The translations under genes and the position numbers were made by a program. From positions 124,001-188,000 of the forward strand of contig JAAWWF010000041.1 of NCBI GenBank assembly GCA_021404565.1: a DNA stretch of 64,000 nucleotides, given 5' to 3'. Shown piece by piece: positions 1 through 64,000 of this stretch. The notes below the pieces were generated by a model. That model did not search any database. It was given only the letters and a program-made list of their open reading frames with translations, and was not told the DNA's origin. Source of the stretch: Roseivirga sp. GTDB lineage: Bacteria > Bacteroidota > Bacteroidia > Cytophagales > Cyclobacteriaceae. Position 1 is the stretch's first letter. Every line of letters starts with the position of its first letter.

Positions 1-573
1 GGTGTTGATAAAAAGAGTAATGTAAGCATTACGCTCAGCGGTGATTATGATTATGAGCTGCAGGACAATGCCAATATGAGTGCAGCAGCGAGTATTCTCA
101 CCAACAAGATGATCGAAACCTTGAGGGAAGAAATGGGAGGTGTTTATGGAGCCGGAGCTCGTGCTTCCACTTCCAAAGATCCCTGGGAGAGCTTCCGTTT
201 TACCATTTCATTCCCCTGTGACCCGGATAATGTGGATGCCCTTGTAGAAGCGGCCATGGCAGAACTTGAAAAGGTGAAAGCCGGAGATTTCACGGATGAG
301 GATTTGGAAAAAGTGGTCTCTGCCCGAGTAAACAACTATGATGAGCAGATTAAAAACAATGGTTACTGGGAGAGGATGATTGGCGCCTACATTAAGTCTG
401 ATCTTAACTTAGAAGATATACTGAAAGCCAACGACAGAAACAAAGCCATTTCCAAAGAGGCCATTGTCGCAGTAGTTAACAAGTACCTGACCAAAGAGAA
501 CATGATTAAGGTAGTGAAGCTGCCGGAAGAGTATAAAAAGGGCGACTTGAATCAGGAGATTAAAAAGAACTAA
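1..573 (+). CDS. M16 family zinc peptidase, C-terminal part (5' end outside window)
   Basis: The frame is open from the first base, so this is the last 190 residues of a longer gene. The segment LREEMGGVYGAGARAS followed by the FPCDPDNVDAL region is typical of the C-terminal, non-catalytic half of M16 (pitrilysin/insulinase/PqqL) peptidases, in which an arginine/tyrosine stretch helps bind substrate. The catalytic HxxEH motif would lie upstream and cannot be seen. Bacteroidota members are usually about 930 residues, periplasmic or outer-membrane associated, and degrade peptides; this is family knowledge. A hairpin followed by a T run just after the stop codon suggests it ends its transcription unit. 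The following gene has its own leader and is unrelated. Confidence 0.85.
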   Translation, partial: GVDKKSNVSITLSGDYDYELQDNANMSAAASILTNKMIETLREEMGGVYGAGARASTSKDPWESFRFTISFPCDPDNVDALVEAAMAELEKVKAGDFTDEDLEKVVSARVNNYDEQIKNNGYWERMIGAYIKSDLNLEDILKANDRNKAISKEAIVAVVNKYLTKENMIKVVKLPEEYKKGDLNQEIKKN

Positions 574-599
574 AACTAAATCTGACTCAAATTTAACGA

Positions 600-630
600 A
601 GGGGCTTGCCATATGGCGGCCTCTTTTTTA
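600..630 (+). terminator. Rho-independent terminator after M16 peptidase
   Basis: AGGGGCT and GCC pair with GGC and GGCCTCT around an ATAT loop, with one bulged T and two wobble pairs, followed directly by six T residues. It starts 27 bases after the stop codon at 573. Confidence 0.7.
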
Positions 631-734
631 ATGTTTGGACCGTACCTCGTGTATTGATTGCCAACTATTATCAATGACTATGTATTCCGACCTGATCTTA
701 GGTCTGCTCGCTCTTAATTATTACTATCGAGAAT

Positions 735-1811
735 ATGACTTATAAAACCCCTTTAATAGTATCAATCATAAGCCTTACAATTTTAAGCTGCCAGCCCGAA
801 GAGAAGCCCACTCCAGTCAGTTTTAAGCATGAAATAAATACAGGCAGCCTTGAAGTTTTTAACATTCCTCCGGTTCTGTGGAAAGAAAAAACGATATTCT
901 GCACAGATGATTTTTTGGTAACGAACAGTGCAACAAGGGATACACTTTTCAGAGTTTTTGATTTGAAAAATCTTGATTATTTGGGCGGTTTTGGCACTTA
1001 TGGCCAGGGGCCTGAAGAATATAATGTGATTCCATCCAGTATATACTCACCCTATGGTAACGCTATTCATGTGGGTAGCCTCAAGAATAACCGAATAATA
1101 GAGGTGAAAAGAAACCCGCAAAATTCAACTTTAGATACTCACCTGGTTGAGGAACACCGAACCCCGGGAGAATTAGTGCCTCTCAATTGGTCTTTCAGAC
1201 TTAATGACACTTCCTTCGTTGGAGATAAATCATTCAATGAGGGATCAGAGTTGGCATATTTCAATACGGAGGATCATTCAACAGGGGTAATGCTCCCATA
1301 TCCTGATCTTGTGGAGAGCCTGACGCCCATAGCAAAATCACTGGTATATCTGAAGAAACTAAGAGTTAGCCGTGATGGATCGACAATAGTAATGGCCTAT
1401 TCCAGATTTCCTTTGATCAGGGTTTATGATGTTGAATCTAAAGAGGTGAAAAATGTATTTGTTGAAGTTGGCCCGCAATTCGAACAAACAAGCGAAATAA
1501 GGATGAATTCCGATGGAATGAATGTCAACTACCAGGATCTGTTTTCCTACTATGTCAATTTGGAGGTCACAGAAAAATTCATCTACGCTCAATTGCTAAT
1601 CACAAGTTGGGATAAAACCTTAGAGAACGTAAAATTGCACTACCCATCAGAGCTTCATGTTTTTGATCTGGAAGGAGAACCTCAACTCAGAATCAAACTG
1701 GAAGATTGGATGCATACTTATGCTCCCTCTCAAGATGATGAGTATATCTATTTTTGGAATAGCGGGATAGAAGATAAGCTCTATCGTCTGCCAATTGGAG
1801 ATAATCTTTGA
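735..1811 (+). CDS. BF3164-like/6-bladed beta-propeller lipoprotein
   Basis: A 358-residue protein starting with a lipoprotein signal peptide; the lipobox LTILSC places the lipidated cysteine at residue 19. The segment GGFGTYGQGPEEYN near residue 90 matches the GxGxGPxE signature of Bacteroidota 6-bladed beta-propeller (TolB-like, BF3164-type) lipoproteins. Strand-rich stretches such as FRVFDLKNLDYL and IRVYDVESKEV recur as expected for propeller blades. The exact role is unknown; members often sit near transport or sensing genes, but no such partner is present here. It looks monocistronic: a terminator precedes it, and a weak hairpin with a T run follows near 1820-1844 before the convergent DUF721 gene. 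The family call rests on motif recognition only. Confidence 0.7.
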   Translation: MTYKTPLIVSIISLTILSCQPEEKPTPVSFKHEINTGSLEVFNIPPVLWKEKTIFCTDDFLVTNSATRDTLFRVFDLKNLDYLGGFGTYGQGPEEYNVIPSSIYSPYGNAIHVGSLKNNRIIEVKRNPQNSTLDTHLVEEHRTPGELVPLNWSFRLNDTSFVGDKSFNEGSELAYFNTEDHSTGVMLPYPDLVESLTPIAKSLVYLKKLRVSRDGSTIVMAYSRFPLIRVYDVESKEVKNVFVEVGPQFEQTSEIRMNSDGMNVNYQDLFSYYVNLEVTEKFIYAQLLITSWDKTLENVKLHYPSELHVFDLEGEPQLRIKLEDWMHTYAPSQDDEYIYFWNSGIEDKLYRLPIGDNL

Positions 1812-1819
1812 TCAACTGC

Positions 1820-1844
1820 CTGAATTTTCAGAGATTTTTTTCTC
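1820..1844 (+). terminator. Weak hairpin and T run after beta-propeller lipoprotein
   Basis: CTGAA-TT-TTCAG forms a short 5-bp stem followed by AGA and a run of seven T; an overlapping GAGA/TCTC pair surrounds the T run. The stem is weak, so this is a possible rather than a convincing terminator between convergent genes. Confidence 0.3.
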
Positions 1845-1912
1845 AAATCAGACGTATGCAGAAGCAGTGGAAAAATATAGGGATGAGTGTAGAGCCTTTT
1901 CCGAGCACTTCT

Positions 1913-2227
1913 CTATTTAATAATTACCTCATTCACGATGGGCTTCCCAAACTCTTTGGTAAGCATAACCAGAATCTTATCACGTGACATGTTGAGTTCA
2001 TGCTTTAGCGGAGCTGACGAAAGATGTACAAAGAGCTTTTTATTGCTTATATAGATTTTACTGGTACGCTTGGCAATCGGGGGCCCCATTACTCTTTCCC
2101 AGTGATTGACTAGGTTGGTTTCATCAAACTTTTCTTCAATCCTGAAAGCCTTGAGCATGTCCTTAACAGAATCACCAATAGTTGATGGCTCTGATTTTCT
2201 CCCTGTCTGATTTCTGTAGTATGTCAC
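1913..2227 (-). CDS. DUF721 (DciA-like) domain protein
   Basis: A 104-residue protein. The pattern of an N-terminal basic tail, an amphipathic region with W43ERVMGPPIAKRT, then IYISNKKLFVHLSSAPLKHEL and a C-terminal VNEVIIK is the DUF721 fold. DUF721 includes DciA, the helicase-loading/operating protein of many bacteria that lack DnaC; Bacteroidota copies are short and usually lie near recF. Whether this one acts in replication is inference. It is transcribed divergently from the paralogue pair starting at 2324 and convergently with the beta-propeller gene. A TACTTTTA sequence upstream is one base off the usual Bacteroidota -7 box. Confidence 0.75.
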   Translation of the reverse strand: MTYYRNQTGRKSEPSTIGDSVKDMLKAFRIEEKFDETNLVNHWERVMGPPIAKRTSKIYISNKKLFVHLSSAPLKHELNMSRDKILVMLTKEFGKPIVNEVIIK

Positions 2228-2323
2228 CTGTTCCTCTTTTTGGGATTGTAAAAGTACTGATTCACTCCGTTCTGTTTGCCAGTCTTTATAAGTTAATTAA
2301 TATTTGTTCGAAATGTGAGTTCT

Positions 2324-3100
2324 ATGTTCCTCAGAAAGCTATTTAAAATCGGAGATAAGGCCAGGTGGTTGGTTCTGGAGCTGCTTGTCGTATTTGTGGG
2401 TGTATACCTTGCCTTTCTCTTTCAGGGCTACAGCGAAAACAATAAGATTGTCAAAGAACGCGAGAAAGTGTTTGCCTCCCTCAAGTCGGAATTAGAGTTC
2501 TTTAGGGTACAGATGCCTGGTAGGTCTGGTTATACTTTAAACAGATGGAAAGAGGCAAAGGCATTTGAACGCAAGGGAGAGTACAGAGACTTTTCTTATT
2601 GGCGCTTTCTCGAACCCCAGTACGGATATCAGGTAGTCGAATACGCTATCAATATCGAGAATAGTGACATTATAGACTTTGAATTGTATGATAAACTTCA
2701 AAGTCTATATGCCACTATCAGACGTCTTGAACATGCCGAACGCCTCATGATGGAGATGGCTCAACGGTACCTTAGCATACCAAAATCTCTACCTGAGTCC
2801 GATCGCGGTGTTATTTTGAGACATGCTGATAACTTCCAGAACTTTCGAAGACTGCTGGAATACATTGAGCATAGGGCACAAAATCAGCAGGATGTGGCTG
2901 ATCGCTCAAAGGATTGCCTTGACATTATTAACGCTCGTATGAACGCTGATACCAGGAGAAAAATCGAAGTAGATCTTATTAAGTCACAATTAGGGCTCTT
3001 TGACAATCCCGAAGATGCGGTTGAAAGAGTAAGAGCGGTTTTCCCTGGTTTTACCCAAGATGAAATTTTGAAACTCTACAATGAATTCTCTTCGAAATAA
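2324..3100 (+). CDS. Single-pass membrane protein with coiled coil, paralogue 1
   Basis: A protein of about 258 residues with unknown function. A longer frame starts at GTG 2315, but ATG 2324 gives MFLRKLFKIG, which aligns exactly with the start of the paralogue at 3151, so ATG 2324 is preferred. Residues about 14-36 (WLVLELLVVFVGVYLAFLFQGY) form one membrane helix, followed by a charged helix (SENNKIVKEREKVFASLKSEL) that looks like a coiled coil and a soluble, mostly helical domain. The layout of a short basic N-terminus, a helix ending in a GVYLAFLFQ-type stretch and a charged linker resembles DUF6090-like Bacteroidota proteins, but this was not verified. The gene is 50 bases upstream of its paralogue. 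Confidence 0.75.
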   Translation: MFLRKLFKIGDKARWLVLELLVVFVGVYLAFLFQGYSENNKIVKEREKVFASLKSELEFFRVQMPGRSGYTLNRWKEAKAFERKGEYRDFSYWRFLEPQYGYQVVEYAINIENSDIIDFELYDKLQSLYATIRRLEHAERLMMEMAQRYLSIPKSLPESDRGVILRHADNFQNFRRLLEYIEHRAQNQQDVADRSKDCLDIINARMNADTRRKIEVDLIKSQLGLFDNPEDAVERVRAVFPGFTQDEILKLYNEFSSK

Positions 3101-3150
3101 GAATCAAACCCCATTCTGAAATCATTTAGAAATTTGACTACTATTACTCC

Positions 3151-3942
3151 ATGTTTTTGAGAAGGCTTTTTAAAGTAGGGAACAAGGTAAGGTGGCTTGC
3201 TCTCGAGTTGCTGGTAGTGTTCATAGGTGTATACCTTGCCTTTCTCTTCCAGGGCTATACCGAGGAGAGGAAAAATGAAAATGAACGAGAGAAAGTACTT
3301 GTAAGTCTTAAAAAGGAGGTAGAGAAGTTCAGACTAAGTGCTCCCTTAAATGCCACTGGCCAAAGAAATCAACTTAATAAGTGGAGAGCAGCCTTCAGTA
3401 GAGGTGAGGTGGTCAGGTTTGACAGCTGGCGATTTCTGGAACCTCAATACAACTTTCAAGTAATCGAATATGCTATCAATCTGCAGGGTACTGAAATTAT
3501 TGAATTCGAACTCTACGAAGCCATCTCGGAATTGTACCGGGAGATAAAACAACTAGAGCATGCAGAAAGGAGAATGACCAACCTGTCAGATCAATACAAA
3601 ATTGTTCCGAAAGCCCTCTCCGAAAACTCTGAAGCATATCAGGTACTCACTGCTGAAAACCTGTTTCATTTCCAGAAATTCATCGGAGCGGCAGCTGACA
3701 GAGTAGGTAATCTGGATGAGGTTGCCACCAGAGCTCGCAAAATAGCCGTGCTGATCAATGAACGATTGAGTACTGAAAAACAACAAGAGATCGCCTTTGA
3801 AATTTTGCAAGAGTTTTTCCCGAATGTAGAAGGGGATACTGTATTTCTCAAGGAACTTTATATGGAAAAATTTGAGGAAATTCCTGTTGAAACACTGGAC
3901 GAAGAGCTTCGGAAATTGGTCAGAGAATATGACTACAACTAA
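3151..3942 (+). CDS. Single-pass membrane protein with coiled coil, paralogue 2
   Basis: A 263-residue protein clearly homologous to its upstream neighbour: MFLRRLFKVGNKVRWLALELLVV, the shared SWRFLEPQY segment near residue 92, the following VIEYAINL stretch and the LEHAER motif all line up. It has one membrane helix at residues about 14-36, then a charged coiled-coil-like linker and a helical domain. The C-terminal third is more divergent and more acidic than in paralogue 1, ending with ETLDEELRKLVREYDYN. Function is unknown. The stop codon lies only six bases from the end of the convergent hemW gene, leaving no room for a separate terminator. Confidence 0.75.
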   Translation: MFLRRLFKVGNKVRWLALELLVVFIGVYLAFLFQGYTEERKNENEREKVLVSLKKEVEKFRLSAPLNATGQRNQLNKWRAAFSRGEVVRFDSWRFLEPQYNFQVIEYAINLQGTEIIEFELYEAISELYREIKQLEHAERRMTNLSDQYKIVPKALSENSEAYQVLTAENLFHFQKFIGAAADRVGNLDEVATRARKIAVLINERLSTEKQQEIAFEILQEFFPNVEGDTVFLKELYMEKFEEIPVETLDEELRKLVREYDYN

Positions 3943-3948
3943 AAAATA

Positions 3949-5085
3949 TCAGTCTTCTATATAAATAAAGAGGTCAGCGGCTATTTTGTCTGCCAGTAAT
4001 TTGCCGTTGTTCGTAAGGGTGATAAAATCGTCTTCTACATCAATCATTCCCCTGTTGAAGATATCTCTTAGGTAGACCTCATGATGCTGAAGTAAATCAA
4101 TACCATACCTTGACTTGACAAGCTCCAGGTCACAGCCCCATTTTGTTCTCAGGCTGGTGAGAATGTACTCATTGATCTGATCTTCTCTGGTCATGGGCAT
4201 CATCTCAAAAGGAATGATATCTTCCTTCAATGATTTCAGGTATTTGGCATTATTAGCAGCATTTGCCTGTTTGTAATTTCCGTTAAAGGAATGTGCTGAG
4301 GGCCCCACACCAAGGTACTTTTCTTGTTTCCAGTAGTTGCTGTTGTGCTGAGACTCGTAGCCGGGCTGTGCAAAATTCGAAATCTCATACTGACCATATC
4401 CATGCCGCTCCATTACCCGAAGAAGTATCTCAAACTGTTCTGCGGCATAGTCCTCATCTATGTCAGGCATTTTTTCCTGCTCTACCCATTTGCCAAAGGC
4501 AGTTTTTGGCTCAATCGTAAGACAGTAGGACGAAATATGCTCAGGATGAAGCCTGATGATGCGTTTCAGGTCTTCAAGCCACAGTTCATGTGAGTCATGT
4601 GGTAGGGCATAAATCAAATCCAGGCTAATGTTTTCGAAACCTGCCTGCCGAGCCATATAGAAGGTTTCTTGTGCTTCTTCAGCGTTGTGCACTCTGTTCA
4701 TCCATTTCAGATGAGTATCATTGAAGGTTTGCACTCCAATGCTTAACCGGTTAATCCCGTTTTGATAAAACATATCCAGCTTATCAGCACTCAGGTCATC
4801 CGGGTTGGCTTCCAAAGTAATCTCCGGGTTGCTCGAGAGGTCATGCTCAAACCGAATAGTACGCATGAGCCTTTTGAGCTGATTTTCATTCATCAATGAA
4901 GGAGTCCCTCCCCCAAAATATACAGTATTAATGACCTCTCGCTCCAGAAAATCAAACTGCAATTTCAGCTCTCTGCAAATGGCGTCTACCATATCGTCCA
5001 TCTGTTTGACATTTCGGGTAAAATGGAAGTCACAATAGTGACAAGCCTTTTTGCAAAAGGGAATATGGATATATAATCCGGCCAA
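3949..5085 (-). CDS. hemW: HemW radical SAM heme chaperone
   Basis: A 378-residue radical SAM protein. Cys11, Cys15 and Cys18 in PFCKKACHYC form the CxxxCxxC iron-sulfur site, and FGGGTPS at residues 57-63 is the SAM-binding glycine motif. The sequence ANPDD, the region GVQTFNDTHLKWMNRVH and a C-terminal winged-helix domain (MTREDQINEYILTSLR onward) match HemW, formerly called oxygen-independent coproporphyrinogen oxidase-like, which inserts heme into target proteins rather than making it. The frame starts at TTG (5083-5085), giving MAGLYIHIPFC, exactly where HemW proteins normally start; no ATG is available nearby. It is divergent from the TamA-like gene across a short gap. Confidence 0.9.
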   Translation of the reverse strand: MAGLYIHIPFCKKACHYCDFHFTRNVKQMDDMVDAICRELKLQFDFLEREVINTVYFGGGTPSLMNENQLKRLMRTIRFEHDLSSNPEITLEANPDDLSADKLDMFYQNGINRLSIGVQTFNDTHLKWMNRVHNAEEAQETFYMARQAGFENISLDLIYALPHDSHELWLEDLKRIIRLHPEHISSYCLTIEPKTAFGKWVEQEKMPDIDEDYAAEQFEILLRVMERHGYGQYEISNFAQPGYESQHNSNYWKQEKYLGVGPSAHSFNGNYKQANAANNAKYLKSLKEDIIPFEMMPMTREDQINEYILTSLRTKWGCDLELVKSRYGIDLLQHHEVYLRDIFNRGMIDVEDDFITLTNNGKLLADKIAADLFIYIED

Positions 5086-5118
5086 AGAATCGTTACTTTT
5101 ATTGATTAAACGAGATCA

Positions 5119-6873
5119 ATGTCCAAGATATACGGAAAGAGCCTTTCTTTCCTCCTCTTTCTGGCTTTTTTCCATATCTCATCCCCTGCACAAACAGCGT
5201 ATCAGCTCAATATAAAGGCCAGGGGAGAAGGAGCTGGTATTCTCAAAAACTATCGCTACGACCGAAACCCTTCAGACAGCCTCTCTGCGTTTCAGGTAGT
5301 GAATGACGTGCTCTCCGCCTTGCATAATGATGGATACTTGCTTGCCAGGCAGACAGACTTTCAATCAACGGATCAATCCATTCAGGTGCTTGTAGAGGTT
5401 GGTCAACGCTTCGAATGGTTGGTGTTAAAAGCCGGCAATCTGGATAAGGGACTGATGCGAAGAGCCGGATTTAGGGAGAAGCTGTTTACCGGCAAAGCAT
5501 TTCGTTATACACAGGTTGCCCGATTGCAAGACAGGTTGCTGACCTATGCCGAGCAGAACGGATATCCTTTTGCTCAGACAAGAATCGATTCACTGCATAT
5601 TTCAAAAAATAAGATAGGAGGAGTGCTCAATTTTGATCCCGGTCCTGCCATTTTGTTCGATTCCCTTGATGTGAAGAGTGAGATGTTCATTCGGTCCAGG
5701 TTTTTGGGGAACTTCCTGGATATCAAAATGGGGAGTCCTTACAACCACAGAAGGATCGAAACACTGAATCAGTCTCTGTCTTCCTTGCCCTATTTAAGGC
5801 TTGCTGAAGCTCCTCAACTCACTTTTCAAAACAGCGAGGCTACCCTGCATCTCAATTTTTCGAAAAGGCGAATCAACCAGATTGATGGTATTATCGGCTT
5901 TTTGCCCAATGCCAATAATGATAAGGAGTTGCTGATTACAGGCCAGTTCGATATAGAATTGTATAACCCCTTTGGCTCCGGTAAAATGATTGGCCTCCAT
6001 TGGCGTAAGCAAAATGTAGAAAGCCAAACACTCAGCCTGGAATATGAACACCCTAACCTCCTGGGCAGTCCGCTCGGAGCCAGACTTGAATTCGATTTTC
6101 TGAAGCAGGATACGCTGTTTACCAAAAGAGACCTTAACCTTGAGCTAAGCTATCGCCTGGGCGGAAGTGGTAGTTTTACCGTATTCACACGTCAGCAAGG
6201 TGCCAATCTCATTTCTACACAACACCTGAAAGATGTCACCCAATTGCCCGATGTACTCAATTTTGACCTGGCATCGTATGGTATCGGGTTTTACTGGAAT
6301 TCATTGGACGATATCTTTTTACCGAAACGCGGCATGAGCTTTCACCTCAATGCTTCAGCTGGTAATAAAAAGCTCAGACCCAGTTCAGAAATTCCTTCTG
6401 ACCTACTGGTCGGGGTAGACTTGAAAAATCTACAGTATAATCTGTCCCTCTCATTCGAGAAACATAGTGCCATTGGTCAGAATCTGGTCCTTCTGAATCG
6501 GTTTGGTGGTGGATTACTATTGAACGACCGTTTGTTCAAGAATGACGCAGTACGGCTCGGGGGCTTGAATAGTATTCGCGGGTTTAATGAGAATTTTTTC
6601 TTTGCCACCCGATATGCCACCACTACGGCCGAGGCGAGGCTTTTCTTTGATGAGCTGAGCTATTTTTCGCTGTTTACTGATTTTGGTGTCGTGTATGAAG
6701 ACTTCTCGGAAACACCTCTCACGGATTATCCCATAGGCCTTGGGGTAGGGATAAGCTTTTCTACAGAAGCAGGTATCTTTAATTTTGTGTATGCGCTCGG
6801 ACGTTCTGATATTGCCGGCTCATTGTCACTTAACCAGTCAAAAATACACTTTGGTTTTACGAGTAGATTCTAA
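5119..6873 (+). CDS. Omp85/TamA-like outer-membrane protein
   Basis: A 584-residue protein with a signal peptide (cleavage near SSPAQT, about residue 24). The N-terminal 200 residues look like POTRA-type domains, including DRLLTYAEQNGYPFAQTRID, in which GYPFA is a common POTRA feature. The C-terminal region from about residue 240 is a beta-barrel of the Omp85 superfamily: SIRGFNENFFF near residue 490 is the conserved L6 (VRGF/Y) motif, and the chain ends in a terminal phenylalanine (FTSRF), the usual signal for barrel assembly. Omp85 proteins insert or export proteins at the outer membrane; the substrate here is unknown. The stop codon overlaps the next start by one base (TAATG), so the two genes are probably translationally coupled. 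Confidence 0.85.
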   Translation: MSKIYGKSLSFLLFLAFFHISSPAQTAYQLNIKARGEGAGILKNYRYDRNPSDSLSAFQVVNDVLSALHNDGYLLARQTDFQSTDQSIQVLVEVGQRFEWLVLKAGNLDKGLMRRAGFREKLFTGKAFRYTQVARLQDRLLTYAEQNGYPFAQTRIDSLHISKNKIGGVLNFDPGPAILFDSLDVKSEMFIRSRFLGNFLDIKMGSPYNHRRIETLNQSLSSLPYLRLAEAPQLTFQNSEATLHLNFSKRRINQIDGIIGFLPNANNDKELLITGQFDIELYNPFGSGKMIGLHWRKQNVESQTLSLEYEHPNLLGSPLGARLEFDFLKQDTLFTKRDLNLELSYRLGGSGSFTVFTRQQGANLISTQHLKDVTQLPDVLNFDLASYGIGFYWNSLDDIFLPKRGMSFHLNASAGNKKLRPSSEIPSDLLVGVDLKNLQYNLSLSFEKHSAIGQNLVLLNRFGGGLLLNDRLFKNDAVRLGGLNSIRGFNENFFFATRYATTTAEARLFFDELSYFSLFTDFGVVYEDFSETPLTDYPIGLGVGISFSTEAGIFNFVYALGRSDIAGSLSLNQSKIHFGFTSRF

Positions 6874-7598
6874 TGATTTCTGAAACATTGAGACTATCCA
6901 GCGACTTGGGGATTATTCAGGTAATGGCTCAACGCGATCTGTTTATTGTACTTTCCATATTGTTGCTATGCATTTTTGCCGTCTCCAAAGTAGTATTCCC
7001 AAAACTGTTTGTTGAGAGTATTTCAATAGACAAGCTCTTTGGCTTCAGAGTAAAAGAGGACCTTGGTAGTACCATACGTCCGTTTAGTACCGAACATATC
7101 TATTTCACGGCTCTGTTCGGTTTCAATCTTTCTTTTGTTATTCTTTATGTAGTTAACAGTCCGTTGGTAGATGCCGGATCACTTCATCTGTTACAGGTGA
7201 CCAGTCTCTGGCAGGGGCTTCTGGTCTGGTTGATTCTCGGTGTCGCAGTGAATCTGGCTATTTATTTAAAGTACGGTCTGATTGCCATAACAGGGTGGTT
7301 GTTTCATGCACGACAGGTGGTGAGCAGGCACTTTATCGATTACATCAATGCATCGGCACTATTTTATATCCTGGCCACTCTGTGCCTTTCTATGGGGACT
7401 TATGCGACATTTATAGCGAATGAAACGTTTCTAAGAAGTGTTGCTGTTGTTATAGTTTTATTTCTGTTTTATCGTACGGTATTACTCTACGCAAAGGTCA
7501 TACAACTGAGCCATTATAGTAAGTTGTTTATATTTTCGTACATTTGCACCACGGAACTCATACCCATACTCATCGGGTTGCATTTCGTAGCAAAATAA
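6873..7598 (+). CDS. DUF4271 integral membrane protein
   Basis: A 241-residue membrane protein with about six predicted helices (for example LFIVLSILLLCIFAV, FNLSFVILYVV, GLLVWLILGVAVNLAIYL and IFSYICTTELIPILIGLHF). This size and topology, and the position directly before a HemD-like gene and a T9SS cluster, fit the Bacteroidota DUF4271 family. Function is not established. The start at 6873 overlaps the stop of the TamA-like gene by one base; a second Met at residue 18 (MAQRDLF) is an alternative. The next gene starts 33 bases later, so the three genes are likely one transcript. Confidence 0.75.
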   Translation: MISETLRLSSDLGIIQVMAQRDLFIVLSILLLCIFAVSKVVFPKLFVESISIDKLFGFRVKEDLGSTIRPFSTEHIYFTALFGFNLSFVILYVVNSPLVDAGSLHLLQVTSLWQGLLVWLILGVAVNLAIYLKYGLIAITGWLFHARQVVSRHFIDYINASALFYILATLCLSMGTYATFIANETFLRSVAVVIVLFLFYRTVLLYAKVIQLSHYSKLFIFSYICTTELIPILIGLHFVAK

Positions 7599-7631
7599 CC
7601 CCAAAAAGAGTAGATTTAGCAGAGGACGTTT

Positions 7632-8411
7632 ATGTCAATAAGTAAACAAGAAGAGAGGCTTAAAGAGGTTAAGAGCATCTTGGTTTCACAACCAAAGCCA
7701 TCGGATCAGAAATCACCTTATTATTCATTAGCTAAGAAGTACGGAATTAAAATCGACTTCAGGCCATTTATTCAGGTTGATCCTATTTCTGTAAAAGAGT
7801 TCAGACAGCAGAAGATTGATATACTTAATCACACTGCAGTGATTTTTACGAGTCGCAATGCCGTAGATCACTTTTTCAGAATGTGCCAGGGGCTCAAAAT
7901 TGAGGTACCTGCTGACATGAAGTACTTCTGTATTTCTGAACAAACGGCCAATTATCTGCAGAAGTACATAGTAGTGAGGAAGAGAAAAATCTTCACTGGT
8001 AGCCGCACCGCTCAGGACCTGATTGAGATTCTTAAGAAGCATAAGAATGAGAAATACATTTTCCCTTGTTCAAATATCAGAAAGGAAGACATTCCTAACT
8101 TCATGAAAGACAATGGGTACCAATTGACAGAAGCTATCATCTACAAGACAGTTGCCAGTGATTTGTCAGACCTGGATAATGTATACTATGATATCATTGC
8201 TTTCTATAGCCCCAGCGGAATTAATTCACTCTTTGTAAACTTTTCTGAATTCAGTCAGAATGATACTAGAATAGCTGTTTTTGGTCCGACTACAGCCAAA
8301 GCAGCGCGTGATGCCGATCTGATCATTGATATCGAAGCGCCCCTGCCCAATGCTCCTTCTATGACAGGTGCACTTGAGTTGTATGTAAAAAAGGCCAATA
8401 AGCTCGATTAA
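7632..8411 (+). CDS. hemD: Uroporphyrinogen-III synthase (HemD) family protein
   Basis: A 259-residue protein of the HemD fold: two Rossmann-like lobes. The segment HTAVIFTSRNAVDHFF (near residue 68-83) and the later IIAFYSPSGINSLF (residues about 188-201) are the two matching nucleotide-like lobes typical of the family, and IAVFGPTTAKAARDADL near residue 215 matches the conserved IG..TA..A region. HemD closes the linear tetrapyrrole hydroxymethylbilane to uroporphyrinogen III in heme synthesis. Other heme genes are not adjacent, and Bacteroidota often place this gene beside DUF4271 and T9SS genes, so a function other than heme synthesis cannot be excluded. Confidence 0.8.
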   Translation: MSISKQEERLKEVKSILVSQPKPSDQKSPYYSLAKKYGIKIDFRPFIQVDPISVKEFRQQKIDILNHTAVIFTSRNAVDHFFRMCQGLKIEVPADMKYFCISEQTANYLQKYIVVRKRKIFTGSRTAQDLIEILKKHKNEKYIFPCSNIRKEDIPNFMKDNGYQLTEAIIYKTVASDLSDLDNVYYDIIAFYSPSGINSLFVNFSEFSQNDTRIAVFGPTTAKAARDADLIIDIEAPLPNAPSMTGALELYVKKANKLD

Positions 8412-8480
8412 ATTAGCGCAACCCATAAGGGAGCTTCCGAGTTATCTTGTAATATATCCGAGCCGATTAAATAATTAGCT

Positions 8481-8488
8481 TAAATTTG
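8481..8488 (+). promoter_or_regulatory. Bacteroidota -7 box upstream of porP/sprF
   Basis: TAAATTTG matches the TAnnTTTG consensus of Bacteroidota housekeeping promoters, ending 13 bases before the ATG at 8502. No clear -33 TTG element is found at the usual spacing, so support comes from the -7 box and position only. Confidence 0.45.
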
Positions 8489-8501
8489 TCGTTACGAGAT
8501 T

Positions 8502-9470
8502 ATGAACAAATTCCCAAGGTATCTGTTCGCACTGATGGCCCTCTTTACAGGGCTGAATGCAAACGCTCAGCAGGATGCTCAGTTTACGCAGTACATGTTT
8601 AACCAGATGTACTTTAATTCTGCATTTACTGGAGTAGAAGGTGGTACCACACTCACTGCCATTCATCGCTCACAGTGGTTTGGTTATGACGGTAGTCTTA
8701 ATCAGGCCGGAGCGCCCAATACACAGGTGATCAGTTATAGCAGCAGACTCAATAATTTTAACGGAGGATTTGGTCTCTATATCAGCAATGATAATCTGGG
8801 GCCCAGTAACAATCTTGAACTGCAGGCTTCCTTTGCTCGCTACTTTGCTTTGCCCAACGGAGCCTCATTGAGTGTAGGGGTGAAAGCGGGATTCTTTTCC
8901 AGTGCTCTGGATTTCGATGAGCTGATACTGGTGGATCCTTCAGATGTTGTGGCAAACCTTTCTGGTAAAGAATCACAACTCAGACCAGATTTGGGTGTAG
9001 GAATACTGTATAGAAAAGGAAATTTTTTTGGTGGTTTAAGTGCAAATCACTTACTTGAACCAGAGTTTGACTTCGGAGAAGACCAACTTTCCAATCAATT
9101 AAATCGACACTACTATTTGACAGCGGGTTATGATTATACCATAACCCCTCAATTGACGATCACCCCAAGCATTTTACTTAAATCTGTAGGTTTTAATACT
9201 TACAATGTAGATTTAAGCGTTATTGGCAAGTATAACGATAAATTGTGGGCGGGATTGGCTTATAGACAATCGGAATCGGCATCAGCGATGTTCGGATACA
9301 AATTGTTAAAAGATCGTTCTTTGACGCTGGCTTATGCTTTTGATTTTGTGATATCTGACAGGGACAGTAAAGAACCTACTTCTCAGGAGCTCATGTTGAT
9401 CTATAATTTCAAAAGGTCAGGAGGAGGTCCGGCTAGAAGTATCATAAGAACCCCAAGGTATCGTTATTAA
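8502..9470 (+). CDS. porP: PorP/SprF family T9SS membrane protein
   Basis: A 322-residue outer-membrane beta-barrel protein. It has a signal peptide cut after NANA (about residue 23), then the family hallmark QDAQFTQYMFNQMYFNSAFTG, with PorP/SprF-typical HRSQWFGYDG and FGLYISNDNLGP. These proteins belong to the type IX secretion system; F. johnsoniae SprF is needed for surface delivery of SprB, and PorP in Porphyromonas is a T9SS component. Its position immediately upstream of gldKLMN is the common arrangement in Cytophagales-type genomes. The C-terminus is extended by a short basic tail (RTPRYRY). It may be transcribed with gldK, although the 144-base gap contains a possible control element. 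Confidence 0.92.
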   Translation: MNKFPRYLFALMALFTGLNANAQQDAQFTQYMFNQMYFNSAFTGVEGGTTLTAIHRSQWFGYDGSLNQAGAPNTQVISYSSRLNNFNGGFGLYISNDNLGPSNNLELQASFARYFALPNGASLSVGVKAGFFSSALDFDELILVDPSDVVANLSGKESQLRPDLGVGILYRKGNFFGGLSANHLLEPEFDFGEDQLSNQLNRHYYLTAGYDYTITPQLTITPSILLKSVGFNTYNVDLSVIGKYNDKLWAGLAYRQSESASAMFGYKLLKDRSLTLAYAFDFVISDRDSKEPTSQELMLIYNFKRSGGGPARSIIRTPRYRY

Positions 9471-9499
9471 AATTGAAGTTTAACAATCATTAAGTTTTG

Positions 9500-9520
9500 G
9501 ATAAATTTCTGATAAATTTC
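9500..9520 (+). repeat. Tandem direct repeat GATAAATTTC upstream of gldK
   Basis: The 10-mer GATAAATTTC occurs at 9500-9509 and again at 9511-9520, an 11-base period that places both copies on one face of the helix. It lies in the 144-base gap between porP and gldK, about 95 bases before the gldK start. This geometry suits a regulator-binding site, but no regulator is known. Confidence 0.35.
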
Positions 9521-9614
9521 GGCTGGTCGATGGATTAGTCGCTTGAAAATGTTATTTTTCGCGCTTTATTTGATTGAGCAGCAATAAGATAGAGTAGCTG
9601 AGCTTAAACAAACT

Positions 9615-10904
9615 ATGAAACAAATATCAATGAGGAGGATATCTTTAGGTATGGCAGCATTGTCACTTTTGGTCTTAACGTCCGGGTGTTCAATGTTCCA
9701 GGGGTTTCTTGGCGGAGGCGGAGGAAGCAAGGAGCAAAAGCTGAACGAATCGGGGCAGCTTATGGGTGTTCCGGACCGTGAGGGATGGTATCAGGAAACG
9801 CCATTTGGGATGGTTCAGATTCCGGGTGGTACCTTTTATATGGGGCAGGCTGACGAAGACGTTGCCGCTTCCCAAATCAACTTTAACAGACAGATTACGG
9901 TGAGTTCATTTCTGATGGACTCAGAGGAGATAACCAACAATGAGTATCGTCAGTTCTTGTACGCATTAGATACTTTATTGCAGAACCCTAACGAAACCTA
10001 TTGGACCGCTCAGGTAAAGCAGGAGGTAACTCCTAATCCTGAGGTTTGGAATGAAGAGTTTGCCTATCATATGGGGGATAAAATGGTTCAGTACTATTTT
10101 AGCCACCAGGCTTTCGATGATTATCCTATTGTAGGTATCAGTTGGGAGTCTGCTGAGAAGTTTGCAGAGTGGAGAACTGAGCACTTCAATATCGGGTACG
10201 AAGATGAATACTTTGGTACCGGAGGTGGTGGTCTTGGTGGTTTGTTTGGTGGCAAAAAGAAAAAGAATCAGGCAGATCCTGCGGATGATCCTTTTGGCGC
10301 ACCACTAGGGGCTGCTCCTTTAGGGGCTCAGGGCAATACCCAGGGCCAGCAAGGCGGTGCTGCTAATTCTACCTTCAAGAGTACACTGCCGGAAGAAGCA
10401 AGGTATCCTAACTTCAGACTGCCTACAGAAGCAGAGTGGGAATATGCCGCTCGTGGCGGAAGAGAAATTATTAAGTATCCCTGGGGTGGACCTTATACCC
10501 GTAATAGAAACGGTTGTTTCCTCGCTAACTTTAAGCCTGGCAGAGGTAACTATGATGATGATGGGTATCCTTATACGGCTCCTGTAAACTCATTTCTACC
10601 CAATAACTTTAACTTGTACAATATGGCGGGCAACGTGGCCGAATGGTGTCGCGATGATTACTCTCCAGTTTACAATCCTCTTGTATGGGATTTGAACCCG
10701 CTCTTTTTATACAATGACTCCGAAAGCCAAAATCCTCACTTCGGCAAGAAAGTAGTGAGGGGCGGTGCCTGGAATGACATTGCACATTATCTTGAAACAG
10801 GAACGCGTACTTACGAATATAAAGATGTAGCGTCAGCGTCTATTGGTTTCAGATGTGCTATGGACTACCTCGGACGCGCTGGCGATGACTTCGGTGCCAA
10901 TTAA
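9615..10904 (+). CDS. gldK: T9SS ring lipoprotein GldK/PorK
   Basis: A 429-residue lipoprotein with lipobox LTSGC, lipidated Cys25. The rest is a formylglycine-generating-enzyme-like (SUMF1) domain: IPGGTFYMGQ, FRLPTEAEWEYAARGG, NMAGNVAEWCRDDY, RGGAWND and IGFRCAMD are all present. GldK forms the periplasmic ring with GldN under the outer membrane; no enzyme activity is known. An unusual low-complexity insert of about 50 residues, rich in Gly, Lys, Pro, Ala and Gln, sits at residues 200-250 just before the FRLPTEAEW motif. A further five-glycine run follows the lipid anchor. The gene is first of the gldKLMN set; gldL starts 37 bases downstream. Confidence 0.95.
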   Translation: MKQISMRRISLGMAALSLLVLTSGCSMFQGFLGGGGGSKEQKLNESGQLMGVPDREGWYQETPFGMVQIPGGTFYMGQADEDVAASQINFNRQITVSSFLMDSEEITNNEYRQFLYALDTLLQNPNETYWTAQVKQEVTPNPEVWNEEFAYHMGDKMVQYYFSHQAFDDYPIVGISWESAEKFAEWRTEHFNIGYEDEYFGTGGGGLGGLFGGKKKKNQADPADDPFGAPLGAAPLGAQGNTQGQQGGAANSTFKSTLPEEARYPNFRLPTEAEWEYAARGGREIIKYPWGGPYTRNRNGCFLANFKPGRGNYDDDGYPYTAPVNSFLPNNFNLYNMAGNVAEWCRDDYSPVYNPLVWDLNPLFLYNDSESQNPHFGKKVVRGGAWNDIAHYLETGTRTYEYKDVASASIGFRCAMDYLGRAGDDFGAN

Positions 10905-10941
10905 ATTTTTGAAAAAATCTTCAACCTAACATACAATACTT

Positions 10942-11748
10942 ATGGCTAATAAATCTTTTAAGGAAAACTTTTACGGCAACGTAATGCCCAAAATCTATGG
11001 CTTGGGAGCCTCTGTGGTAATTGTGGGAGCGATGTTTAAGCTGGAAGGCTGGGCAGGTGCCACACCTATGTTGATCTTAGGACTTTCTACAGAAGCTTTG
11101 ATTTTTGCGTTCAGTGCTTTTGAACCTAAAGGCAAGGACCTGGCAGAGATAATGGAAAAGAGTTTTCCAAATAAGCCTGAGGTTAAGAAAAGCCAGGGTG
11201 AGAAAGTAGATTTGAAGAAGATGCTCAGTGATGCCAAAATCACGGGTGATGACTTCAAAAATCTCGGTGCTGGCATGAATAACCTTTCCAATTCAGCCAA
11301 AGGACTGGCCGATTTGTCGAATGCAGCTGTAGCCTCATCTACTTATGCCGACAATGCCAAGAAAGCTTCGGCAACACTTGGTAAAATGAATGAAAGCTAT
11401 GCAAATACGGCCTCTGCTCTTGGAGAAATGGCCAAGAACGCTAAAGGTGCTGGTGAATTCCAGGGACAACTGAAAACAGCTGTCGGTCAGTATCAGGAGC
11501 AATTAAAAAGCGCTTCTACGCAGTTGGCTGCCCTTAATAACGTATATAAAGAAGAGTTGAACGACTCACAGGCTCATGTGAAAGCAATCAAGTCTTTCTA
11601 TGCTAATATCGACACTGCTTTGGCAGGTGTAGGAGCTGCTTCTAAGGAGGCAGAAGAATTTAAAGGTGTGATGGCCAAACTAAACACCAATGTTAATTCG
11701 TTGAACAAGGTGTATGGCGCTATGTTGTCTGCAATGAAGTCTAACTAA
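10942..11748 (+). CDS. gldL: T9SS motor protein GldL/PorL
   Basis: A 268-residue inner-membrane protein. Two membrane helices lie at residues about 17-35 and 40-60, with the intramembrane Glu51 in TPMLILGLSTEALIF corresponding to the conserved glutamate of GldL that is implicated in proton-driven rotation, and Lys33 at the end of helix 1. After FEP comes a long cytoplasmic domain of helical, alanine-rich repeats (AKKASATLGKMNESYANTAS). With GldM it forms the proton-powered motor for type IX secretion and gliding. The leader contains ACCTAACAT ten bases before the ATG, similar to the leaders of several array genes in this window. gldM starts one base after the stop codon. Confidence 0.95.
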   Translation: MANKSFKENFYGNVMPKIYGLGASVVIVGAMFKLEGWAGATPMLILGLSTEALIFAFSAFEPKGKDLAEIMEKSFPNKPEVKKSQGEKVDLKKMLSDAKITGDDFKNLGAGMNNLSNSAKGLADLSNAAVASSTYADNAKKASATLGKMNESYANTASALGEMAKNAKGAGEFQGQLKTAVGQYQEQLKSASTQLAALNNVYKEELNDSQAHVKAIKSFYANIDTALAGVGAASKEAEEFKGVMAKLNTNVNSLNKVYGAMLSAMKSN

Positions 11749-11749
11749 T

Positions 11750-13360
11750 ATGGCTGGAGGAAAAGAAACACCAAGGCAGCGGATGATCGGTATGATGTAC
11801 CTGGTACTTACCGCACTGCTGGCCTTACAGATCAAGGACACCGTCCTTGAGAAATTTGCTCTGATGGAAGAAGGCTTAGGGTCTTCAAATTCATCTTACA
11901 TGGCTGAAAACAACAATACTGTCAGTAATATAACCAGTGAGGTAGCTAATCAGGGTGATAAACCTGAGGATGTTGCAGTTCTGGAAAGTGCTAAGAATGT
12001 AAGAGCGCTAACAACTGATGTTATTACTTTCATTGATGGGATGAAGGAAGAACTTGAGCTGGGAGCTACTGGAGGAGACCTTACAAAGCGTAAGGAAAGA
12101 AGTGTCTTGAAGAAGTATGAGGAACCCTCACACTACATGGTGGAAAAAGGGAATGCCAATATTCTAAAAGAGAAGCTTGACCAGTACAATGCTGATATGC
12201 TCGGGATTTTACAAGAAAATGCAATATCGAGAGATTGGAGAACCCTGGCTTTGAATGCGAATGAGATGGACCTTTATAAGGATAATCCTGAAGAGAGGAA
12301 AAAAGGCTTTGCCGATTTGAATTTCTACAAGACTCCCCTGGCGTCTACCATAGCACAGCTGACTTTCTATCAGAACCAAATTTATGCGAGAGAGTCAGAT
12401 GCACTGGGTGAGCTGGCAGCTAAGGTAGGTGCCACCACTTTTAAAGGCTTTGATGTGATTTCGGGAACTGTATTACCGGTTTCTAATATCGTAACGGCCG
12501 GTACTAATTTTGAGGCTCAGCTTTTTCTTACAGCTGCAAACTCGGCCTTGGCACCTGAAATGACAAAAGATGGTCAGTCATTGACTGTAGATGATGAAGG
12601 TCGTGGAAAAGTTGAATTTAAGGCTTCGGCCAGAGATGCAGATTACGATGCAAATGGTCTTGCTAAGAAGACTTTCAAAGCTGAAATAAAATATAACAAT
12701 AACGGTGTTGAAGAAGTCATTCCTATCACCCATGAGTATTTTGTGGCGAAACCCACGATTCAAATCGGGTTGAATGCGGTATCTGCTTTATACCTGAATT
12801 GTGCGAATAATCTTAAAATTGATGTACCATCTCTTGGACCTGCCTACCAGCCTAGTTTTCAGGTAACTGGAGGTAAAGCTGTTCCTGGTGCTAACAAAGG
12901 AGATGTTATGATAGCACCTAATCAAAGAAACATTAAGATTGGTGTTTCGAGTGCAGGTATCTTTATCGATAATGTAGATTTCACTGCTCGAAGAGCACCG
13001 CTACCAACCTTTAAGCTTCAGGTTAATGGCAAGGATTACAATGCCAGCCAGGGTCTGAATTCAGCCCCTGCCTCTGTTACACTGTTTTTATCAGCAGATG
13101 CAGAGTTTAAAGCGGCATATCCTGATGATGCGAGATTCTTTGTTACCAAAGGGAAAATTGAACTAGCCCGTGGAAGTAATGCCATTAAGGTGATACAAAT
13201 CAAGGATAGAACATTTTCGGTGAACCTGGCTGAAATACGATCTCAGGCAAGAAAAGGTGACAGGATTGTTGTGGAGGTAGAGGAAGTGACTCGTTACAAC
13301 TTTGAAAACGTACCAGAGACTTTCACTTTTGGTGAGAAGAAAGTCATGTCCATAAATTAA
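11750..13360 (+). CDS. gldM: T9SS motor stalk protein GldM/PorM
   Basis: A 536-residue protein. The start MAGGKETPRQRMIGMMYLVL with one N-terminal membrane helix (residues about 11-28) is the GldM signature; the helix sits inside the GldL pentamer. The remainder is a periplasmic stalk of four domains (residues about 40-220, 225-320, 330-430 and 430-536 by comparison with the known family layout) that reaches the GldK/GldN ring. Length fits the family (about 515-540). It follows gldL by one base and precedes gldN by four, so the three are translationally coupled. Confidence 0.95.
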   Translation: MAGGKETPRQRMIGMMYLVLTALLALQIKDTVLEKFALMEEGLGSSNSSYMAENNNTVSNITSEVANQGDKPEDVAVLESAKNVRALTTDVITFIDGMKEELELGATGGDLTKRKERSVLKKYEEPSHYMVEKGNANILKEKLDQYNADMLGILQENAISRDWRTLALNANEMDLYKDNPEERKKGFADLNFYKTPLASTIAQLTFYQNQIYARESDALGELAAKVGATTFKGFDVISGTVLPVSNIVTAGTNFEAQLFLTAANSALAPEMTKDGQSLTVDDEGRGKVEFKASARDADYDANGLAKKTFKAEIKYNNNGVEEVIPITHEYFVAKPTIQIGLNAVSALYLNCANNLKIDVPSLGPAYQPSFQVTGGKAVPGANKGDVMIAPNQRNIKIGVSSAGIFIDNVDFTARRAPLPTFKLQVNGKDYNASQGLNSAPASVTLFLSADAEFKAAYPDDARFFVTKGKIELARGSNAIKVIQIKDRTFSVNLAEIRSQARKGDRIVVEVEEVTRYNFENVPETFTFGEKKVMSIN

Positions 13361-13364
13361 TTGA

Positions 13365-14381
13365 ATGATAACTATGCGTAAGCTATACTACTTTTTGATT
13401 GTGATGGTGGTTGCTACTGGTGTTAATGCACAGCAGGTAGAGGACTATGAGGATTTGAAGAATTCTCGTAAGCACAACCCGAATTCATTGAGGCCGGTGA
13501 GAGATGAGGATATAATGTATAGTATACGCGTTGTATCCCGAATGGATATGAGGGAGAAGATCAATCGACCCTGGAACTCCGAGAAATCGAAGCTCATAGA
13601 GTTGATTTTTGAAGGGGTTGAAAAGTGGTACGAGGAGTACGAGCAGTCTGCAGAATCAATTTCAGCAGATACTGCGGGAATCAGACCTTTGTCTGCTTTG
13701 ACGGATGGCTTTTTAGAAGCTGACTTACTTCCCAAAGACGAATATTTCAGTAATATTTCGGATCCTGCGACAAAGTCTTCTCGTGATATGGATCAGGATC
13801 AGGAGGATGCCTTTATTCAAAATTTGTTGTTCTCTAATCCAAACATGACTGATGTTGAAAAGGAGGATGCCATTCGCGCTGAGAATACTAGAAGAGCAAC
13901 CGGAACTCGTTTCGCACCTGGTGTAGTGGTGACTTTGGAAATCGAAGAGGATTTAATTTTCGATAGAAACCACTCTACTTCCAAATGGGATATTCAAACG
14001 GTAACCGTTGTTATTACAACTGATGTTCTGTATCCGAATGATGCGGATTTGAGGGCTTCTTCCACCAATGTAAAGGTGGTAAGGGTGAGGTATAAAGATC
14101 TGTCTCGTTATTTGAGAAAGGTATATGCAGAGAGTGATCAGGAGCGAGGTTATTGGTTTAATTCGAATAACCCCGGAAAGAGAGAAATCAGCTTTGCTGA
14201 TGCATTCGACCTGAGACTGTTTAATTCCTGGATTATCCAATACTCAAATACTGGAGGAGATAACCTACAGGCCATTTTGGGTAACCCGAATACAGATCAA
14301 GGTAGATTGAGCATTCTGGAATTATCACAGCAGTTCAAACGTAAGCTTCTGGAATACCAACATAACTTATGGGAATACTAG
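13365..14381 (+). CDS. gldN: T9SS ring protein GldN/PorN
   Basis: A 338-residue periplasmic protein with a signal peptide cut near GVNAQQ. The family features are IMYSIRVVSRMDMREKINRPWN near residue 45 and the later RYKDLSRYLRKVY and FDLRLFNSWI segments. GldN binds GldK to make the periplasmic ring of the T9SS. Two ATG codons (13365 and 13374) are close together; either gives the same signal peptide core. It is the last gene of the gldKLMN operon and ends at a strong bidirectional terminator shared with uvrC. Confidence 0.93.
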   Translation: MITMRKLYYFLIVMVVATGVNAQQVEDYEDLKNSRKHNPNSLRPVRDEDIMYSIRVVSRMDMREKINRPWNSEKSKLIELIFEGVEKWYEEYEQSAESISADTAGIRPLSALTDGFLEADLLPKDEYFSNISDPATKSSRDMDQDQEDAFIQNLLFSNPNMTDVEKEDAIRAENTRRATGTRFAPGVVVTLEIEEDLIFDRNHSTSKWDIQTVTVVITTDVLYPNDADLRASSTNVKVVRVRYKDLSRYLRKVYAESDQERGYWFNSNNPGKREISFADAFDLRLFNSWIIQYSNTGGDNLQAILGNPNTDQGRLSILELSQQFKRKLLEYQHNLWEY

Positions 14382-14405
14382 CCTGAAAATGGTTTAAGAT
14401 AAATA

Positions 14406-14433
14406 GAAAAGGAGGTCATTTGACCTCCTTTTC
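14406..14433. terminator. Bidirectional terminator between gldN and uvrC
   Basis: A perfect 13-bp inverted repeat, GAAAAGGAGGTCA and TGACCTCCTTTTC, around a TT spacer; the A/T-rich ends provide a T run on both strands. The uvrC stop codon (14416-14418 on the - strand) lies inside the stem, so this hairpin is at the same time the last part of uvrC and the terminator for gldN. Confidence 0.85.
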
Positions 14434-16224
14434 TTGTATAAAGTAGTTTGCGATCAGCCTGGCTCTGGTTTTACCTACCAGCTCAATAATTCTTTCGGGG
14501 TCAGCCGCTTCTATATTCTTCATAGAACGAAACTCTTTCAGCAGCTTGTCCACGGTAACCCTGCCAACACCTTTGACATTTTCCAAACCAAACTGGAAGC
14601 TATTCTTGCTCCTGAGGTCGCGATGGAAATTAATAGCGAACCGGTGGGCTTCGTCTCTCAGCTTTTGAATGAGCCGGAGTGACTCAGATTTCTTATCGAT
14701 GTGCAGCGCGAACTGATCTTCGGGGTAATAAATCTCTTCGAGTCTTTTAGCAATACCTATTATGGGAATCTCTCCATAGAGATCAAGCTCTCGTAAGGCG
14801 TCACAAGCAGCATTGAGCTGGCCTTTACCTCCATCTATGACAACAAGTTTGGGCAAAGGCTGTTCCTCTTCTAAAAGCCGTTTATAGCGCCTGCCTACCA
14901 CCTCTGTCATGGAGGCAAAGTCATCGGGTCCTACTACGGTTTTGATCTTATAATGACGATAGTCTTTTTTGGAGGGACGCCCCATCTTGAAGCAAACCAT
15001 AGAGGCTACCGGATTGGTGCCCTGAATGTTGGAGTTGTCAAAACACTCGATATGGACGGGAAGCTCTTTTAACTGGAGATCAGCTTGTAGTTGCTTTAGA
15101 ACCCTGTTGCCTTTGTCCTTGACATTTTCGAGCGATTGATATTTCTCCTTCTTGGCGAACATTCCGTTTTTCAGGGATAGCTCCACCAGCTTTCTTTTAT
15201 CTCCTCTTTGAGGAACGTGGGTGGTCAATTCATCAGTGACAAAATCAAGATCTTTGTTGACCAGAACTTCTTTGGATGCACTTTGATATTGATCGCGCAG
15301 GTCGATCATGATAAGTCCCAGAATATCCTCGTCAGATTCATTCAATTTCTTTTTAATCTCAGTGGTTTTGCTCAGGTTGATGGTACCGTTTTTAATGCGC
15401 AGATAATTGACGAAGGCATACTTTTCGTCAGATACAATACTGAAGACATCCACATCAGCAATTTTAGGGCTGACCACAATCGACCGTGCCTGAAACCGGT
15501 CTACTAACTCAAGTTTTTCTTTGTACTTCTGAGCCAGTTCAAACTGTAAAGAAGCTGCAGCTTCCTGCATATTCGATTTGAAATAGTTCTTGGGGATATT
15601 CAGGTTACCTTTTAAGATGTTTACCGCCTGATCTACATCCAACAGATAGTCTTCTTCTGACTGCAGCCCTTCACAAGGTCCGAGGCAGTTACCAATATGA
15701 TATTCAAGACAAACCTTAAACTTCCCCTTTGCAATATTTTCTGCCGATAGATCATATCGACAGGTACGAAGTGTGAATAAGGTATTTATCAGGCTTAATA
15801 CATTGTTCATGGCCTTCACACTGGTATATGGACCGAAATAGGTACCTAAGGATGGTATATATTTGCGTGTACTATATATCCTGGGAAAACGCTCTTTGGA
15901 AACACAGATGTAGGGAAAGGTCTTATCATCCTTGAGCAGGATATTATACTTCGGTTGGTTCTCCTTGATTAGATTGTTCTCGAGCAAAAGGGCGTCAAAC
16001 TCTGAATTGACCAGTGTGACTTCAATGCTCTCAATTTCGGAGACCATGCGAAGCGTTTTTCGGTTTACTCCGGCCGATTTACTGAAGTAATTAGCAACTC
16101 TCTTCTTGAGAGACTTGGCCTTTCCTACATAAATAAGATCATTTTCGCTGTTGTAGTAGCGGTATACCCCTGGGCTATCTGGTAATTTCGATATGTCTTT
16201 AGTAGATAATCGGGTATGCTCCAT
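14416..16224 (-). CDS. uvrC: UvrABC system protein C
   Basis: A 602-residue nucleotide-excision repair nuclease. The N-terminal GIY-YIG domain shows GVYRYYNSENDLIYVGKAKSL (residues about 19-39), followed by a cysteine-bearing linker (CRYDLS, CLEYHIGNCLGPC), a UVR motif near residue 220 (AASLQFELAQKYKEKLE), the RNase H-like domain with HIECFDNSNIQG and VIDGGKGQL, and helix-hairpin-helix repeats at the C-terminus (LENVKGVGRVTVDKLL). UvrC makes the two incisions around UvrB-bound lesions. It overlaps the preceding penicillin-binding protein gene by one base (TAATG), so it is the third gene of a sprE-PBP-uvrC operon. Confidence 0.97.
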   Translation of the reverse strand: MEHTRLSTKDISKLPDSPGVYRYYNSENDLIYVGKAKSLKKRVANYFSKSAGVNRKTLRMVSEIESIEVTLVNSEFDALLLENNLIKENQPKYNILLKDDKTFPYICVSKERFPRIYSTRKYIPSLGTYFGPYTSVKAMNNVLSLINTLFTLRTCRYDLSAENIAKGKFKVCLEYHIGNCLGPCEGLQSEEDYLLDVDQAVNILKGNLNIPKNYFKSNMQEAAASLQFELAQKYKEKLELVDRFQARSIVVSPKIADVDVFSIVSDEKYAFVNYLRIKNGTINLSKTTEIKKKLNESDEDILGLIMIDLRDQYQSASKEVLVNKDLDFVTDELTTHVPQRGDKRKLVELSLKNGMFAKKEKYQSLENVKDKGNRVLKQLQADLQLKELPVHIECFDNSNIQGTNPVASMVCFKMGRPSKKDYRHYKIKTVVGPDDFASMTEVVGRRYKRLLEEEQPLPKLVVIDGGKGQLNAACDALRELDLYGEIPIIGIAKRLEEIYYPEDQFALHIDKKSESLRLIQKLRDEAHRFAINFHRDLRSKNSFQFGLENVKGVGRVTVDKLLKEFRSMKNIEAADPERIIELVGKTRARLIANYFIQEKEVK

Positions 16225-18560
16225 TAATAAGGCCTGTAGATATCGTCTTCAAAGATAACGGAATCCCGGGCTACACTATCCCGTGTGTCTGGCAGGATAT
16301 CAAATCTCGGACAATCGATGATGATATCAAGCTCATCCGGAAGAGGAAAGTACCCTTTTTCGAGGTTTACTTCCGGGTCGTCATAACTTTTTTGAAGGAA
16401 GCGGCCCACAATAGGTAATGCTGTGAGTGCACCCTGGCCCTGAGCCCAGTTTTTGAAGTGAATGGCCCGGTCATCACCACCTACCCAGGCACCTACTACC
16501 AGATCTTTTGTCACGGCCATAAACCAGCCGTCAGATGAATTTTGAGTAGTTCCGGTTTTGGCACCGATTTGGTTACTATCACTGCGAACCAGAAGTTGAT
16601 ACTCCCAATCAAGTCTGCGGCCAGAACCGACCTTTACTGTTTCCTGGAGCATGTTGAGCATGACATAGGCCGTTTGCTCACTGATACTCTTTTTCTTTTG
16701 GGGAACTTTGGAATAGAGAATATTTCCAAAGCGGTCTTCTATTCGGGTGATAAAGTGGGGCTCTATATAGGTTCCCTTATTCACGAAGGTGCCATAAGCG
16801 CCTACTATTTCGTGTAAAGAAACGTCTTGTGTGCCAAGCACCATGGATGGAAATGGCTGAATATCACTCTGAATCCCTAGTCTTTTCACCATATCAGTAG
16901 CGTTTTCCGGCTTCACCTTGGCAATGATCTGGGCACTGATAGAATTTACAGATTTGGCGAGTGCCCTTTTCAGAGGCATCGCTTCTCCTGTATAACCAGT
17001 GCGATCCGAGTTTTTCGGAGTCCATGGTTCGTAGCCAGGTATGTTCACGGTAGTAGCCCGATCATAAAATACATCGCAAGGAGAATACCCGTTTTCTACG
17101 GCTTTGGCATAAACCATCGGTTTAAACAAGGAGCCGGGTTGACGTTTACCGTGTCTCACGTGATCAAACTTGAAGTACTTAAAGTCTACATCGCCAACCC
17201 AGGCCTTGATCTGACCTGTGTGTGGGTCAGCAGCCATGAAGCCACCGTGCAGGAAGTGCTTGTAGTACTTGAGTGAATCAATGGGGCTGAGGAGCGTGTC
17301 GATTTCACCGGCCCAGGAGAATACTTTCATGGGCACTGCTTTGTTCAAAATATAGTCTACTGAATCAGAGTCTTTGCCATACTTCTTTACGAGGCTTCTA
17401 TAGCGCTGAGTCCTCGGCAATGCTTGTTCTTCAATAAAGTCTTTTATAACCCTGCCATCTTTATCAATCCAGGGATCTCGCATGCTGCCATCTGACTCTT
17501 TCAGTGAGTTCATAAACAGGCGCTGTACATTCCTCATGGTGCTGTCTAACGCTTTTTCAGCGTGTGCCTGCATGCGACTATCTATCGTGGTATATACCCT
17601 GATGCCATCGGCAAAGAGGTCAAAGTCATATTCCCTGCCAATTTTGAGCAGGTCTTTCTTTACCTCTTCTCTAAAGTATTGTGCCTGTCCGGTAACATGG
17701 TTTTGTTTCTTAAAGTCGAGTACAATGTCCTGTACCTTAAGGGTATCATAGGCTTCTTTGCTTAAGAATCCGTACTTCACCATCTGGTTCATTACTACAT
17801 TCCTTCTTCCCTTGGAGCGTTCCGGATACTTGTCGGGCCGGTAGCCATTTACCTGTTTTTGCATGCCGGCCAGAACAGCTGCTTCCTGAATGGCCAGATC
17901 CTTAGGCTCTTTATTAAAATAGATTTTAGCGGCAGACATGATGCCATGAGCATTGTTGCTGAACTCGACAGTGTTATAGTACATGGCCATGATCTCTTCC
18001 TTGGTATAGGATCGTTCAAGCCTGACAGCCAGAATCCATTCTTTTGTCTTATAAATCAGCTGGTCTAGAAAGCCTGTGATTCCTTCCAGCTTGCCTTTTT
18101 CATCATCGCTGATCACCCTGGTAGAAAACAGCTGCTTGGCCAGCTGTTGACTAATGGTACTACCTCCTCCTTTCGGGCTGAAGGTCAACACTCCATAGGC
18201 CACCCTTCCCATACTTTCAAGGTCAATGCCTGAATGGTTTTCGAAGCGAATGTCTTCGGCTGCCAGCAGTGCATTGATCAGGTTTGGTCCAAGCTCATCG
18301 TAGGTTACCGGGTTTCTGTTATCACGATAATAGCTACCAAGGATAACACCGTCAGCACTATAGAGCAATGAGCTTAGGTTTTGTTTTGGATTTTCGAGCT
18401 GGCTGTAGGACGGTAACTCGCCAAAAAGGTTGCCCAAATTGCTGCTAACGGCCCATATGTACAGCGGCAGCCCAATGATACCGGCCAGAAATAGCGTCCA
18501 AACAATTCGAGTGAACTTTTTCAGTTTCTTCCTTGGCTTTTTTTCTTCTACGTCTGACAT
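16224..18560 (-). CDS. Class A penicillin-binding protein (transglycosylase/transpeptidase)
   Basis: A 778-residue PBP1A-type protein. One membrane helix lies at residues about 18-40. The GT51 glycosyltransferase domain has the catalytic AAEDIRFENHSG near residue 102 and GGGSTISQQLAKQLF near residue 130. The transpeptidase domain carries the active serine in GSLFKP (about residue 475), AKSVNS as the SxN motif, and KTGTTQNSSDG (about residue 668). It polymerises lipid II and cross-links glycan strands in the periplasm. It starts five bases after the end of sprE/porW and overlaps uvrC by one base, so expression is probably linked to the T9SS lipoprotein gene upstream. Confidence 0.95.
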   Translation of the reverse strand: MSDVEEKKPRKKLKKFTRIVWTLFLAGIIGLPLYIWAVSSNLGNLFGELPSYSQLENPKQNLSSLLYSADGVILGSYYRDNRNPVTYDELGPNLINALLAAEDIRFENHSGIDLESMGRVAYGVLTFSPKGGGSTISQQLAKQLFSTRVISDDEKGKLEGITGFLDQLIYKTKEWILAVRLERSYTKEEIMAMYYNTVEFSNNAHGIMSAAKIYFNKEPKDLAIQEAAVLAGMQKQVNGYRPDKYPERSKGRRNVVMNQMVKYGFLSKEAYDTLKVQDIVLDFKKQNHVTGQAQYFREEVKKDLLKIGREYDFDLFADGIRVYTTIDSRMQAHAEKALDSTMRNVQRLFMNSLKESDGSMRDPWIDKDGRVIKDFIEEQALPRTQRYRSLVKKYGKDSDSVDYILNKAVPMKVFSWAGEIDTLLSPIDSLKYYKHFLHGGFMAADPHTGQIKAWVGDVDFKYFKFDHVRHGKRQPGSLFKPMVYAKAVENGYSPCDVFYDRATTVNIPGYEPWTPKNSDRTGYTGEAMPLKRALAKSVNSISAQIIAKVKPENATDMVKRLGIQSDIQPFPSMVLGTQDVSLHEIVGAYGTFVNKGTYIEPHFITRIEDRFGNILYSKVPQKKKSISEQTAYVMLNMLQETVKVGSGRRLDWEYQLLVRSDSNQIGAKTGTTQNSSDGWFMAVTKDLVVGAWVGGDDRAIHFKNWAQGQGALTALPIVGRFLQKSYDDPEVNLEKGYFPLPDELDIIIDCPRFDILPDTRDSVARDSVIFEDDIYRPY

Positions 18561-18565
18561 AAGGC

Positions 18566-21160
18566 CTATTTGTAAAAACGTTTGTAAAACTTCAGATAAA
18601 GTGGAACGTCCCTTTTACCCTGTGCATCATCAAAGAACACCCTGAAGTTGTCCTTGGATATAACAAAATTATTAAAATTAATGTCGAGCTGAATCGGTAA
18701 TGTACTAATATCCTTGGTCAATCTTCCCTGATAAGCTTCTGCAGCCGTTTTTGTCGGGAAGGAAATAAAAATCATTGTGGTCTTCTTTTGAGCATCCACC
18801 AACAGCTTTCCGGTACTCAGGTTTGTCTTAAAGTTGGCCTTGTTGTAAGTATCTATGGCATTTTGTAGCGAATCTGCATTGTTCAATTCATGATTGAAGA
18901 TTATGGCCACCGAATGGAGCTGATTAAAATCTTCACTGTAGAGAAACTCTTCATCCACAGGTCCCGATTTGGTAGGCTTAAGGGCTTCAATACGTTTTTT
19001 GGCTTCATCGTGCAGGGGGCCTTCCGGATACTCCTCTGTGTAAGCTGTCAGTGCCGACTCATAGGAAACGAGATTTTCTGTATGGGCTTTCAATATGGCT
19101 GCCAGGTATTTCACTGTCGGGAGAAAATCTACATCCTCAAAAGAGGCGAGTGCGCTTCTGATAATTTCATCTGCCTTAAAGTACTCTCCATTGTCATAAG
19201 CATTGTAGGCAGAGGCATAAATACCTTGTAATCTTTTGTCTCTTGCTTCTTTTTCCTCAAGATAGCGAGGGTTGATCAGGAGCTTAGCTGTCAATGAATC
19301 AGGGAATTCCTGGATGATCTGATTCTTATAGCCGTTTGATCTATTGACATCTATGGGCAGATAGATGGAATACAGAGCAAACAATGCGTCCAATCTGAAA
19401 TCTGTTTCCGGGTACTTCTCCAATAGAGTCTGGTAAGTGGTGGCCGAGTTGTCAACCTTTTCCAGCCCAAAACGATAAATATCGCCTAATTTGAAGTAGG
19501 CTGCTTGTGATGCCAGGCCAAGCTCCGCTTTGGCTTCAGGTGATGTGGGCACCGTAGCAAGAAGTTTATCTTTCTCCGCTTTTCTTGCTCCTGTTTCTTC
19601 AATCTCGGCTTCCTCTATTTTTGCCTGTAGGGCGGGGTCGTCCTCTTCCGTATCTGTTGTATTGTCAGCAAAAGACTCTTTGACAGACCGCCTCCAGTTA
19701 TCTTCAAGCGGACGGTCACCCCACTGTCTGCGAAACTGTAGTTCTCCTTGGCTCATGGCGGCTTCATTATCGAAATACCATTGACCTGATCCAGCGGTAT
19801 TACCACCAAATACATCACTACCGTTATTTGCAGTAGCAACTCCTGTATTTAACCGCGCTTCTTTTTTTGCAGCTTCTTTTTCCTCTTCTTCTTTCTCGTC
19901 CAGGTAGATATCGAGGTAGGCATCCAGTTGCACAGGTGAAAGCTCAGCGAGTGATAGCAGGCTGTCATTGACCCGGATTATATTGAGTTGTTTAACAAAG
20001 TCACTTAATACGAGCTGTCTGCTCAAGACCTGATCATATCCTTCCTCGTCTTTGGGCATTACACTGATAGTACTATCGTAATAATTGCTTGCCAATTCGA
20101 ATTTTTCGTAGATCTCATAATAAAGCTCTCCGGCTCTGAGGTATGAAAGAGATTTTTGTCTTGCCGAGGGCTCTTCTACACTAACTGCTTTCAGGTAGTT
20201 GCCTAGTGCCAGATCGTAGTTAGCCTGCTTTTTTTCAAACTGGCCCATCTCATAGTAAATCTTGCCCTGATATTCCTTGTTTTTGCCATCCTTGAGCAGT
20301 TTTGCGTAGACCTCACGTATCTTTTCAATATCTCCACTACTCTTAAAGGCAGATACCTGCTGCATGTTCAGGCGCGCGTGAAAGTCCAGTTCGTAAGGAG
20401 GTGCTCCCACTAAAGAGGCTTTGTAATAGTCGAATGCCTCTGTGTTTCTGCCATCGGCCTGCGAAATCTGGCCAAGAATAAAATTGATCCGGGAGCGCTC
20501 ATTTTTATTTCTAACGTAATCACTCACCAGGCTAAGGTCCTGTGTCATCTCAGTCATTTCCCCCATGCGCTGATGAAAGAAGGCGGAAGTGATTTTGTAG
20601 TTGATAAGATTTTCTTCCGAGAGGTCCTGAAGATCCAGGTAATTGACTACCTCTTCCACGTTGGTGGTGTCACTGGCATCCATATAAGTGCGCATCAGGG
20701 CTATAAGCGCAGCATGGCGCGTATCGTCATCATCGCTTGTTTGGTTGATGTATTGGAGAGTGGCCACGGCCAGAGCGAATTCTGCCTGCAGATGTCTGAT
20801 TTTACCGATGATCAGGTAGCTGTCGTCTACCCAATCGCTGGATTTGTGCCATTCGATTACCTGTGAAGCTTTTTTAAAGGCATCTTCAAGTTTGCTTTTA
20901 TTTCCATTGATGACACCGGAATCTATCTCAGGATAAATTTTGAGAATGTCATTGTAGTTATATTCGTAACCATCGTCAATGGCTTCCATTACTTCACTCA
21001 GCCGTAAGTCGGCATAGAAATAGCCATTGTAGCGCGCTGTCATATTTTGATAGCCCTTACCGCCACAACCGAAAAGGATGACAGACCCCAGCAACAAGGT
21101 CAAAAAGTGTTTTTTATGTAAATAGGTGACTCTCAATTTTCTACAAACCCAATAAGGCAA
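18566..21160 (-). CDS. sprE: SprE/PorW TPR lipoprotein of the type IX secretion system
   Basis: An 864-residue lipoprotein. The lipobox ILFGC puts the lipidated cysteine at residue 32, followed by GGKGYQNMTARYNGYFYADLRL, a strong match to SprE/PorW, which has FxN/A-rYNgYF just after the anchor. Tetratricopeptide-type helices fill residues about 60-420 and 555-740; between them is an acidic, glutamate/lysine-rich linker, and the last 100 residues form a separate small domain. PorW/SprE links the GldKLMN motor to the outer-membrane translocon. No ATG exists upstream of the signal peptide: an in-frame TAA lies just before, and the candidates are TTG at 21160 or TTG at 21136 (giving a 24-residue lipoprotein signal). 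The second fits a signal peptide better. Confidence 0.88.
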   Translation of the reverse strand: MPYWVCRKLRVTYLHKKHFLTLLLGSVILFGCGGKGYQNMTARYNGYFYADLRLSEVMEAIDDGYEYNYNDILKIYPEIDSGVINGNKSKLEDAFKKASQVIEWHKSSDWVDDSYLIIGKIRHLQAEFALAVATLQYINQTSDDDDTRHAALIALMRTYMDASDTTNVEEVVNYLDLQDLSEENLINYKITSAFFHQRMGEMTEMTQDLSLVSDYVRNKNERSRINFILGQISQADGRNTEAFDYYKASLVGAPPYELDFHARLNMQQVSAFKSSGDIEKIREVYAKLLKDGKNKEYQGKIYYEMGQFEKKQANYDLALGNYLKAVSVEEPSARQKSLSYLRAGELYYEIYEKFELASNYYDSTISVMPKDEEGYDQVLSRQLVLSDFVKQLNIIRVNDSLLSLAELSPVQLDAYLDIYLDEKEEEEKEAAKKEARLNTGVATANNGSDVFGGNTAGSGQWYFDNEAAMSQGELQFRRQWGDRPLEDNWRRSVKESFADNTTDTEEDDPALQAKIEEAEIEETGARKAEKDKLLATVPTSPEAKAELGLASQAAYFKLGDIYRFGLEKVDNSATTYQTLLEKYPETDFRLDALFALYSIYLPIDVNRSNGYKNQIIQEFPDSLTAKLLINPRYLEEKEARDKRLQGIYASAYNAYDNGEYFKADEIIRSALASFEDVDFLPTVKYLAAILKAHTENLVSYESALTAYTEEYPEGPLHDEAKKRIEALKPTKSGPVDEEFLYSEDFNQLHSVAIIFNHELNNADSLQNAIDTYNKANFKTNLSTGKLLVDAQKKTTMIFISFPTKTAAEAYQGRLTKDISTLPIQLDINFNNFVISKDNFRVFFDDAQGKRDVPLYLKFYKRFYK

Positions 21161-21214
21161 CGAAATTAAGGCTTAATTAATACAATAAAACCAATGTGAT
21201 TCTCTATTAATCTA

Positions 21215-21222
21215 TAATTTTG
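21215..21222 (+). promoter_or_regulatory. Bacteroidota -7 box upstream of M23 peptidase
   Basis: TAATTTTG matches TAnnTTTG and lies 19 bases before the GTG start at 21242, in the divergent gap between sprE and the peptidase gene. No clear -33 element is visible. Confidence 0.4.
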
Positions 21223-21241
21223 TTGTCCTTGAAATTAGAAA

Positions 21242-22102
21242 GTGGCGAGATTTAAGAAAACCCTATCCAACTGGCTTAACAACCGGCATATTCTGATCAT
21301 TCAGAATGAAGAGGATTTCTCTGAAAAGGGTACCTATAATTTTACCTATGCCCGTATTATTCTCTTTGCCTTTCTGGCCTTTTTATTGGTGCTGGCTTTA
21401 AGCTTCTATTTGGTCAATACTTTTCTGGCACAATGGTTCGATCCCCGATTTGCAGAACGGGAGACACGGGAAGATCTGGTAGAAATACAACTTTCTGTTG
21501 ATTCTCTGGAAGATAAACTATTAGAGCGTAATGCCTATATAGATATGATCATGGCCCGACTCGAGGGTGACACTACCTCCAATCAGGAGGATATGCTGTC
21601 ACAATCTAATCAGGGAGTGCAGGTAACCCAGGATGGCGAATCCCGTGTAATTGACTCATTATTTAAGTCTGAGTTTGAAACAGGCGGAGGTGATTTTTTA
21701 CTAACACAGTCTCTTCGGAATTTTGAACTACGTGAAACCTACTTTTTTTCACCGATAACTGGTTATATCTCAGCAGCATTCGACCCCAAGAGTGAGCATT
21801 ACGGGATTGATGTGGTTTCTAAAAAAGACGAACCGGTAAAGTGTATTGCCGATGGTACTGTGCTCTTTGCTACCTGGACACAGGAGGCGGGCAATGTTAT
21901 TGCAGTGCAGCATCAGGCCAATCTGATTTCTATTTATAAACATAACTCGACCTTAACCAAAGAAATTGGTAACTTCGTAAGCGCAGGTGAGATCATTGCC
22001 ATAATTGGCAATACCGGAGAGTTGACTAGTGGGCCCCATTTGCACTTTGAACTCTGGTATAATGGCAATGCTGTGAATCCGGAGGAGTTTATTTCGTTTT
22101 AG
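21242..22102 (+). CDS. M23 (LytM-type) metallopeptidase, membrane anchored
   Basis: A 286-residue protein starting at GTG, which is forced because an in-frame TAG lies two codons upstream. One membrane helix lies at residues about 38-62 (ARIILFAFLAFLLVLALSFYLV), then a coiled-coil-like stretch (LVEIQLSVDSLEDKLLERNAYI), then a LytM domain from residue about 175. The zinc ligands are seen in HYGIDV (HxxxD) and in HLHFE (HxH) near the C-terminus. Such enzymes cut peptidoglycan peptide bridges in the periplasm or act as regulators of other hydrolases. The following bactofilin starts 27 bases downstream; M23 peptidase-bactofilin pairs are a widespread arrangement linked to local cell-wall shaping. 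Confidence 0.9.
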   Translation: MARFKKTLSNWLNNRHILIIQNEEDFSEKGTYNFTYARIILFAFLAFLLVLALSFYLVNTFLAQWFDPRFAERETREDLVEIQLSVDSLEDKLLERNAYIDMIMARLEGDTTSNQEDMLSQSNQGVQVTQDGESRVIDSLFKSEFETGGGDFLLTQSLRNFELRETYFFSPITGYISAAFDPKSEHYGIDVVSKKDEPVKCIADGTVLFATWTQEAGNVIAVQHQANLISIYKHNSTLTKEIGNFVSAGEIIAIIGNTGELTSGPHLHFELWYNGNAVNPEEFISF

Positions 22103-22129
22103 ACAATAACCATTAACCTCAGCCATAAT

Positions 22130-22552
22130 ATGTTCTCTAAAGAAGAAAAAAAATCTGTTGAAGATCTGAGCGGTACCAGTAATATCATTGGTAAAGAAAC
22201 ACTGCTGGAAGGCAGTATTGAGTCTATAGGTAATATCAGGATAGAGGGGAGAGTATTTGGCAATGCTAAGGCGAAGGCCAAGTTTGTGATGGGAAGTGAT
22301 GCCTTTGTAGATGGCAATGTAATGGCACGTACTGCCGAGGTAGCTGGTAAAATTACTGGTAACATAGAAATCTCTGAGCTTTTGATTTTAAAGCCAAGCG
22401 CGGTTATTAATGGAGATATTCTCACCAATAAGCTGGTAGTAGAACCCGGAGCTACCTTCAATGGTGGCTGTAAAATGGGGCATCTGGCCAAAGAGATTGA
22501 AATTAATACCCCTGAGCCCCGTTCTCAGCAGAAAATGGTCAAACACGCCTGA
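22130..22552 (+). CDS. Bactofilin (polymer-forming cytoskeletal protein)
   Basis: A 140-residue protein whose core, residues about 22-120, is a right-handed beta-helix: short repeats such as IRIEGRVFGNAKAKAKFVMG, ADGNVMART-like turns and GNIEISELLILKPSAVINGDI are characteristic of bactofilins. Ends are short and disordered. Bactofilins polymerise without nucleotide and scaffold cell-wall enzymes at membranes. The preceding gene encodes a membrane-bound M23 peptidase, the typical partner. A second, shorter bactofilin occurs in this window at 29228-29512. Confidence 0.9.
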   Translation: MFSKEEKKSVEDLSGTSNIIGKETLLEGSIESIGNIRIEGRVFGNAKAKAKFVMGSDAFVDGNVMARTAEVAGKITGNIEISELLILKPSAVINGDILTNKLVVEPGATFNGGCKMGHLAKEIEINTPEPRSQQKMVKHA

Positions 22553-22629
22553 TCCTTGTCTTAATCTTAGATCTTTCCATTTGTAGTTGAGGCGCTGGGC
22601 ATTGTACCTGCATTTTGTAGTTTTATCTT

Positions 22630-22833
22630 ATGACTGAAAAAGGCCCTAACGACCTGCTCAAATACTCAGGCCTTGGGATGCAGTTTTTTCTCACTATCGC
22701 TATTTGTGGCTGGTTGGGTTACAAAATGGACGAATGGTGGCGTGAGGGCCAACCCCTTTTTGTAATTATTATGATCTTTCTGGGTACAGTTGGTGGCTTC
22801 TATCAGCTCTATCGGGCTACCAAAGAAAAGTAA
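22630..22833 (+). CDS. atpZ: AtpZ/AtpI family small membrane protein
   Basis: A 67-residue protein with two membrane helices (about residues 15-30 and 42-58). LKYSGLGMQFFLTIAICGWLGYKMDEWW and the later FLGTVGGFYQLYRATKEK are typical of AtpZ proteins at the head of F-type ATP synthase operons. AtpZ is thought to help assemble the c ring and, in some species, to transport Mg or Ca with AtpI. It lies 57 bases upstream of the next gene. Confidence 0.85.
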   Translation: MTEKGPNDLLKYSGLGMQFFLTIAICGWLGYKMDEWWREGQPLFVIIMIFLGTVGGFYQLYRATKEK

Positions 22834-22878
22834 GTGTTGCCTTTATTGTCATGGCATGGATAGCTGCCGGGCTTTTAC

Positions 22879-22886
22879 TACTTTTG
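22879..22886 (+). promoter_or_regulatory. Bacteroidota -7 box directly before the AtpI-like gene
   Basis: TACTTTTG matches TAnnTTTG and ends four bases before the ATG at 22891. If used, it gives a nearly leaderless transcript starting inside the ATP synthase operon. No -33 TTG is found at standard spacing. The same TACTTTTGCG string precedes the 1885-residue array gene. Confidence 0.4.
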
Positions 22887-22890
22887 CGCC

Positions 22891-23295
22891 ATGAATATTT
22901 TGGCGCAGCAGTTTATAAGAATACTCGTTCTTACTGCCATCATTATAGGGTTAATCCTGGGCTTAGGTGCTTTAGGATTGAATAACATCATCCATGAAGA
23001 TATCTGGTCCATCGTGATTTTCTCTTCGCTTGTAGGGGTAGGCGTGGCCTTTGTCAATATGTATTTTGTGAAGAAAGGAAGCCAGCTGGGCCTGGTCAAT
23101 GTCTTTCTGGCAACTACTGCTTTTCGTATGATGCTGAGCATCATCTTCATCACAATTGTTTTCTATCTCGGACTGGAAAACGCACAGGTCTGGATAGCCA
23201 ATTTCTTCGTGATCTATTTATTCTACTTAGTATTTGAAATATATACCATTATGGCTAACTTGCGCGCGATTTCGAATGAGGGGGAACCACAATGA
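22891..23295 (+). CDS. AtpI-like ATP synthase operon membrane protein
   Basis: A 134-residue membrane protein with four predicted helices (IRILVLTAIIIGLILGLGALGL, IWSIVIFSSLVGVGVAFVNMYF, TTAFRMMLSIIFITIVFYLG and ANFFVIYLFYLVFEIYTIMA). Size, topology and position between atpZ and atpB match the AtpI-like proteins of Bacteroidota ATP synthase operons. Those proteins are thought to assist c-ring assembly. The stop codon overlaps the atpB start (ATGA), a four-base overlap implying coupled translation. Confidence 0.75.
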   Translation: MNILAQQFIRILVLTAIIIGLILGLGALGLNNIIHEDIWSIVIFSSLVGVGVAFVNMYFVKKGSQLGLVNVFLATTAFRMMLSIIFITIVFYLGLENAQVWIANFFVIYLFYLVFEIYTIMANLRAISNEGEPQ

Positions 23296-24362
23296 CTGAA
23301 AAACCTAGATTGAACAAGTTTAAATTACTGATCGTTAGTCTTTTAACTTTTGTGCTTTTACTGGCAAATACTGCCAATATTTTCGCTTCAGACCCTGTTT
23401 CTGACCCTGAGGCAGATCAGGAAGAATTCAACCCTAGCGAAACCATCGTACATCACGTTCTTGATGATCACATTTGGCACTTCTTTGATGGCCATTACGG
23501 TACACTTTATTTACCCGTGATTGTTTATTCGAGCGAGAAAGGATTTGATTTCTTCTCTTCCAAAAATTTCTATGATGATCATCACAATATGGTGGAGTAC
23601 AAAGGGTACTCTCTGGAGCACGGGCTGCATATTGTAGGCGATGGTCATGGTGAACATGCAGAGGGAGGTTTTCTTCTCGATTTGTCCATTACAAAAAACG
23701 TAGCGACTCTTTTGATCAATGCCCTGATCCTGTTTTTGGTATTCAGAGCAGTGGCCAATGGTTATAAAAAGAATCATGGTAAGGCACCAAAAGGAATTCA
23801 GGCGGTATTCGAGCCTCTTGTAATCTACCTGAGAGATGATGTGATCAAGCCAAACATTGGCAAGGGCTACGAGAAGTATCTGCCTTATTTATTAACGCTT
23901 TTCTTCTTCATCCTTTTCGGTAATATCATTGGCCTGCTACCTGGTGCAGCTAACATGACAGGTAACATTGCTGTTACTTTAGTTTTGGCTCTGTTTACTT
24001 TCATTATTACCAATGTAAAAGGAAACAAGGGGTATTGGGGACACATCCTGTCGCCTCCTGGCGTGCCTATGGCGTTGAAGCCGTTGATCGTGTTAGTAGA
24101 GGTGATCGGGATCTTTACCAAACCAATCTCATTAACTGTACGACTTTTCGTGGCGATTACTGCTGGTCACATTGTGATGCTCAGCTTGATCTCACTGGCT
24201 TTTATATTCGGAAGTATAGCTGTAGGAGCAGCATCTTCCCTGATAGTATTGTTTATCAACCTCATCGAGATTTTGGTAGCAGGAATTCAGGCATACGTAT
24301 TTACGATGTTCTCAGCACTCTACATTGGCATGGCCACTGCAGAGCACGATGAACATCACTAA
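23292..24362 (+). CDS. atpB: F-type ATP synthase subunit a
   Basis: A 356-residue membrane protein. The conserved arginine faces the c ring in PISLTVRLFVAITAGHIVM near the C-terminus. It is about 85 residues longer than E. coli subunit a: after a signal-like first helix there is an acidic, histidine-rich extramembrane segment (residues about 35-130, including HHVLDDHIWHFFDGHYG and GHGEHAEGG) before the core helices. Such N-terminal extensions occur in other Bacteroidota, but the role of the histidine-rich segment is unknown. The gene lies in the order atpZ, AtpI-like, atpB, atpE, atpF, atpH, atpA, atpG. Confidence 0.95.
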   Translation: MTEKPRLNKFKLLIVSLLTFVLLLANTANIFASDPVSDPEADQEEFNPSETIVHHVLDDHIWHFFDGHYGTLYLPVIVYSSEKGFDFFSSKNFYDDHHNMVEYKGYSLEHGLHIVGDGHGEHAEGGFLLDLSITKNVATLLINALILFLVFRAVANGYKKNHGKAPKGIQAVFEPLVIYLRDDVIKPNIGKGYEKYLPYLLTLFFFILFGNIIGLLPGAANMTGNIAVTLVLALFTFIITNVKGNKGYWGHILSPPGVPMALKPLIVLVEVIGIFTKPISLTVRLFVAITAGHIVMLSLISLAFIFGSIAVGAASSLIVLFINLIEILVAGIQAYVFTMFSALYIGMATAEHDEHH

Positions 24363-24382
24363 GACTAGAAACATAAGTTTAA

Positions 24383-24667
<285 letters not shown>

Positions 24668-24672
24668 TTATC

Positions 24673-24710
24673 AAGAGCCTGTTGTCAACATTAGGTTGCG
24701 ACAGGCTCTT
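24673..24710 (+). promoter_or_regulatory. Intercistronic hairpin between atpE and atpF
   Basis: AAGAGCCTGT and ACAGGCTCTT form a perfect 10-bp stem around an 18-base loop, six bases after the atpE stop. No T run follows, so it is not a standard terminator. A plausible role is RNA stabilisation or partial attenuation so that subunit c, needed in many copies, is made in excess of the downstream subunits. Confidence 0.65.
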
Positions 24711-24745
24711 CATTAAAGCATTAAGTAAAATCTAGTTTATATAAG

Positions 24746-25240
24746 ATGGAATTACTAACCCCAGGATCAGGTCTCATTATTTGGCAAGCCATTATCTTCT
24801 TAGCATTGATTCTATTGCTGAAGAAGTTTGCTTGGGGACCCATCATCTCTTCTTTAAAGGAAAGAGAAGTAGGTATTGAAGAATCTCTGGCTGCTGCTGA
24901 GCAGGCTAAGAGCGAAATGGCCTCTTTGAAGTCTGATAACGAGAAGCTTTTGAAAGAAGCTCGTTTGGAGAGAGATGTCATGCTGAAAGACGCTTTGACA
25001 ACGGCTAACAAAATCAAGGAAGAAGCAAGAGAAGAAACTTCTAAGATCAGCTCTAAAATGATTGAGGATGCTAAGGCGACCATCGAGAATGAAAAGAAAG
25101 CTGCTCTCGCTGATATCAAAACACAGGTGTCTCTGTTATCGCTTGACATTGCCGAGAAATTGCTAAGAAAACAACTTGGAAACGAAAAAGAGCAGAAAGC
25201 CCTTGTTGACGAGTTTGTGAAAGATTTGAACCTGAACTAA
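24746..25240 (+). CDS. atpF: F-type ATP synthase subunit b
   Basis: A 164-residue protein with one N-terminal membrane helix (residues about 9-27, GLIIWQAIIFLALILLLKKF) followed by a long charged helix rich in Ala, Lys and Glu (EESLAAAEQAKSEMASLKS). FAWGPI after the helix is typical. It forms the peripheral stalk joining subunit a to the F1 head through delta. atpH follows after ten bases. Confidence 0.95.
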   Translation: MELLTPGSGLIIWQAIIFLALILLLKKFAWGPIISSLKEREVGIEESLAAAEQAKSEMASLKSDNEKLLKEARLERDVMLKDALTTANKIKEEAREETSKISSKMIEDAKATIENEKKAALADIKTQVSLLSLDIAEKLLRKQLGNEKEQKALVDEFVKDLNLN

Positions 25241-25250
25241 TACATCACGG

Positions 25251-25808
25251 ATGTCTGAACATAGAATAGCTTCCCGATATGCCAAGTCACTGCTAGGTTT
25301 AGCAGATGAAAAAGGTATGCTGGAAGAAGTAAACAAAGACATGCTCATGTTTTCGCAGCTGGCTGAAGAGAACTATGAGTTTGTTTTGATGTTGAAAAGC
25401 CCTGTGGTAACACATGATAAAAAGCTGGCCATTCTGAATAAGGTGTTTACAGGGAAGGTCAATGACCTCACTCTGGCCATATTCGAAATTCTGACACGTA
25501 AGCAGAGAGAGGCCTACTTACCAGGCATTGCCACTGAATTTCACCACCAGTACAATGTGCGAAAAGGTGTGGAAGAAGCTACTGTGACTACCACCTTTAA
25601 GCTGGATGCGAAACTAAGGAAGGAATTCGAAGGCATCGTGACACAAATCTCAGGCAAGAAAGTGGAGTTGACCGAATTGGTAAACGAAGATCTTCTTGGA
25701 GGATTTGTACTTAAAATAGGAGACCGTCAGATTGACGATTCTATAAGCTCAAGATTGAGCGCACTAAAATTGAAATTTAGCCAAAACCCTTACGTAAAGG
25801 AGTTTTAA
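25251..25808 (+). CDS. atpH: F-type ATP synthase subunit delta
   Basis: A 185-residue protein. The start RIASRYAKSLLGLADEKG and the C-terminal LVNEDLLGGFVLKIGDRQIDDSISSRL are the two hallmark regions of delta/OSCP. It joins the peripheral stalk to the top of the alpha-beta hexamer. It lies ten bases after atpF and 29 bases before atpA. Confidence 0.95.
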   Translation: MSEHRIASRYAKSLLGLADEKGMLEEVNKDMLMFSQLAEENYEFVLMLKSPVVTHDKKLAILNKVFTGKVNDLTLAIFEILTRKQREAYLPGIATEFHHQYNVRKGVEEATVTTTFKLDAKLRKEFEGIVTQISGKKVELTELVNEDLLGGFVLKIGDRQIDDSISSRLSALKLKFSQNPYVKEF

Positions 25809-25837
25809 TAAAGTATTAACATTAACTGTATCATAAA

Positions 25838-27412
25838 ATGGCAGATGTAAGACCTGATGAGGTATCAGCAATTTTGAGAGAACAACTCTCAAACTTCAAA
25901 TCTGAGGCTGAGCTCGAAGAAGTAGGTACCGTATTGCAAGTAGGTGATGGCGTAGCCAGAATCTACGGATTGTCTAAAGCACAGTCGGGAGAGCTTCTTG
26001 AGTTCGAAAACGGCTTGAAAGCTTTGGTTTTGAACCTTGAAGAAGACAATGTAGGAGCGGTATTGCTCGGAGAATCAGCTGGGATTAAAGAAGGTGATAC
26101 TGTTAAAAGAACAGGCCTTATCGCTTCTGTAAATGTAGGCGAAGGTATTGTTGGCCGTGTGGTTGATACCCTGGGTAACCCTGTTGATGGTAAAGGACCA
26201 ATCGAAGGCGAGACTTACGAAATGCCACTCGAAAGAAAGGCACCTGGTGTAATCTATCGTCAGCCGGTAACTGAGCCATTGCAAACTGGTATCAAGGCGA
26301 TTGACTCTATGATTCCTATTGGTAGAGGTCAGCGCGAGCTGGTAATTGGTGACCGTCAGACAGGTAAAACTGCTGTGGTAATCGATACCATCCTGAACCA
26401 GAGAGAATTTTACGATAAAGGAGAGCCTGTATTTTGTATCTACGTAGCCGTAGGTCAAAAGGCTTCTACTGTAGCGGGTGTGGTAGCTGCCCTTGAAAAA
26501 GGTGGTGCTATGGACTACACTGTGGTAGTATTGGCTGGTGCATCTGATCCGGCTCCAATGCAGTTCTTCTCTCCGTTTACTGGTGCTGCCATCGGTGAGT
26601 ACTTCAGAGATACGGGGCGTCCTGCCTTGGTAATCTATGATGACCTTTCTAAGCAAGCGGTTGCTTACCGTGAGGTGTCTCTTCTTCTGAGAAGACCTCC
26701 GGGACGTGAAGCTTACCCAGGTGATGTATTCTACCTTCACTCAAGGTTGCTGGAAAGAGCTGCGAAAGTGAACGATTCGGACGAAATCGCAGCAGCAATG
26801 AACGATTTGCCGGAATCTTTAAAAGACAAAGTAAAAGGTGGTGGTTCTTTGACGGCCCTTCCGATTATTGAAACACAGGCGGGTGACGTATCTGCTTATA
26901 TTCCTACCAACGTAATTTCGATTACGGATGGTCAGATCTTCCTTGAGACCAACCTGTTTAACTCAGGTGTGCGTCCTGCCATTAACGTAGGTATCTCGGT
27001 ATCACGTGTGGGTGGTAACGCTCAGATCAAGTCAATGAAGAAAGTATCAGGTACCCTGAAACTGGATCAGGCTCAGTTCCGTGAACTGGAAGCTTTTGCA
27101 AAGTTCGGATCTGACCTGGATGCTGCTACTCAGCTGACTATCGACAGAGGTAGAAGAAACCAGGAAATTCTGAAGCAGGGACAATTTGCTCCTGCTCCTG
27201 TAGAAGAGCAAGTAGCCATTATTTACGCTTCGACAAAGGGACTGATGGACAAAGTGCCGGTTGATAAAGTGAAAGAATTCGAGACTGATTTTCTCGCAGT
27301 GATGAGAACTCAGCACGAAGATGCACTGGATTCATTCCGTGCTGGTAAACTTGCCCCTGAAGCTACAGCAGCAGTGGAAAAGGTTGCCAAAGATCTGTCT
27401 GGCAGATATTAA
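25838..27412 (+). CDS. atpA: F-type ATP synthase subunit alpha
   Basis: A 524-residue protein. The P-loop GDRQTGKTA lies at residues 170-178, and the family signature for alpha/beta subunits appears as [14 protein letters not shown]. The alpha arginine finger is in that SVSR segment. Alpha forms the non-catalytic nucleotide sites of the F1 head. The catalytic partner beta (atpD) and epsilon (atpC) are not in this window; in many Bacteroidota they form a separate operon. Confidence 0.98.
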
Positions 27413-27424
27413 TTAAGTTTTCAT

Positions 27425-27439
27425 GGGAGCTCAGCTCCC
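27425..27439 (+). promoter_or_regulatory. Intercistronic hairpin between atpA and atpG
   Basis: GGGAGC-TCA-GCTCCC forms a perfect 6-bp stem with a 3-base loop in the 42-base gap between atpA and atpG. Only TTT follows, so strong termination is unlikely; it may tune the ratio of alpha to gamma or stabilise the upstream RNA. Confidence 0.5.
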
Positions 27440-27454
27440 TTTGATATATAAAGA

Positions 27455-28330
27455 ATGGCAAACTTAAAAGAGGTTAAAGAAAGGATTAAATCGGTAAGCT
27501 CAACGCAGCAAATTACCAAAGCCATGAAAATGGTGGCGGCTGCCAAGCTGAGAAGGGCTCAGGATCGTATCGTTCAGTTGCGCCCTTATTCTGAGAAACT
27601 TTCTACCATCCTTTCCAATGTTTCTTCAGGTAGTACTGAAGAAGGAATGGATACCTATGCCGTTGAAAGAGAAGTAAGTAACGTGCTGATTGTGCCTGTA
27701 ACCTCAGATAGAGGATTGTGCGGTGCTTTCAACTCAAACATCTTCAAAGGCGTGAGACAGTTGCTCGAATCTGATGAAATGTCAGGAGTAAATGTATCTG
27801 TACTGCCTATCGGTAAAAAAGCAAATGACTTCTATAAGAAGAGCAGTTACACGCACATAGGTGACTACTCAGCGATGTTTGGTGACCTGAGCTTTGATAA
27901 AGCAAGAGAGGCTGCTGAGTATGCGATGGATTCTTTTGTTGAAGGTAAGTACGACAAGGTGGTACTTGTTTATAATGAGTTTAAAAATGTAGCTACTCAA
28001 ATTGTTCGAACGGAGCAGCTCCTGCCTGTCGTATCGGCTGAGTCGGAGAGTACTACAACCAATACTGATTATATCTACGAGCCTGATAAGGAGTTTATAG
28101 TTCAGGACCTGATCCCTAAATCTTTAAAGATTCAGTTTTACAAGTCAGTGCTGGAATCAAATGCTTCTGAGCATGGTGCTCGTATGACTGCCATGGGGCA
28201 AGCCACGGATAATGCCGGTGAACTATTGAAAGAGCTTAAGCTTACTTACAACAGAACACGTCAGGCTGCGATTACGAAGGAGATTCTTGAGATCGTAGGT
28301 GGTGCTGAAGCATTGGCCGCAGATAGCTAA
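27455..28330 (+). CDS. atpG: F-type ATP synthase subunit gamma
   Basis: A 291-residue protein. The N-terminal helix NLKEVKERIKSVSSTQQITKAMKMVAAAKL and the C-terminal helix with ARMTAMGQATDNAGELLKELKL and NRTRQAAITKEILEIVGGAEAL form the rotating coiled coil typical of gamma; the central segment TSDRGLCGAFNSN is also conserved. It is the last gene of this operon and is followed by a strong terminator. Confidence 0.97.
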   Translation: MANLKEVKERIKSVSSTQQITKAMKMVAAAKLRRAQDRIVQLRPYSEKLSTILSNVSSGSTEEGMDTYAVEREVSNVLIVPVTSDRGLCGAFNSNIFKGVRQLLESDEMSGVNVSVLPIGKKANDFYKKSSYTHIGDYSAMFGDLSFDKAREAAEYAMDSFVEGKYDKVVLVYNEFKNVATQIVRTEQLLPVVSAESESTTTNTDYIYEPDKEFIVQDLIPKSLKIQFYKSVLESNASEHGARMTAMGQATDNAGELLKELKLTYNRTRQAAITKEILEIVGGAEALAADS

Positions 28331-28356
28331 GAGCAATAAAGAATTAAATATATTTG

Positions 28357-28391
28357 AACCCTGACTTTTCGAGAAATGTCAGGGTTTTTTT
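28357..28391 (+). terminator. Rho-independent terminator after atpG
   Basis: AACCCTGAC and GTCAGGGTT form a perfect 9-bp stem around a 12-base loop, followed by a T run. The T run touches the ATG of the next gene at 28392, leaving no space for an ordinary leader. Confidence 0.88.
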
Positions 28392-29222
28392 ATGCCCGGA
28401 CCTTTAGCCTTTATACAGAACCTTAGTCTTGATGTTACTGCTGGTGCTGTGATATCCAGTCTCTTTGTGTGCCGGTACTTTGGGGTAGATGCATCATTTG
28501 AAATGATGCTGGGTCTGGCTATAGCCATATGGCTGATTTACACCATTGACCATTTACGAGATGGAGCCAGGTCAGGTGTCGATACGGCCAATCCACGACA
28601 TGCGTTTCACAAAAAGTACCGGGTGGCGATTCTTGTTGGTGCTGTCCTGGTTTTTGGTATCGGACTTGTAAATGCATTTCAGCTACCTTTAAATACAATC
28701 AAATCCGGCCTGGTCCTGGGTGCGCTTAGCGGCTTGTACTTTGTCTACCTCAAGTTTAGTAAGGGACATAGGTTTAAAGAGCTCATGGCTGCTGTGATCT
28801 ATACGGCCGGTATCTTTGCCGGCCCTGTAAGTCTAATCACAGAGTGGGAGTGGAGTTACCTTGTTTTTTTCTTTCTGTTCTTTCTGCCGGTGGCGGCAAA
28901 TCTCGCCTTATTTCCTCTTTACGAGATGGATATGGATACCAGAGATAAGGTCACCTCCATAGCACTCAAATCAGGAAGAAAGAGAACGGTGCAGATGATT
29001 TGGTCTCTGTTGGGGTTGCACCTGGCGCTTGTAGTGATTTCAGTACTTAGTCTTCCCCAGTTTTATGGGCTCGCATACATCTTTATTGTCATGAATCTCG
29101 TTCTGATGATGCTTTTGATATGGCCCGATAAATTCTATAAAAACCAACTTTACAGGTGGATGGGAGACGGCATATTTGTCGTTCCATTAGTTTACCTGCT
29201 CCTGAATCTAGAGAGACTTTGA
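28392..29222 (+). CDS. UbiA-like integral membrane protein
   Basis: A 276-residue protein with about eight membrane helices. Two aspartate-rich segments, YTIDHLRDGARS near residue 53 and YEMDMDTRDK near residue 178, sit where UbiA-superfamily prenyltransferases carry their two DxxxD metal-binding motifs, and helix spacing fits. Neither motif is canonical, so enzymatic activity is uncertain and the substrate is unknown. The chosen ATG lies directly against the terminator of atpG; translation from this start needs either read-through or a promoter inside the hairpin. No alternative ATG exists before the first membrane helices. Confidence 0.65.
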   Translation: MPGPLAFIQNLSLDVTAGAVISSLFVCRYFGVDASFEMMLGLAIAIWLIYTIDHLRDGARSGVDTANPRHAFHKKYRVAILVGAVLVFGIGLVNAFQLPLNTIKSGLVLGALSGLYFVYLKFSKGHRFKELMAAVIYTAGIFAGPVSLITEWEWSYLVFFFLFFLPVAANLALFPLYEMDMDTRDKVTSIALKSGRKRTVQMIWSLLGLHLALVVISVLSLPQFYGLAYIFIVMNLVLMMLLIWPDKFYKNQLYRWMGDGIFVVPLVYLLLNLERL

Positions 29223-29227
29223 TCTTT

Positions 29228-29512
29228 TCACTGCGAACCTGAAACTGAACAGCTTCCATTAAAAATCCCACCGTTAAGCACCCGAAGCTGTCTGGCATAG
29301 ATGTCTCCATAGATATGGGCAGTTTCAGTGAGTTCCAGCAGGTCCAGTACTTCAATATTCCCCTTGACCTCACCCGATACGATGACCGAACCTGCTTTGA
29401 TATTTCCGTCTACAGTGCCTTTCACCAGCAATGATTGTCGGGTGTCAATGTCACCTGTAAATACAGTGCCTTCACCAATACAACTTATGGCTGAAGTGTC
29501 CGCTCTTTTCAT
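29228..29512 (-). CDS. Short bactofilin-like protein
   Basis: A 94-residue beta-helical protein. A longer frame starts at 29575, but ATG 29512 (MKRADTSAISCIGEGTVFTG) lies just after the stop of the upstream gene (gap four bases) and begins where bactofilins begin, so it is preferred. Repeats such as LLVKGTVDGNIKAGSVIVSG and GNIEVLDLLELTETAHIYGD are typical beta-helix turns. It is shorter than the bactofilin at 22130 and ends with SCSVSGSQ. It forms a two-gene unit with the beta-barrel protein upstream. Its end is only five bases from that of the convergent UbiA-like gene. Confidence 0.8.
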   Translation of the reverse strand: MKRADTSAISCIGEGTVFTGDIDTRQSLLVKGTVDGNIKAGSVIVSGEVKGNIEVLDLLELTETAHIYGDIYARQLRVLNGGIFNGSCSVSGSQ

Positions 29513-29516
29513 AGGT

Positions 29517-30302
29517 TTAAAATATTTGAGCAAGATTGTACTGTAGTTTAAAGCTGAAGATGGCATAGCCGTCATTGACCTTTGGGTTGCCTCTTATCAT
29601 CCCGGCCTTTTTGGGAGCAATGCCCATTTCAGGAGTCCTGTCTGCCAACCGATATCGGATACCATCTCCAGGTGAGAGGTCGGTATATACCGTACTTACG
29701 TCATCGAGATAGTCTGTAGTGGTGAAGCGGTACCCAAACTCACTGATCAAGGTGACATATCGGGCTATGGCAAATTCAATTCCCAGTCCAATGGGAATGG
29801 CCAGGGCCAGGCCTGAATATCGCTTTCCTTCGGTTTTGTATTTTCTCAGGTTATGAGATTTGCCATTGAGTGTAGTCCTGGGGTTTACGGTTACTCCTCC
29901 GATACCCCCAAAAATGAAGGGATTAACTTTGGGCCTGCCCCGATAACTATAGATGGGAAGAAAGAGCAACTCGAAGGTGAGAGAGAGTTCAATATTAGCC
30001 GATTTGAAGGACAGGTTTCTATCTTTGAGGTCTTGCTGTTTCTGATTCGAGTCTTTGGCCCTAAGAAGGAAATAGGAGAGACCTTCTCGTATTTTCACCT
30101 GTGGTCCCAGTTTATGCGACAACTCTAAGGAAGCCGCGGGAAATGGAATAATCAGCTGATGCTGAAGGTCACCATAATAGCCTGCCGTTCCGAGACCAAA
30201 AGAGATATAGTTTTGGTCCTCGAAGCGGTGGGCATAAAAACTCTGGCTGTATACCATTACATGGCAGACCAGCAAAGTCAGGGCTGTAGTCAGATACTTC
30301 AT
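29517..30302 (-). CDS. DUF6089-like outer-membrane beta-barrel protein
   Basis: A 261-residue protein with a signal peptide cut after VYSQ (about residue 20). Short amphipathic strands with glycines (NYISFGLGTAGYYGDLQ, NPFIFGGIGGVTVNP and LISEFGYRFTTTDYLDD) are typical of small outer-membrane beta barrels, and LADRTPEMG and the YGDL start resemble the DUF6089 family. The family link is from memory and unverified. The leader contains ACCTAAGCAC directly before the ATG, similar to the array gene leaders. It is followed four bases later by a bactofilin gene. Confidence 0.7.
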   Translation of the reverse strand: MKYLTTALTLLVCHVMVYSQSFYAHRFEDQNYISFGLGTAGYYGDLQHQLIIPFPAASLELSHKLGPQVKIREGLSYFLLRAKDSNQKQQDLKDRNLSFKSANIELSLTFELLFLPIYSYRGRPKVNPFIFGGIGGVTVNPRTTLNGKSHNLRKYKTEGKRYSGLALAIPIGLGIEFAIARYVTLISEFGYRFTTTDYLDDVSTVYTDLSPGDGIRYRLADRTPEMGIAPKKAGMIRGNPKVNDGYAIFSFKLQYNLAQIF

Positions 30303-30412
30303 GTGCTTAGGTTTGTTTGAAGGTATCTGGAAGAAAAACTTTCCTGAAAAATTGATGAGTGAACGGGGCGGATTACTTATTGGAATGTAACTTGTTGAGA
30401 GTCAATTAGAAT

Positions 30413-31039
30413 ATGGCAAGGAAAGGTGGTTTTGATGCGGTAGCCCCTCTGTATGATACGCTTTCGTACGTGGTTTTCGGCAATGCACTTAAAAGAGCGC
30501 AGCTCGCTTTTCTCGAACATCTTCCCACCACAGGTAGGGCGCTCGTAATCGGTGGTGGTACCGGCTGGATACTGAAAGAAGTGGTAAAAAGGCGACCCGG
30601 ACTACAAGTTGACTATGTAGAGGCCTCCGAAAAAATGCTGGCACTTTCCAGGAGAAAAGTAGCAAGTGATAATCATCAGGTCAACTTCATCCATGGTACG
30701 GAGAAGAGTGTTCCGAGTAGCGATTATGACTGTATCATTACCAACTTCTTTTTAGATGTGTTTTCGGAAAATAGTCTCAAACGAGTGATGTCTTTGTTAC
30801 GAGAGAAGCTAGGCTCAGGAGGTATGTGGATATGTACGGATTTCAGATCGGCAGGTAAAAGAAATCACCAATTTCTCATCTGGTTAATGCACCGTTTCTT
30901 CGGGTTATTTGCCTCTCTCGAAGCCAATAGGTTGCTTGATTTCCGGCCTTTCTTTGACAAAGAAGGTATGATTCTTAAGGAGGAATCTGAGTTCAGAAAT
31001 GGTCTTATATTTTCGGCTCTCTACCGGCCTAACGAATAA
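30413..31039 (+). CDS. Class I SAM-dependent methyltransferase
   Basis: A 208-residue protein. Motif I is LVIGGGTGW (residues 44-52), followed by VDYVEASEKMLALSRRK for the acidic ribose-binding residue, and SDYDCIITNFFLDVFSE as motif IV. The start with FDAVAPLYDTLSYVVFG is common in UbiE/MenG-related methyltransferases, but substrate is unknown. The stop codon overlaps the 3' end of the convergent 1885-residue array gene by 11 bases. Confidence 0.85.
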   Translation: MARKGGFDAVAPLYDTLSYVVFGNALKRAQLAFLEHLPTTGRALVIGGGTGWILKEVVKRRPGLQVDYVEASEKMLALSRRKVASDNHQVNFIHGTEKSVPSSDYDCIITNFFLDVFSENSLKRVMSLLREKLGSGGMWICTDFRSAGKRNHQFLIWLMHRFFGLFASLEANRLLDFRPFFDKEGMILKEESEFRNGLIFSALYRPNE

Positions 31040-34000
31040 GCACTTTCATGCTGACTACATTCTGATTCTCATCTACCACTCTTAGAATGTGAAGACCTTG
31101 TTTGAGTCCTTGGGTAGATAAGGTAATTACATCCTCTGAGGCTATGACCAGGCGTTCCTCGCTGTGCAGCATATATCCATTGGCACTAACAAGACTAAAC
31201 AGCATGACCTGGTCCTTCTCTACACTGTATGAGACATTCAGGTCATCGCCTACATTGGCAGGATTCGGATAAAGAGATAGTATTGATGTTTTGGTTTCTT
31301 TGTTCAGGTATACCCTTACCGCTTCTGTGGTACTGCTTTCACCATTAAAGTCAGTTTGTCTCAATCGATAGTAAGCCTGACCGTTCAGTGGATCTTGATC
31401 GATATACTGATACTCTCGCACAGCCTGGCTGTTTCCCGCACCGTCCAATACCGCGATGCTCTCAAAGTTCAATCCGTCCACACTTCGTTCTACTGCGAAG
31501 AAGGCATTGCCAATTTCTTCCACTGTGGTCCATTCTACTTCTACCTTTTTGTTGGCTACTGGCTGAGCATCGAAGTGAACCAAGGTAATGGGTAGTGCAT
31601 ATTTTTCTTCTGAGCCAAGAGTGAAAAAAGTACCATCTGCCAGATTGACCTCGAAAGTAACTGTCATGGCAACGGCATCTACAGAGGTAGGGCTCGTCAA
31701 TGTAACGCCTGAAGTGAAATCGCTGTCTGTAGGGTCTGTCATAAGCCGTACCAGGTTCAGATTGTTAGTGCCCACACCTGAAGGACCATCTACTGCTGAA
31801 AGGTCAAAGGTAAGACTGACAGTCCCCACCGTTCCGGTTTCCTGCACATGCCATTCTCTGTTTAGCCTGCTGTCAATGCCGGACGGGAATTCGGTATTGT
31901 TTCGTTCTTCCAGATTGGCATTATCATTACCCCAGATAAGGAAAGAGTCGTCTGTCGATAAGCTGGAAATTTCCATGGTAACAACAGCATCGGTATTTTC
32001 ACTTTTCGATTTGGTCTGAGCAAAGCAGGAGCCATCATCTCGCCCGATTCCCGCAATATCACTGTTGAAGCCAGCTGATTGATCACTAAAATCCCAGATA
32101 ACCCCTGAGTCAGAGGCGCGATAATCTCGTTCATCTACACCTCCTGTACTTCCATCGTCAGCAGAGGCCAGGGTAATACCCCATTTCAGAGCCAGGTAGC
32201 TTTCAACCCTGTTGCGTTCGTCAGAGGTCAGATCGTCAGAGAACACAATTACTTCCCCAATGAAACCGCTGTATTGAGCGGAGATGACCTCGGTACTGTG
32301 GTTGCCGATACCAAAGGAAGCCGGCTCTGAGAGTGTGAGAGTCGAGCCTGCGGTCCCGGTTCCTTCTGAGTTACCATCAACATATACAGTTAGGGCTCCA
32401 GAGGACTGAACACGAGTGGCAGTGGCAAAATGCGGCAGGTTATTATTGAAAGTATTTGTGGTTTCTACGTCAAAAGCATCACCACTGGAGGCGTTCAGAA
32501 TCATTTGTCCGCTTTCCATGCCCAGGCCATAATCCAGCAGGCCGGTGCTCACCGTTGTCTCAGCTCCAATGAGTGCTGGCGAAGTGGCAAAGTTACCCTG
32601 TGTACCGTCATTCTGACCGGTTTGGAAAAGAGCGATAAGAGAGAAGTCAGCAGATACTGCATTGCTGGAGGACTCCATAAAGGATGCATTTTGAGATCCC
32701 GGATCAGTAAAGCTGATGGCTGGGTTAAAGTTAATCTCAGAAGTCTCATAGGTGGGTTCTATCACCGTAGCACCTCCAAGATCAGTTTCTGTTGTGTTAT
32801 TGCTACCTGCCTGGTCGTTCCAGGTAGCCAGATCTGCTCCATCGGTGGTGGTACTGGTACCGGCATCAGCTTTCAACCAAAGTGCCAGGTCTGTACTTAC
32901 ACCACCGGGGCCACAGGTACTGACTGCCGTTCCGAGGGTAAAGAAATCTTCATCCGTGAAATCAACACCTGTAAAAGTAAGTACGTTACCGTCAAAGGTG
33001 CCACCAGTTATGGTAGTTCCACTGGCCATGGTGGCGGTGGTGCTGGTGATTAGTCTGAAATCAGAGGCATCAGAAGAATAGCCCAGTCCTGTCAAATCAA
33101 AAGAAACAGAGGTTGCTCCAACCGTTCCGGTTTCTTCTACATGCCATATGCGTTCCATTCGCTCTGTGACCCCGGTTGGCAAATCTGAAGAGTTGGCATT
33201 GGCCTGGTCTGCATTATCAGCGTCATTGCCCCAAACCAGGAATGAATTGTCAGCTGTAAAGTTATTGGTATTCTCTTCATTGGTGGTAGCAAAAGTATTG
33301 AGAGCTATGCCTACAATGCTGCTTGCATTTTCACTTTTCGATTGCTTTTGCGACAAACAGGAGTCATCATCACGTCCAATACCTGTTACATCATTGTGGT
33401 AGGTGGCGTCATACTTCCAGGGGAAAGTGGTACCGTCAGAAGCCAGATAATCACCCTCATCGATGCTGCCCGTAATGTTTTCATTGAGCGAGGCATCGCT
33501 GTCAGCATCTGCGGAGAGCGTGATGCCGTATTTTAAGGCCAGATAGGTCTGTATTTTTGCATGCTCTGTATCTGTGGGCCTTACGCTGTAAGAAATCACT
33601 TCAGCCACCTTGCCATCAAAAAACCTGTCAAATCCAGCTCCGGTATTGAGATCGCCAATTACATAATCCTCATTTGAAGAGGTGATAAAAGTACCGCTGG
33701 TTTCGCTTTGCAAGTCTTCACCATTTAAAAACATCTCCGTGCTTGTTCCTCCTGAGTTATCTTTGATACCGAAGAGCTGCGGGATGTCAATGGCAAGGGT
33801 CAAACTGGTACTCGTTATTGCGGCCCTCCACTCATCTATATTAGATGGAGCAACTGCGTCAGATCCTATGGCGTGGGTTACCACCTCATCGGTAACATCA
33901 CCACTCAAAGCTCCAAAGCAAAGACATCCAAGATCAGAAGGTGTAGAGGCGGGAGAGGGGGCACTTATTCCTATGGGAGATTCCAGGCCGGAAGTCCGTG

Positions 34001-36686
34001 AGACAGCAGCATCTGGCACAACTACAGCATAATAACCCAGGGTATAAAAGCCAGCAGTACCTCTCAACTCTTCGTCTACACCATCAAAATTGAGTGCAGG
34101 ATTATAATTGACCACATTGGTAGCATAGTTAGGTCGTGTACTGGCACTTGGGGCTGTTGCATCATTGCTTGCCGACCTGTCTTCCCAGCTGTCTACATCT
34201 CCACCATTGGTGGTATTGTCGGGCCCGAGATCTGCTCTGAGCCAAAGACTGAGGTTGGTAGACACATTGCCAGGTGCACAGGAGATAAAGGCTGTACCCA
34301 AAGTAAAGTATTCTCCATCAGCAAGGTCTACTCCGGTAAAGGTAATCACATTGCTGACCAGAGAACCTCCAGTGATGATGTTGGCACTGCTGAAGTCATT
34401 GTCTGAATCAGAAGCTGCCACGAGCAAGCTGAAATCAGAAGCGGAAGTGCTCAAACCAAGGCCGGTAATGTCAAAGGAGATTGAAACTTCACCCGTTTCA
34501 TTCGTTTCTGCTACTCTCCACTCGCGTGCCAGACGGTCATTGATCAATGGAGGAACGTCAGAGGTTTGTGTGGTGGTGGCTGCTCCATCATTGCCCCAGA
34601 TCAGGAAGGTGTCGTCTGTTCCGAAAGAAGCGCCTTTATCCATGGTGACAATGCTGCCGGTGTTTTCGCTTTTAGACTTTGGCTGGTCCAGCTCTGAACC
34701 ATTGTCCCTGGCTATACCGGCAATGTCGTTGTTATATTCCAGGTACCCGCCAATAGATGCATTACTGGTAGCATCGTAAATAGTGGCTCCATCAGAATCT
34801 ACATAATTGATAGGGCTGCTTTGGTCCAGGGTGATACCATACTTAATTGCCAGGTAGCTCTCTATTCTGTTTCTTTGGGCAGATAAAAAGCTTGTAGGTT
34901 CGTTGCAATAAATCAATTCGGAAATTTCACCTTCAAAAGAGTTGGCACTACTGTTGGTTCCATCTGCGAATTGCGTATCGCCATCAGAAGCACCAAATTC
35001 GATGCCATCAGTATCACTGAAAAGCAAACCAACATTGGACAAGGTTCCAAAACTAGCACCATTCAGATAAGCCTGTAGTGTACCGGTAATACCGGTATTA
35101 CCGTTCAACTCAAGAGTGACGATGTACTCTGTATCCAAGGCAACTGCCGTACTGACTGTAGTGATGTTGGTGCCATTGTTCCATGGTGCTCCTGTACCGT
35201 CACTGTTCCGGTTCCAGGCCGATACATGCAGGTTACCACTTAGTATATAGATGTTAATCCCCCTGGTAGTACCCCCTTGCTCATAAAGCACCTGGCGGTC
35301 AGTGATGTCCGCAGTACTGGTACGGAAAGCAATGTTGATACCCTTATTGGTATAGGATGTGGCGGTGTTAAAATCTGTGTTATTAGCAATTGAGAGGCTG
35401 GTCGCGCTTGATGTGAAATCGGCTGTTGGATTAAAGTTGATATCACTGGAAGTGCTTCTGTATGTGGGATCAGAACTGGCTCCTGAGGTAGCATCATGAT
35501 TACCCAACCAGTGGTCTTGCCAATCGGAAATGGTAGAAGCATCTGTTGAGGTAGTTACATCCGCATCTTCATTGGCCTTGAGCCAGGTAGATAGTGCCTG
35601 TTTGTAGCCACCTGGGCCTGTAGCCGGAGTAAGGCAATCGTCACTGGCTACGGCTGCAGATATACCTGCTACCAAATCAAGTCCGGAGTTACTTGCCTGC
35701 GTGTCTGTCGGGAAGGTGCTGGGATCTGTTAGGGTATGACTCCCTGCATTCACATCAAAGGCAAAAAGAGAATAGCCATAAACCACCTGATTTGCAGCAA
35801 TACCGAATTCAGTGAAAGAAACAGCCACACCTTGTACCAATTGTGCATCACCTGGGCCGTTAGCTGTTTGATTGGCACCGAAGTTAATCAAGGGTATGGG
35901 GTCGTTGCCAACAGTCTCGCGTCTGAGCACCAGAAAATCCTGGTAAAGCTGTCCGTCCGTGGTACCTCCCGGCCAGTCGGCATCTTCAATATCGATTAAG
36001 GAGCTATAACTTGCCGGGTCACCATTCGCATCAAGAGAGAGAATGGCTGCTATTTTAATTTCATCATTGCCACCACGTTCGATTACCGGAAAAACGGCAT
36101 TATCCGGATCACAAGTCACTACCCCTGTATTCCAGATTACGTCAACTCTCTCAACCTGGGCCTGAATCGTACTGTTTGGAGCCTGATCATCCTCATTTAC
36201 GAGGATATTGTCATAGCCGGCATTGACATTTCGGGTAAGGTATAATGCATCTGCATCTGCTACCTTTTCAGCATCTACGTCTAATTGATCTGGATCAGGG
36301 ACTGTGTTAATCTGGTCAAGTGTGTACCAAATATTGATAAATCGGCTACCATCAGTCCTTCTGATAATGAGTGTATCAGGAAAAACAAAGTTGTCAAAAG
36401 GATCTACAATGCCAGATACTGTATAAGAAGTAACCACAACATTGTTTCCTACTCCATAGCGAACGTCATAACTGATATTCGCGGTGATATCGTTATCTGT
36501 ATCACTTGGTGCCGTTACTGAAGTGGTCTCATCAGGAGCTGCGGAAGAGGAGACATTGATAGCCGTAATCTTGGATTGCCCGTTTGCACAGAGGCTTATG
36601 GTGAGCAAAAAAGCCACAAACAGAACCTTGAAAAATCGAATGTTTTCAAATGCAAAAAATTGTATGTCTAGGTCGTTTTTCCGCAT
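31029..36686 (-). CDS. Giant modular T9SS cargo protein, array copy 1 (three modules)
   Basis: An 1885-residue secreted protein. A signal peptide (about residues 18-37) is followed by a conserved N-terminal domain of about 315 residues (FPDTLIIRRTDGSRFINIWY, NAGYDNILVN, FPVIERGGND). Three modules start near residues 356, 803 and 1258; each has a lectin/LamG-like half and a second half with (I/V)(E/Q)(S/T)YLA(I/L)KYGIT, IGRDDxSC and FLIWGNDG motifs. The lectin halves are classes A, B and C in order. From about residue 1694 a fibronectin-like domain (ALPITLVHFDA) precedes a T9SS type A sorting domain with YPNP near residue 1807. Binding target unknown; I recall similar modules under DUF8202 but could not check. 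The shortest copy of the array. Confidence 0.9.
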   Translation of the reverse strand: MRKNDLDIQFFAFENIRFFKVLFVAFLLTISLCANGQSKITAINVSSSAAPDETTSVTAPSDTDNDITANISYDVRYGVGNNVVVTSYTVSGIVDPFDNFVFPDTLIIRRTDGSRFINIWYTLDQINTVPDPDQLDVDAEKVADADALYLTRNVNAGYDNILVNEDDQAPNSTIQAQVERVDVIWNTGVVTCDPDNAVFPVIERGGNDEIKIAAILSLDANGDPASYSSLIDIEDADWPGGTTDGQLYQDFLVLRRETVGNDPIPLINFGANQTANGPGDAQLVQGVAVSFTEFGIAANQVVYGYSLFAFDVNAGSHTLTDPSTFPTDTQASNSGLDLVAGISAAVASDDCLTPATGPGGYKQALSTWLKANEDADVTTSTDASTISDWQDHWLGNHDATSGASSDPTYRSTSSDINFNPTADFTSSATSLSIANNTDFNTATSYTNKGINIAFRTSTADITDRQVLYEQGGTTRGINIYILSGNLHVSAWNRNSDGTGAPWNNGTNITTVSTAVALDTEYIVTLELNGNTGITGTLQAYLNGASFGTLSNVGLLFSDTDGIEFGASDGDTQFADGTNSSANSFEGEISELIYCNEPTSFLSAQRNRIESYLAIKYGITLDQSSPINYVDSDGATIYDATSNASIGGYLEYNNDIAGIARDNGSELDQPKSKSENTGSIVTMDKGASFGTDDTFLIWGNDGAATTTQTSDVPPLINDRLAREWRVAETNETGEVSISFDITGLGLSTSASDFSLLVAASDSDNDFSSANIITGGSLVSNVITFTGVDLADGEYFTLGTAFISCAPGNVSTNLSLWLRADLGPDNTTNGGDVDSWEDRSASNDATAPSASTRPNYATNVVNYNPALNFDGVDEELRGTAGFYTLGYYAVVVPDAAVSRTSGLESPIGISAPSPASTPSDLGCLCFGALSGDVTDEVVTHAIGSDAVAPSNIDEWRAAITSTSLTLAIDIPQLFGIKDNSGGTSTEMFLNGEDLQSETSGTFITSSNEDYVIGDLNTGAGFDRFFDGKVAEVISYSVRPTDTEHAKIQTYLALKYGITLSADADSDASLNENITGSIDEGDYLASDGTTFPWKYDATYHNDVTGIGRDDDSCLSQKQSKSENASSIVGIALNTFATTNEENTNNFTADNSFLVWGNDADNADQANANSSDLPTGVTERMERIWHVEETGTVGATSVSFDLTGLGYSSDASDFRLITSTTATMASGTTITGGTFDGNVLTFTGVDFTDEDFFTLGTAVSTCGPGGVSTDLALWLKADAGTSTTTDGADLATWNDQAGSNNTTETDLGGATVIEPTYETSEINFNPAISFTDPGSQNASFMESSSNAVSADFSLIALFQTGQNDGTQGNFATSPALIGAETTVSTGLLDYGLGMESGQMILNASSGDAFDVETTNTFNNNLPHFATATRVQSSGALTVYVDGNSEGTGTAGSTLTLSEPASFGIGNHSTEVISAQYSGFIGEVIVFSDDLTSDERNRVESYLALKWGITLASADDGSTGGVDERDYRASDSGVIWDFSDQSAGFNSDIAGIGRDDGSCFAQTKSKSENTDAVVTMEISSLSTDDSFLIWGNDNANLEERNNTEFPSGIDSRLNREWHVQETGTVGTVSLTFDLSAVDGPSGVGTNNLNLVRLMTDPTDSDFTSGVTLTSPTSVDAVAMTVTFEVNLADGTFFTLGSEEKYALPITLVHFDAQPVANKKVEVEWTTVEEIGNAFFAVERSVDGLNFESIAVLDGAGNSQAVREYQYIDQDPLNGQAYYRLRQTDFNGESSTTEAVRVYLNKETKTSILSLYPNPANVGDDLNVSYSVEKDQVMLFSLVSANGYMLHSEERLVIASEDVITLSTQGLKQGLHILRVVDENQNVVSMKVLIR

Positions 36687-36693
36687 GGGACCG

Positions 36694-36701
36694 CAAAAGT
36701 A
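36694..36701 (-). promoter_or_regulatory. Bacteroidota -7 box upstream of array copy 1
   Basis: On the - strand TACTTTTG is followed by GCGGTCCC and the ATG at 36686. This matches TAnnTTTG but leaves a leader of only a few bases, so the message may be almost leaderless. No -33 TTG is found at 17-23 bases. Confidence 0.4.
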
Positions 36702-36883
36702 ATAGTATTTTCCTAAAAAAATATTAACCGATAATTAAATAAATATTATTGCAATGAGGCTAAACAGAGGTATTACGACATCTTTAGGTGAAGAATGATG
36801 TGCGGATAATACAAGCTCTTAGGTACAGTGAGGCGTAGCGAACTGCTAGTATATGACATTTTTTTGAATATCAACAACATTTT

Positions 36884-36921
36884 CTTGTCAAAGAACACGG
36901 AGTAGACAATCTGTTGACAAG
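36884..36921. repeat. Inverted repeat in gap between array copies 1 and 2
   Basis: CTTGTCAA at 36884-36891 and TTGACAAG at 36914-36921 form a perfect 8-bp inverted repeat with a 22-base spacer, about 200 bases upstream of array copy 1 and 50 bases after the end of copy 2. No T run follows on the - strand, so it looks more like a protein-binding site or RNA processing hairpin than a terminator. Confidence 0.4.
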
Positions 36922-36970
36922 GCAATTAATAAGGTCAGGGGCGTTTATTAAACATATGTATGATGGGTTT

Positions 36971-39900
36971 CTAATTCACTATCACTCTTAGTGTAGAGGT
37001 TTTTCCATTGATGGGACTGATCTTTATCAAATAAACTCCGGGCGAAAATCCCGTGGTACCTGATGTGAAATAATGGGAACCTTGAAACAGTAGGTATTCT
37101 GATGTTTTAATCAATTTGCCCTGTGAAGAGATAAACTGCACTACTACTTTTTCTTCCCGATTGCTATGATAGCTAACCTTGAGGGTCTCCCCGCTGTTTA
37201 CCGGATTAGGATATATTCTGAATTCACTGGAGGCAGCACTTTCTATAAAGACATGCGATACTTCAGTTGTTGTAGATTTTCCATTGAAATCCGTTTGGCG
37301 AAGTCTGTAGTATGAATGTCCGCTGACTGGGGATTTGTCAGTAAAGGTGTATTCCAGAACACTTTGACTATTGCCCGCACCGGGTATACTTCCGATTTTC
37401 TGGAAATGGCTCGCATCATGGCTACGCTCTATGCTATAGAAGGCATTCCCTGTTTCTTCAACAGATGTCCAGTTGATGATAACCTGTTCATTGTTGTCGT
37501 TGATAGCGGTAAAAGCTATTAGCGTTACTGGCAAGGCAGCTGATTCGGTAGAGCCCAGTGTATAATACTGACCTGAGGTAAAGTCTACTGTAAACGTAGC
37601 CGTGTTGGCAGATCCATCGACTGAGCTAGGACTGATAAATGTAACCCCATTGGTGAAGTCACCATCATTATCTACGAGCAATCTCAGCAGATTGAAATTA
37701 TTGGTTCCTACTCCGAGTGGGCCGGTGATGGTGGACAGGTCGTAGGTGAGCTGAACGGAGCCAACTGTTCCCGTTTCCTGAACCCTCCATTCCCTGTTAA
37801 GCCTGCTCTTGATCCCGGCAGGTTTTTCACTATTATTTTCATTCTCAATGTTAGCATTGTCGTTGCCTGAAATCAGGAATGAATCATTTGTGCCAAAGCT
37901 GGTGGTATTGTCTATCGTAACCAGGGCATCGCTGTTTTCACTTTTAGATTTAATCTGCTCAAAGCAGGAGAGGTCGTCACGACCAATACCGAAAATGTCG
38001 TTGTGATAAGTGACCCCCTGGTTGTCGATATCCCAGATAATACCACCATCAGCCGCAAGGTAATCTTCAGCAGACTCGCTCAAACCTGTTACCTCTCGTG
38101 TAATGCCGTATTTAATAGCCAGGTAGCTTTCTACTCTTGTTCTCTCTGTCTCTGACAATACCTTGTTGAAAACGATGGTCTCGGCTATATCTCCCTCATA
38201 CTGTCCATCAACGTCATATACGCTATGATTGCCTAATGCAAACGTGGAGGCTGAGTTGAGCGTGGAATTGGTAGATACACCTGTGGCTACATTCCCGGAG
38301 TTTACGTACAGATTGATAGATCCGGCAGCAGTACTTTGGGCTCGTGTGGCAGTACCAATTCTGGCTATGTTGTCTACATAGGTAGAGGTACTTCTGGCAT
38401 TATAGGCGGTATTGTCCGCTGCATTTATGAATAATCTACCCTCGCCAAGCCCGAGTGCATAGTCATTATTGTTCGCTGCCTCGCCACTAACGAGAGCAGG
38501 AGACTCTGTGAAATCTGTAGCCGACCCGTCATTCTGGCCAGTTTTAAATACACTTATCAGGCTCATTGCTCCTGAGGTAGTATTGCTGGCAGTTTCCAGC
38601 CATGAGTTGTTGGTAGACTGGGCGTTTGAGAATCGAATAATCGGGTTGAAATTCATCTCATTGGTTTGTAACGTAGGCTCTACAGGTGATCCGCCACCGG
38701 CATTATCTTCAGAGGCATTATTGCCGGCAGAGCCCTGGTCATTCCATTGCAATACATTGTCGCCATCGTTGGCCGAAGTAGCACCGGCATCAGAGAAGAC
38801 ATCTGTATCGGCTCTTAGCCACAAGGCTATATCAGTGTTGACCCCACCTGGACCACAGGCTTCGTATTGGGTGGTCAGGGTAAAATACTGGCCATCTGTA
38901 AGGTCTACACCTGAAAATGACAGGACATTTCCGTTAAAGGTGCCTCCTGTTGTCAGTGTGCCATTGGCCATGGTCGCACTGTTGGATGTGACGAGAGCAA
39001 AATTATTTGCATTAATGGTATAACCTAGACCGGTCAGGTCAAACTGAAGCTCTGTGGAGCCAACATTGCCGGTGTCTTCCACCCTCCAAACGCGTGACAT
39101 ACGTTCTGCAATGGTGGCTGGTACATCTGCTGTATTGGTCTGACTTTCGAGAGTTGAAGCATCATCGTGTCCCCAAACCAGGAAATCCAGATCATCGTGA
39201 TTGTTGACATTGCTCGTATTATCACCGGCCACACTGCCCAGGCCAACGGTAAGAATGGCACCATCCGTCTCACTTTTGCTCTGCTTTTGGTTCAGGCAGG
39301 AGGCATCATCGCGTCCGATACCGGCAATGCCGTGATGGTAAGTGGCATAACCATCGGACTCGTCCCAGATAATGGTGGTGCCATCTGAGGCTACATAGTC
39401 TCCTTCGGCTACGCTCCCCGAAATGGTTTCGTTGACAGTCGCATCGTTATCATTGTCCTGCGGTAGAGTGAGTCCGTATTTTATACCAAAATAGGTATAG
39501 ACCCGGAGCTTTTCGATGTCGGAAATGGCGCTGTTGTATGCCAGTACCTCACTGATTTTACCGTTGTAGTTACCTGTTGTATTAACATCGCCAATATAGT
39601 TGGTACGCGTACCAGATACATCAGTGGTATTACTATCTGTGGCTCTGGCAAAGCTATTATCTCTTGACTCTTCCAGGGTACGGCCCGTACCATCATATGT
39701 GGCGCTGAGTAGAAAAGGTTGAAGGGATGGACTGTTGTAGGCGGTTACCGTCAGGAAAAGGTCATTGCTCCAGTGCGATATAGAGGCCGCTACTGAGGTA
39801 CGATATCCAAACAGCAGATCTTCGTTGGTATTTCCTCCTTCGCTGCCTATTACATATTCGCTGAAAGTATCATCGCGAAGGCCTACACCAAACAAGCTGT

Positions 39901-42900
39901 AGCGCCCGGTGCCTGTCGCTGACTTCACCTCTGACAAATCGCCAAGACTGAGTCGGTCATTTGTGCCATCGAAATCCAGCGTGGGCAGGAAATTGATATT
40001 GTCGGTGGTATTACTCCTGAATGCTGGTGGGTTACCATCTGTCACAGCATTATTAACCGCTACAGACTGGTCGCTCCAGGTGGCAACCGTTTGCCCATCC
40101 GTTGCCTGAGTAGTGCCTGTATTAAAGGCTTCCGAATCTGCTTTTAGCCAGAGTACCATATTGGTTTCCACCCCTCCTGGTCCACAACTGGTTCTGTTAG
40201 TGGCCAGTGTGAAAAACTGGCCATCCGTCAGGTCTATGTTTGAAAAGGTTATGATATTCCCATTAATAGAAGTGGCAGGAGTAAGTGTTCCACTCGCCAT
40301 GGTGGCGCTGTTTGATACGATTAGCTGAAAATCTGAGAGATTGGTGGTATAACCTAGGCCGGTCAGATCAAACTGAACACTGGTGGCGCCTACATTACCG
40401 GTATCTTCTACTTTCCAGATGCGTTCCATGCGTTCAGTTACATTTCCCGGTAGATCAGATGTATTGGCATTCGTCTGGTTGGCAAAGTCTCCGTCATTAC
40501 CCCAAATAAGAAAATCACCATCATCGTCAAATGTATTGGTGTTGGCAGTATTACTCGAAGCAACCGTTCCAAGTCCCATTGTTACAATCGATCCTTCGTT
40601 TTGACTTTTAGACTGCTTTTGGTTCAGACAAGAGCGGTCATCACGTCCAATCCCGGCTATATCAGCATTATAGCTAACATTGGTGGCGGCATTCCAAATG
40701 GTACTGCCAGTTGAATTTTCATAGTCTGTTGCAGTGGACTGATCAAGGCTTACACCATATTTTATGGCCAGATATGATTGTATTCTTGAATGCTCATTGT
40801 CACCTGGCCGGGTAGAATAAGAGATGAGTTCGGCTATTTTGCCATTATAGAAGTTGGAAAGATTAAATGCGTTGGGTATTTCAAACCTGCCGAGTTCATA
40901 CTCTTCATCTGACACACTCAGAAAAGAACCTACAGAGCTGTTGTCTATCTGTAGTCCGTCCTGGTAAATATTGGTTTCGGTACCACCGCTGTTGTTTCTC
41001 ACTCCGAACAGTACTGGTATACCTGCGGCAAATTTCTTGGAGGCATTAACTTCTCTTCGGGCGTATTCCGTGCTTTGGTTACCGATGATCTGGCCAACCA
41101 CATCACCCACACTGTAAGCATTGCCAATATAGAAGCCGCCCAGATCGTTGGTGGCACCACTTGAAGATGTATCGAAGCCGAGAGGGACCACTCCTGCAAA
41201 GGCGGTGCTATAGGTGATATCGGGTTTTAACACAAAATAGTAGCCAGCTGTATGGAAGCCAGCTGCTCCATCAATAAACTCGGTGCTGCCATCAAAATCC
41301 AGGGCCGGATTGAAGTTGATATTACTTTCCGCATAGGTTGGAGCGGTTCCACCTGTGGCGCTGGCATTATTGCTGCCGGTTTGGTCAGTCCAGGAGGTAA
41401 CCTCTACACCATCGGTGGTTGTATTGGTTCCATCATCGGCTTTGAGCCAAAGGGTCAGGTTGGTTTCGGCTCCTCCGGGTGAACATTCGAAGAACTTCGT
41501 TCCCAGTGTAAAGTACTGGCCGTCTTCCAGGTCTACCCCCGAAAAAGTGAGTGTGTTGCTAACGAGCACTCCACCAGAAACAACAGTGGCACTACTGAAG
41601 TCCGCATTAGTACTGTTGCCGGCTATGAGCAACGAAAAGTCTGATTGGCTGGTGCTGAGGCCTAAACCTGTCAGGTCAAATGACACGGAAGTGGTAAGTA
41701 CTTCATTTTCTTCAGCGACTCTCCACACCCGGGTCAATCGGGAGTCAACCTCAGTCGGCATGGTGAGCAGGTTGGTTTCTGTCAGGGCACCATTATCGTT
41801 TCCCCAAATCAGCCAGGTGTCGTTGGTGCTGATGGTAGCGCCACGGTCTATTGTGACTATGGCATCCGAATTTTCACTTTTTGAAGCAGGTTGGTCCAGT
41901 TCTGAGTCGTCATCACGCCCAATTCCAGCTATATCGTTATTGTATTCCAGATAACCACCAATACTGGCGTTGATGCTGGTATTGAAAATGATATCACCAT
42001 TTGCATTCACGTAATTGACAGGGCTGGATTGATCCAGGGTTATACCATATTTAATCGCGAGATAGCTTTCTATTTGGTTTCTCTGGGCCGTGGTAAAACT
42101 ACCGGGTTCATTGCAGTAAATAAACTCCGGTATTTCGCCCAGGAAAGAATTAGTGGCTGAGTTGGTACCATCATCATATTGTGTGGAACCATCTGAGCCG
42201 CCAAACTCTATACCATCCGTGTCGTTGTAAAGTAAGCCTACACCGGAGAGCGTTCCGAAACTGGCACCATTAAGATAAGCTGTTAAACTACCATTTGTGG
42301 AGCTAGATCCGGCAAGTTCCAGGCTTATAATGTACTCGGTGTTGGTGGCAATGGCCGTGCTGATGCTGGTAATATTGGTGGCATTGTTCCAGGGTGAACC
42401 GGTTCCGTCATTGTTTCGGTTCCAGGTCGAAACGTGTAGGTTTCCAGACCGGATATAGATGCTGATACCTCGTGTGTTTCCCCCTTGTTCATAGAGTACC
42501 TGCCTGGTAGAAATATCGCTTGAACTTGTTCTGAATGCCAGGTTGATCCCTTTGTTGGTGTAAGAAGCTGCCGTGTTAAAGTCGGTATTGTTGGCTATGC
42601 TAAGGCTTGTGCTACCTGAGGTAAAATCTATGGTAGGGTTGAAGTTAATGCTGCTGGTAGTACTGCGATAAGTGGGGGCTGCCACTCCGGTGGTGGCATC
42701 GTGATTTCCCAGCCAGTGATCCTGCCAGTCTGTAACAGTAGAGCCTTCCGTAGACGTGGTTATATCGGCAATTGCATTGGCCTTTAGCCAGGTTGATAAG
42801 GCAGATTTGTAGCCACCGGGGCCGGTGGCTGCAACAAGATTTCCGTCACTGGAGGCGGCTGATACGGCTCCGGCAGCCATGTCGAGCCCCGAGTTACTGG

Positions 42901-43807
42901 AGTTGGTAGGAAAGGTCGAAATGTCCGTCAGGTCATGTATGAGATCATCCACATCAACGCTAAAAAGGGAATATCCATAGACTATCTGATTGGCTGATAT
43001 ACCTAAATCTGAAAAGCTGACACCTACACCTCCCAGGTTTTGTGTACTCGAACCCGTGGGGATAGGATCTTCACCCAGCGACTGTTGTAAAAACAAAATG
43101 GAAAGGCTGAAGCTGACTACCCCGGAACCAAAATCACCTTGATTTACGGTGACCAAATTACCATAACCATCTGGTTCGCCATTGGCATCGAGGCTGGTGA
43201 TCATGGCTATTTTGAATTCACCATTGGCTCCCCGGTCCATTACCGGAATGATGGCATTGGCCGGGGTGGAGGTAAGCATGCCCGAGCCATAAATGGCATC
43301 GATACGTTCGATATTGGATGCGTTGGTACCTGAGTTCACCAGTACATTGTCATAACCAATGTTCAAGAGGTTGGCCTGATAAAGTGACCTTTCAGGGACC
43401 TGTCGTTCCGGAGCCAGATAAATCTGATTTAGTGTATTGTTTACAGCCTGTTCGGCTTCGATCCACAGGCTAAGGCGGGTGGCCGTGCCTATCCTGCGCA
43501 GTGCGAGAGTATCGGGGTCCAATAGAAATGAATAACTCGTGCCATTGATGGTATAGCCGCTTACTTTTCTATTATTATTGGTTGTAGTATTCCTGGAGAA
43601 AAAAATGGTGTAGTTGACATTAGGGTCAATCGTCTGCCCTGCACTTGCGGATGAAACTGCTTTATAGTCATTGGCTCCATTGTCTACATCTACCCAGGTA
43701 AATGAGATGGCGTCCAGTGCATCTTGCGACCAGGCGGATGTTATAAGAGAAATAAATAATATTGCTGTGAGCCATATGCTCCTCAGGCAGTTGCCGCTAC
43801 GTTCCAT
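36971..43807 (-). CDS. Giant modular T9SS cargo protein, array copy 2 (four modules)
   Basis: A 2278-residue secreted protein. Signal peptide cut after AWSQ (about residue 28). The N-terminal domain (to about residue 320) is the most divergent of the array: LDPDTLALRRIGTATRLSLWIE and VPERSLYQANLLNIGYDNILVN replace the forms seen in the others. Four modules start near residues 326, 771, 1206 and 1649, with lectin-half classes A, B, D, C. Module 3 carries an aspartate-rich loop (DNDNDATVNE) after YGLTLPQ. A fibronectin-like domain starts near residue 2090 (ALPVTLIAF) and the T9SS type A tail near residue 2196 (YPNPVNSGE). Each of modules 2-4 has one Cys at CxPGG and one at DDxSC(L/F)xQ. Exported by the T9SS; function inferred only as surface binding. 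Confidence 0.9.
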   Translation of the reverse strand: MERSGNCLRSIWLTAILFISLITSAWSQDALDAISFTWVDVDNGANDYKAVSSASAGQTIDPNVNYTIFFSRNTTTNNNRKVSGYTINGTSYSFLLDPDTLALRRIGTATRLSLWIEAEQAVNNTLNQIYLAPERQVPERSLYQANLLNIGYDNVLVNSGTNASNIERIDAIYGSGMLTSTPANAIIPVMDRGANGEFKIAMITSLDANGEPDGYGNLVTVNQGDFGSGVVSFSLSILFLQQSLGEDPIPTGSSTQNLGGVGVSFSDLGISANQIVYGYSLFSVDVDDLIHDLTDISTFPTNSSNSGLDMAAGAVSAASSDGNLVAATGPGGYKSALSTWLKANAIADITTSTEGSTVTDWQDHWLGNHDATTGVAAPTYRSTTSSINFNPTIDFTSGSTSLSIANNTDFNTAASYTNKGINLAFRTSSSDISTRQVLYEQGGNTRGISIYIRSGNLHVSTWNRNNDGTGSPWNNATNITSISTAIATNTEYIISLELAGSSSTNGSLTAYLNGASFGTLSGVGLLYNDTDGIEFGGSDGSTQYDDGTNSATNSFLGEIPEFIYCNEPGSFTTAQRNQIESYLAIKYGITLDQSSPVNYVNANGDIIFNTSINASIGGYLEYNNDIAGIGRDDDSELDQPASKSENSDAIVTIDRGATISTNDTWLIWGNDNGALTETNLLTMPTEVDSRLTRVWRVAEENEVLTTSVSFDLTGLGLSTSQSDFSLLIAGNSTNADFSSATVVSGGVLVSNTLTFSGVDLEDGQYFTLGTKFFECSPGGAETNLTLWLKADDGTNTTTDGVEVTSWTDQTGSNNASATGGTAPTYAESNINFNPALDFDGSTEFIDGAAGFHTAGYYFVLKPDITYSTAFAGVVPLGFDTSSSGATNDLGGFYIGNAYSVGDVVGQIIGNQSTEYARREVNASKKFAAGIPVLFGVRNNSGGTETNIYQDGLQIDNSSVGSFLSVSDEEYELGRFEIPNAFNLSNFYNGKIAELISYSTRPGDNEHSRIQSYLAIKYGVSLDQSTATDYENSTGSTIWNAATNVSYNADIAGIGRDDRSCLNQKQSKSQNEGSIVTMGLGTVASSNTANTNTFDDDGDFLIWGNDGDFANQTNANTSDLPGNVTERMERIWKVEDTGNVGATSVQFDLTGLGYTTNLSDFQLIVSNSATMASGTLTPATSINGNIITFSNIDLTDGQFFTLATNRTSCGPGGVETNMVLWLKADSEAFNTGTTQATDGQTVATWSDQSVAVNNAVTDGNPPAFRSNTTDNINFLPTLDFDGTNDRLSLGDLSEVKSATGTGRYSLFGVGLRDDTFSEYVIGSEGGNTNEDLLFGYRTSVAASISHWSNDLFLTVTAYNSPSLQPFLLSATYDGTGRTLEESRDNSFARATDSNTTDVSGTRTNYIGDVNTTGNYNGKISEVLAYNSAISDIEKLRVYTYFGIKYGLTLPQDNDNDATVNETISGSVAEGDYVASDGTTIIWDESDGYATYHHGIAGIGRDDASCLNQKQSKSETDGAILTVGLGSVAGDNTSNVNNHDDLDFLVWGHDDASTLESQTNTADVPATIAERMSRVWRVEDTGNVGSTELQFDLTGLGYTINANNFALVTSNSATMANGTLTTGGTFNGNVLSFSGVDLTDGQYFTLTTQYEACGPGGVNTDIALWLRADTDVFSDAGATSANDGDNVLQWNDQGSAGNNASEDNAGGGSPVEPTLQTNEMNFNPIIRFSNAQSTNNSWLETASNTTSGAMSLISVFKTGQNDGSATDFTESPALVSGEAANNNDYALGLGEGRLFINAADNTAYNARSTSTYVDNIARIGTATRAQSTAAGSINLYVNSGNVATGVSTNSTLNSASTFALGNHSVYDVDGQYEGDIAETIVFNKVLSETERTRVESYLAIKYGITREVTGLSESAEDYLAADGGIIWDIDNQGVTYHNDIFGIGRDDLSCFEQIKSKSENSDALVTIDNTTSFGTNDSFLISGNDNANIENENNSEKPAGIKSRLNREWRVQETGTVGSVQLTYDLSTITGPLGVGTNNFNLLRLLVDNDGDFTNGVTFISPSSVDGSANTATFTVDFTSGQYYTLGSTESAALPVTLIAFTAINDNNEQVIINWTSVEETGNAFYSIERSHDASHFQKIGSIPGAGNSQSVLEYTFTDKSPVSGHSYYRLRQTDFNGKSTTTEVSHVFIESAASSEFRIYPNPVNSGETLKVSYHSNREEKVVVQFISSQGKLIKTSEYLLFQGSHYFTSGTTGFSPGVYLIKISPINGKTSTLRVIVN

Positions 43808-44117
43808 CTTAATGCTTAGGTGTTTACAAACTCAGTTCGATGGACACAGTAATCCCGTGAGGACCTGGGCCATCATGGAGAGTCGTAAATAAATAGTGGA
43901 ACTAAAGAGGGACTAAGGGTAAGAATATTCCAGCCATGATTGGGCTAAAACAGATTGGTTATCTCATATAAAAATGGTGAATTTTTAGATGTAAACCTCT
44001 GTTTTTCAGGTATTAATACCAAAAAACTTTATGTTTTTATATGTGTGCAGGATTTTATCCAATGTAGCGACATAGGCTTGATGTTGTCCTCTGTGCTGGC
44101 ATAAAGGCTAGTATTGT
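43808..44117. other. Gap between array copies 2 and 3 (310 bases)
   Basis: No gene is supported. It holds the leader motif of copy 2 (ACCTAAGCATT on the - strand at 43811-43821, three bases before the ATG), a 10-mer GGACACAGTA also present upstream of copy 3, and a perfect 12-bp palindrome at 44009-44020. No -7 box of the TAnnTTTG type is visible on the - strand. Confidence 0.6.
44009..44020. repeat. 12-bp perfect palindrome GGTATTAATACC
   Basis: GGTATTAATACC reads the same on both strands and is flanked by T-rich and A-rich arms. It lies 98 bases downstream of array copy 3 and 202 bases upstream of copy 2, so it could be an operator or part of a weak transcription end signal. Confidence 0.4.
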
Positions 44118-47100
44118 CTAGTTGATAATGAACTTGATAGTGCGCGGAGGAAGTCCTTCACTTTTCACCTTCAAAAGATAGATTCCTGAACCAAGACCAG
44201 CTGTTTGAATACCGACAGTGCCCTGGGCGTTTTCTGACTTCCCGGATCTCACTACCTTGCCATTGAGAGTGAGCACCTGGTAGCTAAAGGATGGCATTTC
44301 TGCTGAGCCTGAAGATTGTTTAACGCTGATAATTTCACCACGATTTACAGGATTGGGATATACCCTAAAGGCAATTTCGGCAGAGTTATCTACAAACACT
44401 CTTTTAATCTCAGAATGCTCAAACTCTCCATTGAAATCGGTCTGACGAAGTCGATAGAAGGCTTCACCATTCAGCGGGCGGATATCAGTGAATGAATACT
44501 CTACTACTGTATTGCTGTTCCCGGCTCCTTCACGGGTACCGATGATTTCGAATTCAACGCCATCCGTGCTTCGTTCTATGGAGAAGTAAGAGTTACCGAT
44601 CTCCTCAGCTGTAGCCCACTCAAGTTGTACTTCATTCTTATCATTCACTGAGGCATCAAAGCTTATCAGTGTAATTGGCAGTGCATCTTCTTCGGTTGAG
44701 CCCAGGGTATAGTACTGGCCATCAGTGAAGTCAACACTAAAGGTTACGGTATTGGCCGTTCCGTCAATAGAGGTAGGGCTAATTAGCGTGGTTCCACCGT
44801 TAGAGAAGTCACCATCATCATCTACCATGAGTCTGAGCAGGTTAGCGTTGTTGGTACCCGTACCCAAAGGACCGGATATAGTCGACATATCATAAGTTAA
44901 GGATATGGAACCCACCGTACCGGTTTCCTGCACCCTCCACTCTCTGTTGAGGCGGCTGTTTATGGTAGCCGGTCTTTCTTTGTTTTCTATTTCTTCGATG
45001 GCCGCATTGTCATTGCCTGAAATCAGGAAGGAATCATCAGTACTAAAACTGCCATTGTTGTTGAAGGTTACCAGGGCATCTGAGTTTTCACTCTTCGATT
45101 GGGTTTGCTCGAAGCAGGAGAGATCATCTTTGCCAATGCCAAAAATATCATTGTAATAAGTAGCTGTTTGGCCAGTATAATCCCAGATCACACCACCATC
45201 AGCTGCGCGATAATCACGCTCGTCTACACCACCAGTACCACCATCATCTGCAGCATTCATGGTCAGACCATATTTCAGCGATAGGTAGCTTTCTACCCTG
45301 TTACGCTCATCTGAGGTAAGTACTGATGAGAAAACAATAGTTTCGGCAATATCTCCGGCATATTGTGCATCTGTATCACCGTCACTATGATTTCCTACAC
45401 CAAAAGAAGTAGGATCAGACAAGGCACTGGTACTACCCGTACCTGTTGTTTCGCTATTGGCATCTACATAGATAGTAATTGCGCCAGACGATTGTGTTCT
45501 GGTGGCCGTGACAAAGTGAGGTTGAGAGTCATTGAAAGTACTGCTGGTTTCCGCATCGAAAGTTGCAGTGGTATTGGCATTTACCCAGATGGTACCGTCA
45601 TCCATTCCCATTCCATAGTCGAGGGTACCGGAGGTTTCGCTGGCACCGATCAGGGCAGGAGAAGTGGCAAAATCAGTACCACTACCATCACTCTGTCCTG
45701 TTTTAAAGAGAGAAATTAAGGTCATATCCCCCGAAACCGTGTTAGTACTGGTTTCTATATAAGAGGCATTGGTAGAACCAGGATCTGTAAAACGAAGTAC
45801 AGGATTGAAGTTAATTTCACCAGTCTCGTAAGTGGGTTCAATGACTCCACCACCACCAAGGTTGCTTTCAGAACCATTATCGGCAGGGGAGCTCTGGTCA
45901 TTCCATTGGCCAACATCATTTCCGTCAACCGCGGCAGTTGACCCTGCATCGGAGAATACTTCTATATCGGCTCTCAACCATAGCGCTATATTGGTGTTTA
46001 CTCCACCAGGACCACAAGTAACAAAGCCTGTGCCTATGGTGAAGAATTGTCCATCTGTAAGATCTATGCCTGTAAATGAAAGCACATTGCCATTCAAGGT
46101 TCCCCCTGTCACGATTGTGGCATCAGCCATAGTGGCGGTATTTCCAACCAGAAGAGAGAAGGCAGATGCATCCGATACTGAATAACCAAGACCTGTCAGG
46201 TCAAACTGTAATTCTGTTGCTCCGACTGTGCCCGTATCATCTACTTTCCAAATACGAGTCATGCGCTCTGAGATAGTAGACGGGATATCGGCTGTATTAG
46301 CACTAGCTTGTGCCGTGGCTCCGTTATCATTACCCCATACAAAATAATCCCCGTTATCATCAAAACCATTGACGTTCGTACTGTTGCTGGCGGCAACCGA
46401 ACCTAGTCCTACTGTGAGAATATCATCAGAGTTTTCACTGGAAGATTGTTTCTGAGTGAAGCAACCGTCATCATCTCTACCAATACCGGCAATGTCATTA
46501 TAATATGTTGATCCTTGTCCATCATAATCCCAGATGACCGTACCATCTGCCCTGCGATAATCTCTTTCATCAAAGCTGCCGGTAGAGACGTCATCTCCGT
46601 CCGCAACGCTTCTGGTAATACCGTACTTGATAGCCAGATAGGTTTCTACTTTCGTACGGTCATCCGCAGACAGTACACTTGTAAAGACCAGTACTTCCGG
46701 GATTTCTCCTGCAAATTGAGCTGCGGTGGCGGCTGCTTCGTGGTTGCCGATGCCCAAAGCATCAGGGTCAGTTAGTGCGTTATTATCTGACGTGGATGTG
46801 GCTACATTTTCAGAGTTAAGATAAAGCTCGAGAGCTCCTGATGCTGCCTGTACTCTGGTGGCTGTGGCAATTCTTGGAACTCCATCGTTTGATGTATTAG
46901 CGTCTCTAGCCCCAAAACCATCTCCATTGCCAATTTTTGCATGTAATCTGCCTGATGACATACCGAGCGCATAGTTGTTGCCTGTAGTACCATGGTCGGC
47001 ACCCAGGATAGCGGGAGAGTTATAATGGGCTCCACCAGCATCGCTTTGGGTGGTTGAATATACAGCCATGAGGGTCATATTTCCGGTGGCCGGGTTGCTA

Positions 47101-50100
47101 CTTGTGGTAAGGAAAGCATTATCAGTGCTTGACTGATCCGTGAATTGGACAGATGGATTAAAGTTGATCTGAGCAGTTTCGTAGGTAGGTTCTACAGGTG
47201 CTCCTCCTCCCTGATTAATTCCTGTGACATTATTACTATTACCGCTTTGATCAGACCATGAAGTCACATCGGCAGCGTCAGTAGTAGTATTGGTCCCGGC
47301 ATCTGCTCTCAGCCACATAGCTAAGTTAGTGGTTACACCGGCAGGACCACAGGCGGTTCTGGCAGTTCCGATAGTAAAGAAGTCTCCGTCAGTAAAATCT
47401 ACATTAGTGAATGTGAGAATGTTATCAACCAGCGAAGCAGCCGGGGTAACGGAACCACTCGCCATGGTAGCGGTGCTACTTGTAATTAATTGGAAATCGG
47501 AAAGGGTTGTGCTATAACCTAAGCCAGTGATATCAAACTGAACGGTAGTAGCACCTACCGTATTGGTTTCGTTTATCCTCCAGATACGTTCCATGCGCTC
47601 GGTTACATTACCGGGTACATCCAGCGTATTGGCATTGGCTTGATTTGTAAAGTCACCATCATTACCCCAAAGCATAAAGGTGTCATCGGCACCAAAAGAG
47701 TTAGCATTGGCTGCATTGTTAGTCTCAATACCACCGAGACCAATAGCTACGATAGATCCTGAATTTTCACTTTTTGACTGCTTTTGGTTCAGGCAAGAAG
47801 CATCATCACGGCCAATACCTGCTACATCATTGTGGTAAGTGCTGTAAACGTCAGCATCCCAGATATTAGTCGTACCTGCACTGGTGTAATCACCAGCCGT
47901 TCCGCCTCCTGAGTTATCAAGCGTAATACCATACTTTACTGCCAGGTAAGATTGAATTCTATTGTGCTCAGCGTCAGTTGGGAAAACCGAGTAAGAAATA
48001 AGCTCAGCGATCTGTCCGTCAAAATGACCGGTAGTGGTAAAGGCATTGGCTGCTGTGTAACTCCCTACTTCATAGTCCTGATCAACAGATGTAAGGAAGG
48101 TGCCTGAGTTCAGGTCGGCCTGTTCCAGACCATCCACGTACATATTGGTGGTTGTCGCACTGACGGCATTATCACGGATACCGAAAAGGTAAGTCTGCCC
48201 GCTATTAATTTGTGAAATGGTGGTAGAAGAAATACCCCTTCTCCAACGTGTTCCTGTACCGCCAATGGCATGCGTTACCACTTCACCTGAAAAAGCACCG
48301 GTAACTGATCCAAAGGCAAAAGCACCAAATTCATCAGTAGCTCCGGCAGGTGCACCAAAACCTACCAATACTTCATTGGTTGAGGCACTGGTAAGGTTGT
48401 TGTCTGGGTTTACCACCATATAATAGGCCACCGAGTGGAAGCCTGCCGTGCCTGTAATTTCTTCTGTGTTTCCCTGATCAAAATTTACTGCCGGATTATA
48501 GTTGATAGAAGTAGCAGCATAATTTGGCTGGTTCCCCGCTGCGGTGGCATCATTTCCTCCAGTCGATTTGTCGGTCCATGTGGCTACATCAGCACCATCT
48601 ACGGTAGTACTTGTTCCGTCATCCGCTCTTAGCCACAAATCCAGGTTGGTTTCTACTCCTCCGGGTGAACACTCGAAATAATTAGTGCCCAGCGTAAAAT
48701 ATTGTCCGTCATCCAGGTCTACACCCGTGAAGGTGATGACACTGCCATTGATGGTCGCTCCGGAAACAACGGTAGCACTGCTGAAATCAGCACTGGAGTT
48801 GTTGGCAGCTATAAGCAATGAGAAGTCATGCGCATCGGTACTGAGTCCCAGGCCTGTGAGGTCAAAAGATACAGAAGTGGTCAACACTTCATTGGTTTCG
48901 GCCACTCTCCAAACCCTGCTAATGCGAGAATCAATGGTGTCGGGCATTGTCAGTCCGGTAGTCTCTGTAAGACCCCCTCCGTCATTTCCCCAGATCAACC
49001 AGGTATCATCCGTACTGATGGTAGCACCTCTGTCCATGGTGACAAGGCTACCGGTATTTTCACTTTTTGAGGCTGGTTGATCCAGTTCTGCAGCATCATC
49101 ACGGCCGATACCGGCAATGTCATTGTTGTACTCCAGATAACCACCCAATGAGGCGTTATTGGTGGCATCAAAGATGATATCACCGTCTGAGTTTACATAA
49201 TCGTTAGCCGTTGACTGGTCAAGGGTAATACCATATTTAATGGCCAGGTAGCTTTCGATACGATCTCTTTGTGCGGTGGTGAAAGAGCCTGGTTCGTTAC
49301 AATAGATAAATTCTGAAATTTCACCTTCAAAAGAGTTGGTGCTCGCGTTAGTGCCATCGTCATACTGAGTACTACCGTCTGATCCACCAAATTCAATGCC
49401 ATCAGTATCGCTGAAAAGCAGCCCTACACTGGAAAGGGTACCGAAGCTCGCACCATTCAGGTAAGCCGTTAATGTACCCGAAACTCCACTGGCTCCGGCC
49501 AATTCCAGGGTTATGATATATTCAGTATTGGTTGAAACAGATGTGCTCACCGTGGTGATGTTTGTTCCGTTATTCCAGGGCGAACCAGTTCCGTCATTGT
49601 TTCTGTTGTAGGCCGAAACATGGAGGTTGCCACTACGGATGTAGACGATTATACCACGTGTATTACCACCCTGCTCGTACAATACCTGACGATCAGTTAC
49701 GTCTGTAGTGCTGGTTCTGAAAGCGAGATTGATTCCCTTGTTGGTGTAAGAAGTTGCGGTGTTAAAGTCAGAGTTATTGGCAATAGTCAGACTGGTAGAG
49801 CCTGATGTGAAATCAACAGTCGGGTTGAAGTTAATGGCACTGCTGGTACTTCTATAGGTAGGGGCAGCTACACCAGTGGTGGCGTCATGGTCACCAATCC
49901 AGTGATCTTGCCAATCTGTTACGGTGGAAGCATCGGTAGAAGTAGTTACATCAGCATCTACATTGGCTTTTAGCCAGGTAGAAAGGGCAGACTTGTAACC
50001 TCCCGGGCCTTTTGTTTCTATTAAATTGTCATCACTGGCTACAGCCGCTGAAACTCCTGCTACCAGGTCAAGCCCTGAGTCATTTGAGTTTGTATCTGTT

Positions 50101-51080
50101 GGGAAGGTAGAAATATCGGTGAGGTCAACTCCCGCTTTTACCGTTTGAGAACCTGAACCTACTACCTGACCGGTGTTAGTGGTATATCCACTGACGATAT
50201 CGGCCGAAAAGATAGAGTAACCAAAAACTGATTGATTGGCAGAAATGCCCAGCTCGGTAAATGAAACAGCAACTCCCTGTATGGTTTGTGCTGATTGCCC
50301 CTCGTCAGTACCAATCGGAAGTAGGGGTAGTGGGGTACTTCCTGCACTTTCTCTCCTTAATACCAGATAGTTATTAAAGCTTGAACCCGTTCCCGGCCAG
50401 CCGTTTTCAGGAATACCTATTAGGGTGCCGTAGCCCGCTGGTGTTCCATCAATATTTAAGCTAGTGATAGCCGCTATTGCAATGTTGTCGTTACCACCAC
50501 GCTCTATCACGGGAAATACCGCAGTGCCGGGTACGGAAGTCTGGATACCGGAAAACCAGATAACATCTACTCTTTCAGTTTCCACCTCGATAATCCCGCC
50601 TCCGGCAGGGTCTACATTTACAAGGATATTGTCATAACCCGCATTCAGATTTCCCGTGAGGTAAATAGCATCCGCATCCGATGCCTCATCAGAATCGAGA
50701 AAGGCCTGGTCGTTGGTAGGTGGTACATTATCAACAATGGAGCTATTCATTGTGTACCAGATATTTACCAGGCGGTCACTGGCTGTAGCTCTGTTAAGTA
50801 TAAGGGTGTCTGGCACAAGAAAGCGGTCGTAGACTGTGCCACTTACGGTATAGGAAGATACTTTGACATTGTTGCCCTGACCATAGTTTATGGTCATGGT
50901 TTCACCACGGTCATCGATAAGGGAGTTACCAGCATCACTTGGTATAACAGGTGCATTGGACGAACTGGAACCAGCTACCGTAGAGGTAGTAATGGTACTG
51001 ATACCTGTTTGCCCGAAGGAGGGCATAGTCAGTAATAAGAAGACCACGGTGGTGACGGCCGCGGAATTAAGCCTGAGCAT
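44118..51080 (-). CDS. Giant modular T9SS cargo protein, array copy 3 (four modules)
   Basis: About 2320 residues. The frame extends to TTG 51104, but ATG 51080 starts a good signal peptide (MLRLNSAAVTTVVFLLLTMP, cut after FGQ), and the leader ACCTAAACATC then sits nine bases upstream, as in copy 4; ATG is preferred. The N-terminal domain (YGQGNNVKVSSYTVSG, LNAGYDNILVN, FPVIERGGNDNIAIAAIT) extends to about residue 355. Modules start near residues 358, 802, 1243 and 1689, with lectin classes A, B, C, C. A fibronectin-like domain near residue 2131 (ALPITLISFDA) precedes the T9SS type A tail (YPNPVNRGE). Only seven Cys occur, all at fixed module positions. A 26-residue insertion with GQVVGSGSQTVKAG lies before module 1. 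Confidence 0.9.
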   Translation of the reverse strand: MLRLNSAAVTTVVFLLLTMPSFGQTGISTITTSTVAGSSSSNAPVIPSDAGNSLIDDRGETMTINYGQGNNVKVSSYTVSGTVYDRFLVPDTLILNRATASDRLVNIWYTMNSSIVDNVPPTNDQAFLDSDEASDADAIYLTGNLNAGYDNILVNVDPAGGGIIEVETERVDVIWFSGIQTSVPGTAVFPVIERGGNDNIAIAAITSLNIDGTPAGYGTLIGIPENGWPGTGSSFNNYLVLRRESAGSTPLPLLPIGTDEGQSAQTIQGVAVSFTELGISANQSVFGYSIFSADIVSGYTTNTGQVVGSGSQTVKAGVDLTDISTFPTDTNSNDSGLDLVAGVSAAVASDDNLIETKGPGGYKSALSTWLKANVDADVTTSTDASTVTDWQDHWIGDHDATTGVAAPTYRSTSSAINFNPTVDFTSGSTSLTIANNSDFNTATSYTNKGINLAFRTSTTDVTDRQVLYEQGGNTRGIIVYIRSGNLHVSAYNRNNDGTGSPWNNGTNITTVSTSVSTNTEYIITLELAGASGVSGTLTAYLNGASFGTLSSVGLLFSDTDGIEFGGSDGSTQYDDGTNASTNSFEGEISEFIYCNEPGSFTTAQRDRIESYLAIKYGITLDQSTANDYVNSDGDIIFDATNNASLGGYLEYNNDIAGIGRDDAAELDQPASKSENTGSLVTMDRGATISTDDTWLIWGNDGGGLTETTGLTMPDTIDSRISRVWRVAETNEVLTTSVSFDLTGLGLSTDAHDFSLLIAANNSSADFSSATVVSGATINGSVITFTGVDLDDGQYFTLGTNYFECSPGGVETNLDLWLRADDGTSTTVDGADVATWTDKSTGGNDATAAGNQPNYAATSINYNPAVNFDQGNTEEITGTAGFHSVAYYMVVNPDNNLTSASTNEVLVGFGAPAGATDEFGAFAFGSVTGAFSGEVVTHAIGGTGTRWRRGISSTTISQINSGQTYLFGIRDNAVSATTTNMYVDGLEQADLNSGTFLTSVDQDYEVGSYTAANAFTTTGHFDGQIAELISYSVFPTDAEHNRIQSYLAVKYGITLDNSGGGTAGDYTSAGTTNIWDADVYSTYHNDVAGIGRDDASCLNQKQSKSENSGSIVAIGLGGIETNNAANANSFGADDTFMLWGNDGDFTNQANANTLDVPGNVTERMERIWRINETNTVGATTVQFDITGLGYSTTLSDFQLITSSTATMASGSVTPAASLVDNILTFTNVDFTDGDFFTIGTARTACGPAGVTTNLAMWLRADAGTNTTTDAADVTSWSDQSGNSNNVTGINQGGGAPVEPTYETAQINFNPSVQFTDQSSTDNAFLTTSSNPATGNMTLMAVYSTTQSDAGGAHYNSPAILGADHGTTGNNYALGMSSGRLHAKIGNGDGFGARDANTSNDGVPRIATATRVQAASGALELYLNSENVATSTSDNNALTDPDALGIGNHEAAATAAQFAGEIPEVLVFTSVLSADDRTKVETYLAIKYGITRSVADGDDVSTGSFDERDYRRADGTVIWDYDGQGSTYYNDIAGIGRDDDGCFTQKQSSSENSDDILTVGLGSVAASNSTNVNGFDDNGDYFVWGNDNGATAQASANTADIPSTISERMTRIWKVDDTGTVGATELQFDLTGLGYSVSDASAFSLLVGNTATMADATIVTGGTLNGNVLSFTGIDLTDGQFFTIGTGFVTCGPGGVNTNIALWLRADIEVFSDAGSTAAVDGNDVGQWNDQSSPADNGSESNLGGGGVIEPTYETGEINFNPVLRFTDPGSTNASYIETSTNTVSGDMTLISLFKTGQSDGSGTDFATSPALIGASETSGTLDYGMGMDDGTIWVNANTTATFDAETSSTFNDSQPHFVTATRTQSSGAITIYVDANSETTGTGSTSALSDPTSFGVGNHSDGDTDAQYAGDIAETIVFSSVLTSDERNRVESYLSLKYGLTMNAADDGGTGGVDERDYRAADGGVIWDYTGQTATYYNDIFGIGKDDLSCFEQTQSKSENSDALVTFNNNGSFSTDDSFLISGNDNAAIEEIENKERPATINSRLNREWRVQETGTVGSISLTYDMSTISGPLGTGTNNANLLRLMVDDDGDFSNGGTTLISPTSIDGTANTVTFSVDFTDGQYYTLGSTEEDALPITLISFDASVNDKNEVQLEWATAEEIGNSYFSIERSTDGVEFEIIGTREGAGNSNTVVEYSFTDIRPLNGEAFYRLRQTDFNGEFEHSEIKRVFVDNSAEIAFRVYPNPVNRGEIISVKQSSGSAEMPSFSYQVLTLNGKVVRSGKSENAQGTVGIQTAGLGSGIYLLKVKSEGLPPRTIKFIIN

Positions 51081-51612
51081 TTTATTAACGATGTTTAGGT
51101 TCAAATCTCCCTGTCTTATCTACAAAATCATATCACCGTACAATACGGAATCCAGTATAGACCAGAAATCAATTATGGTTATGCAGGACACAGTATTCAG
51201 CTAGTGGTTGAGAATAGCTAAGTGAAAACTGTGCCAAAAGACAGAATGCTTTGTTGGCAGCAAAAATGGGGAAATTTTTGGGATTTCAAGCGTTTTTTTT
51301 GAGATGAACGACAAATACTTGAAAAGTTTTTCCCAAAACGGGACTTAGAGACCAATGGGGGAGCTTTTGGTTTTTATAAATACTGGTTTGGTTTTGTTTT
51401 ATATAGAGATATTACTATTTGTTACTTTTCCTTAGTAGGCATTGAAATGATTATTGGTTTGGAAGTCGGCCGGAATGCTTTTTTAAGGCAGATTTCAGTA
51501 AAGCTGAATTGTGATTAGCTCTGGTTTTAAAAGACTAATCCATTAGTCCATTTCCCTTGCAGCGTTTTGAACATATCAGGAGACTGAAAAGTACTGGGCT
51601 TTGTCTTAATTA
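51081..51612. other. Gap between array copies 3 and 4 (about 530 bases)
   Basis: The longest non-coding stretch of the window. It contains the leader motif of copy 3 (51090-51100), GGACACAGTA near 51186 (also before copy 2), AT-rich sequence from 51260 to 51440, and a short hairpin with a T run near 51533. No gene, tRNA or TAnnTTTG box is visible on the - strand. Confidence 0.6.
51529..51548 (-). terminator. Possible terminator after array copy 4
   Basis: On the - strand GACTAA-TGGA-TTAGTC forms a perfect 6-bp stem with a 4-base loop, followed by TTTT. It is 64 bases after the stop of copy 4. The stem is short and AT rich, so termination would be weak. Confidence 0.45.
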
Positions 51613-54600
51613 TTAATGCACGATCAGCTTGAGTGCATATACCTGATTGTTTTGATCAATGATACGGATAATGTTGAGGCCCTTGCTCAGATTATCTGTT
51701 GGGATTCTGATAGATGACTTGTCCATGTCCAAGCGTATTAGGGTGGATGTCAGGAGGTTTCCCTTTGAATCAGCGATCTGCATTTTGATCTCCTGATCTT
51801 CCATGATGTTATAAGAGAACTGGAGAGTTTCTCCACGGGCAATGGGATTGGGGTAGGCTCTGAAGTCAGCCACCAACACTTTTTCGACATAAACAGATCG
51901 TAATTCGGAGTATTCAAATTCCCCGTTTCTGTCTGTTTGTTTTAAGCGATAGTAGTTTCGCCCGTTTACAGGCTTCAGGTCGGTGAAAGTATAGTGGAGT
52001 AATTCATCACCATTACCCTGGCTTTCTCGTGTACCAATGGCTTCAAAATTCACCCCGTCCTCACTTCTTTCTATGGTGTAAAATGCATTATTGATTTCCT
52101 GGACGGTAACCCAGTTCAGTTCAACCCCGAGAGCTTCTTCCTGATTGGCCGTGAATGAAATTAAAGTAACCGGAAGAGCTGCTACTTCGGTGGAACCAAG
52201 TGTGTAGTACTGGCCGTTTGTGAAGTCTACATCGAAGGTAGCTGTGTTATTGGTACCGTCAATGGATGAAGGGGCAATGAGTGTGGCTCCCGAGCTGAAA
52301 TCCCCATCATCATCTACCAGTAATCTGAGGAGATTAAGGTTGTTGGTACCTACGCCCAACGGACCTGTAATGCTTGCAAGGTCATAAGTAACCTCAACGG
52401 TTCCTACTGTTCCGGTTTCCTGCACTCTCCATTCTCTGTTAAGTCTACTGGCAATACCTGCTGGTTTCTCAGGGTTGTTTTCCTGCTCTACCACAGCATT
52501 GTCGTTTCCTGAAAGAATGAATGAATCGTTGGTACCAAAGCCTCCTGGCAAATTAAGAGTGACTAACGCATCGCTGTTTTCACTTTGAGATTGAGTTTGC
52601 TCAAAACAGGAAAGATCATCGCGGCCAATGCCAAAGATATCGTTGTAATAAGTGGTGCCCTGCCCGTCATAATCCCAGATGATACCTCCATCGGCAGCCA
52701 GATAGTCTTGCTCAACGGCTGGTAGAGAGGCCACCACCCGGGTAAGACCATATTTTACAGCAAGGTAAGTTTCAACCCTGGTGCGCTCGTTGGCAGTGAG
52801 CACACTGGAGAACACAATGCTTTCTGCAATGTCTCCGGCAAACTGGGCGTCAACATCGCCATCGCTGTGATTGCCAATACCAAATGAGGTAGGGCCTGTC
52901 AGAGCACTGGTTGAACCCGTACCCGAGGCTACAGATTCAGAATCGACATAAAGGTTAATAGCACCGGAGCTTTGTACCCTTGTGGCTGATACAAAGTGTG
53001 GGTTGTTGTCATTATAAGTTGCGGGAGTTTCTGCATCAAAACCTGTAGATGTATTGGCATTGAGGAAGAGCTGCCCATTTTCCATACCCAGTCCGTAGTC
53101 CAGGGTACTGCCGGTCTCACTGGCGCCAATCAGTGCAGGAGAATTTACAAAATCTCCCTGAGTACCTGAAGCCTGGCCTGTCTGGAATACCGAGATCAAT
53201 GTCATATCTCCCGATACAGTGTTGGTGGTGGTCTCTATATAGGAGGCATTGGATGAGTTGGGATTTGAAAAACGCAAAACCGGATTTGAATTGATCTCAT
53301 TGGTTTCGAAAGTCGGCTCTAATGGATTGGCACCACCAAGATTTACTTCGCTGCCATTGTCCTGCGGAGAGCTCTGGTCGTTCCATTGCAGGGCATTGTC
53401 ACCGTCTGTTGCTGGTGTAGTGCCGGCATCCGAAAATACCTGCAGATCACCTCTTAGCCACAGGGCGATATTGGTATTCACACCTCCGGGACCGCAGGTT
53501 TCTACGGCCGTACCAATGGTAAAGAACTGTCCATCCGTCAGGTCAATGCCGGTGAATGAAAGCACGCTACCATTGAGCGTTCCACCTGAAATGATAGTAG
53601 CATCTGCCATGGTGGCGGTATTGCCTACCAACAGAGAGAAAGCTGAGGCATCTGCTACACTGTAACCCAAACCGGTAAGATCAAACTGGAGTTCTGTAGC
53701 CCCTACGTTACCCGTATCTTCTGCTTTCCAAACGCGGGTCATGCGTTCCGCAATGGTCGATGGCAAATCAGCTGTATTGGCGCTGGCCTGATCGGTGGCA
53801 CCATTGTCATTTCCCCACACCAGGTAGTCACGATCATCGGTGAAGTTATTGAGATTGGCACTATTGGAACTTTCAACGGAACCAAGACCGACAGTCAATA
53901 TATCGTCAGTATCCTCTGCGGTCGACTGTCTTTGAATCCAACAAGAGGCGTCATCACGGCCAATACCGGCCACATCGTTGTGGTAAGTTGTGTTATTGGC
54001 GTATGTCCAGACAATGGTAGTGCCATCAGAAGATACATAATCTCCCTCTCTTACACTCCCGGAAATAATTTCATTGGTAGTGCCATCGTTGTCATTATTA
54101 TCCGTAAGCATAATGCCATACTTCAGGGCTATGTAGGTATAGATCTGTTGCTTTTCTAAATCAGTGACATCATTTTCATACACCACTACTTCGGGAATGA
54201 GTCCATTATAGTTGCCGATTGAGTTTACATCTCCTACATAATTGGTTTGTGAACCGCTAATGTCGGTAGTATTTGAATCTGTGTTTCTGGCATAGTTACC
54301 GCCACGCGTTTCTTCAACTACTCTGCCAGTACCATCATATTCTCCGTAAAGAATGAATGGAGCTGCGGGGCTATCAAAGGCATTGGTGGTTACGTCAAGG
54401 TCATTTCCCCAGTGGGCCAAAGTAGCTTGTGAGTTGTTATTTCTATAACCAAAGTGCAAGTCCTGATTGGAGGTGCCTCCTGTAGAGCCCAGTACGAAGT
54501 TATACTCAGGTCCGTCCTGTCTGATTCCTACACCTACCATGGTATAATCTCCCCCATTAGTAGCACCTGATTTGATATTGGCAAGGTTACCAAGCGTCAG

Positions 54601-57600
54601 GCGATCATCCGTTCCATCAAAATCGATGGTAGGGTTGAAATTGATATTGTCAGTGATGTTGTTTTTAAAGAGCGGAGGGTTTCCATCAGAGGTAGCATCG
54701 TTTCCACCAGACTGATCCGTCCAGGTAGCCAATGTGGTATTATCGGTAGTAGTGGAAGTACCCACATCGGCCCTGAGCCAAACGTAAAGGTCGGTGATTA
54801 CCCCTCCGGGACCGCAGGCGGTACGGGCAGTGCCCAGGGTGAAAAACTGCCCGTCAGTAAGATCTATCCCTGTAAAGGTTACCGTATTGGTACCTCCATC
54901 GTATGAGGCTGCCGGGTAAGTAGTACCTGAAGCCATGGTGGCACTATTTGAAACGATTAGTTGAAAATCGGTGGAGGTAGTGCCATAACCCAGACCCGTT
55001 ACGTCAAAAGTAATACTGGTGGCTCCTACAGAACCTGTATCATCTACCTTCCAGATGCGCTCCATACGTTCTGTAACTCCGCTAGGCAGATCGGAGGTAT
55101 TTGCATTTGCCTGATTGGCCAGATCTCCGTCACTTCCCCACACCAGGAAGTCTCCGTCATCATCAAAGGTATTTGCATTGTCAGCATTGGTGGCAGCGAT
55201 CGTACCGAGTCCCATTTTTACAATACTTCCGCTATTCTCACTTTGAGATTGCTTTTGATCCAGACAGGCCTTATCGTCACGGCCAATGCCTGCAATGTCG
55301 TTGTTGTAGGTGGCGTTGGTCGTAGCATCCCATACGGTGGTAGCATCTGATCGGGTATAGTTGGTGGCAGAAGACTGATCCAGTGTGATGCCATATTTGA
55401 TGGCCATACTGGTTTCAATGCGATTCCTGTCGGCAGCCAGGTAGCTGGAAGGCTCATTGTAGTAAGAGATTTCAGAAATGAAACCATCAAAGGATGCAGC
55501 TCCACTGGTAGATCCATCAGCATAACGGGAAGCGCTGTTTTCATCACCAAGCCCTATGGCATCTGTATGGCCATAAAGTCTTCCGATATTGGAAAGAGGA
55601 GTACCGAAGCTGGCGCCATTCAGGTAACCTGTTACGGTGCCTGTAATGGCATCATTTCCAGCATAATCAAAGGTGATAATGTACTCTGTGTCGGTGGCAA
55701 TGGAGGAGGTATTAACAGTGGCGATGGTTCCAGTGTTCCAGGGAGCTCCGGTACCGTCACTGGCCTGATTCCAGGCGGAGAGGTGTAATACGCCAGACTG
55801 GATATAGAGATTAAGTCCTCTTGTAGCTCCACCTTGTTCATAAATCACCTGTTGGGTGGTGATATCATCCCCTGTTCTGAAGGCAATGGTAAATTTTTTG
55901 GAGGTAGATTCATCAACGTTGAAGCCTCCGACATTGGCGATTGAAATACCTGTTGTTCCGGTACTGAAATCAACGGTAGGGTTGTCATTGATAAGTTGTG
56001 TGCTTGCCCTATAGATTGGGGAAGTAATATTCGATCCATCATTGTTGGAGGCTGTCTGATCGTCCCAGGCGGTTACATTCGATCCTTCAGTAGCCGTAGT
56101 GACACCATTATCGGCTCTTAGCCACATGATAGCTCCGTCATCGTAATTACCGGGCGTACAGAAGAAGAATTCAGTGCCGAGCGTAAAGTATTGGCCATCA
56201 TCTAAATCTACTCCGGTGAAGGTAATTACATCTCCGTTGAAAGTACCTCCGGTAAGCACGGTAGCATTGCTGAAATCGGCATTTGAGCTGTTACTGGCCA
56301 CCAGCAGGCTAAAGTCTGTGGCCGATGTGCTTAGCCCCAACCCGGTCAGGTCAAATGAAACCGAGGTATTCTGAACTTCGTTACGCTCGGCTACTCTCCA
56401 GACTCTGTTGAGTCTTTGATCGATTGTATCCGGAGAGGTGAGCAATGAGGTTTGAGTAAGAGCCGCTCCATCATTGCCCCAGATCAACCAGGTGTCATCA
56501 GTACCTATAGTGGCTCCACGATCAATAGTGACTACGCTACCAGTGTTCTCACTTTTCGAGGCAGGCTGGTCCAGTTCAGAGTTGTCATCCCGGCCTATGC
56601 CTGCAATGTCATTGTTGTATTCCAGGTAACCTCCAATGGAGGCATTGTTGGTGGCATCGAAAATGATGGTGCCATCAGAATTCAGGTAGTCAATAGGGCT
56701 GCTCTGATCGAGGGTAATACCATATTTGATGGCCAGGTAACTTTCTATTCTTCTTCTTTGAGATAAAGGGAGGCTACCTGGCTCATTGCAATAAATGAAT
56801 TCAGTGATCTCTCCGTAAAATGAAGCTGCTGCTGTGGTGCCGTCATGGTAGCGAGAACCACCATCCTGATCTCCCAGGCCGGTATCATTACCATGGTTGT
56901 ATAGCAGCCCCACAGAGCTGAGAGTGCCAAAGCTTTGTCCATTCAAATATAAGACGATAGTGCCGGTACTACTTGAGCTACCGTCAAACTCCATGGTGAG
57001 AATATACTCTGTATCCGCACTGAGAGAAGTACTGATAAAGGTGGTAGGAGTGCCATCATTCCAGGGAGCTCCACTACTTCCTGAATTACCTCTGTTCCAT
57101 ACGGCTCCGTACAGTGTGCCACCATCGATGTAAATGCCCAGACCATTAGAACCACCGCCTTCTTCAAATAATTGCTGGCGCGTAGTGACGTCCGTATCTG
57201 TTCTGAACGCAATGTTCAGAGACTTCCGTGTGTAAGGCCCTCCCGTATTATAATCGGCATTATCGGGTACTTGCAAACCTGTTTCGGTGCCGCTCAGAAA
57301 ATCTACGGTTGGGTTGAAGTTTACCGCACTGGTGCTGGACCTGAAGGTAGGCGCAGTGGTGAGGGTAGTGAAGTCATGATTGCCAACAGACTGATCCTCC
57401 CAAAACCCTACATTGGTACCTTCAGTTGAGGCAGCCCCTCCACTAGTTACAAAAGCTCCGTCATTTGCTTTCAACCAGGTAGCCAGGGCTGATTTATAGC
57501 CCCCGGGTCCGACTGTCTCTATCAGATTATCATCACTAGCTACAGCAGCGGAGACTCCGGCTACCAGGTCAAGACCAGATACGGAAGAAAGTGTATTGGT

Positions 57601-58518
57601 TGGGAATGTGCTGATATCGTTTAGGCTGACACCCGCGGCAATGGCCGGTGCACCGCCTACACCTTCTACATCTGAAGCAAACAGCGAATAACCAAAGATG
57701 CTCTGACCTGCTGTAATTCCAAGTTCTGTAAAGCTTACAGCCACTCCCTGAACAACCTGTGATCCGATTTCAATTAATGGAATAGGATCATCCCCAACTG
57801 CCTGACGCCTGAGTATAATGTATTGCGAAAACGTCTGACCGGTACCAGGCCAGTCAGATGAAGCTACTCCCACTAAGGTGCCATAAGTGGCAGGTGTGCC
57901 ATCCGGATTGAGAGATGTAATGGCGGCTATGGCGATATTGTCATTCCCTCCGCGTTCAATAATGGGGAAAACTGAAGTGGTTGGGTCGGAGGTTTGAATT
58001 CCCGAAAACCAGATAACATCTACTCTTTCAGTTTCTACCTGGATACTTCCGGAGGCCAGGTCATCGTCATTCACGAGAATATTGTCATATCCGGCATTGA
58101 GATTTCCTGAGAGATAGATGGCGTCAGCTTCAGGTACGATATCAGGATCTATATCCAACTCATCAGGGTTTGGAGTGGTATTGATCTGATCTAGTTGGTA
58201 CCAGATATTTACGAGTCTGTCGGTGGCAATTCTGCGATTAAGAATAAGGGTGTCCGGACTCAGAAAACGGTCGTAAGTGGTGCCTGAGACCACGTAAGAG
58301 GTGACATTTACATTGTTGCCCTGGCCGTAGTTTATATTGTATTGGGTACTGGGAATGATGCTGTTACCTGCATCACTAGGAGCAGTAACAAGAGTTGTGG
58401 TGGTGGTTCCAACAACAGTACTGGTATTTATGGTGGAAATACCAGTTTGGGCCCATATACTCGCCCCCCAAAACATAGATATTGTGGCAAAGGCTACCAC
58501 AAATATTAGCCTGGACAT
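51613..58518 (-). CDS. Giant modular T9SS cargo protein, array copy 4 (four modules)
   Basis: A 2301-residue protein. Signal peptide cut after IWAQ (about residue 24). The N-terminal domain is very close to copy 3 (GQGNNVNVTSYVVSGTTYDR, LNAGYDNILVN, FPIIERGGNDNIAIAAIT). Four modules start near residues 337, 786, 1235 and 1675. Lectin classes run A, A, D, C: module 2 is a second class A unit (ISIANVGGFNVDE, QVIYEQGGATRGLNLYIQSG), found in no other internal position. Module 3 has an aspartate-rich loop (DNNDNDGTTNE). A fibronectin-like domain starts near residue 2111, and the T9SS type A tail (YPNPIARGE) near 2217. The leader ACCTAAACATC lies ten bases before the ATG. Confidence 0.9.
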   Translation of the reverse strand: MSRLIFVVAFATISMFWGASIWAQTGISTINTSTVVGTTTTTLVTAPSDAGNSIIPSTQYNINYGQGNNVNVTSYVVSGTTYDRFLSPDTLILNRRIATDRLVNIWYQLDQINTTPNPDELDIDPDIVPEADAIYLSGNLNAGYDNILVNDDDLASGSIQVETERVDVIWFSGIQTSDPTTSVFPIIERGGNDNIAIAAITSLNPDGTPATYGTLVGVASSDWPGTGQTFSQYIILRRQAVGDDPIPLIEIGSQVVQGVAVSFTELGITAGQSIFGYSLFASDVEGVGGAPAIAAGVSLNDISTFPTNTLSSVSGLDLVAGVSAAVASDDNLIETVGPGGYKSALATWLKANDGAFVTSGGAASTEGTNVGFWEDQSVGNHDFTTLTTAPTFRSSTSAVNFNPTVDFLSGTETGLQVPDNADYNTGGPYTRKSLNIAFRTDTDVTTRQQLFEEGGGSNGLGIYIDGGTLYGAVWNRGNSGSSGAPWNDGTPTTFISTSLSADTEYILTMEFDGSSSSTGTIVLYLNGQSFGTLSSVGLLYNHGNDTGLGDQDGGSRYHDGTTAAASFYGEITEFIYCNEPGSLPLSQRRRIESYLAIKYGITLDQSSPIDYLNSDGTIIFDATNNASIGGYLEYNNDIAGIGRDDNSELDQPASKSENTGSVVTIDRGATIGTDDTWLIWGNDGAALTQTSLLTSPDTIDQRLNRVWRVAERNEVQNTSVSFDLTGLGLSTSATDFSLLVASNSSNADFSNATVLTGGTFNGDVITFTGVDLDDGQYFTLGTEFFFCTPGNYDDGAIMWLRADNGVTTATEGSNVTAWDDQTASNNDGSNITSPIYRASTQLINDNPTVDFSTGTTGISIANVGGFNVDESTSKKFTIAFRTGDDITTQQVIYEQGGATRGLNLYIQSGVLHLSAWNQASDGTGAPWNTGTIATVNTSSIATDTEYIITFDYAGNDAITGTVTGYLNGASFGTPLSNIGRLYGHTDAIGLGDENSASRYADGSTSGAASFDGFISEISYYNEPSSYLAADRNRIETSMAIKYGITLDQSSATNYTRSDATTVWDATTNATYNNDIAGIGRDDKACLDQKQSQSENSGSIVKMGLGTIAATNADNANTFDDDGDFLVWGSDGDLANQANANTSDLPSGVTERMERIWKVDDTGSVGATSITFDVTGLGYGTTSTDFQLIVSNSATMASGTTYPAASYDGGTNTVTFTGIDLTDGQFFTLGTARTACGPGGVITDLYVWLRADVGTSTTTDNTTLATWTDQSGGNDATSDGNPPLFKNNITDNINFNPTIDFDGTDDRLTLGNLANIKSGATNGGDYTMVGVGIRQDGPEYNFVLGSTGGTSNQDLHFGYRNNNSQATLAHWGNDLDVTTNAFDSPAAPFILYGEYDGTGRVVEETRGGNYARNTDSNTTDISGSQTNYVGDVNSIGNYNGLIPEVVVYENDVTDLEKQQIYTYIALKYGIMLTDNNDNDGTTNEIISGSVREGDYVSSDGTTIVWTYANNTTYHNDVAGIGRDDASCWIQRQSTAEDTDDILTVGLGSVESSNSANLNNFTDDRDYLVWGNDNGATDQASANTADLPSTIAERMTRVWKAEDTGNVGATELQFDLTGLGYSVADASAFSLLVGNTATMADATIISGGTLNGSVLSFTGIDLTDGQFFTIGTAVETCGPGGVNTNIALWLRGDLQVFSDAGTTPATDGDNALQWNDQSSPQDNGSEVNLGGANPLEPTFETNEINSNPVLRFSNPNSSNASYIETTTNTVSGDMTLISVFQTGQASGTQGDFVNSPALIGASETGSTLDYGLGMENGQLFLNANTSTGFDAETPATYNDNNPHFVSATRVQSSGAINLYVDSESVASGTGSTSALTGPTSFGIGNHSDGDVDAQFAGDIAESIVFSSVLTANERTRVETYLAVKYGLTRVVASLPAVEQDYLAADGGIIWDYDGQGTTYYNDIFGIGRDDLSCFEQTQSQSENSDALVTLNLPGGFGTNDSFILSGNDNAVVEQENNPEKPAGIASRLNREWRVQETGTVGTVEVTYDLASITGPLGVGTNNLNLLRLLVDDDGDFSSGATLIAPSSIDGTNNTATFDVDFTNGQYYTLGSTEVAALPVTLISFTANQEEALGVELNWVTVQEINNAFYTIERSEDGVNFEAIGTRESQGNGDELLHYTFTDLKPVNGRNYYRLKQTDRNGEFEYSELRSVYVEKVLVADFRAYPNPIARGETLQFSYNIMEDQEIKMQIADSKGNLLTSTLIRLDMDKSSIRIPTDNLSKGLNIIRIIDQNNQVYALKLIVH

Positions 58519-58860
58519 TGTAACTCAAGATGTTTAGGTGCACCGTATCCCTTTTAACAGAAGGGGCTTTTACAGACCGGCATGCCAGTTTAACAGGCTT
58601 GCATCTTCCTTCTTTGTTCTGTTTTCAGAACAGGGATTTCGCGCTTTGAAGATAGCTAAAATCAGGCCTCTGGCTGCCCTGGAGTGTGATTTTGGCGTAC
58701 AAAGCTTCTTTTTAGATGTGTACGACTTTTTTTGCTCTGTCAGATATGGTTGTACCCGGGTGGGGCTTTCCCAAAAATGGAACTTGGACATTTTTTGAGA
58801 AGGAAAACTATGAAAAGCGGGGATGAAGGGTTGTTTTCTTTTGTAAATGGGGCCGTCTTT
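58519..58860. other. Gap between array copies 4 and 5 (342 bases)
   Basis: No convincing gene; short open frames on both strands lack a recognisable product. It holds the leader motif of copy 4 (58529-58539) and a hairpin GTTCTG-TTTT-CAGAAC at 58616-58631. No TAnnTTTG box is visible on the - strand. Confidence 0.6.
58616..58631. repeat. Hairpin GTTCTG-TTTT-CAGAAC upstream of array copy 4
   Basis: A perfect 6-bp inverted repeat, extendable by one A-T and one wobble pair, with a TTTT loop, 98 bases upstream of copy 4. Could be an operator or leader hairpin; no T run on the - strand. Confidence 0.4.
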
Positions 58861-61800
58861 TTATCTGACGATAACCTTAAGCGTTGTTGGGGGAGTGTCT
58901 TGTCCCAGGATTCTGATGAGATGAACACCCGGGTTCAAATCTTTTGTTTCAAGCTTAATCCCGGTCAAGGTGCTCTCAATCTGCCCGCTCTTGACAAAAA
59001 CACCTCCGGGTGAGTAGATCTGATAACTGAGTATTGCAGATTTAAGATTACCGGAACGCTCTATCGTCAGCTCTTCACCTCGGTGAACAGGATTGGGATA
59101 GACTTTGTATCTCACGAGTTCGAGTGTGACCGGTTCGATGAACACCCTCAGTGTTTCAGAAGCGCTTGACTCTCCGTTATGGTCAGTTTGGCGTAGTCGG
59201 TAATATGATGTTCCGTCCAGTGGGTTACGGTCAGTGTAGTGATAAGAGATAAATTCATCAGAGCTACCGGCCCCGTCAATTTGTGAAAGGGACTCAAAGT
59301 TGATGGCATCGGTACTTCTTTCAATAGTGAAAAAGCTATTATTTACCTCTTGGGCTGTCGTCCATTCCAGCAGCACATCATTGTCGTTAGTCTTATTGGC
59401 CGAGAAATTGACAAGTGTTATTGGTAAAGCATCTTCTTCCTCCGAACCCAGGGTGTAGTAGAATCCATCCGAACCATTGAAATCAACGGTAAAGGTGACC
59501 GTATTATTAATGGCATCTGTGCTGGTGGGAGAGAGAAGTGTTACACCCGAATTAAAATCCCCGTCACCATCAACCATCAACCTCAGCTGGGTGAGGTTGC
59601 TCGTTCCCAGGCCTGTAGGACCATTGATCGTGCTCAGGTCATAGGTAAGGCTGATACTTCCTACGGTACCTGTTTCCTGCACCTGCCATTCCCTGTTCAG
59701 GCGACTATTGATGCCCGCTGGTCGTTCTTTGTTATCAATCGCTTCTATTACAGCCCCATCATTTCCCCAGATCAGCCAGGAGTCATCTGCTGTAAATGAA
59801 GTGATTTCCATATCTACCAGGGCATCATCATTTTCACTTTTTGAGCGGGTTTGATCAAAGCAGGACAGGTCATCGCGACCAATACCCGCAATATCGTTGA
59901 AGTAGGTACTGCCACGGGCACTGTAATCCCAGATAATGCCACCATCGGCAGCTACATAATCACCCTCGCGAATGCTGCCGCTGATAATTTCATTGGCGGT
60001 CAGGTCGCCATCATTATCGTCCGATCGGGTAATACCATATTTCAAGGCAAGGTAAGATTCAACTCGTGCCTGCTCTTCACCAGACAGGACACTTGAGAAA
60101 ACCAGAACTTCGGAGATGTTGCCCTGAAACTGTGCTTCATTGTCGTAACTACTCTGGTTGCCCACAGCCCAGGTATCGGCTGCATCCAGGGCCGTATTAT
60201 CCGAGGTACCCGTACCTACATTGAGGGAGTTGATGTAGAGGTTTACTGCTCCAGATGCCGCCTGTACCCTGGTACCTGTTGCCATATAGGGTTCTCCATC
60301 ATTATAGGTGGCTGTAGTGCTTCTGGCTGTAAAAGTGGTGGTGTTGGCGGCATTGAAAACCACTTCTCCCTGGTACACACCCAGTCCGTAGTCATCGGTG
60401 CCGGCATCGGCCTCCGCTCCAATCAGGGCTGGTGTGTTATCAATCTGGTCATTGGTTCCCTGGTTCTGGGCAGTCTCAAAAATAGCAATCAGTGTCATGT
60501 CCCCGCTTACTGTATTGGTGGCAGCTGCCGTTTCCATAAAGGAATTGTTGGTGGTGTTCTGGTCTGATACAAAAACGGAGGAGTTATAATTGATTTCGGT
60601 GGCTCTGAAGAGAGGCTCGACAACAGACCCTCCGCCTCCATTGGCTTCTGAGGTGTTACTGGCGGGAGAACTCTGATCGTTCCATTGAGCGACATCACCA
60701 CCGTCTGTAGCTGCAGTGACACCCGCATCAGAAAACACTTCTAAATCAGCCCTGAGCCAAAGTCCAATATTGGTGTTAACACCACCCGGGCCGCAGGTAG
60801 TAAAGGCTGTGCCAATGGTAAAGAACTGGCCATCCGTAAGATCTACCCCTGTAAAAGAGAGTACACTGCCATTGAGTGTGCCACCAGTTGTTATGGAGGC
60901 ATCAGCTATGGTGGAGGTGTTGGAGATGAGAAGTGAGAAAGCCGATGCATCGGCTACGCTATAACCGAGCGTAGATAAGTCGAATTGTAATTCGGTATTA
61001 CCTACGGTACCATTGTCTTCAACTCTCCAGACGCGGGTCATACGTTCCGAAATGGTCGAAGGTACGTCTACGGTATTGGCGCTCGCCTGTGCTGTGGCTC
61101 CACCATCATGTCCCCAAATGAGGAAATCGAGATTATCATGGAGATTGGAATTCGTGGCATTATCAGTTTCAACTGATCCCAGCCCCATGGTGAGGATGGT
61201 GCCATCAGTGGCGCTTGTACTTTGCTTTTGATTAAGACAGGCATCGTCATCACGTCCAATGCCCGCCATACCATTGTGGTAGGTACTGTACCCATTGGAC
61301 TCATCCCAAATGATCGTGGTCCCGTCCGAGGCTACATAATCTCCCTCAGCCACACTGCCCGAAATGGTTTCATTGAGGGTCAGGTCGTTGTCATTGTCTT
61401 GTGGAAGTGTAATACCATACTTGACCCCGAAATAGGAGTAGATTCTGAGCTTTTCCAGATCCGTTACTGCGCTATTGTAAACTAATACCTCACTTATCAA
61501 GCCGTTATAGTTACCAGTATTGGTCACATCACCGATGTAGTTGGTTTGGGTTCCGCTTATGTCGGTAGTATTGGAGTCGGTGTTGCGGTTAAAGTTATCA
61601 TCGCGAAGTTCTTCGAATACACGACCGGTACCGTCATATTCACCGAAGAGCAGGAAGGGAGTCTGAGCAGGACTACCAAAGGCATTCAGGCCGGTAAGGT
61701 TAATGGCGTTACTTTCATGGTCCAGTGTTGCCGTGGTGCCGGCACTGGTATAACCAAAATAAAGCTCTTCGTTATTGGTGCCACCCGTAGAACCAAGCAC

Positions 61801-64000
61801 GTAATTGTCGTTGGCATCCTGCCGAAGGCCGATGCCCAGCATGGTGTAACGACCAGTACCTGTTGCAGATTTAATTTCAGCCAAATCCCCAACACTCAAT
61901 ATATCGTTGGTACCATCAAAATCGATGGTGGGCAAGAAGTTGATATTGTCTGTGGCATTGCTTTTATAAAGAGGAGGGTTGGTAACTTCCGTGGCATCGT
62001 TGCTTGCGGTTGATTGGTCTGTCCAGGTGGTAATGCTCGTGTTGTCTGTGGTAGTAGAAGTACCTGCATCGGATCTTAGCCACAGCACCATACCACTGGT
62101 TACACCCCCAGGCCCGCAAAGGTCAGATGAAACGCCCAATGTAAAATACTGCCCATCTGTAAGGTCTACTCCACTAAAGGTGAGTACAGAACCGTTGAAA
62201 GTGCCTCCTGTTATAGTATTTCCATTTTCAAGACTCGTATTGTCTCCTCCACTTGCAGTGATCAGCTGGTAATCGCCTGCATTGGAGCTATAGCCCGTGA
62301 GACCCGTCAGGTCAAAGGAGATGTCGGTGGCCCCCACGGTTCCTGTTTCCTGGGCTCTCCAGATGCGCAACATGCGCTCATTGACCGTACCTGGAGTACC
62401 AGCAGTGGTAATACTGCCAAAAGCCGTGCTGGCACCATCTGTGGCCCAGGTCAAAAAGTCCTTATCGGCTGTAAAGTCATTTGCATTGCCGGCATTATTG
62501 GTGGCAATGCCTCCCAGGCCCATGGTTACAATAGCACCTGTATTGACGCTTCTCGACTGCTTTTGATTCAGGCAGGTATCATCATCGCGACCGATACCTG
62601 CTACATTGGAAACAAACCCGGTGTCATCGCTATAGTCCCAGGTAATGGTGGTACCATCAGAGGCCACATAGTCACCCTCGACCACCGAGCCGGAAATAGT
62701 TTCGTTAGGAGTGGCATCGGCATCATTATCATCTGTGAGGGTAGTTCCATACTTAATGGCCAGGTAGCTGCGAACTCTTTGGGCTTCAATGGCCGAAATA
62801 TCCTGATTGTAGACGATCACCTCTTGCATGTCTCCGAAGAACCTTCGACCGGAATTATTACCCAGGTTATTGGTTTCCGATTGACGGCCAATGGAGACCG
62901 GCCCCTGATTTGAGCCATGAGCGGAGGCTTGTGTGATACCAGAGTCGTCAATATCAATATCTACTCCGGTATTAGCACTAACGATTGTGCCGTCAACAAT
63001 ATGGTTTTTGACATCACTGGTTCCTGCGTTGGTATTAAAATCTCCCTCAGCAAGAAAGCTTGCTGCCGTTGGTGAAATATTGAAGTTTGTCTTGCCATCT
63101 GCCACGATGTTCCCTCTATCCCCATAAGCTGCGATTCCTACACCGGAATTATTATTATTGCCGAAGTTGTATATCCACTTGTTGTTTCTGTTCCCTCCGG
63201 TCAGCGAGCTTTCAGGCTCTACGGATGAGAATATGTGCATGCCACCATCTGCGGCAGCGGCAAAGATAAAATTACTACCCAGGGTAAAACCAATCTCATC
63301 GGCACCTGCATTCCAGTTCAGGCCCGGGTTGAAATTCACATCTGTCTCTACCCAGGTAGGAGCCCTGTTGGTAACCCCGCCATCATTGGTAGCGTCAAAG
63401 TCGCTTCGGCTTTGGTCTGCCCAGGTTTCTACGGTCTGGCCATTTGTAGCCAGGGTAGTGCCGGTATTAAAGGTTTCTGCATCGGCCTTTAACCATAGCG
63501 CCAGGCCGTCCTGCACACCACCGGGAGTACAGATGAAATACTGTGTACCGAGGGTAAAGTACTGTCCATCTGAAAGATTTACATCTGAGAAGGTGATCAC
63601 GTCACCATTAAAGGTACCGCCTGTAACTACGGTAGCAGATGAGAAATCGGCCCCGGAAGAGTTGTCAGCTATCAATAGCGAAAAATCTCCGGCATCGGTA
63701 CCGAAACCAAGCCCGGTAATGTCGAATGAAATGTCTGTAACTCCGACTGAATTTTCTTCAGCCACCCTCCAGACCCTCTCCAGTCTTTCATTGATGGTAT
63801 CGGGTTTGGTAACTATCCGGCTGGAGGTTGTGACACCGCCGTCATTTCCCCACAAAAGCCAGGTGTCATCTGTGCCAATGCTGCTTGTCCTGTTCACCTC
63901 GACAATACTGCCCGTATTCTCACTTTGCGATTGCAACTGCACAAACTCAGAGTTATCGTCACGGCCAATACCGGCAATGTCGTTGTTGTACTCCAGGTAG
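58861..64000 (-). CDS. Giant modular T9SS cargo protein, array copy 5 (5' end outside window)
   Basis: The frame runs to the window edge, giving 1712 residues of the C-terminal part; the signal peptide, N-terminal domain and most of module 1 lie beyond 64000. The visible end of module 1 (YLEYNNDIAGIGRDDNSEF, QSQSEN) resembles other first modules. Three complete modules start at Cys codons near 63531, 62117 and 60795. Module 2 has a lectin half (class E) not seen elsewhere in the window: FIFAAAADGGMHIFSSVEPE and the GPVSIGRQSET region. Module 3 is class D and module 4 class C. All three carry aspartate-rich loops (DDNDADATPNE, DNDNDLTLNE, DDNDGDLTANE). A fibronectin-like domain (ALPITLVNFSA) and a T9SS type A tail (YPNPVHRGE) end the protein. 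Confidence 0.88.
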   Translation of the reverse strand, partial: YLEYNNDIAGIGRDDNSEFVQLQSQSENTGSIVEVNRTSSIGTDDTWLLWGNDGGVTTSSRIVTKPDTINERLERVWRVAEENSVGVTDISFDITGLGFGTDAGDFSLLIADNSSGADFSSATVVTGGTFNGDVITFSDVNLSDGQYFTLGTQYFICTPGGVQDGLALWLKADAETFNTGTTLATNGQTVETWADQSRSDFDATNDGGVTNRAPTWVETDVNFNPGLNWNAGADEIGFTLGSNFIFAAAADGGMHIFSSVEPESSLTGGNRNNKWIYNFGNNNNSGVGIAAYGDRGNIVADGKTNFNISPTAASFLAEGDFNTNAGTSDVKNHIVDGTIVSANTGVDIDIDDSGITQASAHGSNQGPVSIGRQSETNNLGNNSGRRFFGDMQEVIVYNQDISAIEAQRVRSYLAIKYGTTLTDDNDADATPNETISGSVVEGDYVASDGTTITWDYSDDTGFVSNVAGIGRDDDTCLNQKQSRSVNTGAIVTMGLGGIATNNAGNANDFTADKDFLTWATDGASTAFGSITTAGTPGTVNERMLRIWRAQETGTVGATDISFDLTGLTGYSSNAGDYQLITASGGDNTSLENGNTITGGTFNGSVLTFSGVDLTDGQYFTLGVSSDLCGPGGVTSGMVLWLRSDAGTSTTTDNTSITTWTDQSTASNDATEVTNPPLYKSNATDNINFLPTIDFDGTNDILSVGDLAEIKSATGTGRYTMLGIGLRQDANDNYVLGSTGGTNNEELYFGYTSAGTTATLDHESNAINLTGLNAFGSPAQTPFLLFGEYDGTGRVFEELRDDNFNRNTDSNTTDISGTQTNYIGDVTNTGNYNGLISEVLVYNSAVTDLEKLRIYSYFGVKYGITLPQDNDNDLTLNETISGSVAEGDYVASDGTTIIWDESNGYSTYHNGMAGIGRDDDACLNQKQSTSATDGTILTMGLGSVETDNATNSNLHDNLDFLIWGHDGGATAQASANTVDVPSTISERMTRVWRVEDNGTVGNTELQFDLSTLGYSVADASAFSLLISNTSTIADASITTGGTLNGSVLSFTGVDLTDGQFFTIGTAFTTCGPGGVNTNIGLWLRADLEVFSDAGVTAATDGGDVAQWNDQSSPASNTSEANGGGGSVVEPLFRATEINYNSSVFVSDQNTTNNSFMETAAATNTVSGDMTLIAIFETAQNQGTNDQIDNTPALIGAEADAGTDDYGLGVYQGEVVFNAANTTTFTARSTTATYNDGEPYMATGTRVQAASGAVNLYINSLNVGTGTSDNTALDAADTWAVGNQSSYDNEAQFQGNISEVLVFSSVLSGEEQARVESYLALKYGITRSDDNDGDLTANEIISGSIREGDYVAADGGIIWDYSARGSTYFNDIAGIGRDDLSCFDQTRSKSENDDALVDMEITSFTADDSWLIWGNDGAVIEAIDNKERPAGINSRLNREWQVQETGTVGSISLTYDLSTINGPTGLGTSNLTQLRLMVDGDGDFNSGVTLLSPTSTDAINNTVTFTVDFNGSDGFYYTLGSEEEDALPITLVNFSANKTNDNDVLLEWTTAQEVNNSFFTIERSTDAINFESLSQIDGAGSSDEFISYHYTDRNPLDGTSYYRLRQTDHNGESSASETLRVFIEPVTLELVRYKVYPNPVHRGEELTIERSGNLKSAILSYQIYSPGGVFVKSGQIESTLTGIKLETKDLNPGVHLIRILGQDTPPTTLKVIVR

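Follow-up and report, generated by a model that had tools for sequence, protein, structure and literature searches.

A strongly conserved, unnamed N-terminal domain in giant array proteins of Roseivirga and its putative role in surface recognition

The stretch of Roseivirga sp. DNA analyzed here (64,000 nucleotides, hereafter the window) contains, according to its open reading frame listing, five large genes in a row on the minus strand. An earlier note on this DNA had recognized in their products a long stretch between the signal peptide and the first repeat module that it could not assign to a known domain, and had suggested that it might be a head presented on a repeat stalk. What is this N-terminal domain (NTD), where else does it occur, and what might it do at the end of such large proteins?

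Boundaries, copies and conservation of the domain

In the array protein P0001 (2301 residues; ORF 51613-58518, minus strand), a signal peptide placed by eye from its hydrophobic stretch and the end IWAQ takes up residues 1 to 24 (58447..58518, minus strand). The NTD follows as residues 25 to 336 (57511..58446, minus strand), as delimited by alignments and by an AlphaFold2 model run on residues 25 to 337. These roughly 312 residues between the signal peptide and the GPGGYK start of the modules at residue 337 are common to four proteins in the window, in good agreement with the 300 to 330 conserved residues ahead of module 1 described before. The interval then given for the feature, 57520-58518, does hold it but also takes in the signal peptide and stops about four residues before GPGGYK. 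Further copies were located by alignments and genome search, likewise on the minus strand, at 50007..51008 in P0003 (array protein 44118-51104), at 42821..43726 in P0004 (36971-43807) and at 35616..36569 in P0005 (31029-36686). The fifth array protein, P0002 (58861..63942, minus strand), is cut at the window edge, and its NTD lies beyond it at 188870-189772 of contig C7.

With signal peptides included, the N-terminal regions of P0001, P0003 and P0005 are pairwise 64.3, 57.7 and 50.7% identical, and that of the divergent copy, P0004, is 43.1, 39.1 and 38.7% identical to those of P0001, P0003 and P0005. The earlier remark that copy 2 is more divergent than copies 1, 3 and 4 therefore holds, P0004 being the second copy when counted from the low-coordinate end. 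The motifs quoted in support of the domain are likewise all there, with small variations such as IIERGGND in P0001 and VIERGGND in P0003.

A search of the window's own genome with P0001 recovered six NTD copies, at E values from 1.4e-198 to 6.5e-50, of which five lie on contig C7 and one on contig C26 of the 81-contig assembly. A profile built from outside-array relatives recovered the same six copies and none further at E<=1. The genome itself, at 8.57 Mb, is about double the 4.2 Mb of each of two others in the genus, G320 and G1231, and its stated contamination is 1.7%. The NTD copies of G320 coincide in coordinates with those of R. thermotolerans (G401).

The NTD is a real and strongly conserved domain, with a resemblance among its copies that is beyond chance. 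This follows from the E values of the six own-genome copies together with a dN far below dS in the comparison of P0001 with its ortholog L007 (dN 0.033, dS 1.888, dN/dS 0.018). The ratio against L008 was 0.023 at a dS of 3.8; the two dS values (1.9 and 3.8) are near or past saturation, and dS was not computable for L009. Over the NTD, P0001 is 94.2, 88.8 and 89.1% identical to L007, L009 and L008, its closest orthologs, compared with 49.8 to 92.4% over the modules and 45.8 to 60.9% over the tails, and in each of the three pairs the NTD is more conserved than any other region behind the signal peptide. At greater distance, in L023 and L011, NTD identity is 66.0% and is exceeded by that of module 4, at 72.9 and 73.8%. 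A hypervariable or antigenic head finds no support in the NTD identities of the three closest orthologs. At the level of single positions, R96, D145, N146, E164, R165, D167, D193, D283 and D317 of P0001 are kept in at least 97% of 40 array rows and in at least 83% of 30 outside rows, 26 of them distinct.

Phylogenetic analysis of 72 rows, into which four outside relatives had entered twice with slightly different ends, placed the 42 array NTDs in one clade (support 100/98). Within this clade the copies mostly cluster by ortholog across species and not by genome, so the paralogs look older than the species compared. The NTD of P0004 sits alone on a long branch.

Occurrence outside the array proteins

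A scan of public genomes yielded 27 NTD loci, the closest being in Roseivirga records at 94% identity. At 23 of these loci, from Roseivirga, related Cytophagales and a MAG titled Rhodospirillaceae, the NTD is joined to a GPGG module; the remaining four, from Chitinophagaceae and Verrucomicrobia, have other architectures. We found the domain in 10 of 395 Bacteroidota genomes (7 of 170 genera) and, within the window's own family, in 3 of 148 genomes, which belong to a single one of 84 genera. Of 194 Verrucomicrobiota genomes 15 matched at E<=0.001, one of them the genome on which the scan was centered, and three of these 15 matches (G496, G534 and G589) are short, score 21-26 bits and are doubtful. 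An NTD private to the arrays is ruled out by 13 Bacteroidota and Verrucomicrobia loci with other architectures and by the further Verrucomicrobiota set, which answers in the affirmative the question, raised in the earlier note, of whether the domain occurs beyond the array proteins.

Type IX tails are present in three outside-array relatives (L036, L042 and L031). Elsewhere the NTD is combined with a DUF4842/LruC domain and a bacterial Ig domain (L037) or with SdrD_B domains, strongly matched in L070 and just below the cut-off in L041. L043 carries what by eye are thrombospondin-like repeats, and neither it nor L038 has a Pfam match at E<=0.1. L041 and L045, from one genome (G269), are neighboring proteins with related NTDs and share a C-terminal part that seems identical by eye; this common part has hydrophobic stretches and is unlike a type IX tail.

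In Verrucomicrobiota, several ORFs of 355-408 residues consist of little beyond a signal peptide, the NTD and a tail that by eye is PEP-CTERM-like, with PSP in L073 and PES in one frame of L079 instead of PEP. The L075 tail passes NCBIfam TIGR02595 (20.3 bits, cut-off 16) and that of L072 just misses it (15.6); against Pfam the two score 19.0 and 19.4 bits, just under the cut-off of 20.7. Tails of this kind were seen only in the Verrucomicrobiota relatives, and the window copies end type IX-like. The NTD is found with two unrelated routes of surface sorting, type IX in the three relatives named above and PEP-CTERM in L075, with L072 just under the threshold. In three Verrucomicrobiota genomes (G478, G572 and G584; loci L076 and L079 are among these) the domain occurs in adjacent pairs or a triplet.

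We rejected a viral origin of the NTD, having found no relative in viral contigs and no BFVD match at E<=1e-3, and plasmid carriage, with no plasmid match at E<=1. Occurrence in Pseudomonadota was also set aside: the outside-array profile matched 1 of 398 genomes, G396, which is titled Rhodospirillaceae and which we read as a contaminated MAG. The NTDs of L018 and L024, from the record of Rhodospirillaceae bacterium SP362, show identity or near-identity to the NTDs of Roseivirga pacifica, and for this reason the MAG is probably contaminated or mislabeled.

Database relatives, predicted folds and sorting tails

In the databases searched, the NTD is an unnamed domain family. The six own-genome copies matched no Pfam family at E<=10, the 44 aligned NTD sequences gave chance-level Pfam matches only (best E 0.026), and a sequence search against PDB chains returned nothing beyond chance (best E 1 and 0.47). 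The earlier view that this is not a known domain was largely right, there being no Pfam or PDB relative, and needs amending for one remote NCBIfam match, XDP2, that falls below its cut-off. Neither the HMM searches nor the fold prediction, both proposed in the earlier note, gave a confident match to a well-known domain of established function.

The AlphaFold2 model of the NTD, built from 44 sequences, is all beta with short helices (pLDDT 90.9, pTM 0.90). Foldseek found no match for it in the PDB at E<=1e-3. In a VIA structural comparison the best match was the CBM32 of AlyQ (Z 7.1, rmsd 3.2, 129 residues), and the rows below it include IFT25, CBM30, chitosan-binding modules, F5/8C, Eph, APC10, CBM6 and CBM35; none of the 998 chains reached Z 8, and a Z below 8 can reflect merely a common arrangement. 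Many of the best 50 rows we take to be galactose-binding-like jelly rolls, the carbohydrate-binding modules CBM32, 30, 6 and 35 included. The list spans NTD residues 49-309, so that the first 48 were barely compared, and the absence of a family from it is no evidence against that family. Because the nearest solved folds lie at Z 7.1 or less, the assignment of the modeled NTD to the galactose-binding-like jelly rolls is tentative.

Module 1 of P0001 (residues 338-788; 56155..57507, minus strand) was delimited from a joint model of the NTD and module 1, Foldseek and VIA-align. Modules 2 to 4 (52153..56154, minus strand) were placed by their common starts, of the form PG[GN][VY]...W[LI][RK], at residues 789, 1237 and 1677, and the end of module 4, at about residue 2122, was placed by eye. 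The joint model (34 sequences; pLDDT 83.3) has a pTM of 0.64, and its pLDDT is low where NTD and module 1 join, so that their placement relative to each other in the model is tentative. The whole joint model had 186 Foldseek matches at E<=1e-3, and VIA-align of its residues 320-572 gave a best Z of 19.7 to AbnA (192 residues, rmsd 2.5), in a region that is presumably a LamG/concanavalin-like domain. This model predicts a LamG/concanavalin-like lectin fold for the first half of module 1. The only sequence match to Laminin_G_2 lies in module 4 (residues 1810-1884; E 0.002, below the cut-off); from this weak match and the common starts we infer that modules 2 to 4 may be lectin-like too. A toxin reading was rejected, as the botulinum and tetanus binding domains that stand high in the module 1 fold list share the lectin fold, which by itself says nothing of function, and no toxin sign was found.

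The 'stalk' is thus likely to be a series of lectin-like modules, module 1 being the one that was modeled. Because module 1 is LamG/lectin-like, the stalk may not be inert, and its modules may bind ligands as well. The picture of a head on a long stalk is still plausible and is in keeping with the type IX tails and operon described below; with at least module 1 being lectin-like, however, it has to be revised. The NTD would occupy the membrane-distal position. Module 3 of P0001 (taken here as residues 1235-1675) is only 52.5 and 49.8% identical to that of L007 and L009, though the NTDs stand at 94.2 and 88.8%; against L008 module 3 is 82% identical. Judging from these sequences, it looks as if single modules had been exchanged between paralogs. 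Among the P0001 orthologs, divergence behind module 4 (46-61% identity) far outpaces that in most other parts of the protein.

At the C terminus of P0001, a type IX-like sorting tail (residues 2217-2301; 51616..51870, minus strand) was recognized with a profile of the P0003, P0004 and P0005 tails (i-Evalue 6.5e-17), a direct Pfam or NCBIfam tail match being absent. The same sibling profile matched the tail of P0002 (i-Evalue 6.3e-18), a protein without an NCBIfam match at E<=0.1. The tails of P0003 and P0005 belong to the type A sorting family TIGR04183 (E 2.9e-9 and 1.6e-5), and that of P0004 matches Por_Secre_tail PF18962 (E 3.9e-6, 27.5 bits against a cut-off of 27). The window also contains a type IX operon on the plus strand (8502..14381), in which PorP/SprF, GldK-like, GldL, GldM and GldN proteins were identified by Pfam matches (PF11751, PF03781, PF22827, PF12081 and partners, and PF19841); the FGE-sulfatase-fold protein among them we take to be GldK from its position. 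Export of the array proteins via type IX secretion is supported by these matches. The porP-gldKLMN operon lies about 17 kb from the array of likely cargo genes.

Candidate functions and the remote XDP2 link

Our preferred reading, put forward tentatively and at a little under an even chance, is that the NTD would be a mobile extracellular beta-sandwich recognition domain that binds a conserved glycan and serves in an adhesin role on type IX-exported giant proteins. It would sit at the N-terminal, presumably membrane-distal, end of proteins exported by type IX secretion, and the C-terminal tail would anchor each giant protein to the cell surface. Behind the NTD would come three to four modules, the first opening with a LamG lectin-like fold. 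The glycan bound by the NTD could belong to the exopolysaccharide matrix of the cell itself or be a polysaccharide of algae or particles, and the lectin-like modules would add multivalent contacts, giving matrix or surface adhesins. Both binding and a glycan ligand are suggested by the fold class, the lectin-like partner, the conserved polar residues and the link of PEP-CTERM to exopolysaccharides; PMC1569441 ties PEP-CTERM to exopolysaccharide production.

Could the NTD instead be structural? As an assembly or capping domain it would pack on module 1, on itself or on neighboring array proteins, and leave ligand binding to the LamG modules. Such a role would suit the high conservation of this N-terminal end in proteins that differ between orthologs in module 3. 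It would also suit the joint conservation of NTD and module 1 in 34 array sequences, where invariant columns run through the junction (G313, P314, G315, G316, K318, L321, W324, K326, A327 and N328 in model numbering). However, no fixed interface is suggested by the model, whose pLDDT is low at that junction, and the NTD stands alone between signal peptide and PEP-CTERM-like tail in Verrucomicrobiota and beside unrelated partners in Bacteroidota. Being found alone or with unrelated partners, the NTD does not need module 1, and we regard a capping role as possible but doubtful.

If the domain does recognize a glycan, it might be an XDP2-type exopolysaccharide-matrix domain that acts on the cell's own slime rather than on outside targets. 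XDP2 (NCBIfam NF041929) is the sole NCBIfam family matching more than three members: with matches listed to E<=10 it was found in all six own-genome copies (best E 6.9e-5) and in 35 of the 44 aligned sequences (best E 1.1e-8), and to E<=1 in 7 of 26 outside-array relatives (best E 1.1e-5), while each other NCBIfam family occurred in at most three of the 44. The association of PEP-CTERM with exopolysaccharide production (PMC1569441) points the same way. P0001, however, scores 23 bits where the cut-off is 75, with profile positions 88-186 of 198 aligned. Genome searches with the XDP2 profile gave nothing over the 75-bit cut-off in the window's own genome, where E values of the six copies ran from 5.9e-4 to 0.94 and two unrelated places fell within that range (0.26 and 0.42), nor in 18 genomes of relatives, of which two matched at E<=0.01. 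In plasmids, XDP2 matches were confined to the C-terminal end of the query, of which they covered 14-28%. One true XDP2 protein, L084 (102 bits), was found, in the same genome each time (1 of 398, 1 of 142 and 1 of 273 genomes, from a sampling that left out Cyanobacteria and Planctomycetota).

Comparison of the NTD profile with full-length L084 by hhalign gave a probability of 32.6%. Without the L084 tail, three profiles that share members gave 34.8, 57.7 and 51.6%; in all, the probability lies between 33 and 58% and just 80-87 residues align. With each of these overlapping profiles the alignment scored above all 100 shuffles, and the reversed sequence reached 10.8-15.3 against 33.5-36.8 for the real one. 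In the reciprocal direction, the outside-array profile failed at E<=0.001 to recover the XDP2 protein that genome G822 encodes. Given a core similarity above that of shuffles, yet scores below the cut-off and a missed reciprocal search, the NTD is probably a distant relative of XDP2 and not a member, as far as sequence comparison can tell. Among the matches listed in the literature searched, no published or tested function for XDP2 was found, and we consider an XDP2-type matrix role for the NTD unlikely. An enzymatic role for the NTD, such as glycan cleavage with the conserved acidic residues as active site, is very improbable: acidic and arginine residues are conserved, but no Pfam or NCBIfam enzyme family matches beyond chance, and binding modules or modules accessory to enzymes make up many of the structural neighbors.

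The preferred reading, a glycan-binding recognition domain at the tip of surface adhesins, can be extended, at a strength that we would call speculative and rather unlikely. The NTD would then represent an uncatalogued recognition-domain family used via type IX secretion in Bacteroidota and via exosortase/PEP-CTERM in Verrucomicrobiota, with XDP2 remotely related, and in Roseivirga it would form the matrix- or glycan-binding tip of lectin-repeat giants, with a target conserved across phyla. What had been an unnamed stretch can now be defined as a domain family: it has a confident model and fixed boundaries, and its small natural single-domain versions should be easy to express. Since one domain joins type IX and PEP-CTERM surface proteins, a common binding function becomes testable. 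The array proteins themselves can be reread as a conserved head on lectin-like modules, perhaps with no inert stalk at all, in which at least one module changes much faster.

Among known systems, the galactose-binding-like jelly rolls (CBM32/F5-8C, CBM30, CBM6 and CBM35) share with the NTD an all-beta sandwich, but the NTD is about twice as long (313 residues), lacks a sequence match to them and stays below Z 8. With XDP2 it shares a similar order of motifs in the common block, ERG.ND, then Q..G, then a GL..GQ.V.G stretch; XDP2, however, carries PEP-CTERM, whereas the window copies have type IX-like tails and long repeat modules. SprB-like giant adhesins of Bacteroidota are large proteins secreted by the type IX system, with a signal peptide, long repeats and a type IX tail. 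The array proteins resemble SprB in having a signal peptide, long repeats, such a tail and a large size, a likeness of general plan from which we claim no kinship.
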